DNA of 64,000 bases from Lampris incognitus (taxonomy: Eukaryota > Chordata > Actinopteri > Lampriformes > Lampridae): the NCBI RefSeq assembly GCF_029633865.1, contig NC_079223.1, positions 39,024,706 through 39,088,705 on the forward strand, read 5' to 3'. Made by a program: the position numbers and the translations under genes. Positions 1 to 64,000 of the stretch are shown here, piece by piece. How positions within the stretch are numbered: the first letter of the stretch is position 1; every line of letters begins with the position of its first letter. The notes beneath the pieces were generated by a model. The model had not been told where the DNA came from, did no database searches, and saw only the letters and a list, made by a program, of their open reading frames with translations.

Positions 1-2760
<2,760 letters not shown>

Positions 2761-4380
2761 TATGTGGATGGATCACAACACGGAATTGCTCAACAGCATC
2801 CTCTAGAGGTTAAAATACGCCATGCCATCTACAGGTCGTATTTTGCAGAGGTGGGCAGCGCAAGCTTTTTGTGTCCACTACCTGAACAAACGCTTTGGCA
2901 GGAGGTTTGTTTCCTCTTGTCATAGCAGTTTTAGACAAAATGCTCCGTTTAAAGTCTCTGTACGTCTGTGTGTATTTATGTTCCACTGTATGTCATATAC
3001 ATACTGCATGTGAACCAATGTGTTACTTATGGGTGTATATACTTAAATATGGGTGGAGGTATACTTGTTTTAAAGGTGCAGACTGCGGCAACATATTTCC
3101 CTAAGTAGGATGAAAAAAGTATCTCTCTATCAACTCTACTGATTACTGTTGCGGTCTCCAGTGTAAAGTACACATAAATATTGATCAAGTCAGGCTTTGG
3201 GCAACCATGCACCAGTGGAATTGAGGTTCCAACCATGTTGATGATTTATTTCGAACATGTGATACGCAGGTTATGACATACAGAGAAGCCATTGCCAATA
3301 ATCTGAAGTGATCAAAAAATCCACACATTAAACTCAGCGAACAAATCTCCGTATGCATCAGATTGTTATATGTTCAAAAAGGGGTAGGAGGAAGTATACC
3401 CTTATTTTATTTTTTTTATTTCAACCAGGTTGACGAGATAAACTGATGCGTGTAACATGACAAATCTAATGATATGATGGATCTATAATGATGGAAACGG
3501 AGTTCTTCTGTGACCATGACCCCTCATATCAGTGAAAGACAATTGCAAAGAAGATAGAAAAAAAAGTATAATCTGTAAGACTATTTTAGTGGTGGAATTG
3601 GTGTTATTGTTCTTTAATTTCACTGTTCAAATAACTTATGTTTTTCATCTTTTGATTACTTAACTGTTCAATTATTGTGCCCCGACTAATGTTATCATTG
3701 TCAATAAAGATTTGAAGGGGCTGTTGACATTTCCGTGGAGTTTGTTATCGCTGCACTTTAAGAGTTGTTTCACATTGCAAATCACCAGCTGTTACTACTT
3801 GATAATAAAGAGTTTCTGATCACAATCATAAGCCTGTACTTTTAACTTTGGCACAGTATGACTGTTTTGGTCCTTCTCGCTTGGTTATAGGAGTTAGGTG
3901 AATGTTTTTGGGCCTGAAAGTGGATATGGTGGTATTTGTACAATTTGGTCATTTTTTTAAGAGCACCCCTGAGAAACAAAATACGAAATGTGATGCCTGT
4001 GCACTTACAAACGGAACATTAACAGATAAAGTTCAGGCTGTTTTTCGGGAACATAAGCTTGCCATCAATTCAGGAGGATAATATAATCTTTTTCAAGGTT
4101 TACTATGACAAGCTTTGCTTCAGGTATCATCATTGCAGTTGTTTCTGAAGGCGATACTGATAAGCCTATCTCATATTTGACATGTTCAGCTCTGGAATGC
4201 AAACAATAGTTTTGGTATGAACAATAACAGTGTCACTAGTCGTGTAGTTATCAAAATTAACTTGTGCATTGACAAACTGTCAAATAGCATCTAGATGTGG
4301 GTCTTGTAAATTTGTTCACTCTATCAGTATTGTGCATTGAATATTGAGTGATTCAGTATGGAAAATTATCCAGCATTATT
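2761..4380. other. Intergenic stretch, no supported gene
   Basis: The plus strand has a 63-codon frame from 2822 and an AATAAA at 3703-3708, so a short transcript divergent from mlh1 is possible, but no splice-linked coding series or known protein is recognisable. The remainder is AT-rich unique-looking sequence. A poly(A) run at 4381-4393 marks the edge of the repeats that follow. Confidence 0.4.
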
Positions 4381-4443
4381 AAAAAAAAAAAAACAAGTCC
4401 AAATTCCTGGCCCGTTTTTCAATTCTCTCCCACACCTTTTGTA

Positions 4444-4650
4444 CTGCTACTGCTACTTTCGGCTGCTCCCGTTAGGGGTCGCCACAGCGGATCATCCGTT
4501 TTCATTTCTTCCTGTCCTCTGCATCTTCCTCTGTCACACCAGCCACCTGCATGTCCTCCCTCACCACGTCCATAAACCTCCTCTTTGGCCCTCCTCTTTT
4601 CCTCTCCCCTGCCCACTCCATATTCAGCATCCTTTTATACAATACACTTA
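4444..4650 (-). mobile_element. RTE-clade LINE, 3' fragment
   Basis: Read on the minus strand this encodes the C-terminal tail of an RTE-type reverse transcriptase protein (KRKRGGPKRRFMDVVREDM, then VTEEDAEDR). It ends in the conserved 3' sequence with a short AGTAGC-like repeat at 4444-4458. The same tail recurs at 42440-42735 and 58829-59530. It is 5'-truncated, as usual for LINE copies. The clade name is from memory of fish RTE elements. Confidence 0.75.
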
Positions 4651-4984
4651 AATTCTTTGCATTTAAGAAGTTGTGTGAAGAGAAGACAGATATTTGCTGA
4701 AAGTTTTGCTGGCAGCTTGTAAAAAGGGTATTAAAGAGATGGTACAAGGTGGAACCACCAACACTGGATGAATGGCTGGAAATTGTGAGCGAATATATTT
4801 GATATGGAACTGTTAACTCATAAGATGAGAGCCCAAGAGGAACGATGTTGAGAGAAATGAACGATGTTTACGTGTCAACGACAAGAGAATAAAATACTGA
4901 ATATGTCACAGGAATAAAAAGGTTTTGTCGGGACAGAGCAATCCAGGCCCCCCCCCCTTTTTTTCCCTTCTTTTTGTGTCTGTA

Positions 4985-5360
4985 TGGGTGGCACGGTGGC
5001 ACAGTGGTTAGCGCAGTTGCCTCACAGCAAGAAGATCCTGGGTTTGAGCCCCGGGGTAGTCCAGCCTTGGGGGTCATCCCGGGTCGTCCTCTGTGTGGAG
5101 TTTGCATGTTCTCCCCGTGTCTGCGTGGGTTTCCTCCGGGTGCTCCGGTTTCCTCCCACAGTCCAAAGATGTAGGTCAGGTGAATCAGCTGTACTAAATT
5201 GCCTTAGGTATGAATGTGTATGTGTGTGTCGGCCCTGTGTGATGGCCTGGCGGTCTGTAAAGGGGGTCTTCCTGCCTGCCGCCCAATGACTGCTGGGATA
5301 GGCTCCAGCATCCCCATGACCCTTGGAGCAGGATAAGCAGTTTAGATAATGGATGGATGG
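4985..5360 (+). repeat. tRNA-derived SINE
   Basis: The head contains an A-box-like TGGCACAGTGG and a B-box-like GGGTTTGAGCC about 40 bases later, the internal pol III promoter layout of tRNA-derived SINEs. The body runs through a conserved unit (CATGTTCTCCCCGTGTCTGC, CTCCGGTTTCCTCCCACAG) and ends in ATGG repeats near 5360. Other copies in this window lie at 23785-24115, 24621-24870 (minus), 42755-43220 (minus) and 54738-55135. Confidence 0.75.
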
Positions 5361-6466
5361 GTGTGTATATTTTCTTTCTGTAATGGAAAAGCAATAAAAA
5401 TAAAGTACAAAAAAAATCTTTGTATCTAAACTCATTGCAGCTCAAACAGAGAAGTAAACCTAAAGTAGAACTGTGGTGATCTAACCTTGAATGTCCGTTT
5501 TAATGTGTCTCATTGAAGGCTCCAAAGTAAAGGTCAACAATTACTGTTTTAAGAGCTTCTGTGTATCTAATCAAACATCTTCTGTATGATATGACCTCTC
5601 TAATTGAGATTATAGCAGGTGTATTGATTAAAGACGCCAAAATGTCTGTACAAGCAGGTCTTTATTCAACAAATACACTATTATACAGACTGACACATTT
5701 AAAATGAGTTTAAAAGATGGGACTCACTATATATATATATATATACAATATTGTTAAATGAGACCGAAGAAACCGAGTCTAATCTAACCTTTGACCTTTA
5801 CACACAGGGGGAGAGACAGGACACATATACATTCATGGACTGGATGCAGAACAAATGTCCCGTTTGGCAGATATTCTCCAAAAGATCAACGACGGTTCAA
5901 AATCTGCCAGTATATAAATACAAACAAAAAAGTATAAATACAAACATACAAGTAAAAATATACAAATATTCTCTGGAATACTTTGTGCAGATAACAGAAT
6001 TTAACTTTCATGCTGTAAATCCAACCCAGCTGTACTTGTGCTGTGTTTGTATTGTACTTGGGCTGCTGTGTTGTAACAAATTGGCCCAAGGCACGGCAGC
6101 ATGACCTCAGTAGGACAGAATGGTGTAAGCAGATTGCCCGGGGGGGACACTGCTTGGTTGACATAACCTGGAAGAACTTCAGAATGCGGTCCAACCTGAA
6201 CTCAGTCCTGGTGTATTGCAGACTATCTGAAGAATGCACTATAGTCAAACTCCTTCAAGAGGGCGACACGAACAAGGTGGATGCACCATATGTTTTTGTT
6301 GTAATTCCATTTGCAAGTATGATTAATCCAACTGAAAATCACACCAGATGTAAATGCAACTAGTGGGCCAGATTAAAACAGAACAGGACAATTCAGAAAA
6401 GAGCAGAATAGAATAGAATAGCTTAGAATAGAATAGGAGTTTTTTTTTGAACACGTGGGGTGATTG
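5361..6466. other. Intergenic stretch, no supported gene
   Basis: AT-rich sequence with a (TA)n run near 5731-5746 and GAATA-rich low complexity near 6405-6440. Short frames on both strands here lack recognisable domains or splice context. Confidence 0.4.
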
Positions 6467-7095
6467 TCATGACTGACTCTCATGGGTAGCGCAGCACCTC
6501 TCCTCCTTTGGAAGCCGCTTGCTGATCAGTTCTTTGCCGAGGCCTGACTTCACTTGTTCCATCTGGTTTTCCACTGTGTCAAACACGTCCACTTCCATCA
6601 TGTTAATGATTAGCGGCTTTCCAAGCACACAGACAATACCACATCCTATTGTATAGGTAAAATGTAGAGCTTGTAAATCAAACCCTCATTAGAGCAGCTG
6701 AGGGAGAGGATGCAAACTCATTGCCATTAAACTCAGGGCAAGAGGAGGTTTCTGCTCATGCTCAAACAAAGTCACATTTCTCCTCGTTATCTCCCACACA
6801 CTTGCCATCCCGTTTGATTTTGCCTTCTCCATCTTTGGTAAGAACTTGATATAGATCTCAAACCAGATGTTGACCCCCCCCCCCCCTCCAATGCTCCTGG
6901 ACAGCATCTGAGCAAAATAAATGTGACAGTGAAACCGGGCGTTGCCGTTGTGCACCGCAACTGTGTGACACTATACAGTATAACATTCATTGGCACAAAC
7001 CTCTGCTAGATTGCTCTACCAGTTCCAATTTGGCAAGATATAGTTGTTGAGTAGCTTTCTGAGCAATTATTTGAGCCTCTGCCAATACATCTTCA
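6467..7095 (-). pseudogene. C-terminal exons of a minus-strand gene, possibly iqank1
   Basis: Three exon-like segments read right to left. The first, about 7095-7001, encodes a helical stretch (IVEDVLAEAQIIAQKATQQL, then YLAKLELVEQSSR) and ends at a GT donor at 7000-6999. The second, about 6955-6689, contains NGNARFHCHIYFAQMLSRS followed by a run of C that makes its frame uncertain. The third, 6645-6467, begins after an AG and encodes GKPLIINMMEVDVFDTVENQ and more charged sequence before a TGA at 6469-6467. The protein-like composition and splice signals argue for real exons. I link them to the ankyrin exons at 21997-22476 because they share a strand and no other gene lies between, and to iqank1 because that gene neighbours FAM83H in human. 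This assignment is inference. Upstream exons carry breaks, so the locus may be a pseudogene. Confidence 0.4.
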
Positions 7096-7355
7096 ACAAT
7101 ATGCACACAGCCATAACCACAGGCATGCGAAAGCAAACAAGAGCACAGGAAATGTCCAGTGACACTACTGAAAGTACAAGGGTTAGGAACTGCTATATAA
7201 ATAGCAGCTGGGTGGTTACCTGCAACATTACTGCGAGCATTGCCTAGTGCATCCCCTTCCATGTTGAGAGCAGGTACCAGTTACTTATCTACCATAGTTC
7301 TCCACACAGGAGCCCTGCAGGGCCATTGCCTTGGACCCTTACTCTATAGTCTGTT

Positions 7356-10300
7356 CACACATTTACATTACATTACAGTCATTTAGCTGACGCTTTTATC
7401 CAAAGCGACTTACAATAAGTGCATTTAACGTAGGAAATCAGGAGAACTACTAGTCATCAGAGGTCATAAGTGCATCTAAACAAACATCTAAGAGCAAAAC
7501 CAGTGCTAAAGTAAAAGTGCAAGAAAGAGTTTTTTTTTATGAGTGAATACAATAAGTGCTAAGAACAAGTAACAGGGTAGTAGTTCTTAAAGAGGTGAGT
7601 TTTCAACCAGCGCCGAAAGATGGGCAGCGACTCCGCTGTGCTGACATCAGTGGGGAGTTCATTCCACCACTGTGGGGCCAGGACAGAAAAGAGCCATGAC
7701 CGGGTCGATTGGCAGCAAGGGCCTCTGAGCGACAGGGCAACCAGGCGTCCCGAGGAAGCAGAGCGAAGTGGTTGGGCGGGGGTGTAGGGCTTGACCATCG
7801 CCTGGAGATAGGAAGGAGCTGTTCCTTTCACTGCCCTGTAGGCTAGCACCAGAGTCTTAAACTGGATGCGAGCAACTACTGGGAGCCAGTGTAGGGACAT
7901 GAGAGGTGAGTTGTGTGGGAGAACTTAGGGCAGTTGAACACCAGACGAGCTGCAGCTTTCTGAACAAGCTTCAGAGGTCTGATGGCCAACGTCAGGGCGC
8001 CAGCAACGAGGAAGTTGCCGTAGTCCAGCCGGGAGATGACCAGAGCCTGGATGAGCACCTGTGCCAACTCGTCGGTGAGGAATAGGCGAATCCTCATGAT
8101 GTTATAGAGGAGAAATCAGCAGGAACGAGCAACCGATGCAACTTTTTCAGCAAATGACAGTTGGTCATCCAGGATCACACCCAGATTCCTCACAATCCGA
8201 TCTGGCGTCACCACTGTGTTGTCAATGGTGATGGCCAGGTCTCGGTGTGGGCAACCTTTCCCCGGGAGGAACATCAGCTCTGTCTTGTCCAGATTGATCT
8301 TCAGGTGGTGTGTCGCCATCCACTCCGAGATGTCAGTCGAGCATGCAGCAATGCGTGTCTCTACTTGTGTGTCAGAGGGAGGAAAGGACTAGATCAGCTG
8401 GATGTCATCGACATAACAATGGTAAATGAAGTTATGCAAGCGAATAACAGAACCCAGGGATGTTGTGTACAGGGAGAAAAGGAGAGGACCCAGAACCGAA
8501 CCCTGTGGAATGCCTGTAGTCAGTCTGTGAGGCTCCAACACAAACCCCTTCCACGTCACCTGGTAGGAGTGACCCGTCAGGTAAGTTGCAAACATTGAGA
8601 GTGCAGAGCCTGTGACACCCAGCCCCTCGAGGGTAGAGAGGAGGATCTGGTGGTACATTGTGTCAAACGCAGCTGACAGGTCCAGGAGTATCAGAACAGA
8701 GGAGAGAGAGTTTGCTCTCGCAGAGTGCCGCGTTTCTGTCACCGCAAGGAGGGCCGTCTCTGTCGAGTGACCCACCCTGAACCCAGACTGGTTGGGTTCC
8801 AGGAGGTTGTTCTGGTGGAGGTACAAAGAAAGTTGGTTAAAAACAGCACGTTCGAAAGTTTTGGATAAAAAGGGTAGAAGGGAAACTGATCTGTAGTTTT
8901 TTACATCAGAGGGGTTAAGTGATGGTTTCTTGAGAAGGGGGGTGACTCTAGCAGTCTTGAAGGCAGATGGAAAGCATCCTGCCTGGAGGGAGGTGTTGAT
9001 GAGGTGGGTTAGATAGGGAAGGAGTTTAGGTGCTATAGACTGAAGAAGAGGGGAAGGGACCGGGTCAAGGGAGCATGTGGTGGGGCGACTGGATATGATG
9101 AGGTTTAGAACCTCGTCGGGGCAGAGGGGAGCGAGGTGGGATAGGGTGGGACGTGGAAAGGTGAAGGAGGGTGCAGAGGGTGGGATAGTGCAAGCAGCAC
9201 TAACCGGGTGGTGAGAAAAGGAGGATCTGATGTCATTTACCTTCTTGTCAAAGAAGTTAGCAAAGTCATCAGGGAGAAGGGAGGAAGTAGGAGGAGGAGG
9301 TGGGGGTTGAAGAAGTATAGAGAAGGTTTCAAAGAGTTTCTTAGGATTAGAGGCAGAGGATAGGATTTTAGAGCGATAGAAGGCAGCCTTAGCAGCAGAA
9401 AGGGAGGAGGAGAAAGTGGAAAGAAGAGCCTGGAAGTTGAGAAGGTCCTCTGGGAGTTTGCCTTTTCTCCATTTGCGCTCGGCCACTCTCAGGCTCCGTC
9501 TGTCAGAATGTACTGAATCGGTCAGCCAAGGGGCAGGTGGAGTTGGGCGTGCAGGCCTGGAGGTGAGGGGACAGAGATTGTCCAGAGAAGAGGAGAGGGT
9601 AGAGAGGAAGATAAGTAGCAGTGTCAGGGGGTAGGAGAGAGAAAGATTCAGGTGTAGTGAGGATAGAGGTAACAGTGGAAGAAAGATCAGTGGTGGAGAG
9701 AGAGCGGAGGTGTCTACGGGTGAAAACCATGTGGGTAGGGGAAGGGGCTGAGGGGGGTGAAGAGAGGGAGAGAGAGTAGGACATGAAATAGTGGTCAGAG
9801 AGCTGGAGGGGAGTAACAGAGAGATTGGAAATAAGACAGTGTATTGTAAAGATAAGGTCCAGCTGGTTGCTGGCCTTGTGGGTAGGAGGAGAGGGCGAGA
9901 GGTGAAGGTCAAAGGAGGAGAGGAAAGAGAGAAGAGGATCTAGCTTGTTAGTGTGGATGCTGAAGTCACCGAGAAGGATAAGTGCAGAGTCATCAACAGG
10001 GAAGTGCGAGACAAGTGTGTCAAGCTCCTCCAGAAACTCACCAAGGGGGCCTGGTGGGCGGTACACAACCACGATGGTGAGCTTGACTGGATAAGAGACA
10101 GTAACAGCATGAAATTCAAAAGAGGGTGGAAAAAATTGTGGAATGGAAACAAGAGAGTATTTCCATTTCAGGGAGATCAGCAGGCCAGTACCACCACCCG
10201 CCTCCCAGCTCTGGGAGTGTGAGAAAAAGAGTACACATCAGACAGAGCTGCGGGTGTGGTAGTGTTTTCTGGCATGATTCAGGTCTCAGTTAGAGCAAGA

Positions 10301-10520
10301 AAGTTGAGGGAGAGCAAGGATGCGTAGCCTGAGATAAACTCAGCTTTCGGCACCGCAGACTGGCAATTCCAGAGCCCTCCCGTCACCACTTGCTCAACGT
10401 GAGTGGAGAGAGTGGGATAGATGAGATTGGTAGGGTCACAGCGCCTAGGAGTGACCCAACATCTATGCCAGCCCCGGGAAGAGGAAAGGACAGGAATGCG
10501 AAGGAAACACATAGTCTATA
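7356..10520 (-). mobile_element. L2-clade LINE, nearly full length but decayed
   Basis: This is a non-LTR retrotransposon read right to left. It has an apurinic-endonuclease-like N-terminus (GLWNCQSAVPKAEFISGYAS at about 10360-10310; later ALILLGDFSIHTNKLDPLL near 9990), then the reverse transcriptase (LLDLSAAFDT; TTGIPQGSVLGPLLFSLYTT; YVDD where YADD is expected, near 8395-8410), and the C-terminal region (MSLHWLPVVARIQFKTLVLA, then APQWWNELPTDV) ending about 7559. The reading frame is broken at several points, so it is inactive. The 3' tail around 7356-7420 carries a motif widespread in teleost L2 elements (ATTTAGCTGACGCTTTTATC) followed by short TTACA repeats. A second, 5'-truncated copy lies at 25180-26372. 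Confidence 0.85.
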
Positions 10521-11269
10521 CTAGGTACACAAAATACAGATGACTGACCGGATCTAAAAAGAGCAGTCCGTGCTTGACGAAGTCTTGGCTTGAAAAAGTC
10601 GCACTTGTGTTTGTTTACTCTAGCCTTCATTCAATCTAGGCTTGTTTGCCTGAGGCTTGGAAGTAGCAGCAGTGATTTAAAGAACACGGATTGTTAATGG
10701 TCTGCCATGAGTGCAGGCCACACCGTGGCCACTAACACCCAATTGGCCAAAGTCAAAGAGGTAAACTGAAAATAGGCCTATTGCCCAGAAACTGGTCACT
10801 TACGTAAAACTCTATCAAACCTCACACAATACTATTAAAACTGCAAACAGCAAGTTACCAAGGAATATATTTATAAGATAAAAGGATAACTAAGTCAAAA
10901 CAGCTAGGCAACAAGAAATATTTAAGGGCACACTAGGTGAAAAACAGCTACAGCTAGAATAAGTAAATAAGACAAGTAAGTAAATAGAATAACACAGCTA
11001 CAGCTAGAATAAGATCCCACAAGGAACCAGGAGCAGATGTATAGACAAAAGTACTAATACTCAAGCAGTTGGAATAAGACTAGTAGCAACTTGTTAAGCA
11101 AGAAAGATGATACTTACTCTATTCTAGATGAACCAGCAATTCAGAATCACTCCAGATTGAGATTCAAAAAAGGACTGGTTGTTAAAATCCCTAGTGTTTG
11201 CACTGCAACAGATTCAGTGGAGATCAAACTGGAGATGTCTGCCAAGGTGACATTGCCACCACCAGGACA
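10521..11269. other. LINE-flanking sequence, no supported gene
   Basis: AT-rich sequence between the L2 and RLE-type LINEs. It contains a direct repeat (CAGCTACAGCTAGAATAAG near 10935 and 10995). It may include the L2 5' untranslated region. No convincing coding frame is seen. Confidence 0.35.
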
Positions 11270-11704
11270 CATCATCAGTTGTGTACCTCAGCATCATAGG
11301 GTGTTTCGGCCTTTTATCACAAGACACCCTCCGCTGAGGCAGGCCCACCACAGGTTGATCGGTCCTGGGTGCGTGACCTGTGGTTAGCTGTTCACCCTGG
11401 CAGCCCAGACGGCGTCTCTCCTTTTGAGCCAGATCCAGTGGCTAGTCCTCTCAGCAGTGTTGGCTAGCTCTTTGTTCACTCTCCTGTGTGCCTGCCCCCT
11501 GACTCCTAGTTCCCTCAGGAGTTTTGCTTTGGAGCTGGCAACAAAGCCCCTACAACCCACCTCCACAGGGCGCACCTTCACCTTCCAGCCTCTGTCCTCT
11601 GCTTCGGCTGCTAGGTTGGCGTACCGCAGCTTCTTAGACTCGTATGCTTCATCGACTGCATCCTCCCAGGGGACTGTGAGCTTAATGATGTAAGCGAGCT
11701 GGTT
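11270..11704 (-). pseudogene. RLE-type LINE, C-terminal nuclease part (split by an L1 insertion)
   Basis: The minus strand encodes the C-terminus of a reverse-transcriptase protein: NQLAYIIKLTVPWEDAVDEA onward to a stop at 11384. It continues the frame left at 17793, on the other side of the inserted L1 element: DLVLWSNS is duplicated at both junctions by the target-site duplication. The RPD, about a dozen residues, then (I)KLT layout resembles a PD-(D/E)XK restriction-like endonuclease, with Lys where Glu would be expected. Sequence left of 11384 is probably its 3' untranslated region. Confidence 0.6.
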
Positions 11705-11888
11705 AGAATTGGACCAGAGGGGGGCGTGGCCGGGACGTCGAGGATGTAGGACACGTTTCTCTATTGCTCCTGAGTTAGTGACCAAATTTATATATTTAAT
11801 CTCGCTAAATCGTGCATGTCTTTGGTGGTCAAGCGTCTAAAGAGTCCTTTAAACGATTCACACTATATTTGAGGACTTTGAAGGTGAA

Positions 11889-12830
11889 ATGACATCTAAT
11901 CGACCGAAAATGGAGTCTGCAAGAGCAGGCCGCAATAAGCCTGCGCCCTCTCCTGAATCTGATCCGCTCCCAACATCGGGTGCTACAGCTAGTGCTGACA
12001 GCATGACAGTACTGACCGCGGAAATGCTACAATCCATGATGGGCTCCCTCAAAACCGATATTTTCAGTAAGCTTGACACTTCAGCTACCACTCTCAGATC
12101 AGAGATGATACTGGTCAAAGACGAGCTTAAAAGATCTATCGAGAGGATCCAGAATAAACTCGACGCACATGGAGTCGTTTTATCGGAGCTGGAGCGCAGT
12201 GCTACAGATCACAGCACTCGGATTACCGAGCTAGAGGCGAACGTCGGCTCACTAACAACTAGGGTGACATACCTGGACAACAGATGCGAGGACCTGGAAG
12301 GTAGAATGCGGAGGAACAACATCCGTCTTCTGGGAATACCGGAGGGAGTGGAGGGCCCGTGACCGACAGAATTCGTAGCCGGGCTGCTTCAGGAGCTGCT
12401 CGGCCTGGATGAGAAGCCGCTGCTAGACCGGGCCCATCGCACCCTGCGGAGCCGACCCCGGGAGGGTGAACCTCCGCGACCATTTGTCATCAGGGTGCAT
12501 TTCTTTCACGTCCGGAACGACATGCTGAAGAGATCTGGAGATGCGTCTCCTCTCCTCTACAAGGGCAGCAGAGTCTCGATATTTCCGGACTACACCACGG
12601 CTGTGGCCAAGAAGCGGGCTAGCTTCGGAGATGTGAAGCGCCAGCTGCGCGCCTGTCCCGGCGTGAAGTATGGTCTCATCTACCCTGCGGTTCTGAGACT
12701 GACCCTGCCGGACAGCTCCACACCCGGCTGTTGCGGCCGATTTCATCAAATACAGGGTGAAAAAAGCTGTCATGCCACCGCCGGGTCTGTAGCTCAAAAT
12801 ATCAGTTGGCTGGTCTGGTTAGCAGGCTAG
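11889..12830 (+). pseudogene. L1 ORF1 protein (RNA-binding chaperone), one in-frame stop
   Basis: The first 157 codons encode a low-complexity N-terminus and a heptad-like coiled coil (roughly residues 50-140, ending in the ORF1-typical LEGRMRRNNIRLLGIPEGVE). A TGA at 12360-12362 interrupts the frame. The same frame then continues to about 12830 with the C-terminal part (GLLQELLGLDEKPLLDRAHR; YKGSRVSIFPDYTTAVAKKR). L1 ORF1 proteins trimerise through the coiled coil and bind element RNA. The single stop would make this copy unable to supply full-length ORF1p unless read through. Confidence 0.8.
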
Positions 12831-12857
12831 TTAGCGGGCTAGCTGGTAGGCAGATTA

Positions 12858-13020
12858 GCTAGTGAAGTTGGTCTTGCAGTGCTCATTGTTGACATTTGAA
12901 CGCAGCTGTTTTTTTATTTTCAGTACATGTTGGAGAGTGAAGCTAGCCTTGCAGTGCTCATTGTTGACACTTGAATGTAGTGGGTTTTTTATTTTTATTT
13001 TCAATACATGTTGATGAGTA
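12858..13020 (+). repeat. Two-copy tandem repeat in the L1 ORF1-ORF2 spacer
   Basis: Two imperfect units of about 75-80 bases follow each other. Each has CTTGCAGTGCTCATTGTTGA followed by a T-rich stretch and then TTTTATTTTCA(G/A)TACATGTTG. They lie between ORF1 and ORF2. Confidence 0.7.
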
Positions 13021-13557
13021 TACAGCGGACTACTCACATTAAGGTGATATAATGTCGAGATATATTTTATTCCACTTACATTACTGCCTACTATTTGTGT
13101 CATTCTCATTTCATTTTGTTTTGATCTGAGCTGCCTGCACTGCCAGTATTTGGTTGTTTACATGGTTGAAGTTCAATTTTGCCACTTTATAGATTTTGTA
13201 CCTCTCTTAACTGAGTTAGTTTTCCTCGGGTCCTAATGTTATTGGAGACCGACTTATGCACATTTGCTTTATTCTAGTTCAATGGTCACAAATCTCAGGT
13301 AGCTAAGAGTAAGTTAGCTAAGTTGGTATGCGTTGCTCTAAAGGTTTTTTGTATTTAGGGGTTTGCTTGCATCTCAGTTGGGGAGATGCTTCGGCAAGAG
13401 GGATTTTGTGGGAGGGTTTTTTTCCTTCTGTATTTGTGTTTTGTTTTCTTGTGTTTTGTCACTTGTTTTTGTTTTTTGAATTTGCACTATTGAGGTCAGC
13501 CAAAATATTTAATTTGCATTATGCCTTGTCCTTAACATGTCCTCTCTCTCTTAAGAC

Positions 13558-16500
13558 ATGACTCAGCCTGACGTAGCTCATCCTGCTGGAGGGAATGGTT
13601 TTAATTTTCTCACTTGGAATTGTAGGGGCATTAACAACCCAGTTAAACGCAGTAGGGTTCTCCACCACCTCCATCAGTTGAAAGCTCACATTATCTTCCT
13701 CCAAGAAACTCATCTCCAGGTATCACAACACTCAATACTTAGGTGCAGATGGGTGGGTCAGGTGTTCCATTCCTCATTTCAGAGTAGGTCAAGAGGGGTG
13801 GCTATCTTACTTCACAAATCAGTACCTTTTACATGTTCTAATGTGATAGCTGATCCCAATGGTAGATATGTAATTGTCAGTGGTAGGTTATTCGATACGA
13901 AGGTGGTTCTTGTTAATGTTTATGGTCCTAATTGGGACAATGGTGATTTTTTCAAATCGGTTTTCTCCACACTCCCTGATATGTCCTCCCATATGCTGAT
14001 CATAGGCGGTGACTTTAACTGCTGGTTGGACCCACATTTGGATCGATCCTCCACTAAATCTACTACTTTATCAACCTCAGCTGGGGTTGTCCGTACCTTT
14101 ATGTCTGATTTCGCTGTTTCAGACCCTTGGAGAACATTTAATCCATCTGGGAGGGCATACTCTTTTTTCTCTTCGGTACACCACACTTTTACGCGCATAG
14201 ACTACTTCCTTGTAGATGATAGACTTCTCCATTCCATATCTTCGTGCTTATATAATCCAATTGTGGTTTCGGACCATGCCCCTGTCACTATGGGAGTAGT
14301 CTTTCAAACAGCTAATAATCAGAGACCGCCTAGGCGGCTTAACACTCAATTACTCAGTACCGAAAATTTTATTAACTTTGCTTCGGCCCAAATTGACTTT
14401 TTTATGGATACAAATAGAACCCCAGGTATCTCTGCGTCTACCCTATGGGAAACTTTGAAAGCTTATCTTAGAGGTGAAATTATTTCCTACACCACATATG
14501 AGAACAAACTTAAAAAAGATAAATTGTCCATGCTAACACGCCGCATTGCCCAATTAGATAACGCATATTCCGTTTCACCATCTCCAGATATTTATAAGGA
14601 GCGCTTAACTTTGCAAGCAGAATTTGACACTTTGCTAACAGATCAAGTTACTGAGCTGCTTGTCAAGTCTAGGAGCACCTACTATGAACAGGGAGACAAA
14701 GCCAGTAAGTTATTAGCACACAAGTTGCGTCAAGTTTCATCATCACATCAAATTCCCAAAATTCATACATCATCCGGAATATCATTAGACCCTAGGGAGA
14801 TAAATGATGAGTTCAAAAGTTTCTACCAGTCTCTATATACTTCTGAAAGTGATGCTGATTTATCAGAATTTGATGACTTCTTCCACTCCCTTGATGTACC
14901 TTTAGTCAACCAGGATTTGTTTAAAGAATTAGAACAACCAATCACTGTTGAAGAACTGTCTAGAGCTGTCAAATCCCTTCAATCCAGGAGAAGCCCAGGG
15001 CCTGACGGTTACTCGACAGAGTTTTATAAAAAGCTTTTCCCCAAAATAGCCCCTATTCTAATTGAAATGTATAATGAAGCATTTGTTAATGGTATTCTTC
15101 CACAGACTCTCACTCAAGCGACTATCTGTTTAATTCTTAAAAATAATAAAGACCCTCTTGAATGTGCATCATATCGTCCAATTAGCCTGTTAAATGTTGA
15201 CTATAAGATTTTAGCCAAACTTCTGGCAACACGCCTGGAAACAGTTCTCCCATCGATTATCTCTCCTGATCAAACAGGATTTATTAGAAATAGACATTCA
15301 TTCTTCAATCTTAGGCGACTATTTAATATCATGTACAATTCCTCTGACACCAACACCTTGGAGGCCATTATATCCCTGGACGCGGAGAAGGCGTTTGACA
15401 GGGTGGAGTGGAAGTACCTTTTCTATACACTAAATAAATTCGGCTTTGGTTCAAAATTCACTACTTGGGTAAGACTTCTGTATGCGTCCCCCCCAAGCCT
15501 CTGTCAGGACTAATAACACTCAGTCAGGCTGTTTCCCTCTGCAACGGTCAACACGCCAGGGTTGCCCTCTAAGCCCTTTATTGTTTGCTCTCACCATAGA
15601 ACCCCTTGCAATAGCACTTCGTTCCAACCCTCTTATCAAAGGTATAGTTAGATACGGACATGAGCACAAGGTGTCTTTATATGCAGATGACTTATTGCTA
15701 TACACATCTAATCTTTCTGTTTCTGTTCCTGCTGCCCTTGCTACTATTACATCCTTTGGTCATTTATCAGGGTATAAACTGAATCTCAGTAAAAGCGAAA
15801 TGATGCCGCTTAATGTGACCGCGGAAAAATTCCCATTACATACCTTGCCATTCAAAGTTGCTCATAGTTGTTTCACTTATCTTGGTGTACAGGTCACGAG
15901 TCGATTTGAAAACCTTTTTCGGGCCAACTTTTCCTCGCTTTTAACCCACACTAAGGATGATCTTGAACGCTGGTCAGTGATGCACCTCTCTTTAGTAGCG
16001 AGAATTAATTCTGTTAAAATGAACACACTCCCTAAATTTTTATATCTACCGATTTTTCTTCCCAACACATTTTTCAAAAAAATAGACGGCCTAATTCTAC
16101 CTTTGATATGGGATAAGAAGACTCCTAGGATACGAAAACAGCTCTTGCAGAGACCCAAGTCAGACGGAGGTATGGCGCTACCAGATTTTAGATTTTATTA
16201 TTGGGCGGCTAATCTTAGGGTCATTCAGTTCTGGTTGCGAGGTGGAGAGATGTCCCCGTCCCCAATTTGGTTAAAGATGGAAGCTGCTTCGTCTGTACCG
16301 GCATCATTGTCTTCCCTCGCTCACTCCTCCATTACAGGCCCTTATTCCTCTTTCACCAAGAATGTGTGTGTCAAAACAACATTGAGGATCTGGAATCAAT
16401 TTAGACGCCATTTTGGGTTTCAGACAACGTCTCTTTCTGCTCCGGTGGCCTCGAACCCTGCTTTTGCCCCATCTATGGTTGATAGTGCTTTCTCAATATG

Positions 16501-17374
16501 GTCTAGTCTTGGTATAAAAAGGTTTAAAGATCTCTACATTGACAATACATTTAGTACGTTTGAGCAACTAGCAGTTAAATTTGGTCTTCCCAGGCATCAT
16601 TTTTTTAGATTTTTACAGATCCGGAGTTACGTCCGCAATTTGGATCCTCATTTCCCCACCCTTCCTGGTGAAACACAGTTTGACACCTTTCTCACCCCGC
16701 TTCCCACTCTGAAAGGTACCTTGTCAATAATTTATAGACAAATTTGTTCTTTAAGAATTGCCTCACTTAATGACATTAAATCCTCATGGGAGGAGGAACT
16801 GGGGGAGGGAATATCTGATGGGCTGTGGGAGAGGGCACTCGGAAGGGTAGATACCTCTTCGGTCTGCGCCCGACATGGTCTCATTCAATGCAAAATCATT
16901 CATAGGGCTCATTGGACCAAAGCGAGACTAGCGAAAATTTACAAAGACATAAATCCTAACTGTGTGAGGTGTAACCAGTCTCCTGCTAATCATGTGCACA
17001 TGTTTTGGTGTTGCTCATCTCTTGATGGTTTTTGGAAAGATATTTTTAGCACACTTTCAGAAGAATGTGACACACAGATCAAGCCAGACCCTTTTATTGC
17101 GCTATTTGGGGTGCCCTCGCCCACATTGCAACTGACCAATATTAATAAGGATTTTATTGCCTTTGTTACCCTGTTGGCGAGACGATTGGTTTTGCTTACT
17201 TGGAAATCCTCTGTACCCCCTTCTCATGCTCTTTGGATTAAGTCTGTTTTAAATTGTATAAAGCTGGAAAAAATTAGGCACACACTCAAAGAGTCTCTAA
17301 ACAAATTCTGGGCAATGTGGACCCCCTTCTTTTCTTATGTTAAGCGACTTCATTTCCCTGTTATTCCAGAGTGA
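13558..17374 (+). pseudogene. L1 ORF2: AP endonuclease and reverse transcriptase, single frameshift
   Basis: ORF2 is open from 13558 to 15513 and again from 15482 to 17374. The break is an extra C in a C7 run near 15488-15494; otherwise it reads as one protein of about 1,271 residues. The N-terminus is an exonuclease/endonuclease/phosphatase domain (NFLTWNCRGINNPVKRSR; LQETHL; IIGGDFNCWLD; VVSDHAPV). The reverse transcriptase follows, with RSPGPDGYSTEFYK, SYRPISLLNVDYKILAKLLA, IISLDAEKAFDRVEW, RQGCPLSPLLFAL and the catalytic SLYADDLLLY (about 15675-15710). Near the C-terminus is a Cys/His motif (NCVRCNQSPANHVHMFWCC). Target-primed reverse transcription is the known function of the family. Confidence 0.9.
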
Positions 17375-17792
17375 TGTGTGTGTCTATATATATATACATA
17401 TTTTTTCCTTTTTATTGATGTCCTTGTTGGATGGAGGTGGGGGCGTGGCAAGCTCCGTTGATGAAGGAGGCAGGGTGTATGTGTACATGATGTCTGTGAG
17501 GGACTGTGCTGGGTTGGCTGGCCTGCGGACAAGTGCATTGGAATATGTGTACTTGTATTTATTTATTTATTTTTTTTATTTTAGTTAATTTGTTTTGATT
17601 TGATTTGATTTTTTTTTTCTCCTTTGAGGGTGTGTTTTTATTCCTCATTGTATTCTGGTGTGTTAGTGTATTGTTGGATGTGTTTTGTGTTCATGCTGTA
17701 CAACTTATGAGGACAATCATTTTGTAAATGTTGATTGTGCGGAAAATTCAATAAACAAAGTTCTAAAAAAAAAAAAAGAATTGGACCAGAGG

Positions 17793-19229
17793 ACGAGGTC
17801 TGGTCGCAAGGTGGTTGTTGCGATCTCTGTCGGGAAGATGAGCTTCTGGCCTAAATCCACTCGCATTTCCCAATCCCTGGCTGAGTTTAGTGAGCCTAAG
17901 TTGGGAAGTGAAGGGTTGGCCTTCAGTTTATCCCCCTCTCGAATGAAAGCTGGAAACCGCCAGGGCCCTTCCTGGTTGTTGAAGGGTTGGGCATTGATGG
18001 AAACCCTCTTGCAATCGAGTTCAGCTGCCAAGCACCTGAGCACCTGATTGTGTCACCAGGTGTATCTGCCTTGGGTAAGGCTGGTCTTGCAGCCAACCAA
18101 GATATGCTTGAGGGTTGCTGGGGCTGTACACAGGGAGCAAGATGGATTCTCTCCAAACCAGAGATTTAGATTTATAGAGGGCAGGACATCATATGTGGCC
18201 TTGATGATGAAACTCAGCCTGTTTGATTCCATGCTCCAGAGCTCACTCCATGTGAGTTTCCTCTTTTCAACACCCTCCCACCTCATCCAGCGACCCTGTT
18301 TGGCTTGTGCTATGGCTTTAGCACATCTGGCTGCTTCTTCCTGTCGGCGGACCTCCTCAACCACCATAGTTCGCCGTTCGGTAGTAGTCGCCTTTTGCCA
18401 GGTAGGTGTTTTTATTCCCAGGCCAAGGCCGCCTCTGCCTTGTTGAACATGGCCTACTACGTCTCGGTGGCGGAGGGCAGATTTCGCCTCCTGTACAGCT
18501 GCAGCCGGGGTCCATTTCTTCCCTGATGCTAGGGTTGGAGCAACTCCTCTCACTACTGGGTCTCAGGATTCTGTGAGGGACATGTCCAGCCTCACTTTGG
18601 CACATTTGAATTCCTCAACCAGGCTGGAAATTGGCAGTGCGAGGGCTCCATTGCCGTAGAGTCCAACACTGCTGAGGCACCTTGGCAGTCCAAGCCACTT
18701 CCTCACCTGCGAGTTCACTAGCCTCTCCAAGCGATTGGCATGAGATAGTGAGACTTCATACATGGTTATTGGCCACATGAGTCGGGGTAGCAGCCCAAAC
18801 TGAAAGCACCAAAGCTTCAACTTCCCGGGCAGTGCAGTGTTGTTGATTTGCCTGAGGCCACTGATTGTATCCTGGCGAAGTTGCTCCAGTTGCTGGGTGT
18901 CTTTGAGGTCTGCATTGTACCACCGTCCGAGGCTCTTGATGGGCTTCTCCCGGACTGTGGGGATTGGTTGATCACTAATGCAGAACCGTTCATCTGCTAG
19001 TTGGCCTTTGACAATGGAGATGCTGCAAGATTTACTTGGTTTAAACTCCATTCGTGCCCACTTGATGTTCTCCTGGAGTTTCTGCAGCAGGCGCCTGGTG
19101 CATGGTTTTGTTGTTGCTATGGTGGTCAAGTCATCCATGTACGCCCAGATTGGTGGAAGACGCAGGCCATTCCTGGACCTTTCGCTTCCCACCACCCATC
19201 GAGATGCACGGATGACGAGCTCCAGAAGT
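17793..19229 (-). pseudogene. RLE-type LINE, reverse-transcriptase part (5'-truncated)
   Basis: Read right to left, this encodes a reverse transcriptase from just upstream of its catalytic box (LPPIWAYMDDLTTIATT, about 19160-19110), through KPIKSLGRWYNADL and a long thumb/connector region. It then has a CCHC motif (CSLCTAPATLKHILVGC, near 18130-18080) and the start of a nuclease domain (TTLRPDLVLWSNS). The order RT, CCHC, PD-(D/E)XK-like nuclease is characteristic of the R2/R4/Hero-like group of restriction-like-endonuclease LINEs; the exact clade is uncertain. Frames are broken at several points. The 5' end stops abruptly near 19229, and its 3' part is at 11270-11704 beyond the L1 insertion. 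Confidence 0.7.
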
Positions 19230-20520
19230 TAAAATGGACAATGCAAAATGCACAAAATTTCCACATGCGACTGTGTTGCCAAATATCATAACAGCATTAT
19301 GAAATTCACAGATGACACCATAGTAATTGGACTGATAAATGACAACCATGAAGATGCCTATAGGAAGGAGGTGAGGAACCTCATTATCATCATCATCATC
19401 GGTGGTGACTCGCGGTCGGGTATGACTGTCCTCCTTCTAGGTCCGCGTAGGTATCCTTGCAGTAGGACGCCTGTGCATGACAGCTTTTTACATGGAGTGG
19501 CTGATGCGCCTGCAGCCACCACACGGTCCTTGGCAGGGAGTGGCCAGAAACCAATGACATGGGGAATCTAGACGATTGGGGACCACCCTCTGTTGCAGCC
19601 TTCATCTGCCTTCACTGGCATTGTCTTCCGCCAGTTCCACTGTTGAGGTCTTTGTTGGATCACGCTTCGTCTGGAACCTCCCCCTTGACCTATCCGCCTT
19701 GGGTGACCCTACCAGGAGTCAAGCTCCAGACAGCATAGCTCTTGGGATCATTGGTACATGCAAGCTTCTCCACCAGGACGAGGTGGTGATCCAGGGGAAG
19801 GGCAAGGGACCTATACATATGTTGATAACAACCTCTCCCTCAATGCTGAGAAAACAGGGAGATAATTGTTGGTTTTAGGAAGTCCAAAACAGTTCAGACA
19901 CCAGTTTACATCAACGGTGTCCCTGTTGAAATTGTGAAGAACTTCAAATTTTTAGGCATTCAGATCTCAAACTCCCTCTCCTGGTCTCTGCACACCAGTT
20001 GTGTCATTAAGAAGGCAAAACAGAGACTATATTTTCTGAGATGTCTTGAAAAATCCAGAATGTCCACAAAAACCTTGGTCAGTTTCCATCAGACTACCAT
20101 AGAGAGCATCCTTACTGGAAGCATACTAGTGTGGTTTGGCACCCTGACTGAACAGGACCACAAACAACTGAAAGGGATAGTAGAAATGGCTTCAAACATC
20201 ATAGGAACAGCACTGCCACAGCTTCAGGACATGTACACCACCTGTTGCAGAAGGAAGGCCCTAAGTATGATGGAGGACACCAGCCACCCAGCACATGGTC
20301 TGTTCTCCCCCCTTATCTCAGGACAACGCTTACAGAGCATCAGAGCTCCAACCAGCCGCCTCATGTGGGATTTCTGATTTCTTATTATTTTTTTTGTTAT
20401 TCTTTATTATTTCCTTACACATAGTTTAAGGGCTGAGAGAGCCAGGGCACATGCATTTCATTGCATTTGAAGGTACATGGTATACTTTTCATATGTATAT
20501 GACAATAAAGTGAAACTTGA
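19230..20520 (+). mobile_element. Non-LTR retrotransposon fragment (CR1/Rex1-like), interrupted
   Basis: The plus strand encodes the end of a reverse transcriptase. FTDDTIVIGLINDNHEDAYR (19304-19370, around the catalytic DD) is followed, after an interruption at about 19386-19811, by NNLSLNAEKT and VKNFKFLGIQISNSLSWSLH, and then an open stretch to a stop at 20375-20377 (LIKKAKQRLYFLR-like, SIRAPTSRLM). The 3' region ends in ACAATAAAGTGAAACTTGAA near 20520. Fish LINEs with this C-terminus are common; the clade assignment is from memory and tentative. Confidence 0.65.
19386..19811. repeat. Unclassified insertion of about 425 bases inside the LINE
   Basis: This segment begins with an ATC-repeat and GGTGGTGACTCGCGGTCGGG and splits the LINE frame between EVRNL and NNLSL. 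Short similar sequences at the two edges (AGGAACCTCAT near 19374; AGGGACCTATA near 19807) could be a degenerate target-site duplication. I could not classify it. Confidence 0.4.
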
Positions 20521-20676
20521 ACTTGACTTGATCATTTGTCATGTTTGAAGATTCACTTATTCAACTCTTAAGTAGGCTTTCTGGAGCTCATTCAAGCACA
20601 AGAAACAATGTAAGAATACAGACAGGCACATCACAGCCCCAACTATTCCATCATTGATTCCACATGAGTGATATAC

Positions 20677-20731
20677 CTCTCTTCGGTTCTATTCATGCTC
20701 CTTCTGAAGCTTCTCCACCTGCCCATCTAGT
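20677..20731 (-). pseudogene. Coiled-coil exon with in-frame stop, possible iqank1 remnant
   Basis: A 55-base segment with a good acceptor (CCCACAG before 20731) and a donor (GAG|GTATAT after 20677) reads LDGQVEKLQKEHE, then TAG (20691-20689), then NREE. The flanking splice signals suggest an exon, and the stop would be a CAG-to-TAG-type nonsense change. It lies on the same strand as the ankyrin exons to its right. Confidence 0.35.
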
Positions 20732-21248
20732 CTGTGGGAAACGCAGGCCATTGTTATTTTTCTCCACCAAAAAAGCTATCCTCAGACATCTGTCCTGTTC
20801 TCAATGACGTGACATTCCAGTAAATGGTGTCTTAGTGCAGTGTAATTACAGGACATGCCTCGGGATATGATCCAAGAGAAAACAATACAGCTACAGTGAA
20901 GTCAAATAAGTGCAAAACAAGTTCAAGAAGAGAAGAGCATGAGTTGATGTGCTCTTCTTCTACTACTCTCAGGTAGCTATTCTAACTTCATTGTGAACTT
21001 ACTTTCCAAGGGGTTGTGCAGATGTGCCCATTAAAGGGAGAAACTGTGAACAAAGCCTTGTGGAATGTTTTAAAGAACGGGGGTCTGGGTAGGGTGGGAT
21101 GAGAGAACGACTAATGTTTCCCGGTCAAGGTCTCTTCCCCCCCTCTGCTCCTCCTGCACTCTCCTCTCTTTCTCTCGCTCCTTTTTTAGCAGCATTGAGT
21201 CAGTGAGACTCAACACAGCTTACACAGGTTCTGACAACGCAATCTGCA
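20732..21248. other. No supported gene
   Basis: Unique-looking sequence leading into the CA/CT minisatellite. Nothing coding or repetitive is recognised. Confidence 0.3.
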
Positions 21249-21823
<575 letters not shown>

Positions 21824-21996
21824 GAACTAGAATTTCAAAATGCCTGGAAAAAAGATTGTAAATGGCGGCAAATAAAATAACATACATTTTTAAACACTCA
21901 TCGCCTCACCCAGACATCTACATGCAACCCTATATCAGAAACAGGCTGTCAACAAGCACAACAAAACACAAATCACATATACACATGCACACCTAC

Positions 21997-22476
21997 TCTG
22001 TAGTACACCCATCATTTGCATAGATCCTTGGTTTTTCACCCAGTTGCAGCAAGCATTGCACTGTCCCACCATGGCCACCAAACATGGCTCTGCAAAGTGG
22101 TGTCCGGCCAAAACCCCCTTGAAACATAACAACACCTAAAACTTTTCCACACCTCTGTGCAGTCATTTGTATATAGTATATGTCGGTGACATTCACTCCC
22201 ATAAAGCTAAAGTCTATAACGTAGACTGGTGGAGAGTTCTCTCACCTTTGTGTTAACATCTTCTCCTTTCCCCACCAATAGGGTGGTGATATCTGGCTGC
22301 TTCCCACCCCACAGCCGCTAACACGGCAGTGTTGCCATCGGCATCAGTTATATTTACCATCTGGAGTTGGCTGATCCGCCAGTGGCCTTTGCCTGCCTCA
22401 GCAAACCCAACATGTCTCCCTCAGAAACCCATGTTGGAGCGTGCATGCAGTCATCTTTGGAATCTCTCGTGGCCTC
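21997..22476 (-). pseudogene. iqank1: Ankyrin-repeat exons, possible iqank1, with frame breaks
   Basis: Read right to left, 22476-22246 encodes VSEGDMLGLLRQAKATGG, then in another frame MVNITDADGNTAVLAAV, then in a third frame GKQPDITTLLVGKGEDVNTK up to a GT donor at 22245-22244. The next exon, 22117-21997, gives FGRTPLCRAMFGGHGGTVQC, then LLQLGEKPRIYANDG, and ends at GTAGGT. DADGNTA and GRTPL followed by GGH are ankyrin-repeat signatures. Three frame changes in about 250 bases, each in a short G-rich or repeated stretch, point to a decayed gene or to consensus errors. Human FAM83H is close to IQANK1, an IQ-motif and ankyrin protein, which motivates the symbol; the domain calls are seen, the orthology is inferred. 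Confidence 0.45.
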
Positions 22477-22556
22477 TCTAAGTGACATGAATACTGGAAA
22501 AAATTCTGATATTCTTGTAATGTAGGGCATTTCTTGGAAGACGGTGACTGCTTCTT

Positions 22557-22870
22557 ATGACGAATCTTTATGATTCATATAAAAAAAACTCATATAACAC
22601 TTTGATTTTTCTCCACTACTTTTATATTTTCATTTTCACTTTCATTCTTTCATTTCATTTCTTTTCATTTTTCCTTTTCATTTTATTCTATTCTTTTTAT
22701 TTCATTTTTATTTTGTTTTTATTGTTATTTATTATTATAATAGCATAATATTATAATATAATATTATACAATTATTTCTTGTTTTATATTCTTTATTTTT
22801 AGTTTATTTTAATTTATTATTTTATTTCATTTTATTAATTTTATTCTACTCTTTTCAGTTGTGTTCCTTG
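22557..22870. repeat. AT-rich low-complexity tract
   Basis: About 300 bases of T-rich ATTTT/ATTTC-type simple sequence and ATAATATT repeats. No gene is present. Confidence 0.85.
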
Positions 22871-22939
22871 AATCACGCGCAACAATCCATCTTCAATATT
22901 TCAGGAGGGGGCTCACTTATCTTTGGGCAGATAATGTGA

Positions 22940-23262
22940 GTGTGCAACTTTGCATCGAGGCTAGTCACCACTGCAAAACACGTAATATTCAAGTCTGGGT
23001 GTTGTGACTTGGCTAATTCATCAGTCTCATTCATCTCAGTCATCAATTGCAGATGCGTCATTTCCATCAGCGAGCATGATCTCACATCCATGAGAACTGC
23101 TAGGACTTCCTTCCCCTCTCCATCAAACGCTGATCCCAGGGAGCTGCCCCTCTTCCTTTCTTTTCTCGCTGCTGCTTCCTCTTCCTGGGCCGCTCCGCCT
23201 CTTCCTCTTCTCTCCCCCACCAGAGAGAGAGCAACCAAGAGACATGTCAAAACAAAAGACAT
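22940..23262 (-). pseudogene. Charged minus-strand frame, possible upstream exon of the ankyrin gene
   Basis: The minus strand has an open stretch rich in Glu, Arg and Lys (EEEAAARKERKRGSS) followed by VLAVLMDVRSCSLMEMTHLQ and LMTEMNETDELAKSQHPDLN. It lies immediately upstream of the ankyrin exons on the same strand, so it may be part of the same gene. Exon limits are unclear and there is no decisive homology, so this is a weak call. Confidence 0.25.
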
Positions 23263-23784
23263 ACTTGCATTTCCACACGTAGAATTTCAGTTATTGGTGC
23301 ATGAGGGCGAAGAAGAAAAAAACAACCCCGCAACAGTTTATTTGTTCTGTTCAAAAAAAGTTGCAAAACTTATATTCGCCAACATATCAATAACATTTCA
23401 GGATATCAGTCTGTCAAGAGTACCCAGCTGTGCCAGCTTTTCTTCATCCACATTAGACAACCATACATTTATTTAGTTTAGGTTTTTTTCTTTCAGATCT
23501 TATTTAAGGACTATGTCTATGCTTTTTTTTGTTTGCCTCTCCCCCTGGTGTTTCTTATTCGGCTTTGAGAAATGTGACTGCTGCTCCCCTCCATCATGTT
23601 ACTATTAGTTCAGTTAGTTAATTATTCTGGATTTATGGCTTACGACTTACATCACCTGTCATAAAGTATCTCTTGGGTAGCAAAGGGTATCTTTAATACT
23701 CTTTTATAACATTAGCTGACCTCTTTATCGAAGCAACCCATGAGTGCCTCATCGTCCTGCTTCTCTCAGTTTATGACCTATTTG

Positions 23785-24115
23785 GCGACACAGTGTCCCA
23801 GTGGTTAGCACTGTTGCCTCAGAACAAGAAGGTCCTGGGTTCGAACCCCAGGCCGTTCCAGATCTTTTCTGTGTAGAGTTTGCATGTTCTCCCCGTGTCT
23901 GCGTGGGTTTACTCCGGATGCTTCGGTTTCCTCCCACCATCGAAAAGACATGCATGTTAGGGTTAATACTCCTGCCTGTGCCCCTGAGCAAGGCAATGCA
24001 AAGAAGAACTGGAGTTGGTCCCCGGGCGCTGCAACTGCCCACTGCTCCAATACAATAGGATGGGTTAAATGCAGAAAGCAAATTCATTGTAAGAATACAA
24101 TGCCAAAATAAACTG
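23785..24115 (+). repeat. tRNA-derived SINE, divergent 3' half
   Basis: The head has an A-box-like CAGTGGTTAGCAC and a strong B box (GGGTTCGAACCCC). The middle matches the other SINE copies (GTTTGCATGTTCTCCCCGTG). The 3' half then diverges (CCTGTGCCCCTGAGCAAGGC; CCCACTGCTCC; GGATGGGTTAAATGCAGA) and ends near CAATAAA-like and TTCTTTCC repeats at about 24110-24140. It seems to be a subfamily sharing only the 5' module. Confidence 0.65.
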
Positions 24116-24340
24116 GCTTTCTTTCCTTCTTTCTTTCTTTTTTCTGGCGGGCAAGCAAACTGACGCATGGCCCGTTGGATGGCCCATACAGCTCAGTTTT
24201 TTCCTGTTGGCTCCACAACCATTGCAACAACATGAAGATGCAAGATTAGACAGATCCCCCCCCCCCCTTCAGTATAGTCATAATCATGTGCTGCATCACT
24301 ATGTGTGTGCCATGATAGGATAGACAAACAGTGAAAGTAA

Positions 24341-24424
24341 ATCCAAAGGAGTTGAATCAAGTGCAACTGGACTTGGTATATATATCCGTCCAGTCCAGTT
24401 GCACTTGATTCAACTCCTTTGGAT
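24341..24424. repeat. Perfect inverted repeat, 32-bp arms
   Basis: The arms 24341-24372 and 24393-24424 are exact reverse complements, with a 20-base AT-containing loop between them. The structure is a strong cruciform/hairpin former. Flanking GTGAAAGTAAA and GCGAAAGTAAA form a loose direct repeat around it. Confidence 0.95.
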
Positions 24425-24620
24425 AACCATGACCTGGATGAAAGAGAACATTCACAGACAGCGAAAGTAAAGAAAACTGAGGGGGGAAAAACATGGTTCT
24501 TTAAGAATATGCAAGGATGACAATTTTATTTCAATGTAATAGAGTAGTACCAATATATTTCAGATTGAAAATATAATACTTGGGTAAAAGTACTTTCATA
24601 AAAAAGCTACTTTCAGCACC

Positions 24621-24751
24621 ATTCATTCATTCATTATTCAAACCGCTTAACCTGCTCTCAGGGTCGCGGGAATGCTGGAGCCTATCGCAGCAGTCATTGG
24701 GCGGCAGGCAGGTAGACACCCTGGACAGGCCGCCAGGCCATCACAGGGCCA

Positions 24752-24783
<32 letters not shown>

Positions 24784-24870
24784 GGACAATTTAGTATGGC
24801 CGATTCACCTGACCTGCATGTCTTTGGACTGGGAGAGGAAACCGGAGCACCTGGAGGAAACCCATGCAGA
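24621..24870 (-). repeat. tRNA-type SINE 3' part with internal (CA)n
   Basis: Reverse-strand copy of the SINE body: CATTC repeats, AACCGCTTAACCTGCTCTCA, GGATGCTGGAGCC-like sequence, a (CA)14 tract at about 24751-24779 and then the conserved TTTAGTATGGCCGATTCACC. The tRNA-like head is missing. Confidence 0.7.
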
Positions 24871-25179
24871 GATGCGCAGAATAAGAAATATCTTACATAT
24901 AATAGGGGTGCCCTGATGGACGACCTAATAGGTGAGGTGAGGTGAGGTTACATAAAAGGCCATTTGTGGAACCAGAAATGGTTCTTCTATGGCCTCACTC
25001 CATGTTTAAATCCTGAATTAATTCAACGAAACAATAATTCAACGAAAAACATTAAACTGTAAATGTTGAAACATGACAGGAGCATGGACTTTCAAGAGTC
25101 AAAAATGCACTATCGCGCATTGGAACTTTGTCATTTTCCATTCTTCTCATTTAACAATGTTATAATAATAATAATGATC

Positions 25180-26372
25180 TGGGTCGGAGCCTCACAGACT
25201 GACTACAGGCATTCCACAGGGTTCAGTTCCGGGTCCTCTCCTTTTCTCCTTGTACACGACATCCCTGGGTTCTATTATTCACTTGTATGGCTTCTCTTAC
25301 CATTGTTATGCTGATGACACCCAGCTGATCTTGTCCTTTTCTCCCTCTGACACACAAGTAGAGACACGCATTGCTGCGTGCTCGACTGACATCTCGGAGT
25401 GGATGGCGACACACCACCTGAAGCTCAATCTGGACAAGACAGAGCTGATGTTCCTCCCTGGGAAAGGTTGCCCACACCGAGACCTGGCCGTAACCATTGA
25501 CAACACCATGGTGACACCAACTCGGACTGTGAGGAGTCTGGGTGTGATCCTGGATGACCAACTGTCGTTTGCTGAAAACGTTGCATCGGTTGCTCACTCC
25601 TGCAGATTTCTCATCTATAACATCAGGAGGATTCGCCCATTCCTCACCGACGAGATGGTACAGGTGCTCATCCAGGCTCTGGTCATCTCCCGGCTGGACT
25701 ACGGCAACTCCCTCCTTGCTGGCGCCCCGGCGTCGGCCATCAGACCTCTGGAGCTTGTTCAGAAAGCTGCAGCTCGTCTGGTGTTCAACCGCCCTAAGTT
25801 TGCCCACACAACGCCCCTTCTCATGTCACTACACTGGCTCCCAGTAGTTGCTCGCATCCAGTTTAAGACTCTGGTGCTAGCCTACAGGGCAGTGAAAGGA
25901 ACAGCTCCTTCCTATCTCCAGGCCATGGTCAAGCCCTACACCCCCGCCCGACCACTTCGCTCTGCTGCCTTGGGACGCCTGGTTGCCCCGTCGCTCAGTG
26001 GCCCTTGCTGCCGATTGACTCGGTCACGGCTCTTTTCTGTCCTGGCCCCACAGTGGTGGAATGAACTCCCAACTGATGTCAGGACAGCGGAGTCGCTGCT
26101 CATCTTTCGGCGCAGGTTGAAAACTCACCTTTTTAAGAACTACTACCCTGTTACTTGTTCTTAGCACTTATTGTAGTCACTCATTTAAAAAAAAACTCTT
26201 TCTTGCACTTTTACTTTAGCACTGGTTTTGCTCTTAGATGCTTGTTTAGATGCACTTATGACCTCCGATGACTAGTAGTTCTCCTGATTTCCTACGTTAA
26301 ATGATGCACTTATTGTGAATCGCTTTGGATAAAAGCGCCGGCTAAATGACTGTAATGTAATATAATGTAATG
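25180..26372 (+). mobile_element. L2-clade LINE, 5'-truncated copy
   Basis: The sequence opens inside the reverse transcriptase (GIPQGSVPGPLLFSLYT-like sequence at 25207-25250) and is open from 25250 to 26164 as 304 codons. It contains the catalytic YADDTQLILSFSPSDTQVE (about 25306), HLKLNLDKTELMFLPGKGCP, then SLHWLPVVARIQFKTLVLAY and APQWWNELPTDVRTAESL. The 3' untranslated end has GCTTTGGATAAAAGCGCCGG and a TGTAA/TAATG tail to about 26372. This copy is younger-looking than the one at 7356-10520, since its C-terminal frame is unbroken. Confidence 0.88.
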
Positions 26373-28504
26373 ATGATAATAAACTGTATTTGTATAGCAA
26401 CTTTCATACAAACACACACAGCTCAAAGTTCTTTACAATAAGGAAGTCACAAGTACCAAAGCGCTTCACATAAAATGAACATAAAAACAGGGATATAGTC
26501 CATCCATCCATTATCCAAACCGCTTATCCTTATTCAGTACCAATTCCTCAAAAATGTACTCATGCACAAGTACTCTAGTACTTCTAACTAATTGCTACCC
26601 ACCGACTGGCAATGACTATAGCACAGTTCATGAAACGATCCCACCCCCAGTATATCTAACTGGCTTATATGAAGTCTATCATTTAGCACACTGAGTAAAC
26701 AACTTTGCCAGTGCCTCCGTGTGCACGGCGCCTCAGTGCCTTACAGCAAACTCACCTTGACCAGAACTAGTCATTCTGGCTGAGGTTGTGTTATCACAAA
26801 CTGTCATATCAGATATACTATGTGTGTTTAAACATTCTTGAAGACCATGAAGGAGGGGTTGTGATACTGCTTTGTAATTAGGGTCTGAAACACAGTCGGT
26901 CATTGCAAACCGAGTATTTACACGGGGGCTCCGGGGGTAAGAGGAGAACAGTAATGAATCTGGCCCTATTGTATGCAGCGCAACAACTATCTGTGTTTTG
27001 CGAGTACATCATTTTTCACTGTTGTTACTCGGACTGCTCTTCCGTGTGCCTTGGGAGGTGCCCAAGGGGAACAATAAGGGATTGTCTTCAAGTCTCCGCT
27101 TGAGTGGTTAGGTTGCATCATTTCCTCTACACAACATTACAGATTTCATCCTGACAAGGCTATTGTTACTCTCACTGTGGAACAAGCTGGTGTCCGGTGT
27201 CACGTGAGCTGCATTTACACTGGACATGTGAAGCGTATCCGAGAGTTGATTCAAAAAACATCTGCAACGTGAGGGCCCAAATCCAACTGATTCACCCACT
27301 CTCACTTAATCTCCCTTTCTTCGTGCGTAACCAACTCCATTTCTACTTATGCCTTAGTTTATTCCTTGTAAGGCTGAAGTAAAATCTATCTTTTCAAGAG
27401 TGCGAATGGAGCGAGGTGGATTATCATGGGTTTAGTGGAGGGTAAACAGGTCTAAACACATGTCTTTATGCAATAATCCAGGTAAGGAAATCAAAGAAGG
27501 TTGAGTTGGGTTGAAGATGAGTACCCAGATGAACTGAGTCAACCTTCTTTGAGTGACACCTAAACACAATTAACCCACTTATATATTTTCCGCCTATATT
27601 TCACCCACCTCTTTCAGGACTGATATAAATCCCCATTACATATATTTATAGTATAAATCAAAGTAAATGGCATCACGCTGATAAGTTGCAGCGAATATAA
27701 TGTATTTCAATGGGAAAATACATGAATTTACGCTTTTCTGAAAATATTGCCCATATTAGTTGCTGGTTAGCTAATGATTTGCTTTGCTTTCTCATGTCCT
27801 GGATGCTGTTGGTGTTCATATAGAAACCATAATGTCCACCAAAACAACTGAGATGCTGTGACACCAAGGGAAATTTTTGAATGGGGTGGCCAAATTTTTT
27901 TCTTTTTTTTTTTTCTTTTTGGAGGGGGGCACTCAGAATTTTCGTAAATTATGGAGTATTGTCTTGCTAATACAACTGCAGCTTACATGGCTGTGCATTC
28001 AAGAACATAAGGAGACATCCGTCAAGTGAACACCAACAACTATTTGGATATAATAGAATAAGAATCCTGTTTGAAGACATAGCCAATTGAAAATACTGTT
28101 CTCCAGCCGTCTTTGCCATCTCCCTTGAAGCTGTATGGTAGTTGTGGTATGTGTATACCCCTCTATGCTGGAGTAATTAAACATCTGGAAACAAGCTCAA
28201 GGTCCATAACAGGAAGGTCTCTTGCAAGAATTATAGGAATTCCGATGTGAATACTGTAAGGATGTTGTAAAGTGCTTATTGTTATGTGACCTGACCACTA
28301 ACACGAAATTAGCATCTACTTTTTTTTCTCTGCTTTTAGAAGGTAGGGTGGAAATAGGGGGGGGGGCTGGGTATTTACTGAGGGTAGCCTATACCAGCCC
28401 TGGCTGCCACCTAGATCTACCAAGATCTGACCCCCTGGATTCAACATGGGTCCCATCCCCCATTAAAAAAGAAGCTTACATCGGTGCACTCTTATTTGTA
28501 TACT
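26373..28504. other. Intergenic, small repeat fragments only
   Basis: This stretch holds a short minus-strand SINE end near 26500-26530 (CATCCATCCATTATCCAAAC) and a T-rich run near 27895-27920. It also has a possible minus-strand first exon (ATG at 26774-26772, donor CAAG|GTGAGT at 26756) that could belong to the broken ankyrin gene but is too short to prove. A small inverted repeat (CAAAGAAGGTTGA and its complement) lies near 27494-27557. No supported gene. Confidence 0.35.
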
Positions 28505-28902
28505 TGTTGTGGTCTCACCCTCTTCGTCTCGGACTGCCTCCCCGGCACTCTCTGAGATCTCACCCTCTCCGTCTCGGACCGCCTCCCCGGCGCGCTCTGA
28601 GATGCCGGAGACATCCGAGCGCTCGAGACGAGCGCTGCACCGCATCAGGTGTTCATCATCACAGTCCAGCGCCAGGTGTCTCCAATCGCAATCAAGCACG
28701 CCAGCAGCACTCCGGGCACTCCTCGCTCCCCATAAGAAGCCCCCCAGAACGCTTCTCTGTGCTTCGACCTACTGAACCCTGCGACCCGCCTCTGCGACTC
28801 CCAGTGAATTCCCCGCTCCAAGCCTCAGCCTCACGTTACCCTTCCACGACCCTCTCCTCGGATTTCCTTAAGACCTGCTCTGGACTCGGATCAGACTATA
28901 CT
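28505..28902 (+). repeat. Left LTR, 3'-truncated, with internal tandem duplication
   Basis: It matches the right LTR from its TGTTG start through TTTCCTTAAGACCTGCTCTGG and then stops at the junction with minus-strand internal sequence. A unit of about 44 bases (TCTC(A)CCCTCT(T/C)CGTCTCGG...TCTGAGA) is duplicated at 28513-28601 but present once in the right LTR. Confidence 0.8.
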
Positions 28903-30168
28903 ATGAACGGCTGCCCTGCTCCCTCCAGCCAGTGTCTCCACTCCTCTAGGGCGGCGTGGACAGCCAGCAACTCCCTGTTGCCGATGTCGTAGTTCCTCTC
29001 CGCAGGACTGAAACGCCGGAAGGAGGCGCACGGGTGGATCTTCTGGTCCTCCTCCGACCGCTGGGAGAGGACGGCTCCGATGCCCGTGTCCGATGCGTCC
29101 ACCTCCACGATGAACTGCCTGGACGGATCCGGGTGGGCGAGCGCCGGAGCCGTTGTAAACAGTCTCTATAGGGCCGAGAAGGCGGCCTCTGCCTCCGGGG
29201 TCCAGGAGAAGCGGCGGAGGGTGGAGGTGAGTGCAGTGAGGGGGGCGGCCACACGGCTGAACCCCCTGATGAAGCACCGGTAAAAATTGGCGAAGCGCTG
29301 GAGTTGCGTCCTGTTGGCGGGCCGTGCCCACTCCTCCACCGCTCGGGTCTTCCTGGGGTCAGTGCGGACGAGCCCCTTTCTCCACGATGTGGCCAAGGAA
29401 CTCCGCGGAGTGGAACACACACTTCTCGGCCTTCACGAACAGCCTGTTCTCCAGCAGCCGTTGGAGGACCAGGCGGACATGCTGGTGGTGTTCCTCCTCA
29501 GTCCTGGAGAACACGAGGCTGTCATCCAGGTACACCACCACAAACGTGTTCAGCATATCCCGGAGCACGTCGTTGACCAACGCCTGGAAGACGGCCGGGG
29601 TGTTGGTGAGGCCGAAGGGCATAACGAGGTACTCGAAATGCCCTAGGTGGGTGTTGAAGGCCGTCTTCCATTCATCTCCTTCCCAGATGCGCACCAGGTG
29701 GTACGCGCTGCGCAGGTCCAACTTAGTGAACACCGTGGCGTGAGTGGCTCGAATGTGGAACTCATAAGGGGGAGTGGATATTTATTCTTAACCGTGATGT
29801 AATTTTAACTGACGATCTATGCAAGGCATCAGGCTGCCCTCCTTCTTTGCCACAAAAAAGAAGCCTGCTGCTACCGGGGACGACGAGGGCCTTATGATTC
29901 CTGAGGCAGGGACTCTGATATAATTGCGCATAGACGACGACTCCGGGACGGAGAGGTTATACAACCGACCGGTGGGAAGGGCGGCCCCGAGAAGGAGATC
30001 TATGGCGCAAACATAGGGACGGTGAGGGGGAAGTGAAAGTGCACTGTCCTTACGAAATACGGGGGCTAAATGGGAGGTACACCAGTGGGAGGGGGCACGG
30101 GTCTGAGGCCGCTGGACTGAGTGGGCGGAGCGAAGGCAGTTGGCATGACACTCAACGCTCCAACCCAA
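28896..30168 (-). pseudogene. Ty3/gypsy pol: protease to RNase H, broken
   Basis: Right to left: a protease/RT-leader region (about 30168-29788), the reverse transcriptase ([40 protein letters not shown]; catalytic [12 protein letters not shown]; ending near 29359), and RNase H ([18 protein letters not shown] and [17 protein letters not shown], about 29105-28910). Frames change between segments, so no intact polyprotein is encoded. Confidence 0.85.
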
Positions 30169-30482
30169 AATCCGCCCAGTTGACAGGTGTGGGGGCGTGT
30201 AAAACCAAAAAACGCATAGTTTCTACGTGATTTACCTGTGAGAGTGGGGGAAGCAGTGCTGTGCGTGATCCTACCGAGTGAACGACCATCTTGGGGTGTG
30301 TCTAGGGGGACGAGTGGAATGCCGGGCCAGCGAGATGTACATCAAACACTCGTCTGCCCCCGAATTCAGGAGTGCACCAACAGAGGGAGTGAGTCGTTAC
30401 CCCAAGTGAGTGACAGGAAACAGCTAGTTGTGGTGCTTCTTGGGCTGTGGAAGGGTCGTCAGGCTCACTAGGACACCCCTCG

Positions 30483-31529
30483 CTAGTGAGCCGGGTCTTT
30501 TGGGCAGGCCTTGATGTAGTGGCCCGACCTCCCGCAGTAGAGGCAGAGGTTGTCACGCATCCTCTGCTCCCTAACCTCTAGAAGACACCCAGGATTGCGA
30601 GGGGAAGTGTGAGGGCGGAGAGCGCCCGGGGGACGCTGACCTAGGGGAGGCGCCGGTCGAACGGACGGGGGTAGGTCTATGGGAGGCCCCAGTGCGTGGG
30701 GCGCGTTCCTGGCACCGCTCCCGCAGCCGTTCGTCCATCTGGAGGGCAAGGGTGACGAGCTCGTTGAAGGTAGCAGGGCGGTCTCGAACGATGAGGTCTT
30801 TGGGCTCGCTCGGCCCCCTCCTGTACGCGGTCTTGAGTGCAGTGTCATCCCACCCACTGTCTGCCGCGAGTATCCTCACCTCCAAGGTGTAGTCTGCCAC
30901 CGACCTGGCTCCCTGCTGGATGGAATTGAGGCGGTTGCAGCGTCCTGCCCGTCAGCTGGGTGGTCGAAAACCAGACGGAACTTACGGCGGAAGGCACCAT
31001 AGTCGGAGGCGAACAGTTCAGTATGGCCAACCGCCGCCATGGCCCAGCTGAGGGCTTTGCCGGTGAGGAGGGACATGACAAGGGCTACCTTGGTCTGTCC
31101 TGTCCTGTACGTGGCTGGCTGATTCTTGAACAGGCGCTCACACTGACCAAGGAAACCCCTACACAGCTCGAACTCCCCACCGAAGGCCTTGGGGCAGGGA
31201 AGGTTAGGCTCGAACCGGGGGTCTAGTGTGGGTTGACTCGGAGGGGGAACGTCGGGACCAGGAACGGGAAATCCGGAGGCCGAGCTGGGGGCAGGGACCG
31301 AGGCCAGAGCAGGGTGGTCGCTGATCCTGGAGACTGCTGTTGTGAGTGCAGCGATCTGCGAGGAGAGGGCGTCTAACGCGCTCGTCGTGGCCTGGGAGCC
31401 GGATTGAAGTTGGCTGATCTCTCCAGTGACCTGGGTGAAGGCAGTAGTAAGCTCTGAGTAGAGAGATGCAAGTTGGCTGCTGTGACTTCTTACTACTGCC
31501 TCTAGGGGGACCGGGGTCGGGGATGTCAC
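30483..31529 (-). pseudogene. Ty3/gypsy gag
   Basis: The N-terminal part (31529 to about 30876) has a helical coil (SLYSELTTAFTQVTGEISQL), a Pro-rich segment and a capsid-like region (FEPNLPCPKAFGGEFELCRG; FLGQCERLFKNQ). The frame then shifts, and the C-terminal part ends with a CCHC zinc knuckle (CLYCGRSGHYIKAC, near 30545-30500). The first codon of the open frame is GTG at 31529, so the normal start is missing or mutated. Confidence 0.75.
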
Positions 31530-31539
31530 AGGGACTGTC

Positions 31540-31840
31540 TGCCCCTCCCTACCCTCTACCGGAAGCTTGCTCCCCGCTACGTCGGCCCCTACACCATCGA
31601 CCGCATCGTCAACCTTTCGGCGGTACGTCTCCCTACCTCACTCAAAGTCCATCCCGTGTTCCATGGCTCTCACCTCAAACCGGTAGCCCCCCCCCCCCCC
31701 AGGGTCTGAGTTGGTTATGGGCCCCGAGGACCGCAGCTGGGTTCCCCGGTCCTACCTGGCCGACCCCGCACTCCTGGAGTTCTATCGGACTCATCCCGAT
31801 GCCATCGGACGGCCGCCCGGTGTCTCCCGTAGAGGGGGGG
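31540..31840 (+). pseudogene. Ty3/gypsy integrase C-terminal fragment
   Basis: The plus strand reads [20 protein letters not shown] and then [15 protein letters not shown], a GPY/F-type integrase C-terminus. After a C-rich run it gives WVPRSYLADPALLEFYRTH, typical of the chromodomain-like tail. It is followed directly by the polypurine tract and the right LTR, so this part is in normal order with that LTR. Confidence 0.75.
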
Positions 31841-31847
31841 GGGGTCC

Positions 31848-32445
31848 TGTTGCGGTCTCTCCGTCTCGGACCGCTCCCCGGCGCGCTCTGAGATGCCGGA
31901 GACATCCAAGCGCTCGAGACGAGCGCTGCACCGCATCATGTGTTCATCACAATCCAGCGCCAGGTGTCTCCAGTCGCAATCCGGCCACTTCTCGCTCCCC
32001 ATAAGAAGCCTTCCAGAACGCCTCACCGTGTTTCGACGTACTGAACCCTGCGAGCCTCCTCCGCGGCTCCCGGTGAATTCCCCGCTTTCAGTCTCGTCTT
32101 CACGTTACCCTTCCACGACCCTCTCCTGGGATTTCCTTAAGACCTGCTCTGGACCCGGATCGGACTCTGGATCACGGACTGGACTTGCTAGCCAGGTGCA
32201 CGCACATTATTCAACACCTCCTTGGCATTTACATACCACACCACACATCCCACTAACAGAATTATTTTTTTTTTGCACCATACATTCCCCCCACTTAATT
32301 CCAGTTATTTAGTGGCAGTATCTATTATGTCCCTTCCTTGTTATTATTCCCCTCCCCAAATAAAACCACCTTTGGATTTTGAACTGTCATCTTGTGTCTG
32401 TCTGCCTTGGATTTCGCCACACGGGTCTGGTGCGCGAGCATAACA
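31848..32445 (+). repeat. Right LTR, complete (598 bases)
   Basis: It starts TGTTGCGGTCTC directly after the polypurine tract and ends GCGAGCATAACA, giving TG...CA ends. An AATAAA lies near 32358. It is highly similar to the left LTR over their shared part. Confidence 0.85.
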
Positions 32446-32579
32446 ACACCTCTTTTAAACTAACAAAAAAATAAGCAAGTGTACTTTTATTTACCTTTTG
32501 TATTTGCAGAAGGTAAACTTGAAAACAGACATGATGTATAATTTTTCGAGTTGACCTACACGTTTAGTATTTGTCTAAG

Positions 32580-32890
32580 TCAACTAAAAGTACACATCAG
32601 TCCCAACAGTAGAGCTTTACGGTATAAGGCCCCTGTTGGGGGGGGGGGGGAATAAACCATTACGAATCCTGATGGTTTCCAATAAAGGACACCATCAGGT
32701 TTTAGTGTGGGTTTTGAACTCTGATGATGTAATGGTTTGGATCCTGATGGTTTCCTATACAGCACAACGTGCTCTGGTGGTTTCGATTAGACATACCAGT
32801 GCAGACCATTACCATCAAAAGCCATTTCAGTTCCCATTTGAACCATCAAACGCATCAGAAAATGCTATAAAGGTTATTATTGCACCTGAG
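32580..32890. repeat. Unclassified repeat with CTGATGGTTTCC motifs
   Basis: The motif ATCCTGATGGTTTCC recurs at 32665 and 32738 and similar sequences at 32694 (complement) and 32772, with G-run and ACCATTA blocks around them. It looks like a small non-autonomous repeat, but no ends or duplications are certain. Confidence 0.35.
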
Positions 32891-33413
32891 GGATGACGTC
32901 ATTCCTCTGCCGTCAGCATTACCGCTACATGCAGTAAAAATATGTGCGCGCGTGTGATAAATTAACGTGTGGAGTTCACCGTGAATGAATTTTGGCTGGA
33001 AAGTCGATTACTGCGGCGTTTCAGGGCGCAGCGCGTGACGTCAGCAGAAAACAGACCAGAGTTCAGCCTCATCTCGACAAGTACGGACAGTCTGCAGGCG
33101 AGGCGGGGCGAAGGGTTTGTCGACAGTAGTCTTGTTTTTTTTCTTTTTCTTTCTTTTTCCGCCTAGCCTGCTGGGTGTCTCAATACTGAGTTCGCGTTGT
33201 CCCCAGGATGCCTCAAGCATGACAATAAACTGGTTTTGCGGAATGGTCGCGAAAGCGATGCAATACCAAACTTTGGACGAGTCCCACCTGGAGGAGGAAC
33301 CCGGCGCGTGGGGAGACGGTGTGGAGGGAGCGGGGCCGTCACCGCGATGAGCGCCTTGGCTTTAGTCGACGAAAAAGTCGAGGAGTAGCGGGCGGCGGGG
33401 GGAAATCAGAAAG
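32891..33413 (+). promoter_or_regulatory. Putative fam83h promoter and non-coding first exon
   Basis: A CpG-rich stretch with two perfect CRE/ATF palindromes (TGACGTCA at 32894-32901 and 33036-33043). A GC-rich block at 33280-33400 ends in AAAG|GTAAAGT, a plausible splice donor after 33413. It is followed about 860 bases later by the fam83h start codon, so a 5' non-coding exon here is likely. No transcript data were available. Confidence 0.45.
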
Positions 33414-34278
33414 GTAAAGTAACTTCACTTCAACATCTCTGGCAATGGGGAAGACGTTATAGCGCAGCATATACGGCTGTTCGGTTAGCTTTTGTTCTCA
33501 AAGTGTTTGTCTCTGGTAGTTTCTCTCCACGGATTAAAATATGCCTGTTAAGACACGCCACTGAAGCGACTTGACAACATGTTTATCTCTACTATCAGTT
33601 GTGTTGTCGACCCAGCTGTCGGGCTTCATCTTGGGCGTGTTGTTGAATCGTTCGTTTAGTTTAGGCAGCATTGTAATATTTTAATCGAGCCGAAAAACAT
33701 GAACTTGTAAATGGAGACTTTTTGGCCAGAGGGAGGAGCCACACCCATAACTCTCTATATTGTGGTCGATTGCGTCGCTCCTCATTCATTGGAGTTATAC
33801 CAGTGTAACTAAGAGAATTTTCTTCAATATAAGTTCCTTAATGTCCTTCATGAAGTCCACAGATAATGACATAGATACGAAATTTACACGTCAGATTCGG
33901 TTTTCTTGTGTGGCACTTGTGTTTGTACAGCACCATGGACCATTAAATACTTGAGAAGGTTTTTGTATCCTTAAACCTCAGTGTGGACATTCCTTTTGTT
34001 TGTTATCTGTGTGCGAGCATTTTTCTATATCTCATCATACATGCATTCAGCTCACGCGCCTGTTTAAAGAGCTAGTCTTTTTGAACTGTTTGACAAGAGC
34101 ACAAACTATTATCCAATTTATGAGATTCAGTTTCCTTGAAAAATTTCCCCATGCCTCAATCTCAAATATCTTTTGATCATATTTGGCAAATGTGAAATCT
34201 ATATGTCTCTGAATAATGTTCATGAAACACACTATTTCCCCTGTCCCTTTGCCTTTTTAATTGTTCTCAAATAGCGTC

Positions 34279-37200
34279 ATGGCACATCGTTCTCAATGTT
34301 CCTCTGCTGGGGATAATCCCCTGGACCCCAACTACCTACCACCTCATTATCGAGAGGAGTACCGGTTAGCTATTGACGCTCTTGTCGAGGACAACTTGGA
34401 AGGCTACTATCAGTTTCTCCAGAGAGCGGACGTTGTGAACTTTCTTTCCGCACAGGAGATTGAGTATATTCGGTGCAATACACAGGCTCCTCGTGAGAGC
34501 AGCCACCCTGAGCAGCATTATCTACTGTCTGGGGGAGATGGCTCTTCAGACACTTACTGGCCCATCCACTCGGACCTGGATGCCCCAGGCCTGGACCTCG
34601 GCTGGCCCCAGCAGCATCGCTTCATTGGACCTACAGAAGTCACCACTCTGGTCAATCCTGCTGAGCCTGACATGCCAAGTATCAAGGAACAGGCTCGAAG
34701 ACTCATTAAGAACGCTCAGCAAGTAGGTCTTTCACTTCCTCTAAAGAGTAACAAACCTGTATATATATAAGTGTTGTATGACATAAGCTTATTAAATCAG
34801 TTATAGATTATAATTTTTACGAAGTAAAAAGTTGATAATGTTCTTGCTAGTTATTTGCATTATTTTTGCAAACAAAACTCACCATACATACTACCAATGA
34901 CACTCTTGTTTTCACAATCGTTTTGATGTGCCTTTTTTCTTTTTAGGTGGTTGCTGTAGTGATGGACATATTTACTGATGTGGACATATTTGCGGATATT
35001 CTTGATGCGGCCTTGCGAAATGTTGCTGTTTACATCCTTCTAGATGAACAGAATGTACATCATTTCATCCATATGGTTTCCAACTGCCAGGTTAATTTAA
35101 AGAGTATTCAGGTGAGTCTATGTTGCACTGAAATAGTTCTTAACTGGGCATGTGAGCACTCAAATTGTGTGTATTGAAAGGGGGCTTCAAGTAGTGCTGC
35201 CATTTTAGATCATATTACTTTTGGAACTTTGTTGTTAATGCAATGCTGCCACCTAGCTTGGACTTTAATTTAGACAATAAAGACTAGCTGTGTTCCAGCT
35301 GAAATGTGCTTGATATTTATCATTTGTTGATGGTTCAATGCCTGTCCCCTAGTTTTTGCGTGTGAGAACAGTGTCTGGGATCACCTACCACTGCCGCTCA
35401 GGGAAGTCATTTAAGGGTCAGATGATGGATCGCTTTTTGCTGACAGATTGTAGGGCTGTGCTGAGTGGAAACTACAGGTGAGGCAAATTAAAACTGAAAG
35501 CTATGGTAGCATAGTTTACAATGCCCAAAATGGAAATACACAAATCCTTAATGAATTTTATTGATTATTAGTAGTTATTCTGTTAAAATTTGTATTTTAG
35601 GAGTATTCAGACTGAAGAGCAAAGCAAAAATGTCTAGCCAAAGTGTGAGATGAGGGGTGGTATGAATATATTGCCTTCACTGATTTCTTTTTAATTTTCT
35701 GTGTTTTGACAGCTTCATGTGGTCTTTTGAGAAAATACACCGTTGTTTAGCACACCTTTTTCTTGGACAGCTTGTGTCAACTTTTGATGAAGAGTTTCGG
35801 ATTCTGTTTGCCCAGTCCCAACCCTTGATGATTGAAACTGAGGATTTCAGCCGTTTACATGAGAGGCAATATGGTACTGACAAAACACCACTTTACAGAG
35901 AACCCAGGAAATTTCTGTCAATAGACAACCCTCATCCAGAGGAATGGGCTAGACACTCGTTTGATGGTCGTACTGATATGGATTGGAAAAAGCTTCCTCT
36001 AAGCAGGCATGAATCCATCCCCAGGTCATTAGACCAGGGCTCTTTGGATAAGTACAACAAATATCACTCCCAGCAATTCAGAATGGATCGGTCCTCTGAG
36101 CATGGCCCCGCCAAGATGCCCTTAAATATAAGGGAAAATCTAGCTTTCAAACGGCACAGTTATGCTGAAGGCTCTCAAAGCAGACACCCCCCATATCAAT
36201 TCAGGCAGCAACAAGGAATTCCAAACTTTGAGACCCAGGCAGGGCAGTTTCAAATGACACAGCATTTGTTACCAAGAACAGGACCAGAAGCAGGTTATAG
36301 TGGCTATGATAAGTTCTCTGGTCATGGCTATCATCCTGCAGATCAGTATTCTGAGCCTGGTTTACCACAAGACATGGATGCCTCTGATAGCTTTAACCCT
36401 GTCCTTAACTATTTGTTGTCAACCAGCAATATGGATTTTGACCAGGGCTCAGAGGAACTTGCACCTCCAGAGGAAGTATCATTTGGATCCTCTCATCTCA
36501 GAAGAATGAGTAAAGGTTCACCATATGCCTGTCCGACTTCCACCACATCTCCAAGTCCATCAGAGCAGAAGCAGTTCTTTCAGGAGCCTAACATGGAACG
36601 TAAAGATCCTAAAGCAAAACAAGGGCTAAGAAATTGGAGAATTAGCTCATACCTCAGTGCATTTGATAATGCAGGAGATGAAGGCCTGCCAGTACCACCA
36701 ACTCAGGCAATAGACCATTTTGAAGTGCCACTTAATCCCTTACAGCGGACATCCTCGGGCCCAGATTTATCAATTCCTAAGATTCCAAATGTTTGGGAAT
36801 TTAAGGTTCCAGTAGTGCCCAGGGCCAATCCATTGCCAGGTCACACCAAGCCCACTGTCCCTGAGTTGTGTAAAAAAATACCAGATGACCTTGTTAACAT
36901 GGCTGTAGAAACCAAAACAACTCCAACACCATCAGAATCATCTTCAGTAATTGAAGGGGACAAAGCAGAGGAGGTGGAGCCAAAAGACCCAAAGGAGATT
37001 GCTTTTCTAAGGGAAGAGTCTTTCCGTAGGACATACAATGCAAAGATGCAAAGGAGCTCCAAGTTGAGATCCTCTTTAATATTCAGCTCTCAGCTAGAGC
37101 AACAAGCTTCTCAAGATTTAAAATCTGCCCCAGGCCACTGTGATGACGAAACTGACAAAAATGAAGAGGATCAATCAAAACTATCCTTTCTCGCTCAGGC

Positions 37201-40200
37201 TTTGAGCCAAAGGAGGTCTTTTGCAAGAGAACCTTTCGAATGGAGCCGATACAAAAAGTCAACCACATTTGATAGCTCTGCCCTAGGCAATTCTGGATCA
37301 AAGGATGCACATAATGAAGGAGAAGTTGAGGATTCAGTAACAGAGACCTTGTCAAAGGATCTTCCGGGCAATGACAATTCTAAAGGACCACATAAGCCTG
37401 CAGAAGAGCCAGCAAAGATTTCCCCATTATTGCCTCAACCCAAGACTTCACAAAATGAACTGCTAAAAACCAGTCCACCCCTACACCCATCCAAATCATT
37501 GCTGAGTAATCTATCTCAAGTAGATATGAATGATCCTGACAACAGGCTCATGTTTTTTAAAGAATTAGCAGCTGAACGTAAAGCCGCTAAGATTGCAGCT
37601 GAAAAAAGCACAGAGGAAGCTTCCATAAAGACTCTATCTGATTTAAAGAATGTCACTGTGAAAAATGCAGTTGAAGAGCCATCACAGCCACATGCAGATG
37701 TTTCAGTCAAAGACCTAACCACTATCACAGACAAAAACGGCACTGCATCAGGTGTAGAGAATCAAATATCCACCGAAACATGCAAGTCAGTCAGTCTACA
37801 CTATGATGCCGATGAGGAGATAAACAAACAGGAAAATCAACCGGAAAATGGATCAAACACCTCACCAACCAACTGTGACAAGGTGCAATCAAGTGCCTTT
37901 GCAGAGGATTCAGAGAAAATGGATATAAGGAGCAGCCAAGTTGGCATATCTATACCTTTTTCTGCAGGATCAGCTCCAGCTCACAGCCAATCACCAGTAG
38001 AACCAAAGCCTTCAAATGATGTAAACGAGTGCAGCCACTCTTGTCCCCCAACAAAAGTAGATGCTAATACATTTACTCATTCTTCACCGACAGACTCAGT
38101 TACCCAAAGTACCGATGTAAATGAAACCGCAGCCATTGATGCTACCTTGAAGGTTCCTTGTTCACTCAAATCTACTTTAGTGGAGCTACAAACATCTCCT
38201 ATATCTCTCAAATCAGAATCTAACATCCAACCTTTTGGCCCACTTCATTTAGAATCCACCACCTCTGCTCCTTGTGCGTCATCTGAAACTATAATAGCTC
38301 TTCATCCCATTGGATTACAATCCAGTTTTTCTGTCCCTATTCCATCAGCGCCAAGCTTTTCAGAAAATGTTATGTCAGAGTCTATCTCGCAGAATACTGC
38401 ATTTGACTCTAGCCATTCCCCCTCCTCAACCACATTGACGTCTAGCTCTGCTCCTTGTACAACAGCAGAGTCCATCTCCTCTAAAAATAACCCCTCAGAT
38501 GCCACATCTACCCTTACCTCCGCTATATTGTCTCCTAAGTCTAATAAAATAGAATCAAAGGAATTTCTCATTCCTTCTCCATTAGAATCTCAACTCACTA
38601 ACCTAACCCCAGATTCTTTATCAGACTGCATTACACAAACTGTTCTATCATCTGAGTCTACCCATATGAAAACTGAGTCTGTCAACCAGTGTGCCCATTC
38701 TGAGACCGCTTCAACACTTGACTCTGTAAAGGCAGAGTTTAATGTTTCCGCTGATGCTTGTTTAGATGATTCAAAACATAGCACAGTTTCAGTCCAGTCC
38801 ACCACAAAGAAATACTGTGAGGAATCTTGCACTTCTAAACCTGATTCGGAAACAGAACTTCCTAAATCAGAACCCAACTTTGTTCCCCGGCTCATTTTGG
38901 GAGTGTCCCCCAACCTTAACCATCCATCCGCAAACTGTGTGATTACTGAGTCATGTTTACCCTCCATATGTGGTCCAGAAAGTTTGAGTTCAATAGCCGG
39001 TCCTGAAACAAAAAAGCCTACTCCCTCTCTTAATCTCATACCAGCAGAGCCTCCGACTGAGTGTGCACCAGCAGAAAGGACATTGGGTCTTGATCTAATT
39101 GGTCACTCTGAATTTTCTTCCAAGGATGCACCTCTAGATACATCTCTCAAACTTGAATTAATTCAAGGAACATCTCTGTCAGAACCTAGTGTGACAGAAT
39201 CCAATGATCCCATTCCTGCTGCACAGGTGTTATGTTCTTCCCCTTTGCCTGGCACAGGCAAAGCAATTGTGTCTCCTAAACATGAAAAAACAGAATCCAT
39301 GAAGTCCCCTGTACTCAGCCCATCAGAAACCAGCTCCCCTCTCAAACTCAGCCCAACAGACTTGAACAAATCTACCATACCCATAACTATAAAGTCATCA
39401 TCTGATCGTAGCCTACCTGAGCCTACCTCAAAAGAAACTTCAGTTTTAGAAGGACCAAGTATGGCCTGCGAAACACCCACAGAGTCTAAAACTATAACCT
39501 CTGAATACCAACCTTCCGAGCTATCTTTACCTATTGGAAATATCAATTTGGACAATCCATGTGAGGTTGGCAGAGAGCCTGAAAAGCTGGACTCTGTTGA
39601 TCAGAAAGAAATTGTGGACACGAAACCTGCAAACACAATGAACAAAATCGCTTCACAGAACTCAGTCTGCCTTCGGAAAGCAAGTGATGAAGCACAGGAA
39701 AACAATGGCTCTGAAACGGCAGAGACCGCTGGAGACGGGGCAGTTCCTCTGTTACCTGAGTCAAAGCAGGCAAAAACAAGCTCGTCCCGCTACCACTCAT
39801 CAACAGCCAGTGTGATCTCAAGCAGCAACCTAAGAGATGATACAAAGCTGCTTCTAGAACAAATATCTGCTAATAGCCAGAGCAGGGCTGAACCCACCAA
39901 AGAGTCTGCTGTCACTGATGATGATAAAGAAGATGAGGCTGACAAGAAGGCGAATAGGGCAAAAGCAGTCACCAGGTCACTAAGCAAAGGAGGGCATAAA
40001 ACCCCAGAGGACCGGGATAAACTGCTTGAGAAAATCCAAAACATGCGAAAGGAGAGGAAAGTCTACAGCAGATTTGAGGTATGCAAAATGAATGTCATTT
40101 TTACTGTTGTAATAAGCTATTTGCAAAGAAAACACACTTGCTTGCCTTTATGCAAAATGATTTCACTGATCTGTTATGTTTTCATAGATGCCACCTTAAC

Positions 40201-40237
40201 AGAGGACCAAAAGAAGTTGAGAGGATGCAGAGAATAG
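34279..40237 (+). CDS. fam83h: FAM83H, CK1-binding keratin/enamel scaffold protein
   Basis: FAM83H anchors casein kinase 1 and organises keratin filaments; human truncations of its long last exon cause amelogenesis imperfecta. Coding exons: 34279-34722, 34947-35111, 35353-35477 and 35713-40237, all with GT-AG introns, giving about 1,752 codons. Human is near 1,180, so the central region is expanded here. The DUF1669 pseudo-phospholipase-D domain covers roughly residues 15-290: [73 protein letters not shown]. The CK1-binding FDEEF falls at about residues 269-273. The remainder is Ser/Thr/Pro-rich low complexity. Near the end [17 protein letters not shown] matches the human C-terminal region closely, but the frame then runs on into unrelated residues to 40237. 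A donor-like GAG|GTATGC after 40078 may instead splice away. The start at 34279 begins MAHRSQCSS, like the family. An AATAAA lies at 40921. Confidence 0.93.
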
Positions 40238-42229
40238 AGGGTGAATTTAAGAATAACCAAAATCCAGTGAAAGGTGTGTGAAGAAAAAGACAGCGTCTCA
40301 ACAAGGATATATCGTAAAACAATATGTTAGCAATATCCTCTTGGACTTTTGGCAAACATGGAACATTATTCTCAGAGGAGACCAGATACGTGGAGGAAAC
40401 TTTAGTCTGTGGCTCTCAGCGTCTTCAAGCAGAAGAATTACTGTGGAGTATTTTTTTGTCGCAGACACTGAAGATATTAATAACATTTGCCAGGAAGAAT
40501 TCTGAGATTTCTTCCTTTGGCTTATGGGGCCCACTGTGGATGTATCACTGAACTGCTCATGTGTGAGAGGGGAAACTAGGGCCAGAGACTGGCGTGTGAT
40601 TAAAAGTCATCACTGACTGTATGGGGGAAGTGCAATTTACTTTGTGTTGGTTCCTTTAATGTAGCCTGTCATGAGGGTTTGTATAATACTGACAACCATC
40701 ATGCAAGCCTTTTTACATGTTTTATGTCAAAAATGTGATTTTAAAACTCAAATATCCTAAAGTTAGTTTTTTTTAAATGTTTCTAAAGAAATTATTGTAG
40801 TTTTTCAGAATTTTGGCAATTTTGGGCTAAATGAAAGATTTTGATAATCGTGCTCATTTGTGAAACAAATGAATATATAATTATATGACCACACAGAAGT
40901 GCCAATGTTCTTCAAAAGTAAATAAATTCCATAATTAAAGTTTTTACAACTGTATTAATTGTATTGGAAGAAAAAATCAAATTCTATGCTTAAAATGAAA
41001 TTGTTAATCTGTTATTCATAGTTGATATCACTATGTATCCTGGCAACAAAAAAAAATCAGTATTAATGTGCCTCTTTGCTGTAGAATATATTTCATTGGG
41101 AGTGACGTGCATGCAAGGCATTCCAGCTCCATTTCACAAGATGTCCCCACGTGCCTTGATTCTCTCTGCCTGTTTGCCTAAACATGTATTTTGAATGACA
41201 ACTTTACATGGACTAAAATGGGGGGAAAGTAGAATTCTGACTTTGAAACTCCAAATGTTTCACAAAATTTGTCTGAAAGATTTTGTTCAATACTCAGTCA
41301 CGTATTGGGTATATGCATTCTGCAAAGATTTTATTTTCCAGTGATAGGTTTTGGCTGTCTCCAAGAAACACAATCTGTTTGTTATTAAAGCATTTAAAAT
41401 ATAATGAAATTTATTGTCTCATATCACATGTTTAAGACCAAAAAATTGTCAGTAGCATTTCTGATCCCTACTGCCCTCACAAGTTTCGACAAAGTTGTAA
41501 ATTGATGCTATGTATCTAATGCCTTGCTTAAGAGAAGAGAACAAAACCTCATTAATGAGAATTCATAGGATCTAAATGTCATATTTAAGGGAAAATCTTC
41601 TAAATTTGTTTTTCATTACCAACAGAAGCCTGTTGACGGAACTTGTATCTTCAAAGGGGCTAAATGAGGGCTTTGGCCTGGCCACCGAAGTAAACCCTTT
41701 TAAATTCCTATACATGCATTCATCTATGGGGTTTTTCATTATTTATGAGCTATACAAGTCCAGGAAATGCAAATATGTGACCTTGATTTTTACCTGCATT
41801 GCCTTGATATATGGATGAAAATTTATTGGACTGTGTTGTTCCCATACCTATGTGAACATCCACATTTTGTTTTCCATATTCATGTTTAACTTCATTAAAA
41901 GGGATTACCCGTACAAGTTTTATCCGTCTGTCTCGGACCAGACATATCAGCCATTCCACTTGCTTGAGCTTGACAACTTGTTACTCATGCTTTATAAAAC
42001 ATCAAGAGACCCTTTTCAAAGCAAAAAAACAAAAACATCTCGGCGTTACATCCCTGTGAATCCCTATGATCTTCTAACTCAGCGTTCATATATGAGCATT
42101 TTACAGGAGGGATTCTTTAGACATGACAGAAGAGTTAAAACACTCATCAAATATCGATCCTTGCAATGATTCACCGTAACCACTTTTGGGGAGAGAACAA
42201 GTTGGAGGAACGCTTAAGGCAAGAGAAGG
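40238..42229. other. fam83h 3' untranslated region and intergenic sequence
   Basis: The AATAAA at 40921-40926 probably ends the fam83h transcript. Beyond it the sequence is AT-rich. A 105-codon plus-strand frame at 41852-42169 has no recognisable domain and no supporting context. Confidence 0.45.
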
Positions 42230-42281
42230 GGGCTAGTGCCAACAGCCATACCAACATGTACCTTGGTTCTGCCGCATGACA

Positions 42282-42391
42282 GAAGCTAAACAGGTGTGGA
42301 CTGCTTGGCTAGTGCTTGGATGGGAGACATCCCAGGAAGCTAAACAGGTGTGGACTGCTTGGCTAGTGCTTGGATGGGAGACATCCCAGTA
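42282..42391 (+). repeat. 5S rRNA-like repeat, tandemly duplicated
   Basis: GAAGCTAAACAGGTGTGGAC followed by GCTAGTGCTTGGATGGGAGAC resembles the 3' half of 5S rRNA (AAGCTAAGCAGGG...TTAGTACTTGGATGGGAGACC). The unit of about 55 bases occurs twice in a row. It is too diverged and incomplete to be a functional 5S gene. A 5S-derived SINE fragment is the best explanation. Confidence 0.55.
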
Positions 42392-42439
42392 GAGGGAAAT
42401 TTCTCTCTGGCCCTAATTTTTAAAAAATTCCCAATGCCC

Positions 42440-42735
42440 CAAACTCCACACAGCGGATCATCCGTTTCTATCTCATCCTGTCCTCTGCATCTTCCTCTGT
42501 CACACCAGCCACCTGCATGTCCTCCCTCACCACATCCATAAACCTCCTCTTTGGCCTTCCTCTTTTCCTCTTGCCTGGCAGCTCCATATTCAGCATCCTT
42601 CTCCCAATATACCCAGCATCTCAACTCCACACATGTCCAAGCCATCTCAATCTTGCCTCTCTTGCTTTGTCTCCAAACCGTCCAACCTGAGCTGTCCCTC
42701 TAATAAACTCATTCCTAATCCTATCCTTCTTCGTC
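42440..42735 (-). mobile_element. RTE-clade LINE, 3' fragment
   Basis: Minus strand encodes the same RTE C-terminal tail as at 4444-4650, with CMVEEG-like and VREDM blocks, and extends further right than that copy (to about 42735). The extreme 3' end is replaced by the neighbouring repeat. Confidence 0.7.
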
Positions 42736-42754
42736 AATTGTGTGATTAATAGAT

Positions 42755-42907
42755 CCATCCATCCATCCATTATCTGAACCGCTTATCCTGCTCTCAGCTT
42801 CGCGGGGATGCTGGAGCCTATTCCAGCAGTCATTGGGCAGCAGGCGGGGCAACACCCTGGACAGGCCACCAGGCCATCACAGAGCACACGCGCACACGCA
42901 CACGCAC

Positions 42908-42993
<86 letters not shown>

Positions 42994-43220
42994 CTAGGGA
43001 CAATTTAGTATGGCCGATTCACCTGACCTACGTGTCTTTGGACTTTGGGAGGAAACCGGATCCCCCGGAGGAAACCCACGCAGACACGGGGAGAACATGC
43101 AAACTCCACACAGAGGATGACCCGGGATGACCCACCAAAGCTGGACTACCGCGGGGCTCGAACCCAGGACCCTCTTGCTGTGAGGCGGCCGCACTAACCA
43201 CTGCGCCACCGTGCCGCCCA
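42755..43220 (-). repeat. tRNA-derived SINE with a long internal (CA)n
   Basis: A full reverse-strand copy: ATCC repeats at 42755-42770, AACCGCTTATCCTGCTCTCA, a (CA)n tract at about 42905-42992, GTGTCTTTGGACTTTGGGAG, the inverted B box (GGGGCTCGAACCC) at about 43155 and the inverted A box (CCACTGCGCCACCGTGCCGC) at 43199-43218. Confidence 0.8.
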
Positions 43221-43700
43221 TTAACATATATCCTTAAAAAGAAAAATTTAGATTTTACTGAAAATAATCCAAATAAACAAATATTTCTTTGACCTTTTTA
43301 GCAAGAATTTTTCTGTATCTTCACTTCTGGAAACAAGGCACAAAGGGTGAAAGTTTTAACTTTTCTGACAGGATCACCGGATGCAGAGACTTGACGCGAC
43401 TGTTGCTGACGGTTCATTCGACCACATGCGGACAGACCCAAAGGCAAAGTTTGGATCGCCAAATAGGATCGTAGCTTCAAAAGCGTGCTCCAAGAGTTAA
43501 CATTTTCTTCTCCATTTGAGACGACGACTGACCTTTAACCTCACAGGGGGGGCCGGAGGATGGAGGGATTACGTTGGTGCCCAGAGTTGACCGACTCAGT
43601 GGGAGAGCAGCGCCCTCTGGTGGTATCTTCAGGGTTGTACTCATCTCAGTGCAGGTATCCCCAACCTCACAGACAGCACAGCTGCATAACGACCGGTCCA

Positions 43701-44795
43701 TATGCAAATTGTCCTGACTTTAATTAGACCTACAATAGTACACGTGGCCACAGTAACTCTAACCAGCGGAGACTGACGAAGTCACTTAGATGAGTGATGA
43801 AACGCTTCTCCCACTAAACGTGTACATGGGCGTAATTTATGGGGGGGGGGGGTCAGGGGGGACATGTCCCCCTCAATATTTAGAAGAGGTGAATTTGTCC
43901 CCCTCAAAAAATATATCATGAATGATAATGTTAACTCCCTCGCCAAAAAAGGTAAAATAACAACACAGACAGTCGAACTACTTAAAATGTCATTCATACT
44001 TGATTTCCAACGATTTCATACACCCTTATGCTTGGACCATACCATTTTAACCTTGCCACCGGGATTGCCGACCTCGTTGCTGTCTTGCAGTTGCTCCTGA
44101 CAACCAGGAGACCGGAGCATGAATGATCGTGTAAGCAAGTGTACGTAACGTAGCTAGCCAGCTTGCTTGTCTAGCCCAGTACACCACCCTTTCTTACCTT
44201 TGGGGTTTCTGAGTTAGATTTTCTTACGTATTTCCGGATGAATTATAGCCTTACCCAGTTTATAACTTGTGTTTGGGGTTATCAGTTCAGACCCCCTCAC
44301 GAACAGGCTAGCTAGTGTAAACTACTAATAAGACACGTTAGTCCCTAGCTAACGGGTCTGACCCTTTAGCTGAGCGGTTAGTGATGTCGCCTTGTGGTGC
44401 AATACACCCCGTTTGAATCCCGCACCGGGCAAGAAAATAACCGGTTACACTAGCTAGCTAGCGCTTGCTAACAGTAGCCCCTAGAGACGTTTATGTTAGC
44501 TTAAATGAACTTGAACTGATAATTTCGGGCACATGAGATAACATAATAGGTACATCTACAAACCAATTTGTGCCAAGGGTATTGTGTTAGTTCAAATGCA
44601 TCTACATTTCCACAATAAATTGATGTAGAAAAAGGGCAAATTGGTGCATACAAATTCACCAGAATGCAGGAAATTAAATGTGTGATGCTCAAAATGACCC
44701 CCACTAAATGTGTCCCCCCCAATGTTCAAGTGAAACTTACGCCACCAGATTCAATTTCCTGGGATTTCCTCACCTGGATTACTGAGCATGCATCA
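43701..44795. mobile_element. Old foldback-type element interrupted by a TIR transposon
   Basis: The outer parts (about 43701-43827 and 44744-44795) match the long-inverted-repeat element at 52703-52944: GACGAAGTCACTTAGATGAG on the left, and GATTCAATTTCCT with GATTACTGAGCATGCAT on the right. Between them, 43828-44743 begins GGGCGTAATTTATGGGGG and ends AAACTTACGCC. Its ends are short inverted repeats (GGCGTAA/TTACGCC) with adjacent G-run/C-run blocks, as in a non-autonomous DNA transposon. Confidence 0.55.
44360..44425 (+). repeat. tRNA-like fragment inside the transposon
   Basis: TTTAGCTGAGCGGTTAGTGA (A-box-like) and GTTTGAATCCCGCACCGGG (B-box-like) are spaced as in a tRNA gene or SINE head, within the 43828-44743 insertion. 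There is no complete cloverleaf I could verify, so it is not called a tRNA gene. Confidence 0.4.
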
Positions 44796-45690
44796 AGTCA
44801 AGTCCATTTTATTTGTATAACACAATATCACAAATTACAAATTTGCCTTAAGGGGCTTTGCAGCAACACAACATCCTGTCCTTAGACCCTCGCATTGGAT
44901 AAGGAACAACTCCCTAAAAGAAAAGAAAAAAACCTTTAACAGGGAGAAAAAATAGGAAGAAACCTCAGGGAGAGCAACAGAGGAGGGATCTCTCTCCCAA
45001 GACAGACAGACATGCAATGGATGTTGTGTTTACACAATTTACAGAATACAACATTGAAAGAGGATAACAGAATTATAATGGAATTATGAAATATATGATG
45101 AATATGATGAGCAGGATGCCAAGCAGTGTCCAGACGCCACCGGAACAACCCAGCACTGATGGCCATCATCACCATGTAGAGAGAAAAAAAAAGATATTGG
45201 TCACACATCTGAGTGAGAGAAGGATATAACATTAAAACAGGATAACAAAATTATATGGATTTATAAGATATATAAAAAGAAAACGTGATGAGGGGGATGC
45301 CAAGCAGGTGGTGACCACCATCACCATGGAGACCTGGGAGGGGGACAGATTGTACATGTACACAACTGAGACTCACATCACACCATTCACACACAGGAAA
45401 AGAGAAAGGAGAAGACATCATTCAGAGAGAGAAAAGACACGTGAGAGAAGAGAACAGTTTGCAATAGTCAGTAATCTATACTCTAATCTTGTCAGCAGAA
45501 GAGTGCTTGGTAAGTTCATTGAGACAGAAACCGACCCACCATGCAGTACAGGTTGTGAAGCACTCAGCTTAAAGGCAACCAAGGCAAAAAGATGAGTTTT
45601 AAGTTTGGATTTAAAGGACTCAACACCAGGGTTGTAGAGACTGGAAATATGAAGGGAACATTGGAAGAAGTTATTCACTGACAAGACGTC
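44795..45690. repeat. Unclassified teleost interspersed repeat
   Basis: The stretch contains segments I recall as widespread in fish genomes: AAGTCCATTTTATTTGTATA, AGGAACAACTCCCTAAAAG, and ACAGGTTGTGAAGCACTCAG. Two sub-blocks share AACAGAATTATAATGG-like sequence (45066 and 45242). No coding capacity is seen and I cannot name its class. Confidence 0.45.
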
Positions 45691-46638
45691 ATATCTGGAT
45701 GTTTATTTGGTGACATATAGGCAAACGAATGAACAGGAGTCATGCAAAAAAACATACACAACCATACACAGTAAAAAGACCTCTCTGAGTATCAGTTCAG
45801 ACGCACAACTTTTTTAGAGAGTCTTGAAATTTGAGTCAAAGTTTTAAAGTGTAAGAAACATGGAAAACAGCCACAAAATGACAACAAATAGAGGAAATGT
45901 GGGTAATATCAGTAAGAGGGGTATCTTAATGGGATCTATTTATATTTTTTCTGGTCCAGGGCTGTCATTGTTGAGCAAAAGCTCGTTCCATACTTTCATA
46001 TTCGTACATTTGTATCCGTGTATATTTGCTTTGGCAATGTTGGGTGCAGTATCTTTATTTTCTGTCTATCAAGTTGGTGTATTTTTGTGCATATGTATTC
46101 AGTTCACATGATCATATGTCGTGCTACTATTGTCATCTCTCTGCGTTTTTTATACTTCTCTATACGCTGCTGGTCCTGCAGCCCAGTTTCTCAACAGGGA
46201 GCATTATTACGTTATCACCCAAACTGTGATCGCTGTGCATTTCGATGCCGTTACAGATCCAGATCTTGTTTTCATTAATCTCTTGCTTAATGACTTCCTT
46301 TGTTTTTGCACCTTTTTTTTTTACTTGTCACAATCCTCTGGTTGAACATCCTCCCACAGTTCAGGGGGCTATCATCTCTGCACACATAACCGATTATTTT
46401 CACTCTGTAAATTCCTCGGTCATCGTCCCGGGGCTCGCTGCGGACGCAACAAGAGCAGCTGTGATTACACCCTGTTCAAGTGTCTACCGTCTCCGATTGC
46501 ATCCAAGACCCTTCATCACATATGGCTTCCCTGTTTGATTCCAGGCATTCAATAGCCCTGCGGAGGAATGACTGAATGACTGGTACCCTGTTTATTTTGA
46601 AGTGTGGTGTTGCTCAGGCTTACACAACCGGTCTGGCT

Positions 46639-46709
<71 letters not shown>

Positions 46710-46985
46710 AACTTGCCCCCGAGTCACATGCCAAAGTGAACTGGTTGTGAAAGAAGTAGTCCTATGCGTCATGTTGAACAGTGGGCCCCTTGTGTGGTAA
46801 TGCAGTCCCTCCCTCCCCTTCCACTGATTTGAAATGAATTACACAAATCTTTTTTTTATAAAGGGCCTTTCTTTGGCAAGCATCCACTTCTATCAAGTGC
46901 AAATGCTCTCTGATGGAAGAGGCGCAACACATACTGTGAGGCTGAACTTTTACCCGTGATAAAAATACTTTCTTTTTTTTTTGCA
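45691..46985. other. Upstream of adtrp, no supported gene
   Basis: Mostly unique-looking sequence with a (TG)n microsatellite at about 46640-46708. A T-rich tract with AG at 46984-46985 acts as the acceptor before the first adtrp coding exon, implying an unseen non-coding exon somewhere in this stretch. Confidence 0.4.
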
Positions 46986-47014
46986 GGGGTTATTTATCAT
47001 TATTTGACTTCACA

Positions 47015-49487
47015 ATGATTGCAGCTCTTGGAAAAATGTACCACATCTCGGCTTTCAGCTGGTACGCTTTTATTGTCAAATCTCTTGCTGACAAGGATGG
47101 AGAGGAGCTACCCCAAGGTATCTTCGTGTATGGCGGGCCTTGGAAATACCTCACTTTCTTGAATCTGGTGAGTGGATTTGCGTTAGATCTGTCGCCTTAC
47201 GCCGGCCCGTATCGCCAATCCGAGAGGGAGGGGTAACGCAAAAGTTTTATTTTGATTATTCCAGTTGCTGCAAATGGTGTATTTCGGAGCGGCTGCACTG
47301 AATGACCTTCAGCTTGGGAAGAAGTCGGGAAACACGCTCGGCAGCTGCACAGACCTCCTGTTCGCCGTCTTCGCCTTCCCGGTGGGCATGGTGAGAAACT
47401 ATCACATGGCTTTCTGGTGTGAGAAACTGTTTAGAAGACCTTGTTCCACTTTTCATCACTGAATGGTAGCCGTGCTTTATTGTGACTCCATTTTTGTTTT
47501 TTTTGTTTTTTTGTTTTTTTGTTTTTTTTTTGCATTTTGTTTAGTTTGTTGTTCTACTTTTCTGGGTGATCTTTGCTTATGACAGGGAGTTGGTCTACCC
47601 AGCCACTATTGATGCCTTCTTCCCCCCCTGGATAAACCATGCTATGGTTAGTAAACAGACAGATTTTATGAGCATTTTATAATGAATATTACATTTATAG
47701 AAGCAGCAGTAACCCCCGTATGTAAATCGTCTCATGTAATAAGCAGACCTCGTGTGTGTCCATAGCACTCCTTTGTGCTGCCCATCTTGCTGGGGGAGAT
47801 ACTGATCCAGCCTCACGTCTACCCAAAGGCCAAACATGGCCTTGGAGCACTAGGAGTTGTGGGTTTGGCCTATCTAAGTTGGTAAGTACCACAGGGGAAA
47901 AAAACGTTTTCCTCTCATTACTGATGTAAACCTTAAACACCTTCACCACGAGTCTAGCTTTGTCCCATACAGAAGTTGATAAACTCCAATTTTAGGGGGT
48001 GTCCGGGTAGCATGGCAATCTATTCCATTGCCTACCAACACGGGGATCCTGGTTTGAATCCCCATGTTACCTCCGGCTTGGTTGGGTGTCCCTACAGACA
48101 CAATTGGCCGTGTCTGCTGGTGGGAAGCCGGATGTGGGTATGTGTCCTGGTCACTGCACTATCGCCTCCTCTGGTCGGTCGGGGCGCCTGTTCGGGGGGG
48201 AGGGGGCACTAGAGGGAATAGCGTGATCCTCCCATGCGTGATCCCCCCCTGGTGAAACTCCTCACTGTCAAATGAAAAGAAGCGGCTGGCGACTCCACAT
48301 GTATCGGAGGAGGCATGTGGTAGTCTGCAGCCCTCCCCGGATCAGCCCCAGATACCATCCGGATGTGGGCCACTTCAGGCAATGATGCGGCACTGATGGC
48401 CTTCTTCTTGCCCTGACAAAACGGATGTGAGCCTGAAGTGACCCACATGTATAATAGCAAATATGGCCCAAATATGCCAAATCAAATGTGGGCCTTTTTT
48501 GACAAAGATGCAGCGCTCTCAGCAACATGTAATCTGGATGTGACCCTGAAGTGGCCCGTGTGGTAAATGGTGAATATGACCCAAATATCACAAAACAAAT
48601 ATGGGCCACCTTTGCCAAATATGTGGCACATACGGCATTGCTATGGCTTGGTTCTGACCCAGACCTGGCAGACAGGAGTGGACCGCCCAAGTGCCATCAT
48701 TCCATCTAGTATGTGGGCCGGAGGAAAGTGTCGTGTGGGACGGGTCTGGGCCGCAGCAATTCTGCTATCTGGGGCAGAGGGGATGGCTCGGAAGAGTGGG
48801 GGTAATTGGCCAAGTGCAATTGAGGAGAAAGGGGGGGGGGTTTAAAAATTAAAAATAAAAGTAAAAAAAACTCTAATTTCAGTGGTTGTGAGTTGAAATG
48901 TGTTGATCTTTCTTAGTAATGGAGAGCGTAGTCCAACGTGAGGAACGACAGGCATCGTTTATCACGCCGTGCATCTGCTGATGCAGATGTCCTGAATAGG
49001 TTACAGATTTATCTGTGACGCATTTTACCACAGTTACACATTTGTTAAGGTCCGAGCAGATGAATGCACAGGAATGACAGTTAAGTACAACAATACGGCG
49101 GACAAATCATGGGACGTACACAGGTTTTGCATCATCGTGTCCTAAAATAGAGCTGCACAAGGAAACTGCGATGATGCATAGTGCTTTTCTTCTTCTCTGA
49201 ACTCGTTCTGCAGGGTGGTGTGGGTGTACCTGTCGGTGGGGATCTGGGTTTATCCCCTCCTAGGCCTCTTCAGCACGGCCGGTCTAGTGGGCTTCTTCTT
49301 TCTCAATATGTCCGTGGTCGCCTCGCTCTATCTGCTGGGAGGCAAACTCAGCAGCTGGGTCTGGGGTACGTCACCATTACAAAAGCCTTTTTGTTTTTTT
49401 TAATGAGAGAATACAACAGGTAACCCCTGCCCTCTGCCCTGATCTCTAGGCAAAGATAAGAAGACGTCAACGGGGGAGAGGAAGTGA
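47015..49487 (+). CDS. adtrp: ADTRP (AIG1 family) membrane lipid hydrolase
   Basis: AIG1/ADTRP proteins are multi-pass membrane threonine hydrolases that cleave fatty-acid esters of hydroxy fatty acids; ADTRP also influences TFPI on endothelial cells. Coding exons: 47015-47167, 47265-47390, 47545-47646, 47766-47881, 49214-49365 and 49450-49487, all GT-AG, summing to 687 bases (228 residues; human ADTRP has 230). The sequence reads as about six hydrophobic segments. The catalytic Thr lies in WKYLTFLNL at residue 47, and the catalytic His in INHAMH is about residue 128; both match the positions I recall for the family. ISAFSWYAF and WKYLTFLNLLLQMVYFG are closer to ADTRP than to AIG1. It ends in a basic tail, KDKKTSTGERK. 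An AATAAA is at 49785. The fourth intron carries a SINE. Confidence 0.93.
47996..48842 (+). repeat. tRNA-derived SINE interrupted by a MITE
   Basis: The head GTCCGGGTAGCATGGCAATC and GATCCTGGTTTGAATCCCC give A and B boxes. The body (CTCCTCTGGTCGGTCGGGGC; GAAGCGGCTGGCGACTCCAC; GGAGGAGGCATGTGGTAGTC) is a second SINE family, different from the one at 4985. It stops at 48345 and resumes at 48775 (CAGAGGGGATGGCTCGGAAG) through GGTAATTGGCCAAGTGCAAT to a G-run and A-rich tail. It lies in intron 4 of adtrp. Confidence 0.75.
48346..48774. mobile_element. MITE with CCCCAGATA inverted ends inside the SINE
   Basis: The segment starts CCCCAGATA (48346-48354) and ends TATCTGGGG (48766-48774), a perfect 9-bp terminal inverted repeat. 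CAG occurs on both sides (48343-48345 and 48775-48777) as a likely 3-bp target duplication; removing the element plus one CAG restores a continuous SINE. Inside are repeated blocks of ATGTGGGCC and AAATATGGCCCAAATAT. A 3-bp duplication suggests a PIF/Harbinger-like source; that is inference. Confidence 0.65.
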
Positions 49488-50177
49488 TCGTCGGTCCCTC
49501 TGTGAGGCAGACGTACCTAATGTGCACAGCCAGGCAGATGAAATCCTTCAACTGCAAGTCCTATAAAGAGTCCAACTCAAGTAAAAGGGCTAATTTCTAG
49601 AACTATGATCTTAGTACGGGAAAATAAGCTGTAACACATATACCTCTAACTTACTTTTTTTCACACGTTATCATGGTTTAATGACGTTGGTGATTGTATA
49701 TTTATCAGGGGAGGAGAATCAGCAGAACAAGGAAGCTTTCAGCATTACAGAACACTTGTATAATGTAGTCATGAAAGCAATGCTAATAAAGTGAGTCCTA
49801 CTTTCTGTGTATGTGTGTGTGTGTGTGTGTCTGTTTGTGTGTGTGTATTTCTTAGTTAGTAACAGAGAACGGTTAAATAATGGATTTATAATGACGGAGG
49901 CCCCGCGTCCACAGGAAGGCCAATTTAATCAGAGTGGCAGCTAATTTAACAGTGAGTCCTTTGTGAGGAAAATGGTTTTCCTCATTCACTGCCAGTTACA
50001 TGTTACCTAGACTGCTAATAATCCATCAGTCATGGGGCGAATGGGAGCTCGTGGTGGAGGCACATTATCGCACAGTCCTGCGTGGTCTGACGGAGCCACA
50101 GATCCCTGAATAGCGGCAATGAGAGCCGGGTTTTGTCGTCCATGAGCCGCCTGCTGTCTCCTACACATGTCAGTCCC
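49488..50177. other. adtrp 3' region
   Basis: It contains the AATAAA at 49785-49790 and a short interrupted (TG)n tract at about 49808-49848. No other feature is seen. Confidence 0.4.
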
Positions 50178-51047
50178 TCAAGTGGATCCTCCGCGCAAGT
50201 CCCTGAAGCCCTTGAGATGGTGGAGATAGTTGGGGTCCGCGTCAACCAATCCAGCTGATAGGATTCTGGCCAGCAAGTGCACATCCTCTTCATTCAGATC
50301 TTTCTGTTGAATGTCAGAATGAATGCAAGATGAAATATCAGTTGTTTATTTTTTTTATAGCATGGTTATGCAAGATCAGAGGTCAACTAGCCTCTCACGT
50401 TTTTGTTGCTGGTGGAGTTTGCAGGCGGTTGGAGTTTTCCCTCTTTGTTTCCCTGTCAAAGACAATAGTCACCGTTTCAGAAGGGCAAATCATTCTACAC
50501 GCTGTCATGCTGTTATTCTCCTGGTGACATTTCCTAACACCATATTCACATTCAGCATCCACTTATTCCAAGCAATATGGTATACTGTACACCCCATTTA
50601 TTATATAGTAATTGTATATTTACTGATTCCAAATGATGGTGAAAAGCAAAGTAAACGATGTTTCCCAGTTATGTTGTGACATTTCTTTGAGAGCCACATG
50701 TTGTTTTGAACATCTGGCGCGTGACACGGTATACACTGATATGATTGAGATTCATAGGACAAAAAAATATTACTGTGTCATTTTGAGCAACAGAAAATGA
50801 GAGAAAATCAAAACGTATGAAAGGAGAAAATTGCATTGGAAACTCACCTCTTTAAGTCCATTGGTGAGGCACATTATGATGAATAGGAGGACGATGACGG
50901 TCTGAACATGTTCAAAGGAAACACCAGAGACATGAAACACGGTTATAAGCTGGAACTGGCATCTACTTAAAGACGATAAAAACAAATAAATTGGTGAAAA
51001 ATAGTTGTTGTTGTTGTTTTTTTACTCACTCCTGCTATGTACAGCAT
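50178..51047 (-). CDS. Candidate small secreted-peptide gene, three exons
   Basis: I do not recognise this gene. Three minus-strand exons join in phase 0 with consensus splice sites: 51047-51030 (MLYIAG, donor GGA|GTGAGT), 50901-50848 (TVIVLLFIIMCLTNGLKE, acceptor TTCAG, donor GAG|GTGAGT), and 50303-50178 (KDLNEEDVHLLARILSAGLV, then DADPNYLHHLKGFRDLRGGS, T, stop; acceptor CAACAG). The product is 65 residues: a short start, a hydrophobic core of about 17 residues followed by CLTNG like a signal peptide, and an acidic-to-basic mature part of about 41-45 residues with no cysteine. It could be a small secreted or single-pass membrane protein. A different frame downstream of the stop is also open to about 50030, so a frame break and longer protein cannot be excluded. 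It lies tail-to-tail with adtrp and head-to-head with herc4. Confidence 0.5.
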
Positions 51048-51249
51048 GTGTATCCCCCACGTCTCCGTCCTGCTTGTGAGATGATGTGTGTCTTAATGTG
51101 TGTTAGGTAGAGTCCTGCTCCAGCAACACCTCATCCCTGTTAGAGCGGAGGAGGAACGTGCCGTGAAGGACCAGAAATACAGGACAAACTGCATTTTTAA
51201 GAGGCACACACACCTGAAAGATGTAATCGTGACATACATGGCGGTGCCA

Positions 51250-51932
51250 TTACGTAAATGAAGGCCTAAGATGGGCTGATATGATGAAAACAGCCCCCCC
51301 CCTCGCTATTCTCTGCATTTTGCTATTGTGAGACAGGAGTAAAAGACAGGAATTTGTTCGTCAGTGGTCTTTGCTTTTACACGAATTCCAATTTCTTTTT
51401 GAAATCATTTGGAAAAAGATCGAAATAGAAGTTTCTTGGAATGATACTTTGGTTTTCTGTAGATATTGCCATATTTTATGAATGAATGCATGAAAACCCA
51501 CCTTGGCAGGTCCACACATCCTCATTCACCTATCTGTATGATATGTCCGAGATAAACATCTCCTGTCTTCTAAACTGCATTTGGTGATGGGGACGTATTT
51601 GCATCTCTATCTAAATGTGATTTTTGGTACTTGGAGAGAATATTAGTCACTTGGTGACTATCCGTTAGATAGTTAGGTGGTTAGTTTCCATTAAATTCGC
51701 CAGAAGGCGCCAGAGTTACAGATTTACAGGACCACCTGATATTTAATAGGCCTCAGTAATTGAATCAGATATTTTGAGTTATTACATGAGGTCATCAGTT
51801 TCACAACATTTTAAAAAGTAACCAGCACACCATCACATTTTTAATCAAGCCAGCTCGCAGAGCAGAGGGCCAGTGCAAGATTGAAAGTAAAAATGTAGTG
51901 TAAGAGGAACCGTGCAAATATTAACCTCATAA

Positions 51933-51968
<36 letters not shown>

Positions 51969-52700
51969 CGTGTGCGTGTGTGTGTGCGTGCGTGCGTGTG
52001 TGGTGTTTGCCCACGGGCTAATACGTTTAAAGTGGTTGAAAATTAATGCTCGTAGTACTCACTTATGTCCATTTGCTTAATTGCAATGCATTTTCCGCTT
52101 GTGATATACATTGTATACGTTGATGATGATGATTGTTATTATATCTTAACCCACAGCGGGGCTCTCCTGGTAAACAAGTCATTCAAGCCCCCGTCTAGAA
52201 CATTTCAGCTGCTTCGCGACTTTTCCTTGTCTGTCACTGCTTGTAGGTAGGACAAAGTATCACTTCCGGCTTGAGCATTTTAATTCCAAAATAAAGCCAT
52301 AGAGCGGTGTTTCTCAACCCTACCTCATGTGCCGCCCCACAGTTAAAAATCTCGATATAAGGTTGTGACCTCTTTTCTGACCTCAGAAGTGAATTCACCT
52401 TTTTTTGTGAACAATTATTTATTGTTTAAGCATCAGCGAAACACAGCCGAGATTAAGTTAAGGGATTCTTGCAAGAGCAACACACTAAGAAAAAAAATCT
52501 CACGAGTTGTTTGTTTGTTTATTTGTTTGTTTTTAAAGCAATACCACCTTTCAGGTTAAAATGTTTAGAATAGAACACGAAAGAGGAAGCCATCATAAAG
52601 GGCGTGATTTTCTAAATGTGTTAATCAATGGCTTTTTGCTTCACTTATGTACATTTTGTTTCATAAATAAATCGTCCCAAACTGTTTCGACTTTAATTTA
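51250..52700. other. Intergenic, no supported gene
   Basis: This stretch holds a (TG)n/(TGCG)n microsatellite at about 51937-52001. The rest is AT-rich with no coding signature. Confidence 0.4.
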
Positions 52701-52702
52701 AG

Positions 52703-52944
52703 CAATCACAGAAAGTTGAATCAGTTCATGTGGCCACAACGTTTGTGGAGATCACTCATCTAAGTGACCTCTTCAGTCTGACTGCAGGTATACATGTGCA
52801 AATTACCGTGACCATTAACTAGAGTTACCATGGCAATGTGTACTATTCACCCTGAGACTGAAGAAGTCACTTAGATGAGCGATGAAACATTTCTCTCAAT
52901 AAACGTTTGTGTCCAGAATGAGCTGATTCAACTTTCTGTGATTG
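52703..52944. repeat. Foldback/MITE with long inverted repeats
   Basis: Terminal arms of 21 bases are exact reverse complements (52703-52723 and 52924-52944). Inside, a second inverted pair (CACTCATCTAAGTGACCTCT on the left; its near-complement in GAAGAAGTCACTTAGATGAG on the right) brings the total paired length to about 80 bases per arm around a 50-base centre. It has no coding capacity. A related, interrupted copy is at 43701-44795. Confidence 0.85.
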
Positions 52945-53179
52945 TCTTACCTTGATTATTGAGCATGCATAGACGCTCAAGTAACTAAGCAAGTCACAGG
53001 GTATAGATAGTGATCATTTTAAAACCTGACAATCTTGAGAGCAATGTTACACATATTCGTTGTTTGCCCTGGCTATAGATATAGACTAAATAATATGACA
53101 ATAACACGAAGTTATTTTCGAGTGAGGGAGTTGATCGTTGGGTGTGTTTGGCCACTGGGACTTTTATTTTTTTAAACAT

Positions 53180-53384
53180 GCTGGGACCGGATGTTGACGT
53201 TTCAACGGGAAGCTTCTCATCTCTTTCTTTCGCGCGCCCCCTCCCTCTACATTTCCTCGGGCACAGTCTCCGTCGACCAGACATCCAGACGAATGGTTTG
53301 GGTAGTTTTTCTTAGTTTACTTGAAGGTTGCCACTTGCTTTTCCCATTGACCATGAAAATGCATGTTATTCGAGGAGGTAGCGG
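53180..53384 (+). promoter_or_regulatory. Putative herc4 promoter and non-coding exon 1
   Basis: A CpG-containing stretch (CTTTCGCGCGCCCCCTCCCT near 53227-53246) is followed by a plausible donor GCGG|GTAAGG after 53384. The first coding exon has an acceptor at 54074-54075 (CCACAG), so a non-coding first exon is required somewhere upstream. The exact start is unknown. Confidence 0.4.
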
Positions 53385-54120
53385 GTAAGGTATCTCCTGC
53401 TAGCGGTATAATTAGCCAAGGAGTTCCCAGACCTCGTGTGGCGTGAATTGGTTTTTTTTTAGCACTATCTAGTCTGCTAATGTTTTCGTTAATCTGAATG
53501 GGGGTCTTCAGTTGTTATTGCATGTGGTGTTAATAACTCACCATGACGAACTATTCAAATTAACCGTTAGCTCTTGGTCAGCTTGCTAACCTGCGATGGC
53601 TTATTGTAGAAGAAATGGCTACGATGTGACGTGATGACCATTTGGCGTACGTTAAATCGCTAAGTCTTTAATGATTTCAATTGACTTTAAAAGCTTATAG
53701 AATATGTGCTTACCTGGGGCACATACATGCATACAGACACACACATCGAGGCCAGCATTAACTTAGTGAGCGTACGCTTCCAGTTACGGCAATGTCACGT
53801 CCAGCAGCTTGTTGACGTTAACTTGACCATATCTGTCTAAATAGATTCACTCTTGTAATCCAGCTAACTAGAGGGGCTCGTTTATAGACAATAACGGTGC
53901 CACACGAACTCGGCTGTTTTCTTTAGCGTTAGCTATCAAGCTAGCGAGCTGACAGTAGCTGGTGGTGTGTTGCTGATCGAAAACCACGATCCATATGAGA
54001 CGGGGATTTAACCGACTACTGTAAAAGTCAAACTTGCTAAAAATAAAAAAAGACCTTTCTCTCTCCCTTCCACAGTTAAGGAGATCCTGTCGGGTTTGCT
54101 AGTAAAAGGGGAATGCTGAA

Positions 54121-54967
54121 ATGCTGTGTTGGGGCAATGCTTCCTATGGACAGCTAGGTTTGGGTGGGATAGATGAGGAGATCGTGGTGGAGCCCCGGAA
54201 ATGTGAGTTCTTCGATGGGAAGCAGGTGCGGGATGTGGGCTGCGGCCGAAGGCACACGGCCTTCCTGCTGGAGGATGGGACAGTATATACCTGTGGCTGC
54301 AATGACTTGGGACAGCTGGGACACGAGAAGTCTCGAAAGAAGCCAGGTCGGTGGAATTTGTTTTACTGTTTATCTGTATTTATTTTCATAAATATTTGAC
54401 CAGATCAAAAAAAACATTTCGCTTTGTGTCCCCCATTAGAGCAGGTTGTGGCGCTGGATGCACAGAACATTGTGGCAGTGTCCTGTGGAGAGGCTCATAC
54501 ACTTGCACTGAATGACAAAGGGCAGGTTTTCTCTTGGGGTCTAGGCTCCGATGGGCAGTTGGGCCTTAATAACTTTGAAGAATGTATTCGTGTGCCTAGG
54601 TAAATTAGGCAGCTGATTTTCAGATATTTGCATGAAACATTTTGGCTGTTTTCTACCATTAGTCTATTACTTCATTTGCCTATTATTACATTCTATTGAA
54701 AGACACTCCGAAACAAAAACATGTCAGGTTATTGGTATGGCAGCACAGTGGCTCAGTGGCTAGTGCAGTCGCCTCACAGCAAGACGGTCCTGGGTTCGAG
54801 CCCCGGGGTAGTCCAACCTTGGTGGGTCATCCGGGGTCTGTGTGGAGTGTGCATGTTCTCCCCGTGTGTGCGTGGGTTCCTTCCAGGGGCTCCGGTTTCC
54901 TCCCACAGTCCAAAGACATGTAAATCAGGTGAATTGGCCGTACTAAATTGTCCCTAGGTATGAATGT

Positions 54968-54999
<32 letters not shown>

Positions 55000-57900
55000 G
55001 AGCGGGCCCTGTGATGGCCCGGTGGCCTGTCCAGGGTGTCTCCCTGCCTGCTGCCCAATTACTGCTGGAATAGGCTCCAGTATCCCCACGACCCTGAAAG
55101 CAGGATAAGCGGTTCAGATAATGGATGTATGGATGGTTATTGGTGTATGCTGTTTTCAGTGTTGAAGAATAATGTGTATATACACTTTGTGTTGTCTAGA
55201 AAACAGCTGACTCCAGTATTGTATGTTTATCTACAATTTTGAAAGAGGAGAATAGCTTGTATGAAAGTAACGAACTCTTTTTTTTCCCTCTCTGTTTGAA
55301 AATACCAGAAACATCAAGAGTTTGTCAGATGTTCAAATTGCTCAGGTAGCCTGTGGATATTGGCACTCACTTGCTCTTTCCAAAGGTGAGAATGAACTTA
55401 TTTATGTAACACCCAGCCTTCAGAACATAAATTTCCTCATTTTCTTATTAATTTGTTCAATTTCATCTTATATTAATATCTTTCTCTTAGGGGGCCAAGT
55501 CTTCTGCTGGGGTCAGAACCGATATGGACAACTGGGTGTGGGAATAGAGGGACAAGGCATTTCCACCCCGCAAGTAATCCAGTCTTTGCAAGGAATTCCT
55601 TTTGCCCAGATCTCAGCAGGGGGTGCTCACAGCTTTGCCCTTACACTCTCAGGGGCAGTCTTTGGTTGGGGGTGCAATAAGTTTGGGCAACTGGGCCTCA
55701 ATGACAACAACGGTTAGCCTTAACAACAGTTAAAATCTCAAGATGTGCTGTAAATGCTCGGATGAGCCTATGTGGTTAAACTAATTTTCCAAAGGTCTCT
55801 TTCAGATCGATGTTTTCCAACTCTGCTGAAGTCTCTTAGGTCACAGAGGGTGATTTACATCTGCTGTGGAGAGGACCACACAGCAGCCCTGACCAAGTTA
55901 AGCTAAACCCTCCCTTTGTTGCCTTTTAGAGGTATAGTGTCCTGGGTGGGGTCTTGGGTGGAGTTACAGTAGTGCACAGCACAGTGGGGAAATGGCCACT
56001 AGGCAAAAATTGGCAAGTTTTGACTGTGGCTGATACATTTGCACACATTTGCTAATTTGCCGGGCAGGCCTTTTCTGTGGTACACCATGTTTGGGTGATT
56101 AAAGCAGCAGTAGGCAACTTTTTTTGCTTTAGCTTATCATTATGAAGTAAATGTTGATTACGCAGTGTAATGGCTATAGAATAATGACCCCATCGACGTT
56201 TAGATTGGTTCCCTATAAGCCTCGCTTTCACTATGCAATTCTGTCTGCCACCATGTATGATCTTGTGGGAAAATGAAGGCTTGGTTTACAGCACAAAGGA
56301 AGTGTGTCAACCATTGTGCAACCAAAATAGGAAGAGGATAGTGCATTTGTTTTACCCAGTAGCGGAAATGTCAGACAGTGGAACAACCAAAGTGACAGTG
56401 GAAACTACCCGGCAAGAGAAAAAGAACCCTGTTAACAGAGGAGGCAAAGAAGGCGAAGAGGAAGAGTGATAGAAACAGAGGTAAAACAAGAGTGAACCTT
56501 GGACGGGTATTCACTCGATGGAGTGAGCTACGGTGTTGTATCGTACTCTGTTTCCCCTTAGCCAGATGAAATTATTTGCATGGAAATAGGTTAGCTATTG
56601 GTTAAGATTAGGTTAAGGTAAGCTTAGGGTTAGGTTGAAGTTAGGTTAGGGTTAGGTTGAGGTTAGGTTAAGATTAATCAAGCATCCCGGTTGTGTATCG
56701 AATTCTGACTAGGGGGAAACACATCTAAACAGGGAAACAGTTCGATGCAACACCCGTGACTTGAGAGGATTAAGAACCTGCCTACTTATTAATACTACCA
56801 GATGGTTACCTCTGCCTTTATCATAGCATTGAGACCGGGGTTCCTAGTTCAAATTGGGATTCTTAGAGTTGTATCTTGCTTTGGACAGTAGCCAGGCTGC
56901 GAATAAATGGAAGTGATCCACTTGTCATTGCGACAGCAGGCAAACAATGAAAACACTTGGAAATGCTAGTGGGGAAAGCTGAAAAGTTTTCTACAGCTGC
57001 TTTAAATAGTGAAAACAAGCAGGTGGTGGGTTTCAGAGTCCATCAACCACTGTGTCTTGGCCAGCCAAATGTCTTTTAACCAATTAGTATATAGTTGATC
57101 AACCGTGCGAGTTACATCAAATCAAGTCTGTTACACTATTGTGTTTACATCCTGTACATTTTCTCTACATACCTAACTCTTAAATGGTGTTCAATAGCTT
57201 TTGGCTTTGCTGTACTCTTCTGCCAATGGAAAAGTTTGAATAACTTGTGTTGTGTTTGTAGGAAGGTGGTGTGTTTACATTCGGAGCAGGTGGATATGGC
57301 CAGCTTGGACACAATTCTACAAATCATGAGATCAACCCCAGGAAAGTTTTTGAACTCATGGGAAACGTGGTCACACAGATTGCATGTGGAAGGTAAGGTC
57401 CACAATATGTTCTTTGTTACATGTGCGGGTACACTACAGAATCTCATGCAGCAAAAATTCTTAGCTATTGAAGTGAAATTTCAGGACTCCTGCCCTATCG
57501 CAGGCTGTTTTATTTTTCGTATCATATAATGGCCTGTACTAATGTAATATCAGTGACGCAGAATCATAGAAATGATGTAAAGGAAAAAATCTGAAATCGG
57601 TTTTTAAATATATATGCTTTTAAGGCAGCACACTTTGGCATACATCCCATCTTCTGGAAAAATGGACTCCTTTGGGCTTGGAGGGAATGGCCAGCTTGGT
57701 ACACGCTCCACTTGCAATAGGAAAAGCCCTGCACCTGTCAAAGGTTCCTGGGTAGCCGCTAACTGTCCAATCTCGGCAAACGCAGGTGAACAGTGTTCCT
57801 AATGCCTACTAAAAGAAGCGTAAACATTATTTGTTGGTTTGCACTTAAATGTTACTCTTAAACATGGTGACTTAAAAGGCAGGGTGAGGAATTTAAGAGT

Positions 57901-60900
57901 GAATGTTGTTGTAATTTTGTTTTACTTTTTTGTATTAATAAAAACAGGGCAGGTCTGCGTGAAAAAGATATATGCTGGAGGAGACCAGAGTTTTTCTCAC
58001 TATTACACTTCTAATGTAAGTTGTCATCTTAGGACTTCTCCCAGTTATTCTGTTTGTCCTTGTCTCACTCCCAGTGAAGTTCAATCATAGTATTTGGTAA
58101 ATAATCAAGAATAGACATTTGTTGCATAATTATATCAAATTAACTTACTAAGAGAGAATGGTGTTAAATGGAATAGAAACTGTCGAGTTATCATTGGAGT
58201 ATGTTGTAATGTCAAATGATGGCCATTACTGTGGTGTTCTGTATTTATCAATGTCAGCAAAATGCTTTGATGAAGATTTTTCTTTTCCTTAGAGGTTAAT
58301 GTAAAGTTAAACATATTCTCTCTCCTAGAACCACCATGTTCCTGATTATGTGAGGATACAGGACCACCATAGAAAAATTTGCACCTTGAATACCGCTCTT
58401 ATACAGAGATGGCTGAGCCACTTGCAAGGAAGACTCCTGCCAGAAATCTCGAAGTAAAACCCTTCCTTTGCAAGCAAATATGCCTCTCTGCATCTTAATC
58501 AGAATAACATTGCTACATTTTCTCACTTGTTAAATCAGTATAGAATTGTTAATTTTTGCAAAGTGGGGAAATTTTCTTTTAAAGTATTGTTTCATAAAAG
58601 TTTGTTTTGAAGCGGCGTCATACTAATTGTGTTATACTTTTCCTGTAGTGAGATTGACCTGGTGTTTTCCTCATCAAGTTGCCTCAATGGGTCTTTCTTG
58701 GCGACAAGGTAAACCATTTTAGGTGAAGTTAATTTTTTACAGTTTAGATGTTTGACATGAAATGAAATATTTTAAAGTGGCACTGGACCATAAATTCTCA
58801 TCCCATAGAATTCAGAATGTCTTTTGCCAATTTACTACTACTACTTTTGGCTGCTCCCGTTAGGGGTCGCCACATTTCTTCCTGTCCTCTGCATCTTCCT
58901 CTGTCACACCAGCTAGCTGCATGTCTTCTCTCACCACATCCATAAACCTCCTCTTTGGCCCTCCTCTTTTCCTCTTCCCTGGCAGCTCCATATTCAGCAT
59001 CCTTCCCCCAATATACCCAGCATCTCTCCTCCACACATGTCCAAGCCATCTCAATTTTGCCTCTCTTGCTTTGTCTTCAAACCGTCCAATCTGAGCTGTC
59101 CCGCTAATATACTCGTTCCTAATCCTGTCCTTCTTCGTCAGTCCCAATGAAAATCTTAGCATCTTCAACCTGCCACCTCCAGCTCTGCCTCCTATCTTTT
59201 CGTCAGTGCCACTGTCTCCAAACCATATACCATAGCTGGTCTCACAACCATCTTGTAAACCTTCCCTTTAACTCTTGCTGGTACCCCTCTGTTGCAAATC
59301 ACTCCTACCACTCTTCTCCACCCGCTCCACCCTTCCTGCACTCTCTTCTTCACCTCTCTTCTGCACTTCCCGTTACTTTGGACAGTTGACCCCAAGTATT
59401 TAAACTTATATGCCTTCGTCACCTCTACTCCTTGCATCCTCACCATTCCACTGTCCTCGCTCTCATTCATGCATGTGTATTCTGTCTTGCTCCTACTGAC
59501 TTTAATTCTTTTCCCACTTTCTTTTGCCAATATAACATCAAATTTATGTTATGATTGTGTTTAAACTGAATAGATGGTGAGAGGCTGGACCAAGATTTCT
59601 GTTAATTTTAGTCTTGATTTTCGTTTTGGCTTTTGTCATTTTTGCCTTTAGTGTGTCTGTAAATACTAACACCTGTTTTCATCTGTTCTGCAAAGTCACC
59701 CAGATCACTACAACACCAGCAGTAAATGTTCTGGGGTTGATATGAATATGGCTCGCCTCCTATTTCACCGATTGGTTCAGCAGGATCACCCCGAAGTGGC
59801 TCAGCAGGCAAGTGCACAACCAATACAATCACTTATTTACTTTGTCATTGTATGCCGTGAGAAGTAATTCTCTATAGTGAGAATTTTGAGTATTTTATAA
59901 TTTATCAATGGTAATACACTCATGTATTTCAACAGATTGCTGCGAGTCTAGAGAAGAACCTGATTCCCAGACTAAGCAACTCTCCTCCAGATATTGAAGC
60001 TCTGAGACTTTACCTCATTCTTCCAGAATGTCCCCTCTTCAGTGACCCAAACACATATGTGACTCTGGCAATCCCATTTGCCAAGTCAGTTGTCAGTCTA
60101 AAAGAAGCTCCACGGAAAGTGCTTGGTAGGGTGAACTATTTGTCATTTCATGTTTAACAAGACTACATGTGTATTGCTTTATCATGTTTGCTATCTTGTA
60201 AAAGAACAGCCTCATAAGATGTATTTTATCTTGCCTTTGCTTTAGGAAACTGGTGGTCTACATTTGAGCCCACAGTCTTCCAGAGAGTGGTGGAATTGTA
60301 CAAGGACGTGGTGGTTTATCTACTGAAGATGCATAAGGTGGGCATCCCACCAACAGAACAGAGAATTTTCATCTGCTTCCTTGACACATCACTCAGATTC
60401 TTGGAGATCCTGCATGCGGTGAGTACTTACAGAATTCATGGGTTTGTCTTAAACAGCTGTCACACTTAAGGGTCATGCTACTGCTATGAAATCTATTTCC
60501 AGAAATCCACAGGAACTGATTCATGATCAAATTTCTTGTTGCCACAGGTGAGCGAGAGGGCAGGACACATCATACAGTATGACAAATTCTACATCCATGA
60601 GTTGGATGACCTGGTAGACATCAGAAATGACTACATCACATGGATCCAGCAGCAGATGTATCCTCTTGTGAGTCCATTGGCATATAATGCTGTCACCTTA
60701 ACGGCTGCTCCATGTGTGCTCCATGACATTTGTCAGAGGTAAACCATACTTGACAACAGGTCGTTTGTTTATGTATCTGTGTCTTCAGGGTCACGATGGT
60801 GCAGTCACCCTGTGCAGGTTTCCTTTTGTATTTGATGCCCAGGCAAAGACCACACTGCTTCAGACCGATGCTGTTATACAAATGCAGGTAATGTATGTCA

Positions 60901-63900
60901 CTTATTGGTGGCTTTTACCCAAAGCACATTTGCAGTGTGCAGACTTTTAATGTGACAAAGCCCAATGGAAATTGAAATTCATTCCTAGCAGTAATGTTGA
61001 CATGCTTTAGCCATTTAGCTATATGAGAAGAGACAGGTTGAGATTAATAGCGCTCTAATCTCAATTAGTAATACTTTCTCAAGTGAATTGGTTAAGCCCA
61101 GATGCTATATAATTTGAGTTCGTAATAACAACATCATCATTATTATCTCCGCCAGGCGGTAGCCTGGAGAGAATGTTGCATTTGGTCATGTGTATCTCTG
61201 TGTTTGTGTGCATCTGTCTGCAGCTAATCCGCAAGCACTGGACCTATCAACCTAATATTTTTCGTGCACAGCTATGACCGTATGATCAAGAACCTTTCGT
61301 GGTTGTGGTGATTCAAAACCTTTGAACAACGTTTGTTCTTGCTACCGCCACTCCCTCTTTTCATTCATTCTATAGCCCGCTCGACCAACGCTGCTCTCTG
61401 TCGCTGCCTGAGCTGAGCTAACCATAGATGTGAGTTGCACAGGCCCGCGGTTGACTTGGATCGAGCAGCGACAGTGTCAAAACATGTATTCGGGTATGAG
61501 TCTTGAAAGTAAAGGAGAAGTTGATCGTATTTTGCAAGTCAGCAAATCATTCACTGCTGATCTCAGCACAGGAGAAATGCAGGGAACACTGGATGAGCCA
61601 AAAATAATAACCTGTCTTTGTTTTCATAATATAGTAAAGCTGGGTAAACTGTTTACGCTCACACGTGTGACTCATATCTATGGCCGACTCCGATCGGGCA
61701 GTGACATGATCAAAAGTTCGTAAAAAAAATGTGATAATCCAAAAAATACAAGAGTTATAAAGGAACAACTTCCTGTAGATTGCAGTCAAAACAGGAAGTG
61801 TTGCATATTCTTGTCGCTGCCCGGTCTTGAGTCAACTGTAGATGTGAGTTGTGTGAGTGTAAACTGTTTACCTAGCTTTATTATATTATGAAAATAAAGA
61901 CAGGGTTAGGGTTGGACCAAAATGGTTGCGTAGCAAGCCTTTTCTTTTTGGAAAGTGCAAGTTCTTATTAGACTTGGTTGAATTTGTGCAAGGGTCTGCA
62001 TATTCAAAACTTATTTTTTTCCCCCATATTTCCCGTTCGACTGACTTGGGTGCTGCACAAAAGTCTTACAATGGCAGTAATAACACTTAAGTTTTCTGTC
62101 CGTGTGTACGTGTATCTGTCTGCTGCTAATCTCGCATACTACTGAGCCTGTCAGCCTGATAATTTTTGTGCACAGTTATGACTATGATCAAGGACCTTTT
62201 GTGGTTGCGGTGATTCAAAACCTTTAAAAAAGCCTTTTTTTATGTTATTTTTTTATACTGCAATTGAGTGCTGACTCCTCAGCTGGTTTTTCGCCTAAGT
62301 CCGAGCACCGGCGAAGGGATATACGCAGGCAGTGCCTCTGTATTTTCCTTTCTCCCGCTAGGCAAAAAAAGGGGGGGATTTGTTGTGAAGTCCAAGCTCT
62401 GGAGAAGGGGAGGTACGCCTGGCAGAGATCTCCACTCTTCTAGTTATTGACTTGATATCTGTTGTTAGATGGCAGTGGACCAGGCACAGAGGCAGAACTT
62501 TAGCTCCATGTTCCTACCGGTGGTAGAGTCTGTCAATCCCTGCCTTATCCTTATTGTCCGGAGGGAAAACATTGTTGGAGACACCATGGAAGTCCTCAGA
62601 AAGTCCAAGAATGTTGACTACAAGAAACCACTCAAGGTACATTTATGACTTATTCTGAGAATATCTGTTCTGCTAAACTTTTTTGTAACATTTAGAAAAT
62701 TCAGTTGTTCTTAAAGATGCGTTTGAAATGCGTTATAAATTGATTGTCAATAGTAACTGCAAAAGGGATTACTCTAAAAGGCTTATTCTCATCAAGTATT
62801 GTAAAATTAAAGAATGCATACTTCTTTTATCCCGAGTTTCTTCAAATATCTAGTATTTAAGCTTTTCATCCATTGGGTACAACTAATGTTTGCAAACCTT
62901 ACTGCATCTCAATCTAGGGATGAGCCCAAGTAAGAATTTGTTATGCTATTGTTTCATTCTATGCTATCATTTACATGAAATCAAATTAAATACTCTCAAG
63001 TTATAATAATTATCATTAATGTCTGTAAAATAACTTATTGCAGGTGATCTTTGTTGGAGAGGAGGCGGTCGACGCAGGTGGAGTGAGAAAGGAATTCTTC
63101 CTTCTGATCATGAGGGAACTCCTGGATCCCAAGTATGGGATGTTTCGATACTATGAGGAGTCTAGGCTCATCTGGTTTTCAAATAAGGTACAGCTGATTC
63201 ACACTCTCCTCTCACACCAAAAACTTTACCGAGGTTTGTATTTGTCGTCAATAAAACCTCACATGGACAATTTACCTTCCAGACCTTTGAGGATATTGAC
63301 TTGTTCCACCTTGTTGGGGCTATCTGTGGTCTGGCCATCTACAATCTCACCATTGTAGAGCTCCACTTCCCAGTGGCCCTTTATAAGAAGCTCCTGAAGC
63401 GAAACCCAATGCTGGATGATCTGAAAGAGCTGATGCCAGATGTGGGAAGGTCAGCTCAGGGAACAAAGGAGTGAAGTCTGCACACTGAAATGCTCCCAAT
63501 AACTATTTTATTCGGCAATGTTGCCGAATAAAATAGTTATTGGGAGCATTTCAGTGTGCAAACCTCACTTCTTTGTCCTTTGTTTTGCTATTTTTATCTT
63601 GCACCTAATTATTTTTTTGAATGTGTGCGCACTTGGTTCCTCTTCTGAAGGTCAGATCAGGGAACAGAAAAGGTTTCTTTATGTTTCTGGACTTTTAATT
63701 TCCATTAGTATTCTATGTAATGTCATGTCATATCGTGTCTATGTCAACATTCAACCTTTTATAAGCTTTGGTTCTCACAGTTAAAGCACTACCATCTAGC
63801 GTTCAGTTTAGTTAGACATTTTAGATGTTGTTTAAAGAAAATTTTAGTCTGACATTTACAGGAAATCATTTCTATTTCTTTAAACTAGGAGTCTACAGCA

Positions 63901-63955
63901 GTTACTGGATTACACAGAAGATGACATCGAAGACACATTTTGCTTGAATTTCACA
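54121..63955 (+). CDS. herc4: HERC4, RCC1-repeat HECT E3 ubiquitin ligase (partial)
   Basis: HERC4 joins an RCC1-like propeller to a HECT ubiquitin ligase and is a cytosolic small HERC protein. Nineteen coding exons can be joined: 54121-54346, 54440-54599, 55309-55385, 55491-55712, 55806-55897, 57262-57392, 57625-57785, 57948-58015, 58329-58453, 58649-58708, 59696-59807, 59936-60125, 60246-60418, 60548-60667, 60789-60887, 62469-62636, 63044-63187, 63283-63449 and 63889-63955, giving 854 continuous codons (human is about 1,057 residues). Residues 1-370 hold the RCC1 repeats (MLCWGNASYGQLGLGG, CGEAHTLALNDKGQVFSWG, CGEDHTAALTK, FGAGGYGQLGHN). The HECT domain starts near VIFVGEEAVDAGGVRKEFF and leaves the window before its catalytic Cys. 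MLCWGNASYGQ, the GGIDEE motif and the spacing favour HERC4 over HERC3. Odd points: no GT after exon 5, and a GC donor after exon 11. An out-of-frame ATG lies 7 bases upstream of the start. Confidence 0.95.
54738..55135 (+). repeat. tRNA-derived SINE in herc4 intron 2
   Basis: Same family as 4985-5360, complete: CAGCACAGTGGCTCAGTGGC, B box GGGTTCGAGCCCC, GTTCTCCCCGTGTGTGCGTG, an internal (TG)n at about 54963-55000, AATTACTGCTGGAATAGGCT, and an ATGG-rich end. Confidence 0.85.
56099..57005. mobile_element. Non-autonomous TIR element in herc4 intron 5
   Basis: The left end TTAAAGCAGCAGTAGGCAAC and the right end CTACAGCTGCTTTAA are imperfect inverted repeats extending over about 25 bases (AACTTTT against AAAAGTT). 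The 0.9-kb interior is non-coding and includes a G/T-rich TTAGG-type simple repeat at about 56580-56690. Class not determined. Confidence 0.5.
58829..59530 (-). mobile_element. RTE-clade LINE, 3' fragment in herc4 intron 10
   Basis: The longest RTE copy here. Minus strand encodes SGKRIKVSRSKTEYTCMNES, YKFKYLGSTVQSNGK, VKGKVYKMVVRPAMVYGLET, MLRFSLGLTKKDRIRNEYIS and finally KRKRGGPKRRFMDVVREDM. It ends at the conserved 3' sequence and a CTACTACTA-type tail near 58829. Frames shift twice (near 59180 and 58880). Confidence 0.85.
61141..62440. mobile_element. Non-autonomous TIR element in herc4 intron 15
   Basis: The left end (TATCTCCGCCAGGCGGTAGC, then CTGGAGAG) and the right end (CTCTGGAGAAGGGGAGGTAC, then GCCTGGCAGAGAT) are inverted repeats. 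Internally a block of about 110 bases occurs twice (61190-61320 and 62090-62225: TGTCTGC(A/T)GCTAATC, TGACCGTATGATCAAG-like, TTTCGTGGTTGTGGTGATTC), and another block around CATAGATGTGAGTTG occurs near 61420 and 61837. Non-coding. Confidence 0.5.
63479..63560. repeat. Perfect palindrome, 40-bp arms, 2-bp spacer
   Basis: 63479-63518 and 63521-63560 are exact reverse complements. Similarity continues outward with mismatches for about 15 bases on each side (ACAAAGGAGTGAAGTC and the complement of AACCTCACTTCTTTGT). It begins 30 bases downstream of the donor of herc4 coding exon 18. Confidence 0.97.
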
Positions 63956-64000
63956 GTAAGTTGACTTGTCAGTCTTAAGCCATCATCAGCACTGAGTTGT

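Follow-up and report, generated by a model that had tools for sequence, protein, structure and literature searches.

A candidate four-exon gene for a small secreted peptide between adtrp-like and herc4-like genes in a fish genome

The stretch of DNA analysed here (the window, 64 kb of the Lampris incognitus genome, located on a 55-Mb contig) contains parts of several recognisable genes. At its beginning, at ~751-3500 on the minus strand, there are exons resembling the N-terminal ATPase part of a mismatch repair gene, including a 60-residue piece that matches Pfam HATPase_c; presumably they belong to an MLH1-type gene. A SACK1 (FAM83) domain begins at 34.3 kb according to Pfam, in what we take to be a FAM83H-like gene. 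On the plus strand there is a gene of the Pfam FAR-17a/AIG1 type, which we assume to be adtrp-like. One of its exons (49.2-49.4 kb) scores above the Pfam cut-off and another (46.9-47.2 kb) reaches 24.2 bits, just under the cut-off of 24.5. Its last exon is probably 49450-49487, and an AATAAA that could serve this gene is found at 49785 on the plus strand. Pfam also finds RCC1 exons from ~54.1 kb and, at 63.2-63.5 kb, a HECT exon; together they presumably form a herc4-like gene. By eye, open frames with internally repeated HICFVIFGSYSPFTTRATSGSHP-like units can be seen at 48209-48696 on the minus strand, perhaps a diverged repeat inside the adtrp-like gene; the stretch 48271-48696 has no Pfam match.

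The window also contains mobile elements. A LINE-like retrotransposon at 13555-17374 (plus strand) has endonuclease and reverse transcriptase matches across two overlapping open frames. A reverse-transcriptase frame is found at 8392-9939 (minus strand), with an Rfam match to the UnaL2 LINE 3' end at 7373-7426, and a frame at 25178-26164 (plus strand) resembles it by eye. The G+C-rich block at 29362-30951 (minus strand) appears to be the remains of an LTR-type element, with a reverse transcriptase match at 29362-29781 and, upstream of this match, gag-like and zinc-knuckle-like frames recognised by eye.

On the minus strand between the adtrp-like and herc4-like genes lies the subject of this analysis, a series of short exons whose coordinates are collected in the table. 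The initial annotation of this DNA proposed a gene of three exons in phase 0 with two GTGAGT donors, encoding a 65-residue secreted peptide. The three exons are located exactly at the coordinates given, their lengths are multiples of 3, and the GTGAGT donors are present at exons 1 and 2. The three-exon reading does give 65 residues, but a further exon can be placed between exon 2 and the last exon. It is flanked by an acceptor (...tttgacag) and a donor (AAC/gtgaga), its frame is open, and it is in phase 0. When it is included, the product has 83 residues from four exons, all of them multiples of 3 and all in one open frame. It is more likely that the candidate is better described in this way than as three exons and 65 residues. 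Since exon 3 is in phase 0, skipping it would yield the 65-residue isoform without a frameshift.

Table. Features of the candidate minus-strand gene (positions within the window; a slash marks the exon end)
Feature	Positions	Strand	Description
Coding exon 1, initial annotation	51047-51030	-	ATG, MLYIAG; donor GGA/GTGAGT
Alternative coding exon 1	51519-51502	-	MCGPAK; donor AAG/GTGGGT; same phase; favoured by the ab initio chain
Exon 2	50901-50848	-	TVIVLLFIIMCLTNGLKE, hydrophobic core of the leader; donor GAG/GTGAGT
Exon 3, absent from the initial annotation	50452-50399	-	54 nt, phase 0, GNKEGKLQPPANSTSNKN; sequon NST
Last exon (exon 4)	50303-50178	-	KDLNEEDVHLLARILSAGLVDADPNYLHHLKGFRDLRGGST and TGA stop (KDLNEED...RDLRGGST*)
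Possible poly(A) signal	49924-49929	-	ATTAAA, 249 nt beyond the peptide stop; nearest of three downstream

The choice of exon 1 is uncertain, and the two versions in the table are both candidates. The ATG at 51047 has an in-frame TAA 16 codons upstream (51095-51093) and a C at -3; the ATG at 51519 has an A at -3, and the MCGPAK exon joins exon 2 in phase, giving a chain of 19.9 bits (see below) versus 15.2 with the other start. At the other end, further minus-strand ATTAAA motifs are found at 49682 and 49404. With the plus-strand AATAAA at 49785 and the minus-strand ATTAAA at 49929, the adtrp-like gene and the candidate would converge, and their coding parts need not overlap.

The splice sites are of uneven quality. 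They were scored with a vertebrate matrix and ranked against the 7500 GTs of the window and the 8425 AGs on its two strands; the splice matrices and the codon table are approximate, so that the absolute bits are rough, and the comparisons with null sequences use the same tables. The donor of exon 2 is exceptional, being matched by 12 of the 7500 GTs, while the donors of exon 1 (6.3 bits, 296 as good) and exon 3 (297 as high) are ordinary. The acceptors had been called clean, which is too generous: that of exon 2 scores 2.2 bits and that of the last exon 3.2 bits, values reached by 2157 (25.6%) and 1651 (19.6%) of the 8425 AGs, respectively, so that both are mediocre. The acceptor of exon 3 is the strongest of the set (8.3 bits, 182 AGs as good). 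Within 50 nt of the acceptors, branch-type yUnAy matches are found 44 and 31 nt from exon 2 and 34, 27, 16 and 10 nt from the last exon; for exon 3 the only match in the 50 nt before it is at a distance of 3 nt and could not be used. Cassettes of the grade of exon 3 or better turned up in 21 of 2000 intron shuffles and, among 296 overlapping windows of real sequence of equal size, in 15.

The codon bias of the candidate exons is weak. In the last exon, the G+C content at codon positions 1/2/3 is 0.63/0.34/0.61, and the sense frame has a codon score of +7.0 with all five other frames negative; among 10463 open windows of this length elsewhere in the window, some of them transposon coding sequence, 14.8% do equally well. 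The scores of exons 2 and 3 are +1.1 and +1.7, which 26% and 22% of 25496 windows reach. With weights derived from neighbouring ORFs of the window (mainly FAM83-type, a rough training set that is partly out of frame), the scores become -1.3 for exon 1, -2.2 for exon 2, +4.0 for exon 3 and -1.2 for the last exon.

Chains of exons were scored on the minus strand of the region 49850-52600 with a home-made gene finder that adds splice bits and codon bits and subtracts a penalty for each intron. At a penalty of 11, the best chain joins the alternative exon 1 to exons 2, 3 and 4 and scores 19.9 bits. A rival chain that ends in a different last exon (50105-50007) scores 19.7, at most 0.2 below the best. 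The initially annotated start gives 15.2 bits with four exons and 9.9 with three, and the best plus-strand chain in the region scores 1.5 bits. In 5000 dinucleotide shuffles, a chain of any kind reached 9.9, 15.2 and 19.9 bits in 433, 61 and 12 sequences, respectively. When a leader was required, defined in this test as a 12-residue stretch with a mean hydropathy of at least 2.5 in the first 32 residues, the counts among the best 200 chains per sequence were 7, 2 and 0. In a recheck on 3000 shuffles, all chains of at least 9 bits were kept, without any list being filled to its limit, and more donors were allowed per acceptor; at the same three scores, chains of any kind were counted in 272, 38 and 8 sequences and leader chains in 4, 1 and 0. 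With a stricter leader (2.9) and the best 60 chains per sequence, 400 shuffles gave 28 chains of any kind at 9.9 and 9 at 15.2, and no leader chains. Under a third-order Markov null (penalty 11), 30 of 1500 sequences had some chain equal to or better than the real best, and 2 of 1500 had such a leader chain among the best 3000 chains per sequence.

The outcome varies with the intron penalty. At 14 the real best chain is in a different frame (11.2 bits, equalled in 14 of 1500 null sequences), and the best leader chain is the product of exons 2, 3 and 4 with 10.9 bits, a score that leader chains matched in 2 of 1500 nulls. At 8 the best chain has six exons, a version that was rejected since 103 of 1500 nulls score as well, and no leader chain is found among the best 3000 chains.

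The window was also divided into 90 half-overlapping tiles covering both strands, and every chain of at least 9 bits was kept. The tile of the candidate (48876-51625, minus) comes second of the 90, with a leader chain of 25.5 bits whose last exon is antisense to the adtrp-like gene. Leader chains of at least 15.2 bits are found in six tiles including this one, and the others are 27501-30250 plus (59.1 bits), 16501-19250 plus (23.9), 57751-60500 plus (19.7), 21376-24125 minus (18.2) and 9001-11750 minus (16.1). In an earlier run with shorter chain lists, the candidate tile had come first with three rivals, and in the fuller run it is second with five. To judge from their positions and the printed text, four of these five apparently cover transposon or herc4-like coding sequence. 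Five other real tiles thus reach the four-exon score, and the finding is better than chance, yet not beyond it. The initial annotation held that chance would rarely give such a combination; this stands for shuffled and Markov sequence, where leader chains are rare, but has to be tempered by the 5 of the other 89 tiles. The exon chain thus probably exceeds chance, though not beyond doubt.

Searches of the animal's own genome (1.48 Gb) return the locus alone, so there is no visible repeat or duplicate. Whether these bases might be part of a repeat had been raised at the outset, and 125 nt of the last exon occur at a single place. The 83-residue product, searched at E values up to 10, finds its own exons 2 to 4 only, among the best candidates scored; exon 1 is shorter than such a search can detect. 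In the ~264 kb around the locus, no copy was found by tblastn of the product (other matches have E values of 2.8 or worse) or by blastn of the 2.75-kb region. The product had initially been matched to no known family, and the databases agree: the 65-, 83- and 41-residue forms match nothing in Pfam-A at the gathering score, and the 83- and 41-residue forms have no relative among PDB sequences. The single weak Pfam match, to a respiratory-chain membrane protein, is below the cut-off (E 0.11) and appears with the 65-residue form only. A scan of the window with Rfam at the gathering score gives no family at the locus. Seven Cellulophaga phage records found by tblastn (E 0.4) were taken as chance matches, and no relative was confirmed among viral contigs (30 pattern stretches) and prokaryotic genome contigs (282). 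As these collections consist of viruses and prokaryotes, a non-match is expected and says nothing about conservation. Five peptide strings of the product were not found in the literature searched; literature searches on adtrp/herc4, zebrafish and secreted peptides found nothing, and those on the synteny of the neighbouring genes found nothing relevant, judged by title.

The leader of the product has a hydrophobic core, IVLLFIIMCL, followed by T-N-G, which fits the signal-peptide-like N-terminus reported initially (mean Kyte-Doolittle hydropathy over 12 residues up to 3.32). Signal peptidase follows the (-3,-1) rule, and T-N-G fits it. There is a single cysteine, within the leader, and one N-glycosylation sequon, N36, in exon 3. 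The predicted mature product has a net charge of 0. The 83 residues contain no dibasic processing site and no Ser-x-Glu motif, and the C-terminus, GGST, is without an amidation signal. AlphaFold2, run on the last exon alone as a single sequence, gives helices at 5-21 and 24-38 with low confidence (mean pLDDT 66.6, pTM 0.30).

Taken together, the reading we favour (probability about 0.53-0.57) is that there is a gene here. That the candidate is small and single-copy and encodes a secreted linear peptide, belonging to no recognised family among those searched, is given about 0.53. Secretion, as predicted from hydropathy and the T-N-G pattern at (-3,-1), is somewhat less likely than the gene itself. 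The initial proposal of a small secreted-peptide gene therefore survives in its outline, through the rarity of leader chains, the single locus and the lack of a family, and is weakened by the likelier 83 residues, the unsettled exon 1, the weak codon bias and the rival tiles. From the features described we infer transcription, splicing, cleavage and secretion, as well as any receptor or role. Encoded on the minus strand, the four-exon, single-copy gene would face the adtrp-like gene tail-to-tail and be situated upstream of the herc4-like one. Its first exon would supply the start codon and exon 2 the core of the signal peptide, probably cut after CLTNG; exon 3 would encode a hydrophilic linker rich in P, N, S and Q with the one sequon, and the last exon a 41-residue tail, perhaps of two short amphipathic helices. 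The product would enter the ER co-translationally, and a linear peptide of ~62 residues, without a cysteine after the leader and without a dibasic site, would be released and act extracellularly, its likeliest role being that of a ligand or modulator. A more far-reaching version is doubtful: an unannotated single-copy four-exon fish gene, representing a family without a described member, whose two-helix tail is freed without dibasic cutting and whose optional in-phase exon bears a glycosylation site.

A quite possible alternative is that there is no gene at all, and that splice-like sites and open frames which happen to be compatible were strung together from non-coding DNA between genes, helped by the liberty to choose strand, sites and number of exons anywhere in 64 kb. 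The weak codon bias and the two mediocre acceptors speak for this, as do the first and last exons, which can be interchanged within 0.2-0.4 bits, and the five other tiles, one of them scoring far higher than the candidate. It is harder to reconcile with the scarcity of leader chains, both at the four-exon score (2 of 5000 shuffles, 1 of 3000 on recheck) and at the best real score in Markov sequences at a penalty of 11. Exon 3 also argues against it, being an additional in-phase exon that has the strongest acceptor of the set and was not used in choosing the locus. In addition, the scores of four of the five rival tiles are apparently due to transposon or presumed herc4-like coding sequence. 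If there is no gene, the locus still gauges how often attractive spliced peptides arise, with 6 of 90 tiles at or above the four-exon score.

Two other readings keep a transcript or a protein. The locus could produce a spliced lncRNA, or a weakly translated transcript, divergent from the herc4-like gene and with an incidental open frame; the exceptional donor of exon 2 next to weak codon bias would fit, as splicing is possible without a selected peptide, but four exons that are open in the same frame and multiples of three, with a hydrophobic leader at the start of that frame, make this quite improbable. The second modifies the gene reading without excluding it: a real small protein would be kept in the membrane by an uncleaved signal anchor. 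The MLYIAG form has a 19-residue mean hydropathy of 2.6 and no basic residue ahead of the core, and the basic residues are found behind it (KEGNKEGK), as could be expected of an anchor. However, the core is short for an anchor, the T-N-G that follows fits signal-peptidase sites, and the alternative start, MCGPAK, puts a basic residue ahead of the core. A signal anchor is unlikely, although less so than a non-coding transcript.

Returning to the secreted-peptide reading, the candidate can be compared with known groups of small secreted proteins. Peptides of the Toddler/Apela type, short secreted vertebrate peptides that annotation overlooked, share a length below 100 residues, a signal-peptide-like leader and a location concealed in supposedly non-coding sequence. 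Toddler/Apela was recovered along with other conserved small ORFs in a study whose very short ORFs are nearly always within one exon, while longer ones sometimes have introns (PMC4568590). Unlike this type, the candidate has four small exons, and it has no sequence match in the libraries searched. The prohormone and neuropeptide precursors have dibasic sites, and a leader followed by a linker and a helical C-terminal segment. The candidate resembles them in size and in this order of leader, linker and helical segment, the last being a low-confidence model here, but it was rejected as such a precursor for its lack of dibasic sites in 83 residues and of an amidation signal at the GGST end.

A third group is the SCPP family (secretory calcium-binding phosphoproteins), in which Ser-x-Glu phosphorylation motifs are found and the signal peptide is encoded in a single exon after an untranslated exon 1. 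Short exons, phase-0 introns (3 of 3 in the candidate model) and a secreted product, here predicted, are shared with the candidate; virtually all SCPP introns are in phase 0 (PMC6732285). In either start model the leader of the candidate would be divided between exons 1 and 2, each start being in a separate 18-nt coding exon, a provisional difference from SCPP genes given the unsettled exon 1. SCPP membership was rejected on features, Ser-x-Glu being absent from the 83 residues.

Small multi-exon secreted peptides easily escape gene finders, and some of them prove to act in signalling. Should the present locus be transcribed and conserved, it would provide a new candidate ligand whose position is defined and which comes with an exon map and testable junctions. 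It is worth noting that the window contains a second leader-bearing chain, MSFVLTCLLVALSLVGERRGRGG..., at 21376-24125 on the minus strand; it scores 18.2 bits, and an open frame is found there at 22873-23286.
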